Virus record (IMG/VR): IMGVR_UViG_3300025133_000274
Coordinates: 1 to 39,392 of that record
DNA from: a virus
Reading direction: 5' to 3' (one strand)
Length of the DNA: 39,392 nucleotides
The first letter of the stretch is position 1, and each line of letters begins with the position of its first letter. Positions 1 through 39,392 of this stretch are shown piece by piece. A program made the position numbers and the translations under genes. The notes beneath the pieces were generated by a model that ran no database searches, was not told the origin of the DNA, and saw only the letters and a program-made list of their open reading frames with translations.

Positions 1-435
1 ATGCTAAAGTCTATGGGAGGTTCTGGAACTACGAATCCCGATACAGGATTGCAGGAGTACTTTTGGCCACTTTTAGCTAAAGCGGCCCCTATTGTACTCG
101 GAGCTCTTAGTGGCGGAGAAGGTGGTGGACTACTTGGTGGGTTACTTGGGGGTGGAGATAAAAAAGAAGAAGATGGTGGAGGTGGTGGAATAGGTGGTAT
201 GCTTAGTGGACTATTAGGTGGACTTATGGAAGACGGTGGAGAAGTTGGTGGCCAAGAACCAGAATCGTTAGCTACTTTACTTGCTAAAAGAAGACAAATG
301 CCTCAAGGGTTCAATCAACCAATAGGACAACAGAACGACATACAAATGATATTGAGGAATATGCAACAAAATCCTAATCCTCAAGTACAAGAATACTTCT
401 TAGGAGGTATGATTCAAAAACTACTAGGACAATAA
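1..435 (+). CDS. Glycine-rich putative virion/internal protein (possibly 5'-truncated)
   Basis: The 144-residue reading frame begins at the first base of the window, so the true start may lie upstream and the gene may be partial. The middle (about residues 25-85) alternates hydrophobic leucine/alanine stretches with glycine runs and short Asp/Glu/Lys patches, giving a glycine-zipper-like, potentially membrane-active segment. The C-terminal 60 residues are Gln/Asn-rich. It stops with TAA two bases before the next gene, so it is co-transcribed with the virion genes that follow. I do not recognise a family. Its composition and position suggest a small structural or ejected protein, such as a membrane-interacting internal protein, but this is inference from context. 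Confidence 0.6.
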   Translation: MLKSMGGSGTTNPDTGLQEYFWPLLAKAAPIVLGALSGGEGGGLLGGLLGGGDKKEEDGGGGGIGGMLSGLLGGLMEDGGEVGGQEPESLATLLAKRRQMPQGFNQPIGQQNDIQMILRNMQQNPNPQVQEYFLGGMIQKLLGQ

Positions 436-437
436 TT

Positions 438-3038
438 ATGGGAAGATTCTATAAGACTACTTCGGTCCCTTCTGTCGATTATACATATAAGTATCCATTT
501 GCAGAGCTACTTAGTGCGGCGAAATATAAGCAAGGGAGACAAGATAAAGCTGTTGAACAGTTGCAGACTGCTAAGGACGAATTATTCGATATAGATTACG
601 TTCCAAATTCTGATGATGAAGTATATTTAAAGCAAAAACAGGCGGAATTCGATGAATACATGAAAACTGCGTCTGAACAGGATCTTAGTGGAAGTACAGG
701 ACGTCTTACAAAAGAAATAGGACGAATAGCCAGTGATCCAAGACTTGCTGATATTCAATATAATGCTGATTTTGCAGTAGCAGGAGAAAAGGCCAGACAA
801 GCTAATATCTTAGCTGGTAAAAATGATCCTAGAACTAATAGAAACTTTGCAGAGGACGTTAATAATCTAGGTGGTACTGGAAGACTTTCAATAGGAAATA
901 TAGGTACAGTAACTTTAAATGATCCAGCAGAAGCGTATTTCGATGATGTACCAGATGAATCTGCAACGGATTTGAAGTTCTTACAAATGGTAGCAGCTCA
1001 AGGTGCAGCTAACTTCGCTCAAGATCCTAGAGTTGTACAAGCATTCTTTGATCAAGATGGAGATATAAACGATCCCGTTGCACTGGAGAAGTTTGCACAC
1101 GATAAACTCCAAAACAAAGCTGTAGAGGTTTGGAACCTTAATCGCGGAACACAAGCAGAGACATTAGAAGAACAACAAGAAAAAGAGGCGGCAGCAGTAG
1201 CAGCGTCAAGAAGTTATACACACGAAACTATATATGAACCTTTGATATCAGGGGGAGAAACACATGTTACAGTGAGTCCAGAGTCCCTTGCTTTAGTACA
1301 TGGAAAGCCTGAGAAAATAGACCATAATGGAGCTGATATCTTAATTACTCCTATGAATTTAGGTCAAGGATCAAAGGTATATATAGAACCTTTGTTAGAG
1401 GCTAATAATCTTCCTTATACCTTAAATGGAGAAACCTACCATGAAGGAGATGTAGGATACGATGCTAATAAAGCAAAATCACAACGATTAGCTGGAATGG
1501 AGCTTGAAGATTTCTATGATGATGCAGATGTTCGTACAGTAATGGAACTACTTGCAGATAAGGGAAATAAAACGGCTGCTGAGAAGCGACTTATAGCTCG
1601 TGTAAAAGAAGAAGCAAAGTATTTAGATTCTGGCATAGATCCTTTTGAAAACATAGAAGAAGGACGAAAAGCAGACTTCTATGAAACATATATAAAAGAA
1701 ACTGATTTAACAGACGGACACGCAAAACTTATTCATAACTTTACAAGCTCTTTAGGAGGACATCGCATTAAAACTCAAATTCCAGATGTAAATAATACAA
1801 CTATGATCAATGGGAAACTGTATACAAGGGCGAAAGTTCTTTTTACAGATACTGAAGCTACGGCTTTCTTTGGTGGAAGCAGTTCATGGCTTAAGCACAG
1901 TGATTGGGAAGATTTATTTTTAGAAGGAGACTGGAATCTAAGGTCTCTAGTTACCAGTACTCTTGGACTTGTTAAATCTGAAGGTAAAAGTGACGGTGAA
2001 GAGCTTTACTCTATGCAAATATTAGTTCCTAATGGAAGTGATCGAACAGCAAGAGAAGACAGAGACTTTAAACATTCTACCACTAAACAAAGAGACGCAC
2101 GTAATATAGATGCAGTAGATAAAAGACAGGCAGAGCTCTTAAAACAGGCAGAATACAATGCAAAAATGGAGAGAATGGGTGTTGCTATAGAGCATGCAGC
2201 CTTTAAGAAAGCTAATAGACTGATGCCAAAAGGAGATAATGGTGAGGCAGTAAGTAATTATCATAATTCTGCACTTTTAGCACTGAAAAATTTAGAGTTA
2301 GACGGTAATGAAAAAGTAATAAAAAATAAGTTAAATATTACTGCATCCAGCGCACGAACTAAGAATCCTCAACTTGTTAAATCATTTAGTGAATTAACTA
2401 CTGCAATAGAGCATTTTGGACGTAGAGCCGATCAGATCAGAAAATCAGACTGGCCTGCAGATGTTAAACAACAAGCTTTGGCCCAAGTACATGATAATTT
2501 TAGTGCGGCGATGGAAAAACAAGGACTTGCTTCCTTTGGAAGTGACGCTTTTGCAATCGATGACTTTGGATTAGATCTCAGTAAAGGAGACAATACTCCT
2601 ATAGATGGTGCCACATATACAGCACAAATGGATAAGTGGGGTAAAGCTAATAATTTAACTAAAGTAGATAGTTCTGCCTATAAAACTCTTAATTGGGATA
2701 GTAACATAGCTACTCAAGGAGATATTAAAAGTGGTAAGGTAAGTGCTCCTTATGTATCAAATGAGGGAAAAGCTATACTTACTGCTGTAGACAGTTGGGC
2801 GCAAGCAAATGGAGTTCCCAGTATAAATGTCAATTCTATGGGAAGGCCAGAAGCACTTCAAAAGTTTCTTAAAAATACTGGAAGTCCTGCCGCAGTTAGT
2901 AGCAAACATAGAGTAGGATCAGCAATTGATTTTAATATAAAGGATCCAGCGTTAATTGCATCTATTAAAGCAGAATTAGAGCCTAAAGGGTATAAAGTTC
3001 TATCTCATGGAGGACATGTGCATATTGAACCTGCCTAA
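438..3038 (+). CDS. Virion protein with C-terminal M15-type (VanY-like) zinc peptidase domain
   Basis: This is an 866-residue protein. The C-terminal ~95 residues match a D,D/L,D-carboxypeptidase-type peptidoglycan peptidase: S-x-H-x-x-G-x-A-x-D is present with H824, G827, A829 and D831, and a terminal H-x-H with H860 and H862 ends the chain. H824, D831 and H862 are the expected zinc ligands of the M15 fold. The large N-terminal part (about 1-760) has no domain I can name. It starts with an aromatic-rich segment (YTYKYPFAELL) followed by a helical Lys/Glu/Gln-rich region, as in virion-associated proteins. It sits two bases after the glycine-rich gene and 24 bases before the giant polymerase gene. 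The likely role is local opening of the cell wall during genome and protein ejection. Being fused to a long virion-like region argues against a free endolysin. The peptidase call is strong; the virion location is inferred. Confidence 0.75.
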   Translation: MGRFYKTTSVPSVDYTYKYPFAELLSAAKYKQGRQDKAVEQLQTAKDELFDIDYVPNSDDEVYLKQKQAEFDEYMKTASEQDLSGSTGRLTKEIGRIASDPRLADIQYNADFAVAGEKARQANILAGKNDPRTNRNFAEDVNNLGGTGRLSIGNIGTVTLNDPAEAYFDDVPDESATDLKFLQMVAAQGAANFAQDPRVVQAFFDQDGDINDPVALEKFAHDKLQNKAVEVWNLNRGTQAETLEEQQEKEAAAVAASRSYTHETIYEPLISGGETHVTVSPESLALVHGKPEKIDHNGADILITPMNLGQGSKVYIEPLLEANNLPYTLNGETYHEGDVGYDANKAKSQRLAGMELEDFYDDADVRTVMELLADKGNKTAAEKRLIARVKEEAKYLDSGIDPFENIEEGRKADFYETYIKETDLTDGHAKLIHNFTSSLGGHRIKTQIPDVNNTTMINGKLYTRAKVLFTDTEATAFFGGSSSWLKHSDWEDLFLEGDWNLRSLVTSTLGLVKSEGKSDGEELYSMQILVPNGSDRTAREDRDFKHSTTKQRDARNIDAVDKRQAELLKQAEYNAKMERMGVAIEHAAFKKANRLMPKGDNGEAVSNYHNSALLALKNLELDGNEKVIKNKLNITASSARTKNPQLVKSFSELTTAIEHFGRRADQIRKSDWPADVKQQALAQVHDNFSAAMEKQGLASFGSDAFAIDDFGLDLSKGDNTPIDGATYTAQMDKWGKANNLTKVDSSAYKTLNWDSNIATQGDIKSGKVSAPYVSNEGKAILTAVDSWAQANGVPSINVNSMGRPEALQKFLKNTGSPAAVSSKHRVGSAIDFNIKDPALIASIKAELEPKGYKVLSHGGHVHIEPA

Positions 3039-3049
3039 ATTTAACTTAT

Positions 3050-3057
3050 TATCTTTG
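3050..3057 (+). promoter_or_regulatory. Candidate Bacteroidota-type -7 promoter element (TATCTTTG)
   Basis: The 24-base gap before the giant polymerase gene contains TATCTTTG, a match to the TAnnTTTG -7 element of Bacteroidota housekeeping promoters. A TTG lies at 3025-3027, about 22 bases upstream, slightly farther than the usual -33 spacing. If used, transcription would start almost at the ATG at 3063, giving a leaderless or very short-leader mRNA. The genome is AT-rich and the element is short, so a chance match is possible. Confidence 0.35.
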
Positions 3058-3062
3058 TACGT

Positions 3063-6000
3063 ATGAGCGCTAAACAACACAGGCCTATTGAAGAGTATGT
3101 AGAGCAGTTTGAAAATAAGGAAGTAGAGCAAAGCGAAAGCTTACGCTCTGAACTTCAGAATAAGCCTTTACAAAATAAGCAAGGCACAGCAACAACTCCA
3201 ATCCCTCCAAATACTGAGCTTCCTTTTGAGAATCCCATAAATCCTTATGGACCAGAAGACCCACGTTCTTTCGAAGAGCAGGATGCTTATACAGCCGATA
3301 AAGCGGGGTATCTTCAGCAACGCTATAAATCAGAGTTACTTAAGTATATAAATAAAGGAGGAGAAGATAGAAAGCTTTTAAACAGTGATCCTCGTTTTAA
3401 CCCTGAGGATGCACTGGTTGTAAGTACTAAAGAAGAGATCTTAGAAAAGAGTGGAATACGTAATGTATGGAATGCTCTTCAGCAGAATATAGATGCTATT
3501 CAGATAAGTGCTACTAAAGGAGAGATCCTTGAGGCTACTAATAGAAAGAACATAATCGAAGAAGATATTAAAAATTCAGGAGGAGTACCAACTGAAGATC
3601 AGCTCGATGCTTTACAAGAGATCGATGATGATATTGCTGATTATGAGCAAGATATAAAAGAAAACGAAATAGAACATAAGGCTGCATCTGACTATTTAGG
3701 AAAATATGGTCAACATAGGATTGATCAGGATGTAGCAAATCCAGGAGCTTGGCCTGACAGTTGGATGGAGCTTGCACACCATTTAGGTGGAACTATGTCT
3801 GAAATACAAGCAATGGGGGCGAGTATGGCTGCTCCTTATATTGCAGGAAAGGCTACAGCACTTGTAGGGGCTAAAGTAGGACTTGGTGCGACTATATGGT
3901 CAGGACCAGGAGCTGCAGGGGGAGTAACAGTTGGAGGTGTTATTGGATTCGCTGTAGGATTTGGCGGAGCACTTGCTGCACAGCTTTATTCTAGAAATAG
4001 AGAATCTTACGCAGAGATGCATGAAGCATTTGAATCTAAGATTGAGGGAGAGAAAAGAAAATACAGACTGCTTAATAATGGCAAGGAAATGCCAGAAGAA
4101 GAGTTAGCTGCTCTTGAAAAACAAACGATGTCTACTGTAGGGGCTGTGTATGACCTGAATCAAAATCTATTTGCTACAGATGTGATTGAAGCAGGTATAG
4201 GGTTCTTACCTTGGAGTAAGTTTAAGAACTTCTTACCTACAGGTAAATGGGGAAGAAGAGCTGCTTATGCAGGTGCAGGAGCTGGTGGTGTAGGTGTAGG
4301 AGCTTATTGGGAAGGAAGAGAAGAAGGAGACCAGTTCTTAATTAAGAATGGTTATCTAAGAGGAGACTATGATGATTTAGAAAGACTCGAATCTATTGTA
4401 AACAGTATGGGACTGGCTGCAGAAACTACTGGAGGGATGGTCAATAACTCTATTAATAGGATTTTAGACTATAGAGTTGCAGGAGGACGCACGGAATCCA
4501 AAGAGTTTAAAGCCTCTGTTGATGCAGGAGTAATGCTTGGTGGTGTCATGGGAGGTACCAGAACAGTAGGAGAATTAGGCATAAGAACTGCACAGAAGGT
4601 AGTAGATAATCAAATGTATGGTTCAGATGCAGAAGATTTTGTAGAGCAGGTATACGATAGGTATATGGATGCAGAGCATAATAAGGCAATGTCTGAATGG
4701 CTTTTCACTAAACTTCAAGAGAAAGGTGGAGCTAAAAAGCTTAATAAGTTACTCAATAAGATTGAGAAGAGTTTTCCTGATATTGCAGAGAAGATGGATA
4801 TGCCTAAAGCCAGAGAAATGGTTCTCGTTGCATCCGCAATTCATAGTAATGTAAATCAAGAGAAGTTCAAATCGTTAAGCGTAGAAGATAAAAGCACAGC
4901 ATTTAGGGCCCTTATCAGTAACTACTCTACAGGGGAAAGATTAGCAGAGGATATTTCCAATGCAGAGTCAGAAATTCAAAAAGTTATTGCAGGTCTTCCA
5001 GCTCCTACAACGGAGAAGGAACAGGGAATGTCTGAACTTATAGCTCTAAAGGCAGAATTGAATGTAGCCAGAGCAAAGCTTAAGCGTATTAAGGCTCTTC
5101 CTGGGACTACAGATATGCGTCTTGCTGCTATTAATAAGATACAGGAGGATTACTATACAAAAATATTAAAGGGAACAAAAGCTACAGAGCACAAAGAAGC
5201 TGTACCAGGACTTGAAAAGCAGTACAAAACTATGCTGGAACAGCATGGACATACAACGACCAAAAGTATTCCTCTAAATAAAGATCTACAGGATCTTAAT
5301 AATACCGCATTTGCAGCCAAAGCATCTAAACGGGAAAATGATGTAACCAGAGAGTTGATACAAAGTGCGTCAAATGGAGAAACGCTCATGGCAAATCCAT
5401 TTATACAGGATTTTGGTAAAACTTTAGAGAGACCAGAGGTAAAGGAAAAAGAACCTACTATTGCTAAGCAAAATCAAGAAGGTTTAGAAGAAAATGCTTT
5501 GGTAGAATATAAAGATTCCAATGGGCAAGCACAACATGGAAATCTTAGAATAACCACAGATCAAGAAGGGAATGCTACATATGGAGTATGGAATGGTGAA
5601 ATAGAGGTACCAGTAGAAAGAGATAATATTACACTTATAGTACCAATTGAGGAAGTTAAAGCTGAAAATGCTACTTCTCATGGAAAGCAACAGAATGCTA
5701 AAAATGAGAAGAAAGAGCAAGAAGCGGAAAAGGCTAAAAAGGCTAAGGAGGAGGAGGAGGAAGGGTCCGATGATGTAGATGATCTATTTTCTAAATTTGA
5801 CGAACCTGTAGTACCTGTAATACCTGTAGTAGATGATGCTCTATTCGAAAACGCAGAAGAAACTGCTGAGGAACATGCGCCAGAAGAAACAGGAGAAGTA
5901 AAAGCAGACGTGGGGCCTGAAGTAGTTGTAGAACCTGAAGTAGTTCCAACTGTAAACACTTCATTTGAAAATGCAGAAAAGGTAGAACACGATAACCAAG

Positions 6001-9000
6001 ATGGAAATTCAGGTCCTAAAACAGAAGAAAATACAACTGAAGAAGAAGCAGTTGAGCCCGAACCAAGTTTTACAGATGCTAAAAAGCCTATATCCTTAAT
6101 AGGATCTATAAGGAATGGAATACACATAACGGATCTCTTTCTTAAGTATATAAATTCTCTTCCCTCTATATTTTTTGAAAATAAAGAGGTTAGATACGAA
6201 ATAGATTTCGATTCAAAGTATTGGTACGCAAGCTCTATAATAAAAGATAAGTATAGAAATAAAATTACACCTCCTAAAGATGCTCCAGTCGGAGATCTTG
6301 CAAAGCTTCATATAAACGTATGGATAAAGGATCCGAAAACAGGAGTTGAATACAGTGTAAATTTGCAGAGCGGGCTCACAGGAGATCAGAGTAATAAAGA
6401 GGCTACTGCGCTCCTTAGACGTAAAATATACAAGCAGTATGTTGCAGGAGAACCTGCATTTGGTACTATATCCAAATATCAAGAAGTAAGGGCATTTTGG
6501 AACGAGCTTCGTAGTAGGGATGGAGTAAAGGAAAATATAGGGGAGCACTTCTCTATTAAATCTTTATTCCCAGATGGTCCAGTAGTATTAGGAGTTAAGA
6601 ATGACTTTGAAATTACTGGAGGAGGTACGACTGTAGGATTTGATACAGGTACAAAGGCTAATAATGGTGTAGTCTATGCGATGGTAGTTGATCCTGCTAC
6701 AGAAGAGCCGCAAAGTGTTAAGCTTAATCAAAGAGGGCTTAATGAGAATGAGGTTTTTGATCTATTGGATATACTTGAATTTTATAAAAAGGCAAGAAGT
6801 AAGTCTTCGAGGTACTGGCGAAATGAAATAGATACAGGGTTGTCAATTCTGCAATACCTTGAAATGCTTACATATTCTTTCGAGTCTAGAGAGTATGCAA
6901 AACAGCACTATACTCTTGGAGCAGGAAAAGGGTTTTCTCCGTTCATAAATACTGCTCTCGTGATAGAAGAAAATCAAGCATATTTTTATGACGGTGAGGC
7001 TGGAGACTTTGTACAACTTACGGAAAGTACCAAAGAGCAGTTCATAGCGTGGGCTTTAGCGAACAAAAAACGTCAGGTACATTCAACAGCATTAAATAAA
7101 TCGATATTTGATATATTCACTTCGGAAACAATGTCCCTTAAGAAACGGGGTTCTATTGTATTTCAAGGGGTTACATACCTTGAAGATGAGTATGATAAGT
7201 ATAATGAGCATTTTCTAACAGAAAACAATTCTGAGGATGTAGATATGCATGTTATGCGTACAGACACTAAATTAGACGATCAACTTAGACCAAAACACCT
7301 TGTACATTCAGCAAGTAAGTTTATATTTAATACTGAAGTGCATAATAAGAGTAGGGAAGAAAAGGAAGAAAAAAAGAAAGAAGATACTAAAACTGCAGCA
7401 AAAAAAGAAACCACAAACGAGGGTCATAACTTCCAGTTTGGCGATGACATGGAAAACCTTTCTATGGAAGTAGAGGTAGGGGACGACACTTCGGAAAAAG
7501 CTCCTAAAGAGAAATTCAACGAGATTAAAGCTCGGGCATACTTAAAGAGAGTACTTGGAGATACTGTTCCTGTTAATATTCAAAAGAGCCTGATAAGCTT
7601 AGGACGAAAAGGTGCATATGCATACGGTGTATTTAGAAAGGGTATGATTACTTTATCTGAACAGGCTGTACATGGCGCAGAGTACCACGAAGCCTATCAT
7701 GCTGTTGAAGAATTATGGCTTGCACCAGAGCAACGTAGAGGATTAGATATTCAGACCAGGCAGCAATTTGGTGTTCCTACCAAAGCCATGATCAAAGAGA
7801 TTCAATCTAAACATAAGGATATTACCGAAGAAGTAGCAGAGGCTATCTATTATTCTGAAATACGTGCTGAAGAGTATAGATATTGGGAAACTACAGGTGA
7901 AACTGCAGGAGTAGGAGAGAAGGTAATACGATGGTTTAAGTATATCAAGGCTTTAGTCGGATATATGATGAATCCTAAAACCCGTATGCACACAGACTTA
8001 CTGTTCTACCGTATGTCTGCAGGGTATTACGCTAATACTAAGCCTATATCGGCTAAAGTAGAAGCGTGGCGCAGTGGAAAAGGTTTACATGCTTTAGCAA
8101 TGGAGAGGCTTCCCTTAGACCCCCGTACAGTAGAGCAGACAGTTAATATTACTTTACACCACTATATAGATAACGCAGGAGGAATAGGAGGAGTTCATAA
8201 TATCAAGGATATAGAGAGTTTTGAAGCTAATGCGAAAGAGAGTAAGAAATTACATGCTTTCTTTAAAGCATATTTAGAATTTAAGGTCAAAAGGGCAGAA
8301 ACTATAGAAAATGAAAAGCCCTTTTTGAATGCGAGAAAACTACTACTAAGAGAAGTAGATGTCCTTGTTGAACATGCAGAACTTAGATTACAACAATTAG
8401 GAATCAGAGAAAACGAAGAAACGAGAAAGGATAACGCTGATGTCTTGGCTGCATCTAAATCTCCGTTTGAGACCAGTGGTAAGCAAAATGCTACTACTAC
8501 TACCAGGGTATTCTTTAGCTTTTTACCGCTATTTGATAAGAACGGTGAACTAGTTACGAATGTAGACACGGGATTGCCTGTAATGGCTAATCCTGGGCAT
8601 ATGTGGAACACAGTTGAGGCTTTATTAGCTGATACTGTTACATATACCAATGAACAAGGTAAAACTATATCTTCTTACGATCAGATGATGGTCAAATTAG
8701 AGACTTTATCGGTTTCAGATAGAACATTTGAGAGTTTATATACTCGTGTAAAAGCGTTACCTATAAATGAAAGGACACAGTTCTTTAATGCTATGAGTAA
8801 ATCAAATAGCAATTTCTTAACTGTTCTGTATCAGAATTTAGTTTACGAAGTAAAAGGACAGGTACAGAAGAGCTTACTATATAAGTTTATAGACCCTCAA
8901 CAGCAAGGTAAAGCATATCGTATTCGAGATAGATGGTTTGAGAATCATAAGGAGTTGCCCTTATATAGCAAAAAAGAGGATAAAGAGGGGAATCTTGTAA

Positions 9001-12000
9001 TTACAGCTAATAAAGACGTAGCCGCACGTAACAGTGCTATGTGGTTACAAGTTATGCTCGATTTACGTAATGAAGGTCTTACAGCGTCTACTTCTCATAC
9101 TACACGTATATTTTTAGAGCACTTAGGAATAGAAATGAGCGAAGAGGGATTAGAACAGGCATTTAACCTGATTTCTCCAGAATTTAAAACTGCTCGTAGG
9201 ATATTTATAGGTGGCATGTCAAAACTTATGGGAACAGGTTCTACATATTCTATGGGTACTTTGGCAGGAAAGGGAAAAAATAAAGGAAATGTAGCTGTAG
9301 ATTTCGTAGAAAATCATATGCTTAAAGAGAGTTTTGTAATGAAACTTGCTGCAGGAGAGGCAGTTGTAACAGAAGATTTTGGTCAAACTACTATCCTGGG
9401 TCCAGAAGGTAAAACTTACTGGATATACTCACTGAATAATTTCTTCAAGAAGCGTACATTACAAATGAACAGGTCTTCTTATTATGCAGATGAGTTATTA
9501 AAAAGTCCATATCATGGTCAATCGCAATTACTGAAGCAGTTGAAAAAAGGTAAAAAGTTAGTATATAAAACTTTCAATACCTACAAGAAACAGGGAGGAA
9601 ATGATCACGGAACAGACTATAAAGGTTTGAACCCCGCAGATGAATACACACTTCGAGTAAATATGACTTTAAAGCATACTTACAGCCCTGCAACTATGGC
9701 AGATAAAGGAGTTTGGATGCTATATAAAGGAGTAGAATATTTAACTCCTTCGGATATTAATATGATAGAGTATAATAAAAAAACAGATACTTATATTATA
9801 CCTCCTCATATACTTAAGATATTTAGTACCTATGCTGTTACCGAAATGGCAGCTATATATCAAGCTGATTTACAACTGTTCGGAAAACACGCACTTACCG
9901 ATTCGCAACTTATAGAAAATTATCACTATAAGGGAGAGGATAAGAAGACAGGAAAGCTTTTACGTGAAAATGCAAACGGCACTAAATTCGTAACATTTCC
10001 TTCTTTTAATGATGAGGAGTTTTTACAAAAGATCGGGTTTAAGGTTGGAAAGACCATAGTTCATCCTGTAATTAAGGATCTTCTTGAAAAGCCAGCATTC
10101 GTGTCTAAGATGACAGATATCATAAATGATAGAATCAGAGCAGAAGTAGGAACAGCATTAAGGTATTCTACAATACAAACTAATCCGAATGGCGGACTTA
10201 AGAATCATGCTATAGCTACAAAAACATTCAGTGCATTCAGTACCCTCGATGGGCAAACAGTAAACGAAGCAGGAGAAATAGTGCACTCTGCGGATGTAAG
10301 AACCAGACGCGCAATAGCTGCATTTGGTCTTAATAGCATTATTTCTAATTTAGAGGCAATGCAAGTATATGCAGGTAATCCTGCTTTCTATTTTAATATG
10401 GATGAGCTCTCTAAGAGAATGCCATCTCTTATTGCACCAGGTCAGGATCTAAATTTAGCTGTCGGAGAAGAGTTCTTCAAAATGGCAGTTTTACGGGATA
10501 TAGAAGAACCAAGTGCATATTTTGGAGAGTACTTAGCTAGCTATAAAGCCGCAAATAAAAAGCATGGATGGGGATTCTCAGAAGCAGATATTAAACGCAT
10601 TCTTAAACCTTATAGTAAGGTAAACCAAGCTGATGGGCAGGGCTATATATCACTTGAGCGTTGGGCATTCATTATGAAAAGGTTAGGCCGTTGGGACAAT
10701 AGTAAAATAGATGAGATCTATAAAAGATTACTTGCAGGAGCAGGAACAGCAAAGGATATGAAATTTATAGCTGCAATGCCTTTAAAAGGTATGCATTATG
10801 AATTACGTCCTTATAAAGGACTTATGGTTCCTACGTATATAAAGTATTCCCAAGCAGTATTATTTCCACAAGTTGTAAAGGGTACAGATAAGTTAGAAAC
10901 TCTGTATGCTACAATGACAGATAAAACTAATCCTATCGATGAGGTGATCTTCGAATCAGGTATTAAAGTCGGCGCCCAATCTCCTAAGCATTTTACAGGT
11001 GAAGGAAAACTGAAGCTTAATGTAATGACTCTTCGTAATGAGTATTGGAAGCTTCAGCAGGACTTGCGTCCTCACACAGCTTCTGAGTCTCTTGAGGGGT
11101 CTCAGGTTAAACGTAATCTACTTGCTAATATTAGGATAAATGCACAGTATACTTTAGATGGAAAAAAAGTTACGGGTCAAAATCTAATTAAACAGGCACA
11201 TGATATAGACAGAGAACTGTCGAATATGGGCAAGGATAAACTTTATGAAGAATTTGGTATAACTACTAATGATGAAGGTGATCCACAGATTACAGATTAC
11301 ACTAAATTACATGAGTTAATCTATAAAGAGTTCAGTAAGAAAGAATCAACTCCCAGAAAGCTGTTAGATTCATTGGAACTTAGAGCAGATAAGAGAGGAT
11401 TCTTACGCCCTCTTCACTCTCATCCATATGCAGATAAGATCGACCAATTAATTGGATCTATCATTACAGCACGTACTGTAAAGCTTAAAATGCCAGGTGG
11501 CTCGTATATTCAGTTGAGTAACTTCGGATTTAAGCGTACTAAACGCTGGTCAAGTCTTACTGATGCAGAAAAGGCAGAGATAGAAATGGTTACTAATCCT
11601 AACGATTTGAAACCTGGTATATCTGAAGTTAATAAGGGCGGCGAATTTGTTAAGTTCTCTCGGGCCCAAATTATGCTTCCTTCTTGGTTTAGAGATCTTA
11701 TTCCTAATTACGAAAAGATGTCGTCTGCAGAGATTCAGAAATATATCTCTGATAAGCGATTACTTAGAGGTATAGCATATAGAATACCAAATCAAGGTAT
11801 GAGCTCTATCGATGCATTTGAAGTTGTAGGGTTTTTACCGAAATCTATGGGAGATGCGGTAGTAGCATACGATGATATCACAGCTAAGACAGGTTCGGAT
11901 TTCGACATCGATAAGATGTTCATTATGCTTCCTAATTTTGGAGTGGATAAAAATTCAGGTAAACCTTATTATATAGAATATAAGGAATCTATGAAAGGTC

Positions 12001-15000
12001 CTATATTACCTCCAACAGAAAAGCAAATAGAAGCGATACAAGAAAAGAATAAAAAAGGAACGACTTCAAAAGAAAAGGCTACAGAGATATACTATTCGAA
12101 AAAAAGAGCAATTCGTAAGAAAGCACTTCAAAATAGAAAACTTGAGATATACGATGCTGTTATAAGTGATCCTAAAACATATATAGACCTAATTACTCCT
12201 TTGGATTCCATTGGAGTAAAATTCAGAGCTGCAAAAGTTAGATTCTTTGAGAATTATACTACAGTTTTTGATCACAAAATGCGTGCAAGGGGTGAAGCGC
12301 TTATTGCTGCAGATAAACTTGAAGATTTTATAAAGTTTGTGACAGACGCCATGTCTGTCAAAGGAGATCTTGAGTGGTTTTCAGCTTCGTTTCAAGTAGA
12401 TGTAAAGCAGCAATTTGTAGGAGGTAAAACAGGAGTAGCACTTACTGCACGTCAATTGGTTGACCATGCGATTTCTCAGTTCTCTCTTTCAGATAACGTG
12501 AGCGAAGAATCTCCATTGTATTTTTCAGAAAATTTAGGAATTGGTAATAAAACCAAATCAGGATTCTCTGATCTTTCTCAAATTTACAATACTGCAAAAG
12601 GTACGATCACTAATATCATTTCAGGTAGACTTAATGCATATGTGGATATAGCAAAAGATCCTTATATCTTTTATCTAAACAATAATGAGTTCACAGCAAA
12701 TACTGTATTTCTGTTAGATCGCCTCGGGGCGAACCCAGAATGGACTGATATGTTCATGTCTCAGCCTATACTTAAAGAATGGGTAGAATATGCTCAATAC
12801 ACACGTGCGGGTAATACTAAACGGATATGGGATGAAAAAACTAAAAAGACTTTAACAGATAAGGAAGCAGTACTTCGTGATTATAAGAAGAAGTATATAG
12901 AGACAATGGAGGGAGAGGGTATGTCGTATATAAACGCAGAGAAAGCATTTAAAGATGAAATAAAGAATATAAATTCTAAATTTGGAAGTAACACATTAAA
13001 ACTTGATAACCTTTTAAATATATCTACATTAGAAGAAGGGATCAAGAATAAAGAAGCTACTGATATTGAGCATATTATACATCAACTTACTGTAGTGGAA
13101 ACATTTTTTCACTTACGCCAACGGGCATCAGTACTTAGTTCTGCAATTGGAGCATCTAAACAAGATGTGGAGGGTGCAGGTGGAGGAATGGTAAACTCAT
13201 TGGTCTCTGAACGTAAACTTAGTGATGCATTACAAGATACAGGATTACGGGGTATAGCAGCTAGATTTGAAAACACAATGCTTGCTAAATATAGAGATAA
13301 CTCTACATCTTTAATGCTCTCGTTATTTAAAGACTCTTTTAATATTGGAAGTGCTGGATTTGGATCAGCATTATGGCAGATAGAAGAAATGTCCAATAAT
13401 GAGTATTTCAGTAAAAATCCAGAAAAGCTAAGAAGGGCCTATAGAGATTTATACAGTATGTATCTTGCTAAGAAGGCAAAAAGTCTTACACAAGAGAAAT
13501 TCCAGGAACTTGTAATAAGTGATAACAATATTGTGAATCAGCTTGCATTCTGGCAGACTTCTAGTAAGTCTCCTATAAAAGAAAACAGACTTATTAAATA
13601 TTTACTTGCATCTAAAGGTAATATCTCTAATATTAAGGATGAAATAGGAAGTATAACTGTTCCAAATACACAAGAAAAAGACGGAGTAAGTAAAGACCTT
13701 CTTACAGAAGCTTGGGAACAACTCTACTTACATGAAGATAAAAAAGTACAAGCATTTGCTAAAGATTTAGCTCTATATTCCTTTATTGTAAGTGGGTATA
13801 CAAATAAACTCTTTAGTTTTCATGAACTAATGCCCCTTTCATTAGAGGATGAATTATTTGACCGATTTAATGAAGAAGCAAACACAATTGAGGTATCAGA
13901 CGGCAAAGGAGGTAGTGCTGTAGTTTCAGATACTACTGACCCAGGGTTATTTTCAAGAGCAGAATTAGATATCTTCTTTAGAAATAATTCACATAATACA
14001 GATTTAGTACCTGAAATATCCGATAAATTTGCAGAAAAAGTTACTAGTGAGTTAGGACTTGAGGTCTACGGATTTGCTACAGGAGATACGTCTCTTGTTA
14101 AAACAGAATTGATAGATGGAAGAGAAGAGGTTACTCGTGTTACCAAGTATGTAACAGTGAATGAAAGATTATACAGACATGCAGGATGGAATTCAAAGCA
14201 GCTCCCTGTATATGTTGTAGTAAACAAGTTAGGAAAAAACGATAGAGGTAAAACCTTATTTGAGCCTTTCTTAAGAGAGGGAAAAGGATCTAATATAAAT
14301 ACTAATAATATTATTCTTTTAGATAAAGCACTACAAAAAAATGTTATTGTAGGTACAACCTTTGCTACTAAAAAACTTAAAGAAGCGGGCATATTAGTAG
14401 AAGTGGAGTTATCTACATCTCCAAATGAGACTACAGATGTGAATACACTTTTTCATTTAGAAGAAAACTCATTTCTTAATGAAGTAGAACGAGCTGCAAC
14501 TCTTATGGAGAATGCTGCAGACTTACAATCGGTATTTGATGGTAAAGAATTAAAACCCAGCGATAAGGAATTTTTAGCTGAAAATGGATTCAGTCAAGAT
14601 GAAATTGATATAATTGAGCGTTGGCTGCAACGTAATGCTCTTATATACAAAGGCAAACCTTTTAATGTACTTATGGCATATAGATTCAGTTCGTTATTAG
14701 AAGGACATAAGGATATAGTTGCTAAAATGCAGACTTTAGGAGAGAAAGCAGATAAAAAATTAGATAATTATTTAGCAGACTTTTTAGAAGAATATGGAGT
14801 AATTGTTACAGAACGTTCTATGCAGGATATGGAAGAGCGGTATGGAGAAGGAGTTTTAGGTGTAGCACACACACTTCGTAAAGTTATAGATATAGCTAAA
14901 GAAGATAGAACTAAGATGGTAATGCCTGAAGAGTTCAGTCATATGCTTGTAGACCTTGTAGGCGTTAAGAGTGATCTGATTAAACCTCTTATGCAGAATA

Positions 15001-16241
15001 TAACGTCTTGGGGCAAATTTGGAGCCATTAAGCGTGCTTATGCAAAAAACAGGCTATATCAAAATATAGATGGTTCTCCTAATATGGAGAAAATAAAAAA
15101 AGAAGCTATTGGGCAGATAATAGGTGAGGCGATTATTTACGCTAATGAAAAACGAGTTCCAAAAGGTAAATTTCTTAAATTAGCTTATGAGGCGTATGAA
15201 GCTATACTTAAAATAGCAAAATCCATAGCAAGTATCCCAGTAGAAATTATGGCAGATGAGATTGCACAGCAAGTTCTTTCTGGGGATAAAAAATTCATGG
15301 AAACATATGGAAGGGCTAAGGATAAAAACTTTACACTTAAAACTTTTGAAGAAGGAGCCACTAAATTTCCAAAAGCATTTGAAGTGATGGAAACGGCAAT
15401 TAGTAAATTAAATGCCGTACTCGTAGGATCCCTTGCTCTAAGAAGTCAGGGAAATGTATATAGGGATAAAGCTGAAACCTTACATGATCTGGATTTCGTT
15501 ATTCCTGAAAGTAAGAGACATTTTGATACCATTCAAGAAGTTGTACAGTGGTTAGAGACCGATGTTAAAAAGGAAATTCCTAATTTTATACCTATATATG
15601 TATTTAGACCTGAAAAGGATGAAAAAATAGTTGTAAATGCAATTATTACTACTCATCCTCATCTTGTAGAAAAGTTTGTGAGCCTAAAAGGTAACTTTAA
15701 TAAACGCTTAGATAAATTTACTAAAGAGGAACAGTCGCAGATGTTATTAATTGATTTCTTTTTAAATACAGAACATGAAGTGGTAACAGAACAAGGACAT
15801 GCTTCTTGGGTATCTATATTTGAAGCAAAGTTTTCAGATGCACTATCGCGGGATAAAGATTACTATGACCATAGAAACTTTATACCTCATGATAATGAAA
15901 ACAGAGAGTTTTCACCTGCACAAGAAAGCGATTTTGTATTTTTGCACTTCACTGTTCCTCAGATCTTTGCAATTGGTAACAAATATTTAAACAAGGGTAC
16001 ATTAGGAAAAGGAAAAGATAAGAAGCTACAAAAAAAAGGTAAATACTTTTATGGATTTAAACACGACCATGCAAAAAGTGCTAATTATATAGGACATATA
16101 AACAATACAGTATTTAATAAGAGCCCTGTGTTAAAACTCGTTAGAACAGAAAGAGGAATGAGGGCCCAAATTAGACCTGAAAAATATATAAGTAAGGACG
16201 ACCTTAATGACGATCCGCATACTAAAGATAACTGTAAATGA
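3063..16241 (+). CDS. Giant multidomain virion RNA polymerase polyprotein (crAss-like, DFDID)
   Basis: A single 4,392-residue frame. Visible parts, in order: a soluble helical N-terminus; a glycine-zipper hydrophobic region (~250-311); disordered Glu/Lys/Pro/Val linkers (~880-1010 and ~1427-1490); an HEAYH zinc-peptidase motif (H1542-H1546); an RNA polymerase core; an EEFSH segment (E3957-H3960); and a nucleotidyltransferase-like domain (~4100-4240; G4122-S4123, D4142/D4144). The polymerase call rests on DFDID at 2946-2950. This follows a stretch beginning RIPNQ at 2907 that parallels the beta-prime sequence R-x-P-T-x-H-R-x-S-I-Q-A-F leading to N-A-D-F-D-G-D. K2635 (SGIKVG) is a candidate catalytic lysine of the partner barrel. 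In crAss-like phages such polymerases are packaged and enter the cell to transcribe early genes, which fits the membrane-active N-terminus. The next gene overlaps it by ATGA. The fusion is much longer than the ~2,200-residue phi14:2 enzyme. RNA polymerase identity is firm; functions of the other domains are inferred. Confidence 0.92.
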   Translation: MSAKQHRPIEEYVEQFENKEVEQSESLRSELQNKPLQNKQGTATTPIPPNTELPFENPINPYGPEDPRSFEEQDAYTADKAGYLQQRYKSELLKYINKGGEDRKLLNSDPRFNPEDALVVSTKEEILEKSGIRNVWNALQQNIDAIQISATKGEILEATNRKNIIEEDIKNSGGVPTEDQLDALQEIDDDIADYEQDIKENEIEHKAASDYLGKYGQHRIDQDVANPGAWPDSWMELAHHLGGTMSEIQAMGASMAAPYIAGKATALVGAKVGLGATIWSGPGAAGGVTVGGVIGFAVGFGGALAAQLYSRNRESYAEMHEAFESKIEGEKRKYRLLNNGKEMPEEELAALEKQTMSTVGAVYDLNQNLFATDVIEAGIGFLPWSKFKNFLPTGKWGRRAAYAGAGAGGVGVGAYWEGREEGDQFLIKNGYLRGDYDDLERLESIVNSMGLAAETTGGMVNNSINRILDYRVAGGRTESKEFKASVDAGVMLGGVMGGTRTVGELGIRTAQKVVDNQMYGSDAEDFVEQVYDRYMDAEHNKAMSEWLFTKLQEKGGAKKLNKLLNKIEKSFPDIAEKMDMPKAREMVLVASAIHSNVNQEKFKSLSVEDKSTAFRALISNYSTGERLAEDISNAESEIQKVIAGLPAPTTEKEQGMSELIALKAELNVARAKLKRIKALPGTTDMRLAAINKIQEDYYTKILKGTKATEHKEAVPGLEKQYKTMLEQHGHTTTKSIPLNKDLQDLNNTAFAAKASKRENDVTRELIQSASNGETLMANPFIQDFGKTLERPEVKEKEPTIAKQNQEGLEENALVEYKDSNGQAQHGNLRITTDQEGNATYGVWNGEIEVPVERDNITLIVPIEEVKAENATSHGKQQNAKNEKKEQEAEKAKKAKEEEEEGSDDVDDLFSKFDEPVVPVIPVVDDALFENAEETAEEHAPEETGEVKADVGPEVVVEPEVVPTVNTSFENAEKVEHDNQDGNSGPKTEENTTEEEAVEPEPSFTDAKKPISLIGSIRNGIHITDLFLKYINSLPSIFFENKEVRYEIDFDSKYWYASSIIKDKYRNKITPPKDAPVGDLAKLHINVWIKDPKTGVEYSVNLQSGLTGDQSNKEATALLRRKIYKQYVAGEPAFGTISKYQEVRAFWNELRSRDGVKENIGEHFSIKSLFPDGPVVLGVKNDFEITGGGTTVGFDTGTKANNGVVYAMVVDPATEEPQSVKLNQRGLNENEVFDLLDILEFYKKARSKSSRYWRNEIDTGLSILQYLEMLTYSFESREYAKQHYTLGAGKGFSPFINTALVIEENQAYFYDGEAGDFVQLTESTKEQFIAWALANKKRQVHSTALNKSIFDIFTSETMSLKKRGSIVFQGVTYLEDEYDKYNEHFLTENNSEDVDMHVMRTDTKLDDQLRPKHLVHSASKFIFNTEVHNKSREEKEEKKKEDTKTAAKKETTNEGHNFQFGDDMENLSMEVEVGDDTSEKAPKEKFNEIKARAYLKRVLGDTVPVNIQKSLISLGRKGAYAYGVFRKGMITLSEQAVHGAEYHEAYHAVEELWLAPEQRRGLDIQTRQQFGVPTKAMIKEIQSKHKDITEEVAEAIYYSEIRAEEYRYWETTGETAGVGEKVIRWFKYIKALVGYMMNPKTRMHTDLLFYRMSAGYYANTKPISAKVEAWRSGKGLHALAMERLPLDPRTVEQTVNITLHHYIDNAGGIGGVHNIKDIESFEANAKESKKLHAFFKAYLEFKVKRAETIENEKPFLNARKLLLREVDVLVEHAELRLQQLGIRENEETRKDNADVLAASKSPFETSGKQNATTTTRVFFSFLPLFDKNGELVTNVDTGLPVMANPGHMWNTVEALLADTVTYTNEQGKTISSYDQMMVKLETLSVSDRTFESLYTRVKALPINERTQFFNAMSKSNSNFLTVLYQNLVYEVKGQVQKSLLYKFIDPQQQGKAYRIRDRWFENHKELPLYSKKEDKEGNLVITANKDVAARNSAMWLQVMLDLRNEGLTASTSHTTRIFLEHLGIEMSEEGLEQAFNLISPEFKTARRIFIGGMSKLMGTGSTYSMGTLAGKGKNKGNVAVDFVENHMLKESFVMKLAAGEAVVTEDFGQTTILGPEGKTYWIYSLNNFFKKRTLQMNRSSYYADELLKSPYHGQSQLLKQLKKGKKLVYKTFNTYKKQGGNDHGTDYKGLNPADEYTLRVNMTLKHTYSPATMADKGVWMLYKGVEYLTPSDINMIEYNKKTDTYIIPPHILKIFSTYAVTEMAAIYQADLQLFGKHALTDSQLIENYHYKGEDKKTGKLLRENANGTKFVTFPSFNDEEFLQKIGFKVGKTIVHPVIKDLLEKPAFVSKMTDIINDRIRAEVGTALRYSTIQTNPNGGLKNHAIATKTFSAFSTLDGQTVNEAGEIVHSADVRTRRAIAAFGLNSIISNLEAMQVYAGNPAFYFNMDELSKRMPSLIAPGQDLNLAVGEEFFKMAVLRDIEEPSAYFGEYLASYKAANKKHGWGFSEADIKRILKPYSKVNQADGQGYISLERWAFIMKRLGRWDNSKIDEIYKRLLAGAGTAKDMKFIAAMPLKGMHYELRPYKGLMVPTYIKYSQAVLFPQVVKGTDKLETLYATMTDKTNPIDEVIFESGIKVGAQSPKHFTGEGKLKLNVMTLRNEYWKLQQDLRPHTASESLEGSQVKRNLLANIRINAQYTLDGKKVTGQNLIKQAHDIDRELSNMGKDKLYEEFGITTNDEGDPQITDYTKLHELIYKEFSKKESTPRKLLDSLELRADKRGFLRPLHSHPYADKIDQLIGSIITARTVKLKMPGGSYIQLSNFGFKRTKRWSSLTDAEKAEIEMVTNPNDLKPGISEVNKGGEFVKFSRAQIMLPSWFRDLIPNYEKMSSAEIQKYISDKRLLRGIAYRIPNQGMSSIDAFEVVGFLPKSMGDAVVAYDDITAKTGSDFDIDKMFIMLPNFGVDKNSGKPYYIEYKESMKGPILPPTEKQIEAIQEKNKKGTTSKEKATEIYYSKKRAIRKKALQNRKLEIYDAVISDPKTYIDLITPLDSIGVKFRAAKVRFFENYTTVFDHKMRARGEALIAADKLEDFIKFVTDAMSVKGDLEWFSASFQVDVKQQFVGGKTGVALTARQLVDHAISQFSLSDNVSEESPLYFSENLGIGNKTKSGFSDLSQIYNTAKGTITNIISGRLNAYVDIAKDPYIFYLNNNEFTANTVFLLDRLGANPEWTDMFMSQPILKEWVEYAQYTRAGNTKRIWDEKTKKTLTDKEAVLRDYKKKYIETMEGEGMSYINAEKAFKDEIKNINSKFGSNTLKLDNLLNISTLEEGIKNKEATDIEHIIHQLTVVETFFHLRQRASVLSSAIGASKQDVEGAGGGMVNSLVSERKLSDALQDTGLRGIAARFENTMLAKYRDNSTSLMLSLFKDSFNIGSAGFGSALWQIEEMSNNEYFSKNPEKLRRAYRDLYSMYLAKKAKSLTQEKFQELVISDNNIVNQLAFWQTSSKSPIKENRLIKYLLASKGNISNIKDEIGSITVPNTQEKDGVSKDLLTEAWEQLYLHEDKKVQAFAKDLALYSFIVSGYTNKLFSFHELMPLSLEDELFDRFNEEANTIEVSDGKGGSAVVSDTTDPGLFSRAELDIFFRNNSHNTDLVPEISDKFAEKVTSELGLEVYGFATGDTSLVKTELIDGREEVTRVTKYVTVNERLYRHAGWNSKQLPVYVVVNKLGKNDRGKTLFEPFLREGKGSNINTNNIILLDKALQKNVIVGTTFATKKLKEAGILVEVELSTSPNETTDVNTLFHLEENSFLNEVERAATLMENAADLQSVFDGKELKPSDKEFLAENGFSQDEIDIIERWLQRNALIYKGKPFNVLMAYRFSSLLEGHKDIVAKMQTLGEKADKKLDNYLADFLEEYGVIVTERSMQDMEERYGEGVLGVAHTLRKVIDIAKEDRTKMVMPEEFSHMLVDLVGVKSDLIKPLMQNITSWGKFGAIKRAYAKNRLYQNIDGSPNMEKIKKEAIGQIIGEAIIYANEKRVPKGKFLKLAYEAYEAILKIAKSIASIPVEIMADEIAQQVLSGDKKFMETYGRAKDKNFTLKTFEEGATKFPKAFEVMETAISKLNAVLVGSLALRSQGNVYRDKAETLHDLDFVIPESKRHFDTIQEVVQWLETDVKKEIPNFIPIYVFRPEKDEKIVVNAIITTHPHLVEKFVSLKGNFNKRLDKFTKEEQSQMLLIDFFLNTEHEVVTEQGHASWVSIFEAKFSDALSRDKDYYDHRNFIPHDNENREFSPAQESDFVFLHFTVPQIFAIGNKYLNKGTLGKGKDKKLQKKGKYFYGFKHDHAKSANYIGHINNTVFNKSPVLKLVRTERGMRAQIRPEKYISKDDLNDDPHTKDNCK
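7680..7706 (+). other. Zincin-like HEAYH motif within the giant polyprotein
   Basis: Residues 1542-1546 read H-E-A-Y-H, an exact HExxH zinc-protease motif in a helix-compatible context (EYHEAYHAVEELW). Acidic candidates for the third ligand lie about 55-60 residues downstream, around IRAEEYRYWE. The motif follows immediately after a charged disordered linker, where an independent protease domain would be expected. It could process the polyprotein or act on a host protein. Proteolytic activity is an inference from the motif. Confidence 0.6.
11781..11940 (+). other. RNA polymerase beta-prime-like double-psi barrel with DFDID loop
   Basis: The stretch runs from R2907 (RIPNQ) through SSIDAF to SDFDIDKMFIMLP. 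In cellular beta-prime subunits the same landmarks are a 'P-T-x-H-R-x-S-I-Q-A-F' strand followed about 30 residues later by N-A-D-F-D-G-D-Q-M. D2946, D2948 and D2950 would chelate the catalytic magnesium. DFDID in place of DFDGD is the form seen in crAss-like phage polymerases, YonO-type enzymes and eukaryotic RNA-dependent RNA polymerases. Confidence 0.9.
15400..15770 (+). other. Nucleotidyltransferase-like domain at the polyprotein C-terminus
   Basis: The segment reads NAVLVGSLAL, about 18 further residues, then LHDLDFVIP. This is the hGS...DxD layout of the DNA polymerase beta/MNT nucleotidyltransferase superfamily, with G4122-S4123 and D4142/D4144. A later strand with polar and acidic residues (around VVNAIITTHP) could supply the third acidic position, but I cannot place it with certainty. 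Substrate unknown. Confidence 0.55.
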
Positions 16242-19200
16242 GCACATGTAAAGTTTTTAAAGTAGACAAAGCAGGTAAAGAAATTCCCAGCAAGCTCTAC
16301 GAAAAATTAGAGGAACAGTTTGGGGATCAACGATACGATAAGCCTGATGGAACCCAGGGGGAACTTATTAAAGACAGCCTCTGGGAATTAGCACGCAGTC
16401 AAGAGTTTACGAATACGTATGGTAATTGGAAAATCTTACCCGCTAATGAATACAGGCTTGTAAATAAATTAGATACACCTCAAGAATCTCCTAGATTGTA
16501 TAACCTTGGAGACGATGAGAACGGACAGATCATATATGGAGAGCCGTATATGGCAGATGTTTGGTCTTTTGCCAGTGGTAAAATACTTGCTACTAAACCT
16601 TGGAATACCAGTCAATTTAAAGCTACATCTTCTATAAAAGTTGCAATACTACGTAAAGCAGCAAGTGCTTTGGAAAAGAGAATAAAGACACTCTCTCGCC
16701 AAAAATCAAAGGAACTGCTTAGTGGGCAGCTAAAAGCTCAAAAAAAGGATTTAGAAAAGGAATTAGATTCAATAGGAGAGGCAGTACAAGATGAAAGGCT
16801 ATTGAACTATGCAGCAAATGCAATGGAACAAACTGCAGCTATTCTTGAAGAAATGGATATGCTAATTCTTAACATGGGTATAGCAGAAGATGAAGGAACT
16901 AAAAAACTTACTGCAGCCGCAGCTCAGGATATTTATTATTATATCACAGCATTTAGTGACATCGACTCAACTCTTGCACAAATTCAAGAGGGTAAATTAA
17001 TAGTACCCGATAAAGTAAGAATGCATCTACAAACTGCAAGTGATGTTCATAAGGAAATTGCTGCTAAGTATGAACGCTATGCTAAAGACTATGTAGTAAA
17101 TAAGTTTTCTACAGGTGGAGATATGATGAAAGCGTGGGCAGAAACCTCTTATGGTAAAGAGTTCGCACAGCTTAATAAGAAGTATAAAGGAGATGACGTT
17201 ATGCTCGAACAGATGGGCATAAAGGATAAAACAAAGGAGGAATATATACAAATGAGGCTAGATGAGGCCAAAACTACACTTGAAAAACGTGGAGCTGTTA
17301 TATTTCGTAATATGTTAGAAGCAACTAATCAGGACATTTCATTTGTCCAACGTTGGTTCTTAAATGCTCAAGATGTAAACGATGATGTTCTGAGGGCCCT
17401 ACAAATGGAAATCTCCAAAGTAGAGGATGAAATACGTCTCAAATGGATAGATGAAGTCCGTGCATTACATGGTACTTTTAAAGAGCTCCAGGAACATCAG
17501 ATGAAAAAGGATAAGAATATGACCCGTGAGGAGTTCTATTCGTTTATGCTTGAAAAAGATGAAATAGGCAAACCTACTGGATATTTCGTATCTAAATACC
17601 ATTCTAACTGGAGTAGAGACCGTAAAAAGAAGCAAGATGAGATCTATAGCCAAGAAGGAGTATCAGAGGCAGCTAAAACCAGACAGTGGATCAAGTGGAA
17701 AAAAGAAAATATAAAGTATAACTATACATTACCACTACGTTACATTATTCCTAAAGGCGCTAAAAAGGAAGAAAAAGACAAAATAATAAGAGAAGCAACA
17801 GCCAAAAGGGACGCTAAGGTAGAAGCCCTTAAAAAGGAGCACGAAGCGGCTTTAGCTGCATCCGTACCTAAACGTGATGCTGCTAATAATATTACACGAT
17901 CTGGAGATAGAGGTCCGTTATCACTCTTTGAGGATAAAATTGCAATGATTCATAGAGCAAGTCATACTCAATTTGAAATTCCTAAAAAGCCAGAGGATCA
18001 CGCTAAATACTTAAATCCTGCATATAAAAAACTTGCAGCTTATAGTAAACTTGAAGGGGGAGATAATATATATTGGAAGTATTATATACGGTATATGAAT
18101 CAAAATACAATAAATGACGAAGGACTTCCTTCTAATTTTAGAACTATGTATAAAATGCCTTCAATTCGTAAATCTTTACCAGAAAGACTTGAAGATGTCC
18201 ATAAATGGATGGGCTTTTTTCCAAAATTAATAGGAAAGAACAGTTTATACTCTGAAATATTTCAAAAGTGGAAAGAGGAAAGGACTGTATATGTTAAAGG
18301 TGAAGTTTCGGAAAGGGGGGAGGAGAGTGAAGAGATGGATAACCTACGAAGTAAACGTAGGAAGAACATACAAGATTACGCTTCTATAAGCACAGACGAG
18401 GAAGGCAGAGAACGACAGTATGTACCTATTCACTATAGAGGGCAAATAGAAATTGAGGATTTAACTATGGATCTTCACGGTTCCCTTGTAAAGAATACAT
18501 GGGTTACATTGTCTTATCAGAAAATGACCCAACTTCTTCCTTATGCAGAGATGCTTGTATTTTTTCTACAGAAGAGGCTTAATTTTACACAAAAAGCAGG
18601 ATTTAAAACAGTAGGTAGAGGATCTATAGGTAGAAACATTGATGTTTCAGCTAAAAATTCTTACAATGCTGCTAAGGATTTAATAGAACACCGAATGTTT
18701 GGAGTTACTAAATTAGACCCAGGGTATGAAATTGGAGGTCTTAGTGTTACTAAGTTATTAGGACTTGTACAATCGTATATGTCTACTACAATGCTATCAT
18801 TTAATGTCCATTCTTCTATTGCTAATGCTAATTTAGCAAACATATTATTTACAATTGAAGGAGCAGCAGGAGAGCATTTTGGTAAAAAAGATGTAGCTGC
18901 TGCATATGAAGCTTATGCTAGAGATATGCCAAGAATGATAGCAGACTTAACTGAGCCATTAGATCAGCATTCTAAAGTAAATGTAGTAGGGTTAATTTAC
19001 GATCCTACGAATAACTTTGATCACAGGCAATTTGATTATGCACATAATAGTAAAACAGCACATTTATTGCACGGATTTAGTTTACATTTTTTGAACGCCA
19101 GTGTTGAACACCATGTTCAATCCCTTACTATGATCGCATATCTTAAATCTACTAAAATCTTAGATGAAAATGATATGTATCTGGATGCTAAAAATGAACC

Positions 19201-20227
19201 AACTGAAGATAGAAACAAAGGAATAAGTCTTTGGGATAGCTATAGAATAAAAGAAGGTAAAGTAGTATATAACCATTCTATCCGTTATGTAGAAAAAATG
19301 ATTGGAGAAACTACTAAAAAAATGCCATACTATAGCCGTGATGATCGTGCTGCTTTTCATAGACGTGGAACTGTTGCGATCCAACGTATTAATCAACAGT
19401 TACATGGTGCATATAGTGAACGAAATGCTATGCCTTTTCAAAGGCTTGTATTAGGATCCATTATGATTGTATTTAAAAAATATCTAGTTCCAGGGTTCAG
19501 AGCAAGACTTGGAGGTGCAGCACAAACTGTACGAGATTATACACCTAAAGTAGGTAAGTACTCTAAAGGCACTCTTACAGATGGTGAGTATATAGAACAT
19601 TCTTCAGAATTACCCACTGCGACTCCAACAAGAATGTATGACCCTATGTTAGGCACATATAGGTCTTTAGGTACATATTCTACGGCTTATAAGTTTATAG
19701 GTAAAGTTATTAGCGATCTAGAATTAATGAAATGGCAGGTAGTAAGTGCTAATTGGGCAGAACTTTCTCGAAATGAAAAAGGTAATGTTATTAAAGCTGT
19801 TTCTGAGATAGGTCTTGCATTATTTGTTTTACCTGCAGCAGGGGCATCAATGGCTGCACTTGCAAAGGGACAAGACGAAGATGATGATTTTGTGAATTGG
19901 TATTTAGGCAGTTTTATGGCATATAGACTTCATAGTGAGCTTTTACAATATATCAGCCCTATGGAAGCAGGGAGAATCCTAAAGAACCCTGCGATTACTA
20001 TTACGTTCATTGAACGTATTATAGACTTCTTAAGTCAAGGTAAAACGGACACATTTAGAGCGCTCTCAGGAGAAGGAATGGAAATATACAAATCAGGGTC
20101 CCGTAAAGGAGATAGAAAGATCAGTAAAAAAATCTATGATCTTGTTCCTTTCTATAAACACTATACTCGTAATAGGTACATGAAGGACATTGTGAGCTTT
20201 TATGCTGAAACGGGTAGGGCCAGATAA
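16238..20227 (+). CDS. Large virion/ejected protein, partner of the giant polymerase
   Basis: A 1,329-residue protein whose ATG overlaps the polymerase stop codon (ATGA), indicating translational coupling and a shared role. The first ~500 residues are long Lys/Glu-rich helices, likely coiled coil. A central part (about 640-1100) is rich in aromatic and His residues. A conserved-looking segment near 1065-1095 (NAMPFQRLVLG, then FKKYLVPGFRARL) resembles a motif I associate with giant phage cargo proteins, though I cannot verify that here. A hydrophobic alanine/glycine segment at about 1188-1208 is a probable membrane helix, followed by an acidic patch (EDDDF). It is the last gene of the late block and ends just before a hairpin terminator. 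The likely role is as an internal virion protein ejected with the polymerase. No enzymatic motif was found. Confidence 0.7.
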   Translation: MSTCKVFKVDKAGKEIPSKLYEKLEEQFGDQRYDKPDGTQGELIKDSLWELARSQEFTNTYGNWKILPANEYRLVNKLDTPQESPRLYNLGDDENGQIIYGEPYMADVWSFASGKILATKPWNTSQFKATSSIKVAILRKAASALEKRIKTLSRQKSKELLSGQLKAQKKDLEKELDSIGEAVQDERLLNYAANAMEQTAAILEEMDMLILNMGIAEDEGTKKLTAAAAQDIYYYITAFSDIDSTLAQIQEGKLIVPDKVRMHLQTASDVHKEIAAKYERYAKDYVVNKFSTGGDMMKAWAETSYGKEFAQLNKKYKGDDVMLEQMGIKDKTKEEYIQMRLDEAKTTLEKRGAVIFRNMLEATNQDISFVQRWFLNAQDVNDDVLRALQMEISKVEDEIRLKWIDEVRALHGTFKELQEHQMKKDKNMTREEFYSFMLEKDEIGKPTGYFVSKYHSNWSRDRKKKQDEIYSQEGVSEAAKTRQWIKWKKENIKYNYTLPLRYIIPKGAKKEEKDKIIREATAKRDAKVEALKKEHEAALAASVPKRDAANNITRSGDRGPLSLFEDKIAMIHRASHTQFEIPKKPEDHAKYLNPAYKKLAAYSKLEGGDNIYWKYYIRYMNQNTINDEGLPSNFRTMYKMPSIRKSLPERLEDVHKWMGFFPKLIGKNSLYSEIFQKWKEERTVYVKGEVSERGEESEEMDNLRSKRRKNIQDYASISTDEEGRERQYVPIHYRGQIEIEDLTMDLHGSLVKNTWVTLSYQKMTQLLPYAEMLVFFLQKRLNFTQKAGFKTVGRGSIGRNIDVSAKNSYNAAKDLIEHRMFGVTKLDPGYEIGGLSVTKLLGLVQSYMSTTMLSFNVHSSIANANLANILFTIEGAAGEHFGKKDVAAAYEAYARDMPRMIADLTEPLDQHSKVNVVGLIYDPTNNFDHRQFDYAHNSKTAHLLHGFSLHFLNASVEHHVQSLTMIAYLKSTKILDENDMYLDAKNEPTEDRNKGISLWDSYRIKEGKVVYNHSIRYVEKMIGETTKKMPYYSRDDRAAFHRRGTVAIQRINQQLHGAYSERNAMPFQRLVLGSIMIVFKKYLVPGFRARLGGAAQTVRDYTPKVGKYSKGTLTDGEYIEHSSELPTATPTRMYDPMLGTYRSLGTYSTAYKFIGKVISDLELMKWQVVSANWAELSRNEKGNVIKAVSEIGLALFVLPAAGASMAALAKGQDEDDDFVNWYLGSFMAYRLHSELLQYISPMEAGRILKNPAITITFIERIIDFLSQGKTDTFRALSGEGMEIYKSGSRKGDRKISKKIYDLVPFYKHYTRNRYMKDIVSFYAETGRAR

Positions 20228-20250
20228 TCTAACTTATATTAAGCGTGAGT

Positions 20251-20285
20251 AAAAAAAAGGGTAGAAGCTTATAGCTCCTACCCTT
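20251..20285 (-). terminator. Intrinsic terminator between convergent gene blocks
   Basis: The hairpin pairs AAGGGTAG (20257-20264) with CTACCCTT (20278-20285), plus an inner AGCT/AGCT stem, a TAT loop and one A-C mismatch. Read on the minus strand it is followed by eight U residues (the A-run at 20251-20258), so it should terminate the minus-strand operon ending at 20336. On the plus strand it has only a weak U-tract, but the stem may also slow readthrough from the late block. Confidence 0.85.
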
Positions 20286-20335
20286 ATAAACACATAGTAA
20301 AACCAATCACTGAAAAACTATGCGTACATGAGCTT

Positions 20336-20629
20336 CTAAAGCTCTGTATCGTTCTCAGACTCTTTTAAAAAGTCTTCAATATTCTCTGCGTCTATTTGTT
20401 GCCACTGTTCAAAGTTGCTTAGTTGGATATTTATCCTTTCTTTAGCTTCTTTGCCTCTTTCTTTAAGTAAATCTGGAGCGGCAGTATCCTTGATATATGT
20501 GGATTCTGATTTGCTGTCCCAAACTGATATTCCTTTTTTACTTCGCTTTTTAAGCTTAGTAAGGAACTTCTGACGATCCTTATACTGTTCGAATGTTTCG
20601 TCTTCTCCGCGTTTGTTGCTGTAATTCAT
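20336..20629 (-). CDS. Hypothetical 97-residue charged protein
   Basis: A very polar protein, with a basic N-terminal half (LTKLKKRSKKG) and an acidic C-terminal half ending ESENDTEL. It has no cysteines, membrane segment or signal peptide. It is the last minus-strand gene before the terminator at 20.25 kb and lies 12 bases after its upstream neighbour, so it ends that transcript. No family recognised. A small soluble DNA- or protein-binding factor is possible. Confidence 0.65.
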   Translation of the reverse strand: MNYSNKRGEDETFEQYKDRQKFLTKLKKRSKKGISVWDSKSESTYIKDTAAPDLLKERGKEAKERINIQLSNFEQWQQIDAENIEDFLKESENDTEL

Positions 20630-20641
20630 ATTACAAATATA

Positions 20642-21199
20642 CTAAACTTTCCAGTATTCTTTTATAGATTTATCCGAATGTTCAAATTGAGGAATATCCA
20701 TGAAGTAATTAAAAAGTTTCGCAGATGTACTAATAGTTATAAATTTATTAATTACAAGATCTGTTAAAAATTTAGACACTATCTTCTCACAGTCTCCAAT
20801 ATGGTCTGAAGATGTCTTTTTCAGGTTAATATCTGTTTTTATATATCGAATAGTTGTTTCGTATAACGTAGATACAGCCTGGTAGTTAAAGTCAGCTTTT
20901 ATTGTAGCTTTGACAAGAGCTTTAAATATACTTTGGTTTTTCACAAGAGCAGGTTGTATTAAATTATCAATAACTGAATGATTAAATCCAATAAGTAAAG
21001 TTATATAGGAAGGATGTGGTAGTCCGTCTATAAACGCAAGTGTCATTTTATCAAATTCAGACTTAAACTGTTTCATACGTCTCGCATTACTTTGTTTTTT
21101 TTTTACTTTTTCTACAATTTTTCGTCCTTGCTGCTCGGGAGGCTCTTCCCAGTGTCGTTTTGGAGAGAACAACGCTTGTTTCATTTTATAATTTTTCAT
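20642..21199 (-). CDS. Hypothetical 185-residue protein
   Basis: The frame is open to 21280, but I chose the ATG at 21199 (MKNYKMKQALFSP) because the upstream extension would run across the plus-strand lysis gene start at 21223 and its candidate promoter. The N-terminal third is strongly basic (KIVEKVKKKQSNARRMKQFK). The remainder is predicted mostly helical with many Ile, Leu and Phe. No transmembrane segment or catalytic motif is evident. It is transcribed divergently from the lysis-like cassette and 12 bases ahead of the 97-residue gene. Function unknown; a nucleic-acid-binding role is suggested only by the basic N-terminus. Confidence 0.6.
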   Translation of the reverse strand: MKNYKMKQALFSPKRHWEEPPEQQGRKIVEKVKKKQSNARRMKQFKSEFDKMTLAFIDGLPHPSYITLLIGFNHSVIDNLIQPALVKNQSIFKALVKATIKADFNYQAVSTLYETTIRYIKTDINLKKTSSDHIGDCEKIVSKFLTDLVINKFITISTSAKLFNYFMDIPQFEHSDKSIKEYWKV

Positions 21200-21202
21200 T
21201 AT

Positions 21203-21218
21203 TAATTTTGTATTTTTG
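21203..21218 (+). promoter_or_regulatory. Candidate promoter of the lysis-like cassette (two TAnnTTTG matches)
   Basis: TAATTTTG (21203-21210) is followed directly by TATTTTTG (21211-21218). Both match the Bacteroidota -7 element TAnnTTTG, just before the ATG at 21223. This is the only plausible place to start the isolated plus-strand cassette, since both flanks are minus-strand genes. The AT-richness makes the motif weak evidence by itself. Confidence 0.4.
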
Positions 21219-21222
21219 GAAT

Positions 21223-21594
21223 ATGAATTTATTTCCTCCGCACACTCCAGTGCCCATGAAAGTTGTTTCAGTGTTCGCATGTGGTATTATATTATTATTA
21301 GCATGTAGTCTTACATATAGTGAGATCTGTAGATTTACTGCAAATAATGAACTTGATGGTATCAAAAGAGACCATAAAAATGCACTTGCAGATCTAAGGA
21401 TTTCTAAAAATAAAGAAATAAATACACTTAGACGTAAACTAGCTCAGTATGATATTGTGCTAGATAGTATAGATACTGAACTTACAGATAAAACCAAAGC
21501 AATAAATGAAATTGATAAACAAAGCCTTGCTCTTGTTGGTGATTCTATTGGCATCATCAATGAGCTCAAACGTGTATTCGCAGATCGTAATTAG
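21223..21594 (+). CDS. Inner-membrane coiled-coil protein, possible i-spanin-like lysis protein
   Basis: Starting at the ATG at 21223 gives 123 residues; an alternative ATG is at 21256. The frame is open to 21160, but that extension overlaps the divergent gene. The N-terminus has one hydrophobic helix (VVSVFACGIILLLACSLTY). The rest is a charged heptad-like helix (IKRDHKNALADLRISKNKEI onward), the layout of Rz-type inner-membrane spanins. The last 89 bases overlap the next gene in another frame, as Rz/Rz1 pairs often do. The two genes are the only plus-strand genes in this part of the genome. Sequence similarity alone cannot establish spanin function, and another phage membrane protein is possible. 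Confidence 0.6.
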   Translation: MNLFPPHTPVPMKVVSVFACGIILLLACSLTYSEICRFTANNELDGIKRDHKNALADLRISKNKEINTLRRKLAQYDIVLDSIDTELTDKTKAINEIDKQSLALVGDSIGIINELKRVFADRN

Positions 21595-21928
21595 ATATAA
21601 CGATACTACTCGTTATTGCATTTCAGAGTCACAGGCCAGAGCTGTAGTATCAGTTTTTGATAAAGTATCTATCCACGAAGGCACTATTTTAGACCTTAAA
21701 CATAAGGTAACTACTCTTGAAGCTAAAACTGCTATACTTGCTGAAATAGATACAGCACAAACAGAAGTGATTGCTATTGTAAAGGAGGAAAAAGCATTAT
21801 CTGAAAAAGAAGTTAAAGCATTAAAACGTAAAGCTTTCTGGAAAAATATATGGCAAAAGGGCAAAGAAGCCATTATAGCTGTCTCTGCCCTTGGTGCTGG
21901 TATTGGTATTGGTGTTCTTGTAGACTGA
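21506..21928 (+). CDS. Secreted coiled-coil protein with C-terminal membrane helix, possible spanin partner
   Basis: A 140-residue protein. A clear Sec signal peptide (INKALLLLVILLASSMSS, then NVYSQ) probably is cleaved after YS or before Q, as common in Bacteroidota. No lipobox cysteine is present. The middle is a charged coiled coil (residues ~50-105) and the end is a hydrophobic glycine-rich helix (IIAVSALGAGIGIGVLVD). A Cys follows the signal peptide at about residue 38. The start lies inside the preceding gene in a different frame. With signal peptide, coiled coil and terminal membrane helix it could bridge the envelope, consistent with a unimolecular or two-component spanin. It lacks the lipoprotein anchor of a canonical o-spanin, so the assignment is tentative. 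It converges on the ribonucleotide reductase gene, with ends six bases apart. Confidence 0.6.
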   Translation: MKLINKALLLLVILLASSMSSNVYSQIVIRYNDTTRYCISESQARAVVSVFDKVSIHEGTILDLKHKVTTLEAKTAILAEIDTAQTEVIAIVKEEKALSEKEVKALKRKAFWKNIWQKGKEAIIAVSALGAGIGIGVLVD

Positions 21929-21934
21929 CCTCTT

Positions 21935-23794
21935 TTAGGCTATCACTACTTCGCACGCACCGCCTGCACATGCCAATTCTCCTTTTAAATCTGTATTATC
22001 TTCGTCTTCTACTACCTTAGTTAAATCTATTGCTAGTAATTTATCGTATCTTTTTTCAAATTCTTCTTTTGTGATCTCTTCAAACGGCGCCTGCTGATAA
22101 GTTCCTCCATCATATGGAAGTACTGAAAGACCATTGAAGTTATTTCTATTATGCCACATCCAATCTCCTACGTATTCCCATTGATCTTCTTCTACAGAAA
22201 CTGTAGCTGAAACATTATGAGTATTAGAACCTGTAATATGTCCTGTTTTTACCCAATCATTGTTATAAAGACTTATTCTTCCTAACATAAAACTTATGTT
22301 TTCTTCTTCTCGTGTAGTTCCTCCTTTAGGAGCACGTTGAGGGATTTCTATAACAGCAGAACCAGGTAACAATACCATGTCTTCTACGAGTTCGGGATGC
22401 ATAACAGATAGATATTTATATAGAGGCTCATTTTTAGAGCATTGCATTCTACGTATATAATATTTAGAATGCCAGGCATGAATACCTGAACTTGTTCCTA
22501 CTACACAACTTGTTGTTCCCGAAGGTTTTACAGTTGTAGTTCTCGCTGCAGGGTTTATTCCAATGGTCTCTGCTACTCTTTTATTTGTTTGAATAACTGC
22601 CCTAGCCCCTCTTTTTAAATCTATTCTAGAGAGCTTTCCATTACATATACCTGTAATGCCGACACCTATAAGGGCCTCCTTCTCTGTTGTCTCTTGCCAA
22701 ATAGGACGTAAATAATGAAAATTACTATATCCTGCCTGAAGAGTTCCAAAAAATGAAGCAACTATTGCTCGTCTAATAAAATCAGCTTGATCTTCTATAT
22801 CTCCAGCATTGATCTCTGTTAGATTACAGAATTGAAAAGGTCTTAATGCAATTTCACAACAGGGATTAGTTCCCCAGTCCTTGTCGTTTGTGAAATACAC
22901 TCCAGGTTCTCCACTTCCACTTAGTTCAATCTTCTTCCATATATCCTTAAAGAACTTCTCTGTTACTTTATGTCTTAGTAGTACTGCAGAGTTATTAGCT
23001 CTTCCTCGTTGAGGATTAGCTTCATACCATGTTCCAGACTTAGCTGAAAGCATTTCTTCATCATTTGCCGAAAAGAGTGATATTAAAGCTGCTCTTCTAA
23101 TTCCTCCAGCAAGTACAGCATCTGCTATATGACAGATCATGTCGTGCACTTCTATAGGAGTAAGTTTACTTCCGTTAGCTTTTGTGGCAAGCATGAGCTC
23201 TAAGTTGAATAAGCATTTTTTAAGAGGATCGGGCCCAGGAGCTTTACCGCCTGCAGTTGCAAGCTGTGCTCCTTTTTCTCTAATATCACTAAAATCAAAA
23301 ACAGGTTTAGTTTTTCTTAATCCAAAGAAACTTGCCATTAAATGCCTGATACTATCTGCCCAGCCTTCTATAGAATCTCCTATTAAATATTTTTGTTGTT
23401 TTCTTGGTTTTTGTATCTCTGGTAAAGCATTCACATGATCTCTTTGTACCGAAAATCCTACACCTGTTCCTCCTAAAAGAAGAAACATTGTTTCACTGAA
23501 TGCTCTATAGTCATCTATTGGCAAGTATGCACAATTGTACACACGAGACTCTGATTTTTCAATTGCTGCACCTGAAAATTGTGCAGCTCTCATTGACATT
23601 AATACTTTTTTATCTCTTATATATTGTCCTTTTGTTTCAATTTCATTTTTTAATTCTGGATATTTTTTCTTCATCATAGTTAGATACCGTGTTACGATCT
23701 CATCCCATGTTTCTCTTCTTTTTTCTTTGGGCTTATATTTTGCGTATTTATTAAAGACAACAATGTCACTAAGTATTTGATTACTCTTATCCAT
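21935..23794 (-). CDS. nrdJ: Adenosylcobalamin-dependent (class II) ribonucleotide reductase
   Basis: This 619-residue enzyme would convert ribonucleotides to deoxyribonucleotides for phage DNA synthesis, using a cobalamin-generated thiyl radical and no oxygen. The Lactobacillus leichmannii RTPR layout is fully present: C88 (N-C-A-Y, equivalent to C119), N310-P-C312-C-E314 (the catalytic NPCxE, with C312 as thiyl radical site), C323 eleven residues later (equivalent to C419), and the C-terminal redox pair C609-A-G-G-A-C614 with the RTPR C731/C736 spacing. The usual NPCGE glycine is a Cys here (C313). It is ~120 residues shorter than RTPR, with ~65 of them missing between C88 and C312, where the allosteric insertion lies. 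It is the downstream gene of the cluster with the MoxR/VWA pair. The class II call is firm; altered allostery is inferred. Confidence 0.93.
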   Translation of the reverse strand: MDKSNQILSDIVVFNKYAKYKPKEKRRETWDEIVTRYLTMMKKKYPELKNEIETKGQYIRDKKVLMSMRAAQFSGAAIEKSESRVYNCAYLPIDDYRAFSETMFLLLGGTGVGFSVQRDHVNALPEIQKPRKQQKYLIGDSIEGWADSIRHLMASFFGLRKTKPVFDFSDIREKGAQLATAGGKAPGPDPLKKCLFNLELMLATKANGSKLTPIEVHDMICHIADAVLAGGIRRAALISLFSANDEEMLSAKSGTWYEANPQRGRANNSAVLLRHKVTEKFFKDIWKKIELSGSGEPGVYFTNDKDWGTNPCCEIALRPFQFCNLTEINAGDIEDQADFIRRAIVASFFGTLQAGYSNFHYLRPIWQETTEKEALIGVGITGICNGKLSRIDLKRGARAVIQTNKRVAETIGINPAARTTTVKPSGTTSCVVGTSSGIHAWHSKYYIRRMQCSKNEPLYKYLSVMHPELVEDMVLLPGSAVIEIPQRAPKGGTTREEENISFMLGRISLYNNDWVKTGHITGSNTHNVSATVSVEEDQWEYVGDWMWHNRNNFNGLSVLPYDGGTYQQAPFEEITKEEFEKRYDKLLAIDLTKVVEDEDNTDLKGELACAGGACEVVIA

Positions 23795-23838
23795 TTTGTG
23801 TAAAATTTAATTGTTTAAAGGAAAGATAAAGATACAAT

Positions 23839-24135
23839 TTACAGATGCATAGTGTGCACTGATTTTGATATTTTTTTAGCTTTTTTGTGCCTTTGTGTGT
23901 GAGTAGTTCCTCTTAGATTGGGATTCTTCTCTTGTACCTTTCGTCTTGCCCTTGTAACACTTTCATAAGATGAGAGGTGATTTGTCTCGAACATAGTGAA
24001 AAATAAGTCCATAGGACACCTTATAGCTTTCATTTCATCTTTCCAGATTTTTGAGATTAATTTTTTGTCTGAAGATTGTAGTTTAGGATCTTCTTCTAAT
24101 AATTTTTTTACTTGGTCATAAATAGTTTTAGTCAT
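23839..24135 (-). CDS. Small phage protein with TRARRKVQ motif
   Basis: A basic protein of 98 residues. The centre reads SYESVTRARRKVQEKNPNLR, which resembles a motif I associate with small uncharacterised phage proteins in which an ESITRARRxxQ helix looks like a DNA-binding recognition helix. An N-terminal helical part contains Lys and Glu, and the tail is Lys/His-rich (HTQRHKKAKKISKS), both consistent with nucleic acid binding. It follows a hairpin at 24157-24185 and precedes the reductase by 44 bases. A regulatory or replication-associated role is possible; no function is established. Confidence 0.65.
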   Translation of the reverse strand: MTKTIYDQVKKLLEEDPKLQSSDKKLISKIWKDEMKAIRCPMDLFFTMFETNHLSSYESVTRARRKVQEKNPNLRGTTHTQRHKKAKKISKSVHTMHL

Positions 24136-24156
24136 TTGTGTTAAGATTTAGTTAAA

Positions 24157-24185
24157 AGCCCCAAGAGTATATTACTCCTGGGGCT
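24157..24185 (-). terminator. Intrinsic terminator/leader hairpin downstream of the VWA gene
   Basis: AGCCCC (24157-24162) pairs with GGGGCT (24180-24185), and GAGTA (24165-24169) pairs with TACTC around a TAT loop, with one A-C mismatch between. On the minus strand it is followed by UUUUAACUAA and then, about 20 bases on, by the next ATG at 24135. It can terminate the VWA transcript and also lies in the leader of the 98-residue gene. Confidence 0.75.
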
Positions 24186-24199
24186 AAAAATTATAATAA

Positions 24200-25591
24200 T
24201 TATTTTGGTAGGGTTAAGTAACCTTTTCTACCATATTCATCTACGCCGTTTACGATATATTTTTCCATCTTTCCTTGTCTATATCCTAAAAGTTGTCCGT
24301 TTTCAGCATATGGTACAAACGACTTATTAAGAGAAGAAACTTCCAATGTAAGAATAAAAGCATCTCTAAAGTAGTTTTTCGGATTCAATGTATCTGACCC
24401 ATCTGTAATTATAATACAAGGACGATTTACTTTTTTTGCATTAATAAAACATTGATCAATATTAGTACCTCCTCCATATACAGTCTTAAATAATTCTTCT
24501 ATTGGAATTTTTGCAAGTTGGTGATGGCTTGCAAAAAGGTAACAATCTCGTAATAATTTAAGTTGATTTAATCTAAATGCAACAAGATGCGCAAGATCTC
24601 TGTATGAAACCAATACATTATCAATAAAATTCTTGCCGCTCATAGAACCTGAATCATCTATATAGATATCAAAACTAACATGATATTGTATACAACGAGT
24701 AACAAGATCTTCAAATAATGCAATATGTGCGAAATTCTCTATATTGGATAACTCTTCTATCTCTTCACTATCAAAAAAGCTTTCTTCTATTAAAGATTGT
24801 TGTCCTATTGCATTTTGCGTAGCTTTATCAATAGTAGTTTTGAAAAATGCCTTTAAAGATCCCTTATTAATGTTATCTAACTTTTTTATAATAGGAGAAT
24901 CAAAAAGTTTTATTTGCTCTATAGCTCCTTTACCTGCACCATTTAAACTATCACTTCCTTTAGCTGCAGTTTCTTTGATATCCTTCTTTATTTTATTATT
25001 AGCACGAGTTGTTCCTTTTTCTAACTTATTTTTAAACTCTTTATAAGCTTCGGAATCTTCTTCGGTGCTAGGATTTTTACCATTGTCTCCACATTGCTCA
25101 TTGAATTTATCCATATGCTTTTCCATATCATTTCCAAACTCTTTATGAAGTTTTTCAAGCATAGTAATAATATGTTTACTTGCAATGTAGCTATATGCAG
25201 CTTTATGATTAGTAGCATACTGTAATAGATGATTATCAACTTTTGTTAATATATGATGCCACCAGTATTTATCAGAATTGATATTATACTGTTTTTTTTC
25301 TGAGTACCAGTGGTTAAATCCATCTATAGTTAGATTTTCAACTCCTTGCTTTTGCATAAAGGAAGAAGCTAAAAAGTTATTCGACATAGATGTCTTTAAA
25401 CTACGTACTACCTCTCCCTCCAAATCTGGAGGAAGAGGATTTTGAATTATACGTGCAGGTTTAGAAGCTTCGATTTCAGGTCGAAGGTTTTTAAGAATTT
25501 CAGCTCTTTTCTTTTTCTGTTCATATGCTTTATCGTAGTAGCCTTTGGTACCAACTGAGTACCTATCTCCGTAATTTCCTCTATAGTTCAT
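24200..25591 (-). CDS. VWA-domain protein with complete MIDAS, partner of the MoxR ATPase
   Basis: 463 residues. The C-terminal ~165 residues form a von Willebrand A domain with a complete metal-ion-dependent adhesion site: D312-x-S314-x-S316 (IDDSGSMSG), T376 in GGGTN, and D397 in ITDGSD. The N-terminal ~300 residues are basic and then helical, with charged linkers around 165-230. It starts two bases after the MoxR-type ATPase stop, the standard arrangement of MoxR-VWA pairs (for example RavA-ViaA, CobS-CobT, BchI-BchD), in which the ATPase remodels a client recruited by the VWA protein. There is no signal peptide, so it acts in the cytoplasm. Its client could be a virion assembly intermediate, or a cofactor enzyme such as the neighbouring cobalamin-dependent reductase. 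The domain and the pairing are well supported; the client is unknown. Confidence 0.85.
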   Translation of the reverse strand: MNYRGNYGDRYSVGTKGYYDKAYEQKKKRAEILKNLRPEIEASKPARIIQNPLPPDLEGEVVRSLKTSMSNNFLASSFMQKQGVENLTIDGFNHWYSEKKQYNINSDKYWWHHILTKVDNHLLQYATNHKAAYSYIASKHIITMLEKLHKEFGNDMEKHMDKFNEQCGDNGKNPSTEEDSEAYKEFKNKLEKGTTRANNKIKKDIKETAAKGSDSLNGAGKGAIEQIKLFDSPIIKKLDNINKGSLKAFFKTTIDKATQNAIGQQSLIEESFFDSEEIEELSNIENFAHIALFEDLVTRCIQYHVSFDIYIDDSGSMSGKNFIDNVLVSYRDLAHLVAFRLNQLKLLRDCYLFASHHQLAKIPIEELFKTVYGGGTNIDQCFINAKKVNRPCIIITDGSDTLNPKNYFRDAFILTLEVSSLNKSFVPYAENGQLLGYRQGKMEKYIVNGVDEYGRKGYLTLPK

Positions 25592-25593
25592 GA

Positions 25594-26670
25594 TTAAACT
25601 GTTAATGTTGTTTTTAAACTTTGTTCAGCTACTATTCCTTTAAATAGCATTTGTTGCTCCGTAGAAATAGCAGCAGTTTCAATACAAGTAATTACATCTT
25701 TTGTAAATTGTTCTGCTCTGGTTTTATAACTATTAACTTCTGCTAATGCAGTAATTTCAGTTAAAACTGAGTGTAGAAATATTTGAGCATAGCTATCATT
25801 ATGTGCTTCTAAAATACCAGGTAACTGAGATAGTAATGTAGCTACATTATTTTCTCTCTTAGTCTCAAGCTTAGATGAAATATCTGCAAGTGCTGCAGGT
25901 GCGACCAGGCTACATACATAGATAATTGCCTGTTTATCATCATAAGTATAAATAAGCTTTACAGCTTTAATTATATCCTTAAGTGCATAAATAGTTCTAT
26001 CTGAAGCAGTTGAATATATCGTATCTACAAATTTGTTAAATAATGCAGTGTTTACGTTTTCTTTTTCTATATCTGCAGTAGAAGGAATATTAATATCAAG
26101 AGTATGTACTTTTAATGCTTCTTCGTTACATATACCTTTCATAACATCACTTCCTACTCTTTCTACAGTTAATGTAAGTATAAATCTATCCCAAAAAGGA
26201 TTCTCTATTTCTTCTTGTGGAATAATATTACAAGAACCAGCAAATACTTGCCAGTTACACTTTTTAACAGTATCTCCATAGAACAGTGCTTTTTCTCTCA
26301 TTACTGAAAGTAAAGTATTACGTACTCCAGAAGTACCTTTATCAACTTCGTTTATCATAATAAACTCTGCATCTGCAATAGGTGCTTTAGTTTCATACTT
26401 TTTCTCTTCAAGCAATGCTTTCATATCTACTCTTCCTTTAATTTCTGAGGTCTTAGTTCCTTCATCCAATTCTATCATGAATGTTTTTGAACGTACCAGA
26501 TCTCTTCTATAGTTATATTTAGAAGCAGCATAATCGAGAAGAGCCTGAGTTTTACCTACACCTGGTTCTCCAAGTAGTAAAACTGGTAATTGTACAGCCT
26601 CTCCAAGAGCAAGAAGATTGAAAACTTCATCTTTACCTTTCAATTGTGTTTTTATTGTTCTTTTTTCCAT
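25594..26670 (-). CDS. MoxR/CobS-type AAA+ ATPase
   Basis: 358 residues. Walker A GEPGVGKT is at 34-41. The Walker B region FIMINEVDK (103-111) has Asn in place of the usual first acidic residue, but the catalytic Glu108 is kept. Sensor 1 is GSCN (145-148), and an arginine-finger-like FWDRF is at 159-163. The inserted helix (GVRNTLLSVMREK) between Walker B and sensor 1 is characteristic of the MoxR clade, which also includes CobS and GvpN. It should form a hexamer that remodels a target delivered by the VWA protein encoded immediately downstream. The upstream small gene overlaps its start by 38 bases. A proteasome-like or replication clamp loader role is unlikely given the MoxR features. The class is certain; the substrate is not. 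Confidence 0.87.
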   Translation of the reverse strand: MEKRTIKTQLKGKDEVFNLLALGEAVQLPVLLLGEPGVGKTQALLDYAASKYNYRRDLVRSKTFMIELDEGTKTSEIKGRVDMKALLEEKKYETKAPIADAEFIMINEVDKGTSGVRNTLLSVMREKALFYGDTVKKCNWQVFAGSCNIIPQEEIENPFWDRFILTLTVERVGSDVMKGICNEEALKVHTLDINIPSTADIEKENVNTALFNKFVDTIYSTASDRTIYALKDIIKAVKLIYTYDDKQAIIYVCSLVAPAALADISSKLETKRENNVATLLSQLPGILEAHNDSYAQIFLHSVLTEITALAEVNSYKTRAEQFTKDVITCIETAAISTEQQMLFKGIVAEQSLKTTLTV

Positions 26671-27151
26671 TTTTTGTATTATTTGTAATTAGTTTTAAGT
26701 TAAAAATTTCAAGGTTTTCTTTCCATTTAGGATAATTAAGATGTCCTTGAACAACATCGTAGACTCTAGAGCCTTGTTTGAATTTAGATTTGTATTCGGG
26801 TGTAAACTTTGTATACTCTCCGTTAATAAATACATGATAGTCTGCTATATACTCTTTTGGTATATGAAATACATGCATTGTAAACTTAGAGGCAATATCA
26901 TACCTTTTTATATATTCAGGATGAGTAGCTAATTCTTTTTCATAGTCGGTGTATTCTTTAGTGAATCGTGGTTTGAATAGAATGTATACTGCTTCTGGAT
27001 ATTGGTATTGTTTAGCGTCTCCTAAGTATATGTTATAAAACCCTAAACGTTTATAATCTTTTCCCAGCATTTCTACCACCATAGGCAGTAGAAATGTTGT
27101 AGAAAAGGTTCTTACATATTTTTTAAGCGAAACTATCGAGTGTAATTGCAT
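26633..27151 (-). CDS. Hypothetical 172-residue protein
   Basis: The frame is open to 27208, but the ATG at 27151 (MQLHSIVSLKKYV) is preferred because it limits overlap with the nuclease gene to 29 bases. A further alternative is the ATG at 27082. The protein is aromatic- and Lys-rich (many Tyr and Phe, for example YNIYLGDAKQYQYPEAVYIL), without cysteine clusters, membrane helices or a recognisable catalytic motif. The Lys/Asn-rich tail runs 38 bases into the MoxR-type ATPase gene. Its place between the recombination nuclease and the MoxR/VWA pair suggests an accessory role with one of them. No family recognised. Confidence 0.6.
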   Translation of the reverse strand: MQLHSIVSLKKYVRTFSTTFLLPMVVEMLGKDYKRLGFYNIYLGDAKQYQYPEAVYILFKPRFTKEYTDYEKELATHPEYIKRYDIASKFTMHVFHIPKEYIADYHVFINGEYTKFTPEYKSKFKQGSRVYDVVQGHLNYPKWKENLEIFNLKLITNNTKNGKKNNKNTIER

Positions 27152-28175
27152 GGTCATTGGCATAACGTGTATAATGTGCTTTGGACATATCCCATGAACC
27201 CGCATCACGATGCCATTTTACATCATCTAAAAGATCTGCAATAGATCGTACAGGGTATCTTGAGTATTTCAATTCTCCACCTGCGTAAAGTGCAACTGCA
27301 AGATCTTCTGTACTCATTTTGTATATCATAGGCGAATTACTGCATGCCATTTCTGCTACTATGAATAGGAAAGGTTCTATATTATACCCTTTTAACTCTG
27401 GATGGGCCGCTCTATATTCATGTACAGCCTTTGTATAAAAGGCACCTTGTCGGAAATACTCAAAATTGATATAACTTTTTGGAAAATCAAAAACAGATTT
27501 TCCTGTAGTTTTAAGATCAATAGGTATTAAAGTTTTAGTACTATGATCTATTATGAGCCTATCAAGATATGCTTTACACTCTACATCTCTATAAGAGAAG
27601 AATATCTCCATTTGATCATGGACATCCATCATAAAGTGTGCAGGAGCATCGGTTATGTATTTTTTAGTGTAAGGATCAGTTTGCAACATACGAACTACCT
27701 CTACAGCCTGGTCATACTCGACAGTACTTATAGTTTTTTTATCTCCAGCAGCTATAAGTTCTTGGTAATATTTTTTGAAGTTGTTCTTAGGATCCTCAAA
27801 TTTCTTACGTACTGAAGCTTCTGTTAGTTTATAATTAACAGTCTTATATGCAAGATTGAACATTTCATCGAAAGTCACTTTATTTTCTGGATCTAACGCT
27901 TTAAATTCTGCTAATGCTACACACATATCTCCCAACATTCCTGATGGACGATTGATGCTCATTACTGCAAACTGATCATAAAACTTTTTAGGCTCAGTTA
28001 TAAGGCAATCTACAGCACTTCCTTTAGTGAAATATGTAGTATTTCTACTTACAGGATGTAGTACATGATTTTTGTAATCTCGTGGTGATGCATTAAAAAG
28101 ATTCAATGAAGACACACTCATTACATGATCATTCACATCTGTTACTTGGTTATTTATTGTTTCTGTTGTTATCAT
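27123..28175 (-). CDS. PD-(D/E)XK exonuclease of the RecB/Cas4-like (DUF3799) type
   Basis: 350 residues. It opens with a SSLNLFNASPRDYKNHVL helix typical of phage RecB-like nucleases, then a KGSAVDCLITEP element where relatives usually have GxxxHxLLLEP, so the usual His is replaced. The catalytic core is visible as KAYLDRLIID (D205) followed by PIDLKTTG (D220-x-K222), the metal-binding D...DxK signature, and a downstream FRQGAFYTKAV helix with the conserved Gln-x(n)-Tyr spacing. It probably degrades or resects double-stranded DNA to feed the Sak4/SSB recombination pathway. It overlaps the RusA-like gene by four bases (ATGA). The nuclease class is well supported; polarity and exact substrate are not visible. 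Confidence 0.82.
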   Translation of the reverse strand: MITTETINNQVTDVNDHVMSVSSLNLFNASPRDYKNHVLHPVSRNTTYFTKGSAVDCLITEPKKFYDQFAVMSINRPSGMLGDMCVALAEFKALDPENKVTFDEMFNLAYKTVNYKLTEASVRKKFEDPKNNFKKYYQELIAAGDKKTISTVEYDQAVEVVRMLQTDPYTKKYITDAPAHFMMDVHDQMEIFFSYRDVECKAYLDRLIIDHSTKTLIPIDLKTTGKSVFDFPKSYINFEYFRQGAFYTKAVHEYRAAHPELKGYNIEPFLFIVAEMACSNSPMIYKMSTEDLAVALYAGGELKYSRYPVRSIADLLDDVKWHRDAGSWDMSKAHYTRYANDHAITLDSFA

Positions 28176-28768
28176 ATTATTTGAATATTAAAGACAAGTT
28201 TACGTTCATCTGAAGGTATATAAGTTATCTGTCCTGAACTTCGTATATACTGTACATTATCTTCTGGGATTTTTTTATGTTCAACTAGAGTATCTAAGAA
28301 CCACTTGGTCCAGGGCCACTGATTATCACAGTCCCAATTCTGATTATCTGCAGGTTTATACATATCTATCCATACCCTCAAATAACATCCTTCTGGAATG
28401 TGTAATGCTGGTAATTTACTTATGTATGCTCCAAGATATCCATGCATCCATCGCGCTACTTTAGAGCGTGCGGTATAGTGTAGAGATCCATCATAGATTC
28501 TTTGACCATTTATAGTCCAATATCGAGGTGTTCCTGCTACAATAGGATTAGCTAATACTCTATTTTTATTCTCATCTACCAAATAACCTAGTTTATCATA
28601 TTTAAAATGTCCAGATTGTATTTTTGATAGATGTTTTTTAGGTAATCTAGGCTTTGATTCATTCTGTTTAAAGTACTTCGCTCTTCGTTTTTGGCTTATT
28701 GGTACTTTATCTTCATAATTAGGAATAGTTAATTTCCATATTTTATTATCAGGCGGTTTTTGTTTCAT
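28172..28768 (-). CDS. rusA: RusA-like Holliday junction resolvase
   Basis: 198 residues. The C-terminal half has the RusA active-site pattern: D146-x-D148-N149, then K155 and D159 (WPWTKWFLDTLVEHKKI), then an E169-D170-N171 where RusA has its DD/ED turn. It ends in a beta strand (ERKLVFNIQII). The N-terminal ~90 residues are an extra basic region not needed in canonical ~120-residue RusA and may help bind DNA. It cleaves branched DNA during replication and packaging. The start overlaps the primase gene by 20 bases and the end overlaps the nuclease gene by four, so all three are translated from one transcript. Confidence 0.8.
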   Translation of the reverse strand: MKQKPPDNKIWKLTIPNYEDKVPISQKRRAKYFKQNESKPRLPKKHLSKIQSGHFKYDKLGYLVDENKNRVLANPIVAGTPRYWTINGQRIYDGSLHYTARSKVARWMHGYLGAYISKLPALHIPEGCYLRVWIDMYKPADNQNWDCDNQWPWTKWFLDTLVEHKKIPEDNVQYIRSSGQITYIPSDERKLVFNIQII

Positions 28769-29777
28769 TTATTAATGTTTTTAAAAATCTTTCAGTTGTA
28801 TATGTACCTCGTACAGCTACAAAATCAGAAATATCTTTAATGCCTTCTTCTTTTATATATACTACTTGAACACTTATTCCAGCATTTCTTAAGTAATTTT
28901 GAAGGTCTTCTGCACCTTTTATACCAGTAGGATCATAATCAAATAGAATAGTAACTTGTTGAAATTGGTTAGCAATTTCTAATATCTTATCATATTGATT
29001 ACGGGTTCCTTCTGCTTGAGGAGCTATAGCGGGAAAATTAAGCATACCAAGAACCATAACATCTTTCATAGATTTGGTAATGATAAGTCTATCTCCTTCT
29101 ATTAGTTGTTCTTCACCTTGTAAATCGTCACTAGTAACGTTACTTAGCCATTTTATATGTGCTTTGTTTTTTACTAAAGGTCTATATACTTTTACTCTTT
29201 TTGTTTTAGGAAATTTATAGCAGTATATTGGATCTCTAAGCGTAGCTCTTAATAGTAACTTATGATCTAAGAATACATACTTAGCAGAAAACACATTATA
29301 TAACTCCAATTGCCATTTTGGGATACCATATTGAGCCCAATATGCTAAGTCAGCTTCTGTATAATGCTGAGGTTTAAATTGTATAAGCCTCGGTATACCG
29401 TTATTTTCTCCTTTTGGAATATATATCTGTTTAGTTATTTCTCCTATAGGTAATGCATTGCTTGTACCTAGTTTTAAATTAAGATCTACATTGATACGTT
29501 GTAAGCATGTTGGAAAGTCTAAGTTTAACAATAGCATTACAAGATCGAAACAACTTCCCTGTGCTCCATTAAAATCTTTAAATTTAATACTACCATTACT
29601 AGTTTTGTATAAAGCAAAAGAAGGGTTCGAATCTGACCTCAAGGGGCTTTTATAAGCCTTTCCTAATTCAAATTCAAACCCTAAATAATGCTTTATTATG
29701 TACGATTCACTTACTGCTCTAAGTATGTTAGCTTTAGTAAGAGGTGTAGGAATAATTATATTCTTTACATCATACAT
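28749..29777 (-). CDS. dnaG: DnaG-type TOPRIM primase
   Basis: 342 residues, about half the length of a bacterial DnaG. The N-terminal part keeps the primase-core pattern SPLRSDSNPSFAL, FKDFNG, GSCFDLV (about 44-80), but without the CHC2 zinc cysteines. The TOPRIM domain follows: ITKSMKDVMVLGML (233-246), then LFDYDPTGIKGAEDL (278-292) with D280 and D282. The usual catalytic Glu of the first TOPRIM motif (TEG/TES) is Lys235. There is no C-terminal helicase-binding domain. It would synthesise RNA primers for the family A polymerase encoded upstream. It lies 12 bases after the SSB-like gene. Family assignment is strong; activity with Lys235 needs a compensating residue or another metal arrangement. 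Confidence 0.87.
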   Translation of the reverse strand: MYDVKNIIIPTPLTKANILRAVSESYIIKHYLGFEFELGKAYKSPLRSDSNPSFALYKTSNGSIKFKDFNGAQGSCFDLVMLLLNLDFPTCLQRINVDLNLKLGTSNALPIGEITKQIYIPKGENNGIPRLIQFKPQHYTEADLAYWAQYGIPKWQLELYNVFSAKYVFLDHKLLLRATLRDPIYCYKFPKTKRVKVYRPLVKNKAHIKWLSNVTSDDLQGEEQLIEGDRLIITKSMKDVMVLGMLNFPAIAPQAEGTRNQYDKILEIANQFQQVTILFDYDPTGIKGAEDLQNYLRNAGISVQVVYIKEEGIKDISDFVAVRGTYTTERFLKTLINETKTA

Positions 29778-29789
29778 TTTCTTTACTGT

Positions 29790-30368
29790 TTAGAAAGGAA
29801 GATCTGGCTCTGTAGTAACTGCTGCTTCAGTAGTTGCTGTTGCTGAATCCTGTTCCATTTTATCGTACTTAGGATTGATCTTTAGTGATGATGGAGTTTT
29901 TTCCATAGGTTCAACAAAAGGAGTGAAATTAGGTAGTGATGCATAGTCTTTATAATTATACACTACTTTCAATCTTACCAGTTTTGAAATATTCTTGGCA
30001 CTCATAAAAGTTACAAGGTTTGTACAAAAATCTGGAAAGGTATCTCCGTTTATTATAAATGATGCTGGATCTACAAATTGTGTACAGATATGCTTAATTC
30101 TAATAAGCATATTATTCACTTTTCTGGCTACAGCCTCGTCTATTGTTTCTCCCTCTTTAGGAGTTATATAGTCTGGATTTGCTTCAAACTCATTATGAGA
30201 AATTACACTTCCATCTTCGTCTTGAAATCCAAAACTCAGATATGATTTTTGATTCTTATCTTTTTTCTGCTCAACGCCTAAGAATTTAACGTTTTCATTG
30301 ATTCCGACAGGTATTGGAGTTGCTCCTGATCCTGTTCCTTCTGCTACTTCTTGATTTATTGTATACAT
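29790..30368 (-). CDS. ssb: Single-stranded DNA-binding protein-like
   Basis: 192 residues. Residues ~20-145 are rich in short alternating strands (ENVKFLGVEQKKDK, KSYLSFGFQDEDG, SKLVRLKVVYNYKD) compatible with an OB fold. A low-complexity Thr/Ala/Glu linker leads to the tail EPDLPF, which matches the acidic D-x-P-F tip by which SSB proteins recruit replication enzymes. It sits between the Sak4-like ATPase and the primase, where a cognate SSB is expected. I did not see a canonical bacterial SSB sequence signature, so the fold is inferred and the tail is the best evidence. Confidence 0.65.
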   Translation of the reverse strand: MYTINQEVAEGTGSGATPIPVGINENVKFLGVEQKKDKNQKSYLSFGFQDEDGSVISHNEFEANPDYITPKEGETIDEAVARKVNNMLIRIKHICTQFVDPASFIINGDTFPDFCTNLVTFMSAKNISKLVRLKVVYNYKDYASLPNFTPFVEPMEKTPSSLKINPKYDKMEQDSATATTEAAVTTEPDLPF

Positions 30369-30395
30369 ATTGTATTTAGTTTTTGTTGTTACTGT

Positions 30396-30941
30396 TTAAA
30401 AAATGTCTATTGAACTCGTAGATACTATAGGGTCTTCTATGACTTCTACTTCCTCTACTTGTACTTCTTCTACTGGTGGTTGTGGATTGTCATGTGTTGG
30501 AGGAGTAGTCATATCTACCATCTCTTCGTCTACATCTTCCTGTTCTACTGCTGCATCCCAAGGGGTTTCATCTACACGAAGTTCGTAAAAATGATATCCT
30601 GGGTATTCTGCCATTTCTGTAGCAGTTTCGTTTAGATATACATTCGTAGTACCTGTTGCTGGAAGATCAAGTGCAGACCTTACATCACGATTATGCGCTG
30701 AAGTAGTTGCTATTCCTTGTTTGTTAACTGCAATACCATCATTGTCCGTTGCTACATACATACAAATGGTTTCTGTGTCATTTTCTGGATATGCAAATCC
30801 TACTCTATTAGCTGTCGGGGTTATTTTTAACCTTGACATTGCGCCTGGAGAAAGTTTCATTTTTCCTCCATCTGATAGTTCTACGCAGATACTATCTCCA
30901 AAACGATTCATTCGTTCTACTTTTTTTCCTACTAATCTCAT
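30396..30941 (-). CDS. Hypothetical protein with acidic tail, replication-module accessory
   Basis: 181 residues in two parts. An N-terminal region (1-75) is strand-rich (VERMNRFGDSICVELSDGGK, TICMYVATDNDGIAV) and may be a small beta barrel. After about residue 125 the chain becomes an acidic, Pro/Val/Glu-rich disordered tail ending SSIDIF. An acidic tail with a terminal hydrophobic residue recalls SSB-type recruitment tails, like that of the next gene. It starts one base after the Sak4-like ATPase stop and lies 27 bases before the SSB-like gene, so it is probably a recombination or replication partner. No family recognised. Confidence 0.65.
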   Translation of the reverse strand: MRLVGKKVERMNRFGDSICVELSDGGKMKLSPGAMSRLKITPTANRVGFAYPENDTETICMYVATDNDGIAVNKQGIATTSAHNRDVRSALDLPATGTTNVYLNETATEMAEYPGYHFYELRVDETPWDAAVEQEDVDEEMVDMTTPPTHDNPQPPVEEVQVEEVEVIEDPIVSTSSIDIF

Positions 30942-30942
30942 A

Positions 30943-31629
30943 TTATGAATTATTATATTCGGTTACTGTTTTAATTACGTAATCAAGGTCGTTCTCTATC
31001 TTTTCTTCTTTGAACATACCTTTTGGGGATTTCCCTGTTGTTGAACCATCTGTTTGTGTTTTAAACCGATAGCATATTTTATTATTCTCATCGGGTCCTA
31101 CGTGAGTAAATAGAACCACAGTAAACAATCCTTCTACATTGATTTTATCATCGACCAATTTTCCAATTGTTTTAAATTTAAGGCGTCTTCCACCGCTTAG
31201 ATCAGTAGATACTTCTGCATGTCCTAAGACTACAAATGTTAGATCTTCTCTAAGATTTTTACCTAAGGTGATTATTTCCCACGCATGCAGACCAATATCA
31301 GTGAACTTATCAAATCCACGTTCATGTGCTCTACGCATAAACTCATTTGCCATTATATATTGAAAATCATCAATAACAATGGTAGTTATATGAGGCATAT
31401 TTGTATTTATATGCTGCATTGTGGCCTGTATAGTTGTAGGATTATCTGTTGCCATATAATTGCCATTTGGAGTTTCCTTTGTAAGAGGTTGCCATTTTGT
31501 TTTCCACCCTCGGAAGGGCATTGGTTTTTTAACAACATTAAAAAGAAACGTAGATTTAGGATCTAAATTTTCTAAACTGGCGGATTTACCACTACCAGAT
31601 TCTCCTATTACTAAAATTTCTTGACTCAT
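30943..31629 (-). CDS. Sak4-like RecA-fold ATPase (putative single-strand annealing recombinase)
   Basis: 228 residues: a minimal RecA-core ATPase with Walker A GESGSGKS (9-16), an SLENLDPKSTFLF strand, Walker B TIVIDDFQYIM (83-93) and a sensor-like VVLGHAEVS. The LDPKSTFLFNV strand and small size match phage Sak4-type proteins rather than full RecA. Sak4 proteins promote annealing with a cognate SSB, and an SSB-like gene lies two genes downstream. It is 10 bases after the DnaB-like helicase gene. A generic AAA_24 NTP-binding protein is the alternative. Confidence 0.78.
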   Translation of the reverse strand: MSQEILVIGESGSGKSASLENLDPKSTFLFNVVKKPMPFRGWKTKWQPLTKETPNGNYMATDNPTTIQATMQHINTNMPHITTIVIDDFQYIMANEFMRRAHERGFDKFTDIGLHAWEIITLGKNLREDLTFVVLGHAEVSTDLSGGRRLKFKTIGKLVDDKINVEGLFTVVLFTHVGPDENNKICYRFKTQTDGSTTGKSPKGMFKEEKIENDLDYVIKTVTEYNNS

Positions 31630-31639
31630 GTTTTTTTCA

Positions 31640-32629
31640 TTATTTTAAAGGTTGTTTGTATTCATCTATTCTATTGTATTTTAGGTTATCTACCATGCTT
31701 AATACTAATCCACTTTCTCCATCTCTATTTTTTATTAAGTGCCAATATATCATAGGCTGACTTCCATCCATAGGATTTATGACAGGTAGATTATTTGGGC
31801 CATATGTTTGTAAATGAAGCATATAAGGTTTATGTGAGATCAATACATAGTCAGAAGCTTGGAATACAGCATCACTACCGAAGATGTCTTTCTTCATCGG
31901 ATAATGTTGCATAGGATTCGTAAGTCTTTCGGACTTTTCTATCTCTCTATTAAGTTGGCTGAGTGCTACAAAGATACACTTTATTTTCTTCTTCATGAAC
32001 ATAAACATGCCATAAAGTCGAGATAAAATCTCTCTTTCTCCTGCACCTTGAGCACCTCGTGTAAGTAAGGTATGATCCAATACTATTACTGTTCCATAAA
32101 AATCTCCTTTAAGCTTTTTCTGCTCAATATGAAATTGCAGTATCGTATCAAATATCTCTTGTACTGTACCAGGGATATCTACATAATAGACATCATAATT
32201 TTTTATATCAGAATCGACATGGAACTTTGCTGTATTATAATCTGCATCTGATAATTTTCCTCCACCTGAATAAAGATCTGTTACGGTCTTATTCATCTTA
32301 GAGGATATCTTTCTACCTACTTGCCTTAAGGCTAGCATTTCGAAATTAAAGGAAAGCACTGAAAAGTTTTCCCTCGGGTTACAATCAAACAGGCTTGTCT
32401 CAAGTTCATTAGCCATACTTGATTTACCTGAGCCACTCATACCTGCAATGGTCATGATAGAGTTCCATTCTATACCATTCATTGTACGAGCATTGAGTTT
32501 TTTCCATTTGGTTTTAAGCGAACGAACTCGACCTGCACGTCTATCATCAATATATTTAAGAGCATCCTTACTGGCCTCTTTAATATGTTTATATGCTAAT
32601 ATTTTCTTCTTAATCGATCCTTCCGCCAT
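31640..32629 (-). CDS. dnaB: DnaB-like replicative helicase
   Basis: 329 residues. It holds the RecA-type motor of DnaB: Walker A IAGMSGSGKSS (61-71), Walker B in VIVLDHTLL (around 198-208), and VALSQLNREIEKSERL, which matches the conserved SQLNRxxE...R DnaB motif 4. The N-terminal primase-binding domain of full DnaB (about 150 residues) is absent, leaving ~55 residues before the motor. It overlaps the 220-residue upstream gene (probable loader) by 20 bases. It would unwind DNA at the phage fork. Confidence 0.9.
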   Translation of the reverse strand: MAEGSIKKKILAYKHIKEASKDALKYIDDRRAGRVRSLKTKWKKLNARTMNGIEWNSIMTIAGMSGSGKSSMANELETSLFDCNPRENFSVLSFNFEMLALRQVGRKISSKMNKTVTDLYSGGGKLSDADYNTAKFHVDSDIKNYDVYYVDIPGTVQEIFDTILQFHIEQKKLKGDFYGTVIVLDHTLLTRGAQGAGEREILSRLYGMFMFMKKKIKCIFVALSQLNREIEKSERLTNPMQHYPMKKDIFGSDAVFQASDYVLISHKPYMLHLQTYGPNNLPVINPMDGSQPMIYWHLIKNRDGESGLVLSMVDNLKYNRIDEYKQPLK

Positions 32630-33272
32630 AGTCTACTCTTTTAGTGGTATTTGTACTTTCTGTTTTCATATTAGACATTACATCTTTCCAAATATCTTGA
32701 GAAAACCAATTCTTTAAAGTCTTCATATAGGCAGTATTACCTGTTTGTGTATATCTTCCTACATAATGTTCAATAGCCTTTTGTAGATCAAGAGCAGTAA
32801 TCTCTTTTGTTTCCAGTGCTTTTATATATAATCTTTTTATTTCTTTAGTGCCTTCTTTTAAGTATGAAGATCTACCACTAGAGCGTGTAACCTTTACAGG
32901 ATAAGTGTCTAATAGTATTTGAAAATCTTTTTCGTAAGAAGACTCGGATAATGCACTAAGATCCTCCTCGCCCAATAAGGGATTATCCGTTATCGCGTCC
33001 ATATACGAAGTAACATGTTCTTTTATGAATATCTCTCCAGCTTCCGTAGCTAGATAACGAGAATCACTGAGAGTATCAGTTTCAAAATGAACGAGGAGTT
33101 TCTTTTTTAATAATTTACTTAGTGCAGTATCTGTACTGTAGTTCTCTAACTTATCGTATCTATCGATAAGATCAGTTTTTTCATACACATAACAGTAGAG
33201 AACAAAGTACTCTGTCAGTGTTAATTCTATTTCTTCCAACATTTGGATGAAAGGTTCGCCAAAAGCTATCAT
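32610..33272 (-). CDS. Putative replication protein, possible helicase loader
   Basis: 220 residues. The N-terminal ~80 residues look like a winged-helix domain (EIELTLTEYFVLYCYVYEKT, LSKLLKKKLLVHF, then SRYLATEAGEIFIKE). The C-terminal part ends with YTQTGNTAYMKTLKNWFSQ and DIWKDVM, resembling the C-terminus of phage replisome-organiser proteins ('...YLKxPxTWLNxxxWED'), followed by a disordered tail. It overlaps the start of the DnaB-like gene by 20 bases. Together these suggest an origin-binding or helicase-loading protein. The identification rests on weak similarity and position. A tandem AAGGGTT repeat (33277-33292) lies at its start. Confidence 0.55.
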   Translation of the reverse strand: MIAFGEPFIQMLEEIELTLTEYFVLYCYVYEKTDLIDRYDKLENYSTDTALSKLLKKKLLVHFETDTLSDSRYLATEAGEIFIKEHVTSYMDAITDNPLLGEEDLSALSESSYEKDFQILLDTYPVKVTRSSGRSSYLKEGTKEIKRLYIKALETKEITALDLQKAIEHYVGRYTQTGNTAYMKTLKNWFSQDIWKDVMSNMKTESTNTTKRVDYGGRID

Positions 33273-33290
33273 ATTTAAGGGTTTAAAGGG

Positions 33291-34499
33291 TTAATATATC
33301 ATCTCATCTATGCTTGCAATCCATTTTACACTATGATCCTTTTCTGTTCGCTTGCGTACCCATTTGAGTTCCTGTGATCCCTTTACAAATATGTTTATAT
33401 ATATTGCTGTCTTAAATTCGTCTTCTGTTTTTCTTAATGTTCTTCCTTTTCTTTGAATGTTGTCCAATGCTTTAGAGCTTCCTGCTGCGCATATACCTAA
33501 AGAGCAATCAGGTACATTAAAGCCAGCATTCAATGCTTTAACAGAACTTATAACCCGTATTGGTGAGGTATCATCTGAAAAAGATTCTAATGCCTGTCTT
33601 TTTGCTTTTATGCCCAATTTACTATGAAATGTCACGCATTCCTGTTGTAAAGTATTCTGTAATTTATCTGCGAATGCTATAGATTCACTGAATACTAAAG
33701 CTTTACGATCTGGATATCGGGCTAATATCTGCTTAGATACTTCTATTTTATTTGCAGCATTATAGCAAAGTTGTTTACGTTTTTGCATTGCGCCGTAAAA
33801 TATATTAGCCCATTTGGCTTTATCTCTATCCCGAGAGTTCTTCCATCGTGTTGCATTCATAAATGCAACGAATTTACCTCCTAACTCCTCTTCTGCTTGC
33901 TTATATGTCTTTTCGACATGTTTGTACTGAAGTGCTTCTATAGGAGAAAAGCTTACTCCTAAGTTATATACTATATGATCTGCTACAAGTCCTAAACGAT
34001 TTGCTTTCCGCAGGTCAGTAGTATACACAATAGGTGCGATCTTAGTGAGGAATTCTTTATACTCTTCATTTTCTGGTATAGTTGCAGTAAAGCAATATAT
34101 TTTCTTCCAGGTATTATTCTTATAAAAATTTCTGTATTCGAGGGATAGTGTAGTATGTACTTCGTCTATAACCACGATATCCCAGTTTTGGGCAGTGAAT
34201 TTATAAGCTGTTTGTATGCATACGAATTCTATCTGGTCCAGAACATCAGACATATTCCATTTGGCTACTTCATCGAGCCATTCGTTATCACGGAGATTCT
34301 CAGTAGGCACTATTACTAGTGCTCTACTGGATTTTCCGAATAATCGTAGTGTTGCAGCTATGGCAAGAAGACCTATACGGGTCTTTCCAAGGCCAGTTGC
34401 GGCAATAGATGTTCCTTTATAGTTATTCTTCTTCCACGCTTTAAGGTGAAGCTGTTGTTCAGCGTCCTTCTCTAAATTGAGGGCGAGGGTTGTTTGCAT
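33291..34499 (-). CDS. SF2 DNA helicase (UvsW/SNF2-like)
   Basis: 402 residues with the superfamily 2 motifs in order: GLGKTRIGLLAIA (Walker A, residues ~36-48), VVIDEVHTT (DEVH box), CFTATIPE (motif III), SSVKALNAGFNVPDCSLG (motif V) and NIQRKGRTLRK (motif VI). No extra N- or C-terminal domains. It resembles UvsW or XPB/SNF2-type translocases that remodel branched DNA or unwind R-loops in phage replication. It lies between the DNA polymerase and the probable loader, with 32- and 18-base gaps. Confidence 0.87.
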   Translation of the reverse strand: MQTTLALNLEKDAEQQLHLKAWKKNNYKGTSIAATGLGKTRIGLLAIAATLRLFGKSSRALVIVPTENLRDNEWLDEVAKWNMSDVLDQIEFVCIQTAYKFTAQNWDIVVIDEVHTTLSLEYRNFYKNNTWKKIYCFTATIPENEEYKEFLTKIAPIVYTTDLRKANRLGLVADHIVYNLGVSFSPIEALQYKHVEKTYKQAEEELGGKFVAFMNATRWKNSRDRDKAKWANIFYGAMQKRKQLCYNAANKIEVSKQILARYPDRKALVFSESIAFADKLQNTLQQECVTFHSKLGIKAKRQALESFSDDTSPIRVISSVKALNAGFNVPDCSLGICAAGSSKALDNIQRKGRTLRKTEDEFKTAIYINIFVKGSQELKWVRKRTEKDHSVKWIASIDEMIY

Positions 34500-34531
34500 T
34501 TATAAAATTTATTGGATTTGTAAAATTAGTA

Positions 34532-36463
34532 TTATTTTTTCCATTTCGCACTAATATGTACATCTACTTTCAATTCTCCCGTAGGAATACTTAATAAAGC
34601 TGCATCTTCCATCAGTTTTTGTAGTCTAATCTTCCACTCTGGCGCATAGGCTCTCGTAGTTATAGTATCAATCTGATCGTGTACAGCCATTACAAGCTTA
34701 ACAGGTCTATTAAATTTTGCGATGTCTTCTCGTACGAGGACCATTGCATGCTTGGTCATATCTGCTCCAGTACCTTGAATAGGAGTATTTTTACTTGCAC
34801 GTTCTATTGTTCCAAGTAGTTCAGACGTTTTATTATCCTTATATCTTAAATTCTGTATTCCGTTGTGCCACCCATCAAAGTGTCTTATCCGTTTAAAGGG
34901 TAAGAATGTACGTATAAAGCCTCTATTTAAACCATAGTTACCAAGAGCCTCAAGAAATGCTTTAATAGCAGGAAACGCCTTAAAATAGGCTTGTATAAGA
35001 TCCTTAGCTTCCTGTGTGGATATATTCAAATTCTCTGCAAGCTTATTAGGGCCCATTCCGTATGCCAGACCAAAATTAATGGTCTTTACATTCGTTCTGA
35101 GCTTTTTATGCTTAGGGCAATCACATTTGGATTTATCTACCATATAGGCACAATTAGCTTCTGCTGCCTGTCCCCAACTTATACCATAGACCAGATCTGC
35201 ACATACTGAGTGTAGATCTTCTCCATTCTTAAGAGCTGCAAGCCATACTGGATCTTTAGAACCATAGGCAATTATACATAACTCTTGTGATGCATAGTCT
35301 CCCGATACAAATACAGCTTCAGGGTCATTTACATCTTGAAAGCAATTTCTATACTCATCTGGAGAAGGTATCTGTTGCATATTAGGCAATTTAGATGCGG
35401 ATCTACCAGTATTAAGTATAGTATTGAACTGTGTATGTATGTTACCTGTATTCTTAACATGCGTTAAAAACTTTTCTCCATAACTTGTAGCAAGTTTCAT
35501 TTTTTCTTTATACTTTATATATTCTTTAATGAGTATAAAAGGTTTAGAGTGTAGTATAAGCTCTTTTGCATTTACAGTTTCTAAACTAGGCACAAGATTT
35601 CTAAAGACCTCTAATACCTGCATAGGACTTGCCCAATTTATATTAACCTTTCGTATGTGTTGTATATCAGTAAATAGATTACTTTGCACATACTTAAGTT
35701 TATATCTTCTGGAAAGAATTGGTGCTCTTAATACATATAGATCTAAACGTGCTTGTAAAAGCTCTGCTTCAGTTTTAGCTTTAGTAGCCAGTACTTTCCA
35801 TAGTATAGTATTTAGAGGCATTCCATTATACTCCATATCTCCAAATGCCAATATGACCTTATTCTCTAATTCTGCTACAGTTTCCAGATCCTCTGCAGAA
35901 AGTTGAGGCAGTTGTAAATCTCGAATATCTAAAAGAGGAGCTATATCATCTGCAGCATACTTTAATTGAGAGTATGAAAATGGAGCGCCATATAATTCTG
36001 TAAAAGAATTGGTTACATTTTTACTTAGATCCAATGCCAGGTATTTACTACATAGTGTCTTCAAACTATAACTTAGTCCGAATTTACCGCAATGAATTAC
36101 TTTCTCAACAAGCATAGTATCATATACATTTTCCAGCTTGATATTAGCTCCTTGTAGGATCATTTTATAATCAAACTTTGCATTTTGAAGTACTTTAAGT
36201 ATGCTTTTACTTTCTAATACATCACGTAATGGTTCTATACTTGTGTTACGAGTGTCTATAAGATATTGATTTTCCTTATCTCCGATCTGAAATAATATCA
36301 TATTATGTACAGTGAAATCTAATCCTTCTGTCTCAGTATCTACTCCAAGTACTTTCTTATGTTTACAGTAATCTACTACATCTTGGATAGTACAGGGTAT
36401 AATATCTACACCGTTAGCAGGAGATCTGAATAATGCTTGTGTAGTACTTACAAGATAGATCAT
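34532..36463 (-). CDS. polA: Family A DNA polymerase with 3'-5' exonuclease domain
   Basis: 643 residues. The exonuclease domain has Exo I VDTETEG (D42, E44), Exo II NAKFDYK (D97) and Exo III Y168-AAD-D172. The polymerase domain has TGRSASKLPNMQQIP (351-365), motif A VSGDYASQE (D388), motif B RTNVKTINFGLAYGMG (455-470) and motif C VMAVHDQID (H595, D596). The 5'-nuclease domain of cellular Pol I is missing, as in phage replicases. Before motif B is an insertion with C437, C446, C448 and H451 that could bind zinc. The end of the upstream gene overlaps the start by four bases (ATGA). This is the phage replicative polymerase. Confidence 0.95.
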   Translation of the reverse strand: MIYLVSTTQALFRSPANGVDIIPCTIQDVVDYCKHKKVLGVDTETEGLDFTVHNMILFQIGDKENQYLIDTRNTSIEPLRDVLESKSILKVLQNAKFDYKMILQGANIKLENVYDTMLVEKVIHCGKFGLSYSLKTLCSKYLALDLSKNVTNSFTELYGAPFSYSQLKYAADDIAPLLDIRDLQLPQLSAEDLETVAELENKVILAFGDMEYNGMPLNTILWKVLATKAKTEAELLQARLDLYVLRAPILSRRYKLKYVQSNLFTDIQHIRKVNINWASPMQVLEVFRNLVPSLETVNAKELILHSKPFILIKEYIKYKEKMKLATSYGEKFLTHVKNTGNIHTQFNTILNTGRSASKLPNMQQIPSPDEYRNCFQDVNDPEAVFVSGDYASQELCIIAYGSKDPVWLAALKNGEDLHSVCADLVYGISWGQAAEANCAYMVDKSKCDCPKHKKLRTNVKTINFGLAYGMGPNKLAENLNISTQEAKDLIQAYFKAFPAIKAFLEALGNYGLNRGFIRTFLPFKRIRHFDGWHNGIQNLRYKDNKTSELLGTIERASKNTPIQGTGADMTKHAMVLVREDIAKFNRPVKLVMAVHDQIDTITTRAYAPEWKIRLQKLMEDAALLSIPTGELKVDVHISAKWKK

Positions 36464-36990
36464 TGTTCTAAGATATTCATAAATCTACCTGTTCTTTCTT
36501 GCTCGAATTCCTTATCATCAGATGAAAAGGTTTCTTTAAGTTCAAATGTACTTTTTTCCTTATTCCTTACAAATGCATATACTTTACTTGGTTCTCCTAT
36601 ACTTTCAAAGTTAAAAATCAATCCTTCTTCTATAGTTGCTGAATCCTGTAACAGTTTTATATCTTCTGAGGTTAACTTTTCTACATTTAGATTTTTAAGT
36701 TTTTCAAATGCTTCAGGATTTTCATCTTTATCTACTTTTGATATGCCGCACATACTAACAAAACAGCACATTTTTGCATTTCCAAGTTTTGATATTTTAC
36801 GCAGTGTAAGATCCATATCTTCTTTATCTTCAAATAAACTACCAGGAAGAGGAATAAGTTTTGTAGTTTCTTTTTCTGTTAATACAGCTAAAGAAGATAC
36901 AAATTTATTTTCTTCTATATTTTCAAATATTTTTTTGAATAATCTTAATTGAAAAGATTCATATGTTAATTTTTTATTTTCTTGTTCCAT
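36460..36990 (-). CDS. Hypothetical 176-residue protein
   Basis: An acidic, helical protein with a Lys/Glu-rich first third, a central segment rich in Cys (NAKMCCFVSMCGISK) and a Glu/Lys-rich end. No membrane helix and no motif I can name. Its stop overlaps the polymerase start by four bases, so its expression is coupled to PolA, and it follows a hairpin terminator at 37017-37051, making it probably the first gene of the polymerase transcript. A polymerase accessory role is suggested by coupling only. Confidence 0.65.
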   Translation of the reverse strand: MEQENKKLTYESFQLRLFKKIFENIEENKFVSSLAVLTEKETTKLIPLPGSLFEDKEDMDLTLRKISKLGNAKMCCFVSMCGISKVDKDENPEAFEKLKNLNVEKLTSEDIKLLQDSATIEEGLIFNFESIGEPSKVYAFVRNKEKSTFELKETFSSDDKEFEQERTGRFMNILEQ

Positions 36991-37016
36991 TTATAATAAG
37001 TATTAGTTAAAGTAAA

Positions 37017-37051
37017 AAGAAGTAGAAAGAGAAAGTCTCTAACTACTTCTT
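37017..37051 (-). terminator. Intrinsic terminator between the early small-gene cluster and the polymerase transcript
   Basis: AAGAAGTAG (37017-37025) pairs with CTACTTCTT (37043-37051), and AGAGA pairs with TCTCT inside across an AAG loop. Read on the minus strand, the hairpin is followed by UUUACUUUAACUAA and then the ATG at 36990, about 25 bases on. It lies 23 bases after the stop of the membrane-anchored alpha-CTD-like gene. Confidence 0.75.
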
Positions 37052-37073
37052 ACTATTTAAAATTAAATAAAAT

Positions 37074-37496
37074 TTAAAGTTTATCTTCTGTAGATACACA
37101 TGCTACCATATCAAGTATTTCTCTTCGTGTAACTGGCCCACATCTATAGATACCTTCTAAATCTGCAGAGGTTAGATCCATAAATTCTTCTAAATTGGTT
37201 ACAGCTATCTGACTTAGAGCATAGCGTGCTCTATATGAAAGACTATTATGTAAATGTGTAAAATACCAAGCGGCTGCTTTTTCTGTAGATATAATCTCTC
37301 TTATATCCTCTACAACTTCACATATTCCATGTTGTTTATTGATTTTATCTACGGCACTATTCATGTGTTGTTCAGCTTTCTTATTTTCATTTTTAGCAAG
37401 TAAGATTACACATACTGCAGTTCCTAATACACATAAAAAAGTTAACCAACCCCAAGGCCACATTTGTGCGAGTGTAAATAATAATATTGTTTTCAT
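37074..37496 (-). CDS. Membrane-anchored protein with RNA polymerase alpha-CTD-like helix-hairpin-helix domain
   Basis: 140 residues. The N-terminus is hydrophobic (residues 3-34, FTLAQMWPWGWLTFLCVLGT and beyond), one membrane helix or a short hairpin, followed by a charged coil. Residues 86-131 begin LSYRARYALSQIAVT and continue through ADLEGIYRCGPVTRREI. They align without gaps to the C-terminal domain of the RNA polymerase alpha subunit ('LSVRTxNCL...ELLKIPNFGKKSLNEI'). R89 falls on the DNA-contacting Arg265 and G120 on Gly296; Lys298 and Asn268 are replaced by Val and Tyr. A generic DNA-binding helix-hairpin-helix is the alternative. Its start overlaps the preceding gene by four bases. 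The similarity is visible by eye; binding of promoter DNA or a host factor is inferred. Confidence 0.6.
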   Translation of the reverse strand: MKTILLFTLAQMWPWGWLTFLCVLGTAVCVILLAKNENKKAEQHMNSAVDKINKQHGICEVVEDIREIISTEKAAAWYFTHLHNSLSYRARYALSQIAVTNLEEFMDLTSADLEGIYRCGPVTRREILDMVACVSTEDKL

Positions 37497-37906
37497 AGTT
37501 TAATTGTTTTAGATGTGTTTTTTATTTCAACGTTTAAATCTTTTACTAATCTTTCTAAAACTGCAAAAAATGTTTTATCAGATATGTTTTGCAGATTTAC
37601 AGCTATTTCCTTTATAACCTCAGGTTTATCTTTTTTAATATTATTCAGACGGGACATAAAGTCTTCTTCCCCTTCTTTATCTGTTAACATATTTAAAAGA
37701 TCCTCTGCTGTTTTTTGTTTACTCGATTCCTCATCTATAGAGGGTATAGTTACTTTAACCTTTAATTCTAAGGAAAATGGATATTCATTATGTATTACAT
37801 TTTCTGCAATTTGTGTAAGTTTTTGATGAGATTCTTTTAATTGTTTTACATTGTAAAGTTTCTTACTTAAAGCTGCAAGTTGTGAAGCTGTTATCTCTGA
37901 TTCCAT
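37493..37906 (-). CDS. Hypothetical 137-residue helical protein
   Basis: A soluble, Lys/Glu-rich protein with likely coiled coil at the N-terminus (QLAALSKKLYNVKQLKES) and C-terminus (FFAVLERLVKDLNVEIKN), separated by a strand-rich stretch (FSLELKVKVTIPS). No cysteines or membrane helix. It overlaps the alpha-CTD-like gene by four bases and follows the 124-residue gene after two bases, so it belongs to the early small-gene operon. No family recognised; a paired role with the membrane protein is possible. Confidence 0.6.
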   Translation of the reverse strand: MESEITASQLAALSKKLYNVKQLKESHQKLTQIAENVIHNEYPFSLELKVKVTIPSIDEESSKQKTAEDLLNMLTDKEGEEDFMSRLNNIKKDKPEVIKEIAVNLQNISDKTFFAVLERLVKDLNVEIKNTSKTIKL

Positions 37907-37908
37907 TT

Positions 37909-38283
37909 TTAAAAGTCGTTTCCAGGTTCATTAAAATATACTTGTACCTTCTTTTCATTTAATTCATAAGAATCTTTATGAAGTTCCTGTTCTATACTTG
38001 ATATATCTTTAGGGTTTGCGTTTGATAACGCTGCCATAGTGATCTCTGCGAATTGTATACCTAAAAGTACTGCAGCCTCAAGTGTGGTTATATTCATAGC
38101 ATTGAAAAGCTGTTCAAAAAGATTACTTTTTTCTAATTTTTTTTCATCTGCATTTTTACTGTTTTCTTCTGCAGTTCTTGTTAACTGCATAAGAGTAAGT
38201 AAGGTATTCTGACTAAAATCTATAGATTGTCCAAATACTTCACTCAGTGTGGGTTTAGTGTGGTCTAAATTTAGTTTTAACAT
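37909..38283 (-). CDS. Hypothetical 124-residue protein
   Basis: A mainly helical acidic protein (SQNTLLTLMQLTRTAEENSK), ending in a charged strand-like segment (SYELNEKKVQVYFNEPGNDF). No membrane helix or known motif. It is separated from its upstream membrane gene by nine bases and from the next gene by two. Its place in the early small-gene cluster suggests host takeover or regulation, with no direct evidence. Confidence 0.6.
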   Translation of the reverse strand: MLKLNLDHTKPTLSEVFGQSIDFSQNTLLTLMQLTRTAEENSKNADEKKLEKSNLFEQLFNAMNITTLEAAVLLGIQFAEITMAALSNANPKDISSIEQELHKDSYELNEKKVQVYFNEPGNDF

Positions 38284-38292
38284 TATGTTTAA

Positions 38293-38442
38293 TTAAGATG
38301 TGATAAATTTGAATATCATTGTTACGAGTAACCCTAAAGAAAGTATATTCATTGTAATCCATAATGGAAGTATGTATTTTTTTGCTTTTAGTGTATTTCG
38401 TACTGCCCTACGTGTAGAGCTTGTTGTTTTTTTTATTTCCAT
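38293..38442 (-). CDS. Small single-pass membrane protein, 49 residues
   Basis: This gene is short. Its ATG shares an A with the stop of the preceding gene (TAATG, 38442). The product has a strongly basic N-terminus (MEIKKTTSSTRRAVRN, then LKAKK) followed by one hydrophobic helix (YILPLWITMNILSLGLLVTM). The positive charge before the helix predicts an N-in orientation. Early phage genomes often carry such proteins for superinfection exclusion or inhibition of host processes, but no function can be assigned. Confidence 0.65.
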   Translation of the reverse strand: MEIKKTTSSTRRAVRNTLKAKKYILPLWITMNILSLGLLVTMIFKFITS

Positions 38443-38711
38443 TATAGTGTTTTTATTACTGCTGAAAACTCATCTATAACATCTACAATTTTGAGCCTTA
38501 TTTTAAAAGGTATCTTATCATTGCTTACCAGATCTCGCAGTAGCGTTGCCATACTATTTAAAAGTTTAAGAAGTGTTAAACTCTCAGTTGTAAGATCTGA
38601 AAATAGTTTTGTAGATTCTGTTACTGTTTTCTTCGGTAGTATATTATTTTCTACCAGTGTATTCAGATTCTGTAGTAACTTAAGAATCTCGTTGTTTTGT
38701 TTTTCAGTCAT
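38442..38711 (-). CDS. Hypothetical 89-residue helical protein
   Basis: Leu-rich helical protein (LLQNLNTLVENNILPKK, ESLTLLKLLNSMATLLRDL) with heptad-like spacing, so probably a coiled-coil or helical-bundle oligomer. No membrane segment or cysteines. Its stop overlaps the start of the 49-residue membrane gene (TAATG), suggesting translational coupling. No family recognised. Confidence 0.6.
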   Translation of the reverse strand: MTEKQNNEILKLLQNLNTLVENNILPKKTVTESTKLFSDLTTESLTLLKLLNSMATLLRDLVSNDKIPFKIRLKIVDVIDEFSAVIKTL

Positions 38712-38755
38712 ATTATGATTTTAAAGGTTAACAAAGGTAATAAAGTATATCTCTA

Positions 38756-38923
38756 TTACTTGAATTTATTGTGTTTTCTTTCGTACCAAGCTTTATATAA
38801 AAGAGCACATATAATACTATATGTAATTATTATACCAGCACCAAGCATTATTGTAGTTTGTTGTACAACTACTTCTATTTCAGTTTGAGGTGTATTCCAA
38901 ATTGTTTCAAATATTTCTTTCAT
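38756..38923 (-). CDS. Small single-pass membrane protein, 55 residues
   Basis: I translated this short frame directly. An acidic N-terminus (MKEIFETIWNTPQTEIE) leads into one hydrophobic helix (TTIMLGAGIIITYSIICALL) and a basic C-terminal tail (KAWYERKHNKFK), predicting an N-out, C-in orientation. The ATG (38923) directly follows the stop of the 49-residue upstream gene with no gap. Like its neighbour at 38293-38442 it is a candidate early host-membrane factor. No family recognised. Confidence 0.65.
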   Translation of the reverse strand: MKEIFETIWNTPQTEIEVVVQQTTIMLGAGIIITYSIICALLYKAWYERKHNKFK

Positions 38924-39073
38924 TTAGAGTTTTTCTTTTACACGTTCTTCCATTTCAAGAATGGCCTTATCAAATAATTCTGCAGTTTCTGGTCCAAAAA
39001 AATCTACTATTGCGTCCCAGTTATCTCCCCAATCGTTATTTACTGTATTTAGAAATTTATCTGTGTCATTCAT
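38924..39073 (-). CDS. Small acidic hypothetical protein, 49 residues
   Basis: Short frame translated by hand. It starts at an ATG overlapping the stop of the upstream gene (ATGA, 39070-39073) and ends TAA immediately before the next ATG. The product is acidic with an Asp/Trp-rich centre (NNDWGDNWDAIVDFFGP) and an amphipathic C-terminal helix. The tight packing on both sides supports it as a real gene. Acidic composition could mimic DNA or bind a basic host protein, but this is speculative. Confidence 0.6.
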   Translation of the reverse strand: MNDTDKFLNTVNNDWGDNWDAIVDFFGPETAELFDKAILEMEERVKEKL

Positions 39074-39306
39074 AATTTAAAAGTTTTAATTGTTTCCATT
39101 GTACCTATCTCTATTATATCCAGGCATTCTCCTTCTTTATGTACATCAAAGTCTATATCTAATAGACTTATTAATCTTTTTATACTGGGAGTCATATCTT
39201 CAACTTCTGATACACCTATTGCAATATCGTCTGTTGAGTGTACGGCATAGGTTTCACTTCCTGCTTTAAATGTATGTATTATTATAAATAGTTTTGATTC
39301 TTTCAT
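39070..39306 (-). CDS. Hypothetical 78-residue protein
   Basis: A small, strand-rich, acidic protein (KLFIIIHTFKAGSETYAV, then IAIGVSEVEDMTPSI), with no membrane segment. Its stop overlaps the ATG of the 49-residue gene by four bases, placing it in the same operon. The start is preceded by an A/T-rich leader (TTAACAAAATAAAGAA). No family recognised. Confidence 0.6.
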   Translation of the reverse strand: MKESKLFIIIHTFKAGSETYAVHSTDDIAIGVSEVEDMTPSIKRLISLLDIDFDVHKEGECLDIIEIGTMETIKTFKL

Positions 39307-39341
39307 TTCTTTATTTTGTTAATATAATTAATGTCATTTTT

Positions 39342-39392
39342 TCAGTTAGTTTCATTTCTTACAATTTTAGTGATCTCATTTGCTAACTCTCC
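39342..39392 (-). CDS. 3' end of a further minus-strand gene (partial)
   Basis: One minus-strand frame is open from the window edge for 16 codons (GELANEITKIVRNETN) and stops with TGA at 39344-39342. The other two minus-strand frames have early stops. The remaining bases up to the next ATG at 39306 are A/T-rich leader with only a 14-codon frame. This is probably the C-terminus of the upstream gene of the same operon. Too short to identify. Confidence 0.35.
   Translation of the reverse strand, partial: GELANEITKIVRNETN

What the first reader, a model, noticed from the sequence alone, without database searches (positions are those of the whole stretch)
3063..16241. A 4,392-residue polyprotein fusing an RNA polymerase, a zinc-protease motif and a nucleotidyltransferase-like domain
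The frame is open for 13.2 kb with no internal stop. The N-terminal third holds a hydrophobic glycine-zipper region; the middle holds HEAYH (1542-1546) and the DFDID polymerase core (2946-2950); the C-terminus holds a GS...DxD nucleotidyltransferase-like module (4122-4144). Known crAss-like polymerases such as phi14:2 gp66 are about half this length. Fusion of what elsewhere may be separate virion proteins suggests obligate co-packaging and ejection, and possibly self-processing after entry.
Basis: partly seen in the sequence, partly recalled or inferred. Interest (0 to 1): 0.75.

Follow-up and report, generated by a model that had tools for sequence, protein, structure and literature searches.

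The report
Giant phage RNA polymerase with zincins
This is a real 4,392-residue protein of a crAss-like phage that joins the RNA polymerase such phages are thought to inject into bacteria to a metalloprotease-like domain and, more unusually, to a toxin-like nucleotidyltransferase; the giant fusion is common in these phages, and the roving nucleotidyltransferase cassette is the newer part.

Summary
The 4,392-aa frame is open, is found in two other contigs of the same virus, and has a full-length relative. Residues 1800-3246 match the phi14:2 virion RNA polymerase (PDB 6vr4, E 5.5e-119) with the catalytic Asp conserved.

[quoted passage not shown] Split forms such as phi14:2 look derived.

HEAYH lies in a zincin-like domain on the seam where split relatives break; 29 of 32 split loci lack it. 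A second, paralogous zincin-like domain (EExxH, 3888-4086) follows the polymerase, then a nucleotidyltransferase whose model is nearest to MenT-type tRNA-modifying toxins (Z 10).

This cassette occurs in 19 contigs, never with HExxH, at four positions around the polymerase: its C-terminus (here), its N-terminus, a separate gene, or the start of the next gene. One short-pattern scan of 84,980 cellular species found no relative.

Self-processing is possible but not supported: 11 of 48 zincins have lost the second motif His while still fused. Best reading: an injected multi-enzyme ("polyvalent") cargo protein.

The parts
3063..16241 (+). giant cargo/polymerase ORF, 4,392 aa
   Evidence: intact in L002; relative of 4,720 aa in L004
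3750..4622 (+). N-terminal conserved region with glycine-rich hydrophobic segment (residues 230-520; hydrophobic peak 282-308)
   Evidence: profile hits in L004, L005, L020 and short standard-code ORFs of L015, L019, L021; hydropathy
6060..7262 (+). N-part homologous to phi14:2 g067 and to the upstream gene of split-type loci (residues 1000-1400)
   Evidence: L014 g067 1084-1260 E 5e-55; profile-profile E 1.8e-15 with upstream genes of split-type loci
7494..8039 (+). zincin-like metallopeptidase domain (residues 1478-1659), HEAYH 1542-1546, third-ligand candidate Glu1599
   Evidence: searches (H, E, H, E invariant in 8; first H, E and the later E invariant in 34), AlphaFold2 model, structure comparison
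8460..12800 (+). RNA polymerase, phi14:2 gp66-like (residues 1800-3246)
   Evidence: phmmer to 6vr4_A E 5.5e-119; conserved residues
11898..11912 (+). DFDID catalytic motif (2946-2950)
   Evidence: Asp 2946, 2948, 2950 conserved in 27 of 27 chosen relatives
12969..14252 (+). polymerase C-terminal region (residues 3303-3730), homologous to 1721-2093 of the L014 polymerase ORF
   Evidence: segments 3250-3560 and 3550-3760
14724..15320 (+). second zincin-like domain, degenerate (EEFSH 3956-3960; residues 3888-4086)
   Evidence: profile-profile with HExxH versions, probability 97%
15348..15923 (+). nucleotidyltransferase domain (residues 4096-4287): GS 4122, HDLD 4141-4144, D4231, K4256, RDKDYYD 4263-4269
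   Evidence: model; structure comparison (MenT1 Z 10.0); motif conservation
16238..20227 (+). next gene, 1,329 aa, relative of phi14:2 g065 / crAss001 gp49 (RNA polymerase-associated); no zincin-like domain detected in it here; its start overlaps the giant's stop
   Evidence: phmmer to L014 g065 E 2.8e-43, L016 gp49 E 3.4e-34; segment map
438..3038 (+). preceding gene, 866 aa, putative cargo protein with M15-like C-terminus
   Evidence: relatives in L005 and L004, weak match to the gene before the giant in cr1_1 (L018, E 0.0015); Pfam Peptidase_M15_3 E 0.015, under the cut-off

Best explanation
The ORF encodes the virion-packaged transcription cargo of a crAss-like phage as one chain. The N-terminal part (residues 1 to about 1450) corresponds to the cargo protein that is a separate gene (g067 / gp47) in split relatives, and it holds a glycine-rich hydrophobic segment that may meet the inner membrane. 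Next come a zincin-like domain (1478-1659), then the RNA polymerase (1800-3730), then a degenerate paralogous zincin-like domain (EExxH, 3888-4086) and a MenT/DUF1814-like nucleotidyltransferase (4096-4287). Most likely mechanism: a few copies are packed near the portal, threaded through the tail into the host ahead of or with the DNA, refold, and the polymerase transcribes the early genes. One chain fixes stoichiometry and co-delivery. The flanking enzyme domains are passengers of the 'polyvalent protein' type that act on the host (or on the chain itself) in the first minutes. Shown here: homology, motifs, conservation, predicted folds, gene order, evolutionary pattern. Inferred: packaging, ejection, enzyme activities and substrates.
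For: 6vr4 match E 5.5e-119 over about 1,450 residues; catalytic Asp conserved in 27 of 27 chosen relatives. The same virus (L002's 85.8-kb contig) has relatives of phi14:2 TerL, major head protein and portal, and the window has a replication gene block on the other strand. Homologous crAss001 proteins gp47, gp49 and gp50 are virion cargo by mass spectrometry (PMC10172136, passages); phi14:2 g065-g071 are annotated from MS/MS proteomics. Zincin: first His, Glu and the later Glu invariant in 34 sequences; model pLDDT 80 with helix, three strands, HExxH helix, Glu helix; 16 of the 20 best VIA-align rows are aligned over metallopeptidase regions of lethal factor, Pro-Pro endopeptidases or IrrE/PprI (Z 4.9-5.9). 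Second zincin-like domain homologous to HExxH versions. Nucleotidyltransferase: Z 10.0 to MenT1, 8.9 TM1012, 8.7 TglT/MenT3, 8.4 JHP933; HD[LI]D and RxKDxxD in at least one copy in 19 of 19 contigs.
Against: No proteomics, structure or activity for this phage. Zincin Z values are under 8, which the tool warns may be only a common arrangement, and 4 of the top 20 rows are other things (Certhrax 20-247, two lethal-factor chains over about 57-263, a mycobacterial regulator). Foldseek alone gave no significant hit for either model. Pfam and PDB profile searches gave no hit over a cut-off for either domain (best leads a Pro-Pro endopeptidase at E 0.01 and DUF5426 at E 0.005). The EExxH domain has lost a zinc ligand. 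The hydrophobic segment passes the threshold in only part of the relatives. The polymerase fold itself was not predicted.
Confidence: 0.75

Rival explanations
1. True polyprotein: the zincin at 1478-1659 cuts the chain (before packaging, in the head or after entry) to free the N-terminal part from the polymerase.
For: The zincin lies at the junction that is a gene boundary in split relatives. Zincin profile hit in 44 of 47 fused loci but in only 3 of 32 split ones; two of the three fused loci without a hit, L070 and L081, have an HExxH at a similar place. Iyer et al. propose autoprocessing by zincins in polyvalent proteins; P1 DdrB is processed (PMC5512222, passages).
Against: 11 of 48 zincins read HExxE, and 10 of those 11 also have EExxH in the second domain (the eleventh: second domain not found), so no canonical zincin was seen there although the giants stay fused. 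The fused/zincin association is not significant once relatedness is counted: 5 independent pairs, 1.2 the same way, 0 opposite, 3.8 without difference. N4 vRNAP with a metallopeptidase is packaged unprocessed (PMC5512222). crAss001 keeps the zincin at the end of the separate gp47.
Confidence: 0.25
2. The zincin and nucleotidyltransferase are host-directed effectors: the protease cuts host proteins and the nucleotidyltransferase modifies tRNA or a host protein to shut off translation or block defence at entry.
For: Polyvalent-protein theme (PMC5512222, passages). Nearest folds of the nucleotidyltransferase include tRNA-modifying toxins (PMC11541572 and PMC10435456, abstracts in the listing). 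The cassette sits at four different places around the polymerase, so it is not a fixed structural part of it.
Against: No substrate evidence. One of the two L005 copies has lost the HD[LI]D and RxKDxxD motifs. The Ser/Thr that MenT-type enzymes conserve before DxD (PMC11375011, passages) is not conserved here. In 14 of 19 contigs the cassette is not at the polymerase C-terminus (1 undecided), so fusion itself seems not to be required.
Confidence: 0.4
3. The extra domains are structural: degenerate enzymes used as folding, packing or portal-docking modules.
For: Both zincin-like domains have lost ligands in many lineages while kept in place; the cassette's own copy showed HExxH in 0 of 19 contigs (window). 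In N4 the region with the metallopeptidase is required for encapsidation (PMC5512222, passages).
Against: In the window HEAYH+Glu and the nucleotidyltransferase motif set are intact; 37 of 48 first zincins keep HExxH.
Confidence: 0.3
4. Assembly artefact: frame made by a chimeric join or lost stop.
For: None found.
Against: Ungapped agreement with two other contigs, L004 with the same architecture and many giant homologues.
Confidence: 0.01

Closest known systems
phi14:2 gp66 virion RNA polymerase (PDB 6vr4; Steigviridae)
   Same: Homologous polymerase, same catalytic DxDxD, same place in the cargo gene block
   Different: gp66 is about 2,180 aa and alone; g067 (1,797 aa) and g065 (1,421 aa) are separate genes; no zincin hit at the junction. 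g065 has an HExxH at 245, but my profile of the second domain did not match it
Giant fused RNAPs of Suoliviridae (cr53_1, cr4_1, cr1_1, cr114_1, cr118_1)
   Same: Single 4,272-4,946-aa ORF with zincin then RNAP in the same order
   Different: No nucleotidyltransferase cassette hit in these ORFs
crAss001 gp47 + gp50 + gp49 (virion cargo)
   Same: Same parts; zincin HEAFH near the end of gp47; EExxH domain in gp49
   Different: Three genes, gp47 on the other strand
P23-45 gp96 tape-measure-fused vRNAP (PMC10770324, passages)
   Same: Virion RNAP with a DFDGD motif, a metallopeptidase domain and membrane domains in one 5,002-aa chain; [quoted passage not shown]
   Different: Fused to the tape measure of a long tail, RNAP N-terminal; no nucleotidyltransferase mentioned in the passages seen
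Polyvalent proteins, N4-like virion RNAP (PMC5512222, passages)
   Same: Virion RNAP fused to zincin metallopeptidases in one giant injected chain; Pol-beta NTases also occur in polyvalent proteins
   Different: N4 RNAP is of the T7-like kind (recalled); the paper does not mention crAss (0 occurrences); its Pol-beta NTases are primarily from firmicute mobile elements
MenT / DUF1814 nucleotidyltransferase toxins
   Same: Predicted fold (Z 8.4-10), DxD, downstream Lys
   Different: No sequence-profile match; Ser/Thr before DxD not conserved; domain sits in a phage cargo protein, no antitoxin gene was looked for

Membership tests
crAss-like virion RNA polymerase (gp66 type) | sequence homology over the polymerase | tested here: met
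   6vr4_A E 5.5e-119, residues 1800-3246; tree
crAss-like virion RNA polymerase (gp66 type) | DxDxD catalytic triad | tested here: met
   27 of 27 chosen relatives; also invariant in the 13 rows
crAss-like virion RNA polymerase (gp66 type) | two double-psi barrels in one chain | tested here: inconclusive
   homology spans gp66 residues 237-1677, but the fold of this part was not predicted
crAss-like virion RNA polymerase (gp66 type) | packaged in the virion and injected | not testable with these tools
   known for crAss001 and phi14:2 proteins
Order Crassvirales | TerL, major head protein and portal of the crAss type | tested here: met
   in the 85.8-kb contig of the same virus: E 2.8e-37, 2.5e-25, 1.5e-97 to the phi14:2 proteins
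Zincin metallopeptidase (first domain) | HExxH plus downstream Glu | tested here: met
   H1542, E1543, H1546, E1599
Zincin metallopeptidase (first domain) | zincin fold | tested here: inconclusive
   model with the expected order of elements, pLDDT 80; 16 of 20 best VIA-align rows metallopeptidase regions or IrrE/PprI, but Z only 4.9-5.9; Foldseek not significant
Zincin metallopeptidase (second domain) | HExxH | tested here: not met
   EEFSH at 3956-3960; homologous to HExxH domains, so derived, not a canonical member
DUF1814/MenT nucleotidyltransferase | fold | tested here: met
   Z 10.0 to MenT1, 145 aligned, rmsd 3.3; Foldseek alone not significant
DUF1814/MenT nucleotidyltransferase | sequence-profile match | tested here: not met
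   no such Pfam family among 12 members at E up to 10; no PDB profile hit
DUF1814/MenT nucleotidyltransferase | DxD and catalytic lysine | tested here: met
   D4142, D4144, K4256; equivalence of the lysine is by motif order, not by superposition
DUF1814/MenT nucleotidyltransferase | Ser/Thr at the autophosphorylation site | tested here: not met
   L4140 two residues before the first Asp; not conserved in the family (site after PMC11375011)
Polyvalent protein | several unrelated enzyme domains in one chain of a phage or conjugative element | tested here: met
   RNAP by homology, zincin-like and NTase domains by model, in one ORF
Polyvalent protein | delivered into the host with the DNA | not testable with these tools
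   needs proteomics

The most novel reading that the evidence does not exclude
crAss-like phages carry a roving two-domain cassette, a zincin-like domain without HExxH plus a MenT-like nucleotidyltransferase, that hitch-hikes into the cell by being welded to, or placed beside, the virion RNA polymerase. It would be an injected tRNA- (or protein-) modifying enzyme acting before any phage gene is transcribed, to stop host translation or pre-empt defence.
Probability: 0.25. Interest if true: 0.75.

Novelty: new variant of a known kind. Interest (0 to 1): 0.5.

Why it matters
[quoted passage not shown] The comparison gives a testable anatomy: two paralogous zincin-like domains bracket the polymerase, the gene boundary of split forms falls at the first of them, and a nucleotidyltransferase cassette is found at four positions around it. 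If the cassette is active, these phages would deliver enzymes into the host at time zero; the report names catalytic residues to mutate.

Tried and rejected
Rejected: artefactual frame. Rejected: fusion as an oddity of this phage. Tried without result: PHROGs and Pfam on the giant and its plus-strand neighbours, nothing over a cut-off; near DNA search in phages; tblastn of residues 1-1779 in 50,697 phage records, no match at E 0.01; plasmids with the C-terminal module, no match; PDB profiles of the C-terminal module and of the nucleotidyltransferase, no match; Foldseek alone, nothing at E 0.001. The zincin profile's best PDB row was a Pro-Pro endopeptidase at E 0.01, taken only as a lead. A scan of 84,980 cellular species for the nucleotidyltransferase gave 171 pattern matches and no relative; the single pattern is short and strict, so distant relatives could be missed. 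A link between fused state and zincin did not survive the independent-pairs count. PF03237 was not found in the 85.8-kb contig, but phi14:2 TerL was.

The sample for motifs and architecture is 91 loci, after dropping L001, L003, L009, L013, L022, L023, L032 and L055 as repeats or pieces; near copies such as L095/L096 and L062/L065 were kept. 87 of the 91 entered the tree (4 had too little core); 79 of the 87 were classed fused or split and 8 truncated rows left unclassed. L040 and L074 are counted as split although their zincin is in the polymerase ORF; several loci classed as fused are open at the 5' end. The tree is a 'quick' one and unrooted. The catalytic-residue check used 27 loci that I chose, after the run on all timed out. 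The 19 cassette contigs include near copies (L060/L185's contig and L184; L188 and L190).
Full report
**Observation.** The ORF at 3063-16241 (+) is open for 4,392 codons with standard stops. The alternative frames hold 145-538 stops each, and codon-position GC is coherent from end to end. HExxH alone would be expected 0.15 times by composition and DFDID 0.002 times. Two IMG/VR contigs of the same virus align without gaps: L002 with 14 mismatches over 22.3 kb, and L003 with 5 over 17.9 kb (window 4934-22842). I take the frame as real.

**Whose genome.** The window is a 39,392-base virus record. L002's parent contig (85.8 kb) encodes relatives of phi14:2 TerL (E 2.8e-37), major head protein (2.5e-25) and portal (1.5e-97). 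Minus-strand genes at 21.9-36.5 kb of the window match ribonucleotide reductase, an AAA ATPase, exonuclease, primase, DnaB-type helicase, a second helicase and family A DNA polymerase. A cargo/polymerase block followed by oppositely directed replication genes is also seen in the annotated relatives (for example).

**The polymerase.** phmmer aligns residues 1800-3246 with 6vr4 (phi14:2 gp66 virion RNA polymerase) at E 5.5e-119. Profile segments extend the homology to about 3730. In 27 chosen relatives the three Asp of DFDID, and K2575, K2594, K2635 and R2907, are conserved in 27 of 27. I did not predict the polymerase fold, so the two barrels are inferred from homology.

**The fusion is ordinary.** In the annotated Suoliviridae records cr53_1, cr4_1, cr1_1, cr114_1 and cr118_1 the same polymerase lies in single ORFs of 4,645, 4,491, 4,551, 4,272 and 4,946 aa; these are 5 of the 8 annotated records I fetched with the polymerase region. 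phi14:2 has g067 (1,797), g066 (2,180) and g065 (1,421). crAss001 has gp47, gp50 and gp49. In cr131_1 the core is broken into two ORFs. Of 79 loci that could be classed, 47 are fused and 32 split, needing at least 5 changes on the polymerase tree. The window sits in a fully fused clade of four (support 100), beside a clade of 38 rows with 30 split that holds phi14:2. The root is not inferred, but the other large groups are mostly fused, so splitting is the simpler story. [quoted passage not shown] The transcription block is described as several large, multidomain proteins (PMC7886860, section 7 part 1). [quoted passage not shown] its own P23-45 gp96 joins a DFDGD polymerase, a metallopeptidase and membrane domains in 5,002 residues.

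**First zincin.** A domain at 1478-1659 recurs in most fused loci, starting about 1,045-1,350 residues before the polymerase core. Its first His, its Glu and a downstream Glu are invariant in 34 sequences. The AlphaFold2 model (pLDDT 80, pTM 0.69) shows helix, three strands, HExxH helix and Glu helix, the layout that PMC5512222 gives for zincin MPTases (passages). Of the 20 best VIA-align rows, 16 align lethal-factor residues within 442-777, Pro-Pro endopeptidases or IrrE/PprI (Z 4.9-5.9); the other four are Certhrax 20-247, two lethal-factor chains over about 57-263, and a mycobacterial regulator. Those Z values are modest, and Foldseek alone found nothing significant. Profile-profile comparison shows that upstream genes of split loci match the region just before this domain (E 1.8e-15), and that polymerase genes of split loci match from just after it (E 1.5e-11). 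So the domain lies on the seam. A profile hit was found in 44 of 47 fused loci and in 3 of 32 split ones (crAss001 gp47, L040, L074). Two of the three fused loci without a hit (L070, L081) have an HExxH at a similar place. Counting independent pairs, the association is not significant.

**Is it self-processing?** The seam position favours it. Against it, 11 of 48 zincins read HExxE, in giants that remain fused; in 10 of these 11 the second zincin-like domain is EExxH, and in one it was not found. The two motif states need at least 3 changes on the tree. In Iyer et al. [quoted passage not shown] I hold self-processing possible (0.25), not supported.

**Second zincin-like domain and nucleotidyltransferase.** Residues 3888-4086 carry EEFSH and a downstream KKEAIG stretch. 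The same domain occurs in the N-terminal part of the downstream g065/gp49-type gene of many crAss-like phages, as HExxH (for example L007, L010, L025, L096; in L012 and L092 inside the giant itself) or EExxH (crAss001 gp49 and others). phi14:2's own g065 has an HExxH at 245 that this profile did not match. Separate profiles of EExxH (24 sequences) and HExxH (19) versions align at 97% probability, and the first zincin (48) aligns with these at 87% and 91%. The EExxH and HExxH sets came from one iterated search, so this is support rather than proof. The polymerase is thus bracketed by two paralogous zincin-like domains, the rear one degenerate here. Residues 4096-4287 model as a nucleotidyltransferase: MenT1 Z 10.0 (145 residues, rmsd 3.3), TM1012 8.9, TglT/MenT3 8.7, JHP933 8.4, with eukaryotic uridylyltransferases, poly(A) polymerases and DNA polymerases lambda and mu at Z 7.6 and less. 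GS, HD[LI]D, DFF, Lys and RxKDxxD are nearly invariant in 12 copies; L005's second copy is the clear exception. No sequence profile links it to DUF1814, and the Ser/Thr that this family conserves before DxD (PMC11375011, passages) is absent. So it may work like, but is not shown to be, a DUF1814 member. Residues beyond about 4290 are low confidence.

**A roving cassette.** The zincin-like domain plus nucleotidyltransferase pair was found in 19 contigs, counting copies of the window virus once. It is at the polymerase C-terminus in 4 (window, L004, L188, L190; the last two open at the 5' end and nearly alike). It is within the polymerase ORF before the core in 1 (L183). It is a separate gene in 5 (L005 with two copies, L104, L105, L115, L142). 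It is at the start of the downstream gene in 8 (L060, L184, L106, L107, L108, L186, L187, L189). One (L192) is cut and undecided. The polymerase core is on the same stretch in 18 of 19 (not L192). The cassette's zincin-like domain shows EExxH in 13 of 19 and HExxH in 0 of 19; HD[LI]D and RxKDxxD are present in at least one copy in 19 of 19 (window). In the window virus, L004, L005, L105 and L192 no zincin-like domain was detected in the downstream gene. A scan of 84,980 cellular species found no relative, within the reach of one short pattern.

**In print?** Searches for 'crAss-like' with 'nucleotidyltransferase' or 'metallopeptidase' returned 8 papers each. I saw those listings, plus passages of three: PMC12386605 mentions a CCA tRNA nucleotidyltransferase gene of a zeta phage, PMC8525569 an orthologous group called putative metallopeptidase, PMC10770324 as above. 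None of the passages describes this cassette. The remaining listed papers were not opened for this, and Yutin 2018 and Drobysheva 2021 were not held, so absence from print is not established.

[quoted passage not shown] By homology this chain is cargo. The hydrophobic segment at 282-308, inside a conserved N-terminal region, may meet the membrane. The polymerase would make early transcripts. The domains on either side arrive with it and could act before transcription. Packaging, ejection, catalysis and targets are inference.

**Verdict.** A known kind of giant vRNAP, with a newer variant at its C-terminus: a roving zincin-like/MenT-like nucleotidyltransferase cassette. Interest 0.5.

Noticed in passing
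window 438-3038: The gene before the giant (866 aa) ends in a segment with an M15 peptidase-like pattern (SKHRVGSAIDF ... GGHVHIE; motif recalled); Pfam Peptidase_M15_3 E 0.015, under the cut-off. A murein peptidase at the end of a cargo protein would fit cell entry.
   Followed up: partly
window 1-435: A 144-aa glycine-rich protein (runs such as GGGEGGGLLGGLLGGG) at the start of the window; no confident relatives among the ORFs compared.
   Followed up: no
window 3874-4226: 10 of the 14 mismatches between the window and contig L002 fall in these 353 bases, over codons 271-388 around the hydrophobic segment; three are non-synonymous, in two codons (271, 293). A variable spot or a recombination patch.
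   Followed up: partly
L060 7076-15231; L163 1537-9457; L021 around 11883-12678: Polymerase cores broken into two ORFs, in L021 with a small ORF between; may be introns/inteins or truly split polymerases.
   Followed up: no
L183 6296-15400: Polymerase ORF in which the nucleotidyltransferase cassette occupies a place before the polymerase core, and no first-zincin hit was found in that ORF.
   Followed up: partly
L005 14356-17856: Stand-alone gene with two tandem copies of the cassette; the second copy's nucleotidyltransferase has lost HD[LI]D and RxKDxxD, and the first copy's zincin-like domain shows no EExxH.
   Followed up: partly
L012 1988-17980: A 5,329-aa ORF that holds both zincin-like domains (both HExxH), the polymerase and the downstream cargo protein in one chain.
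   Followed up: partly
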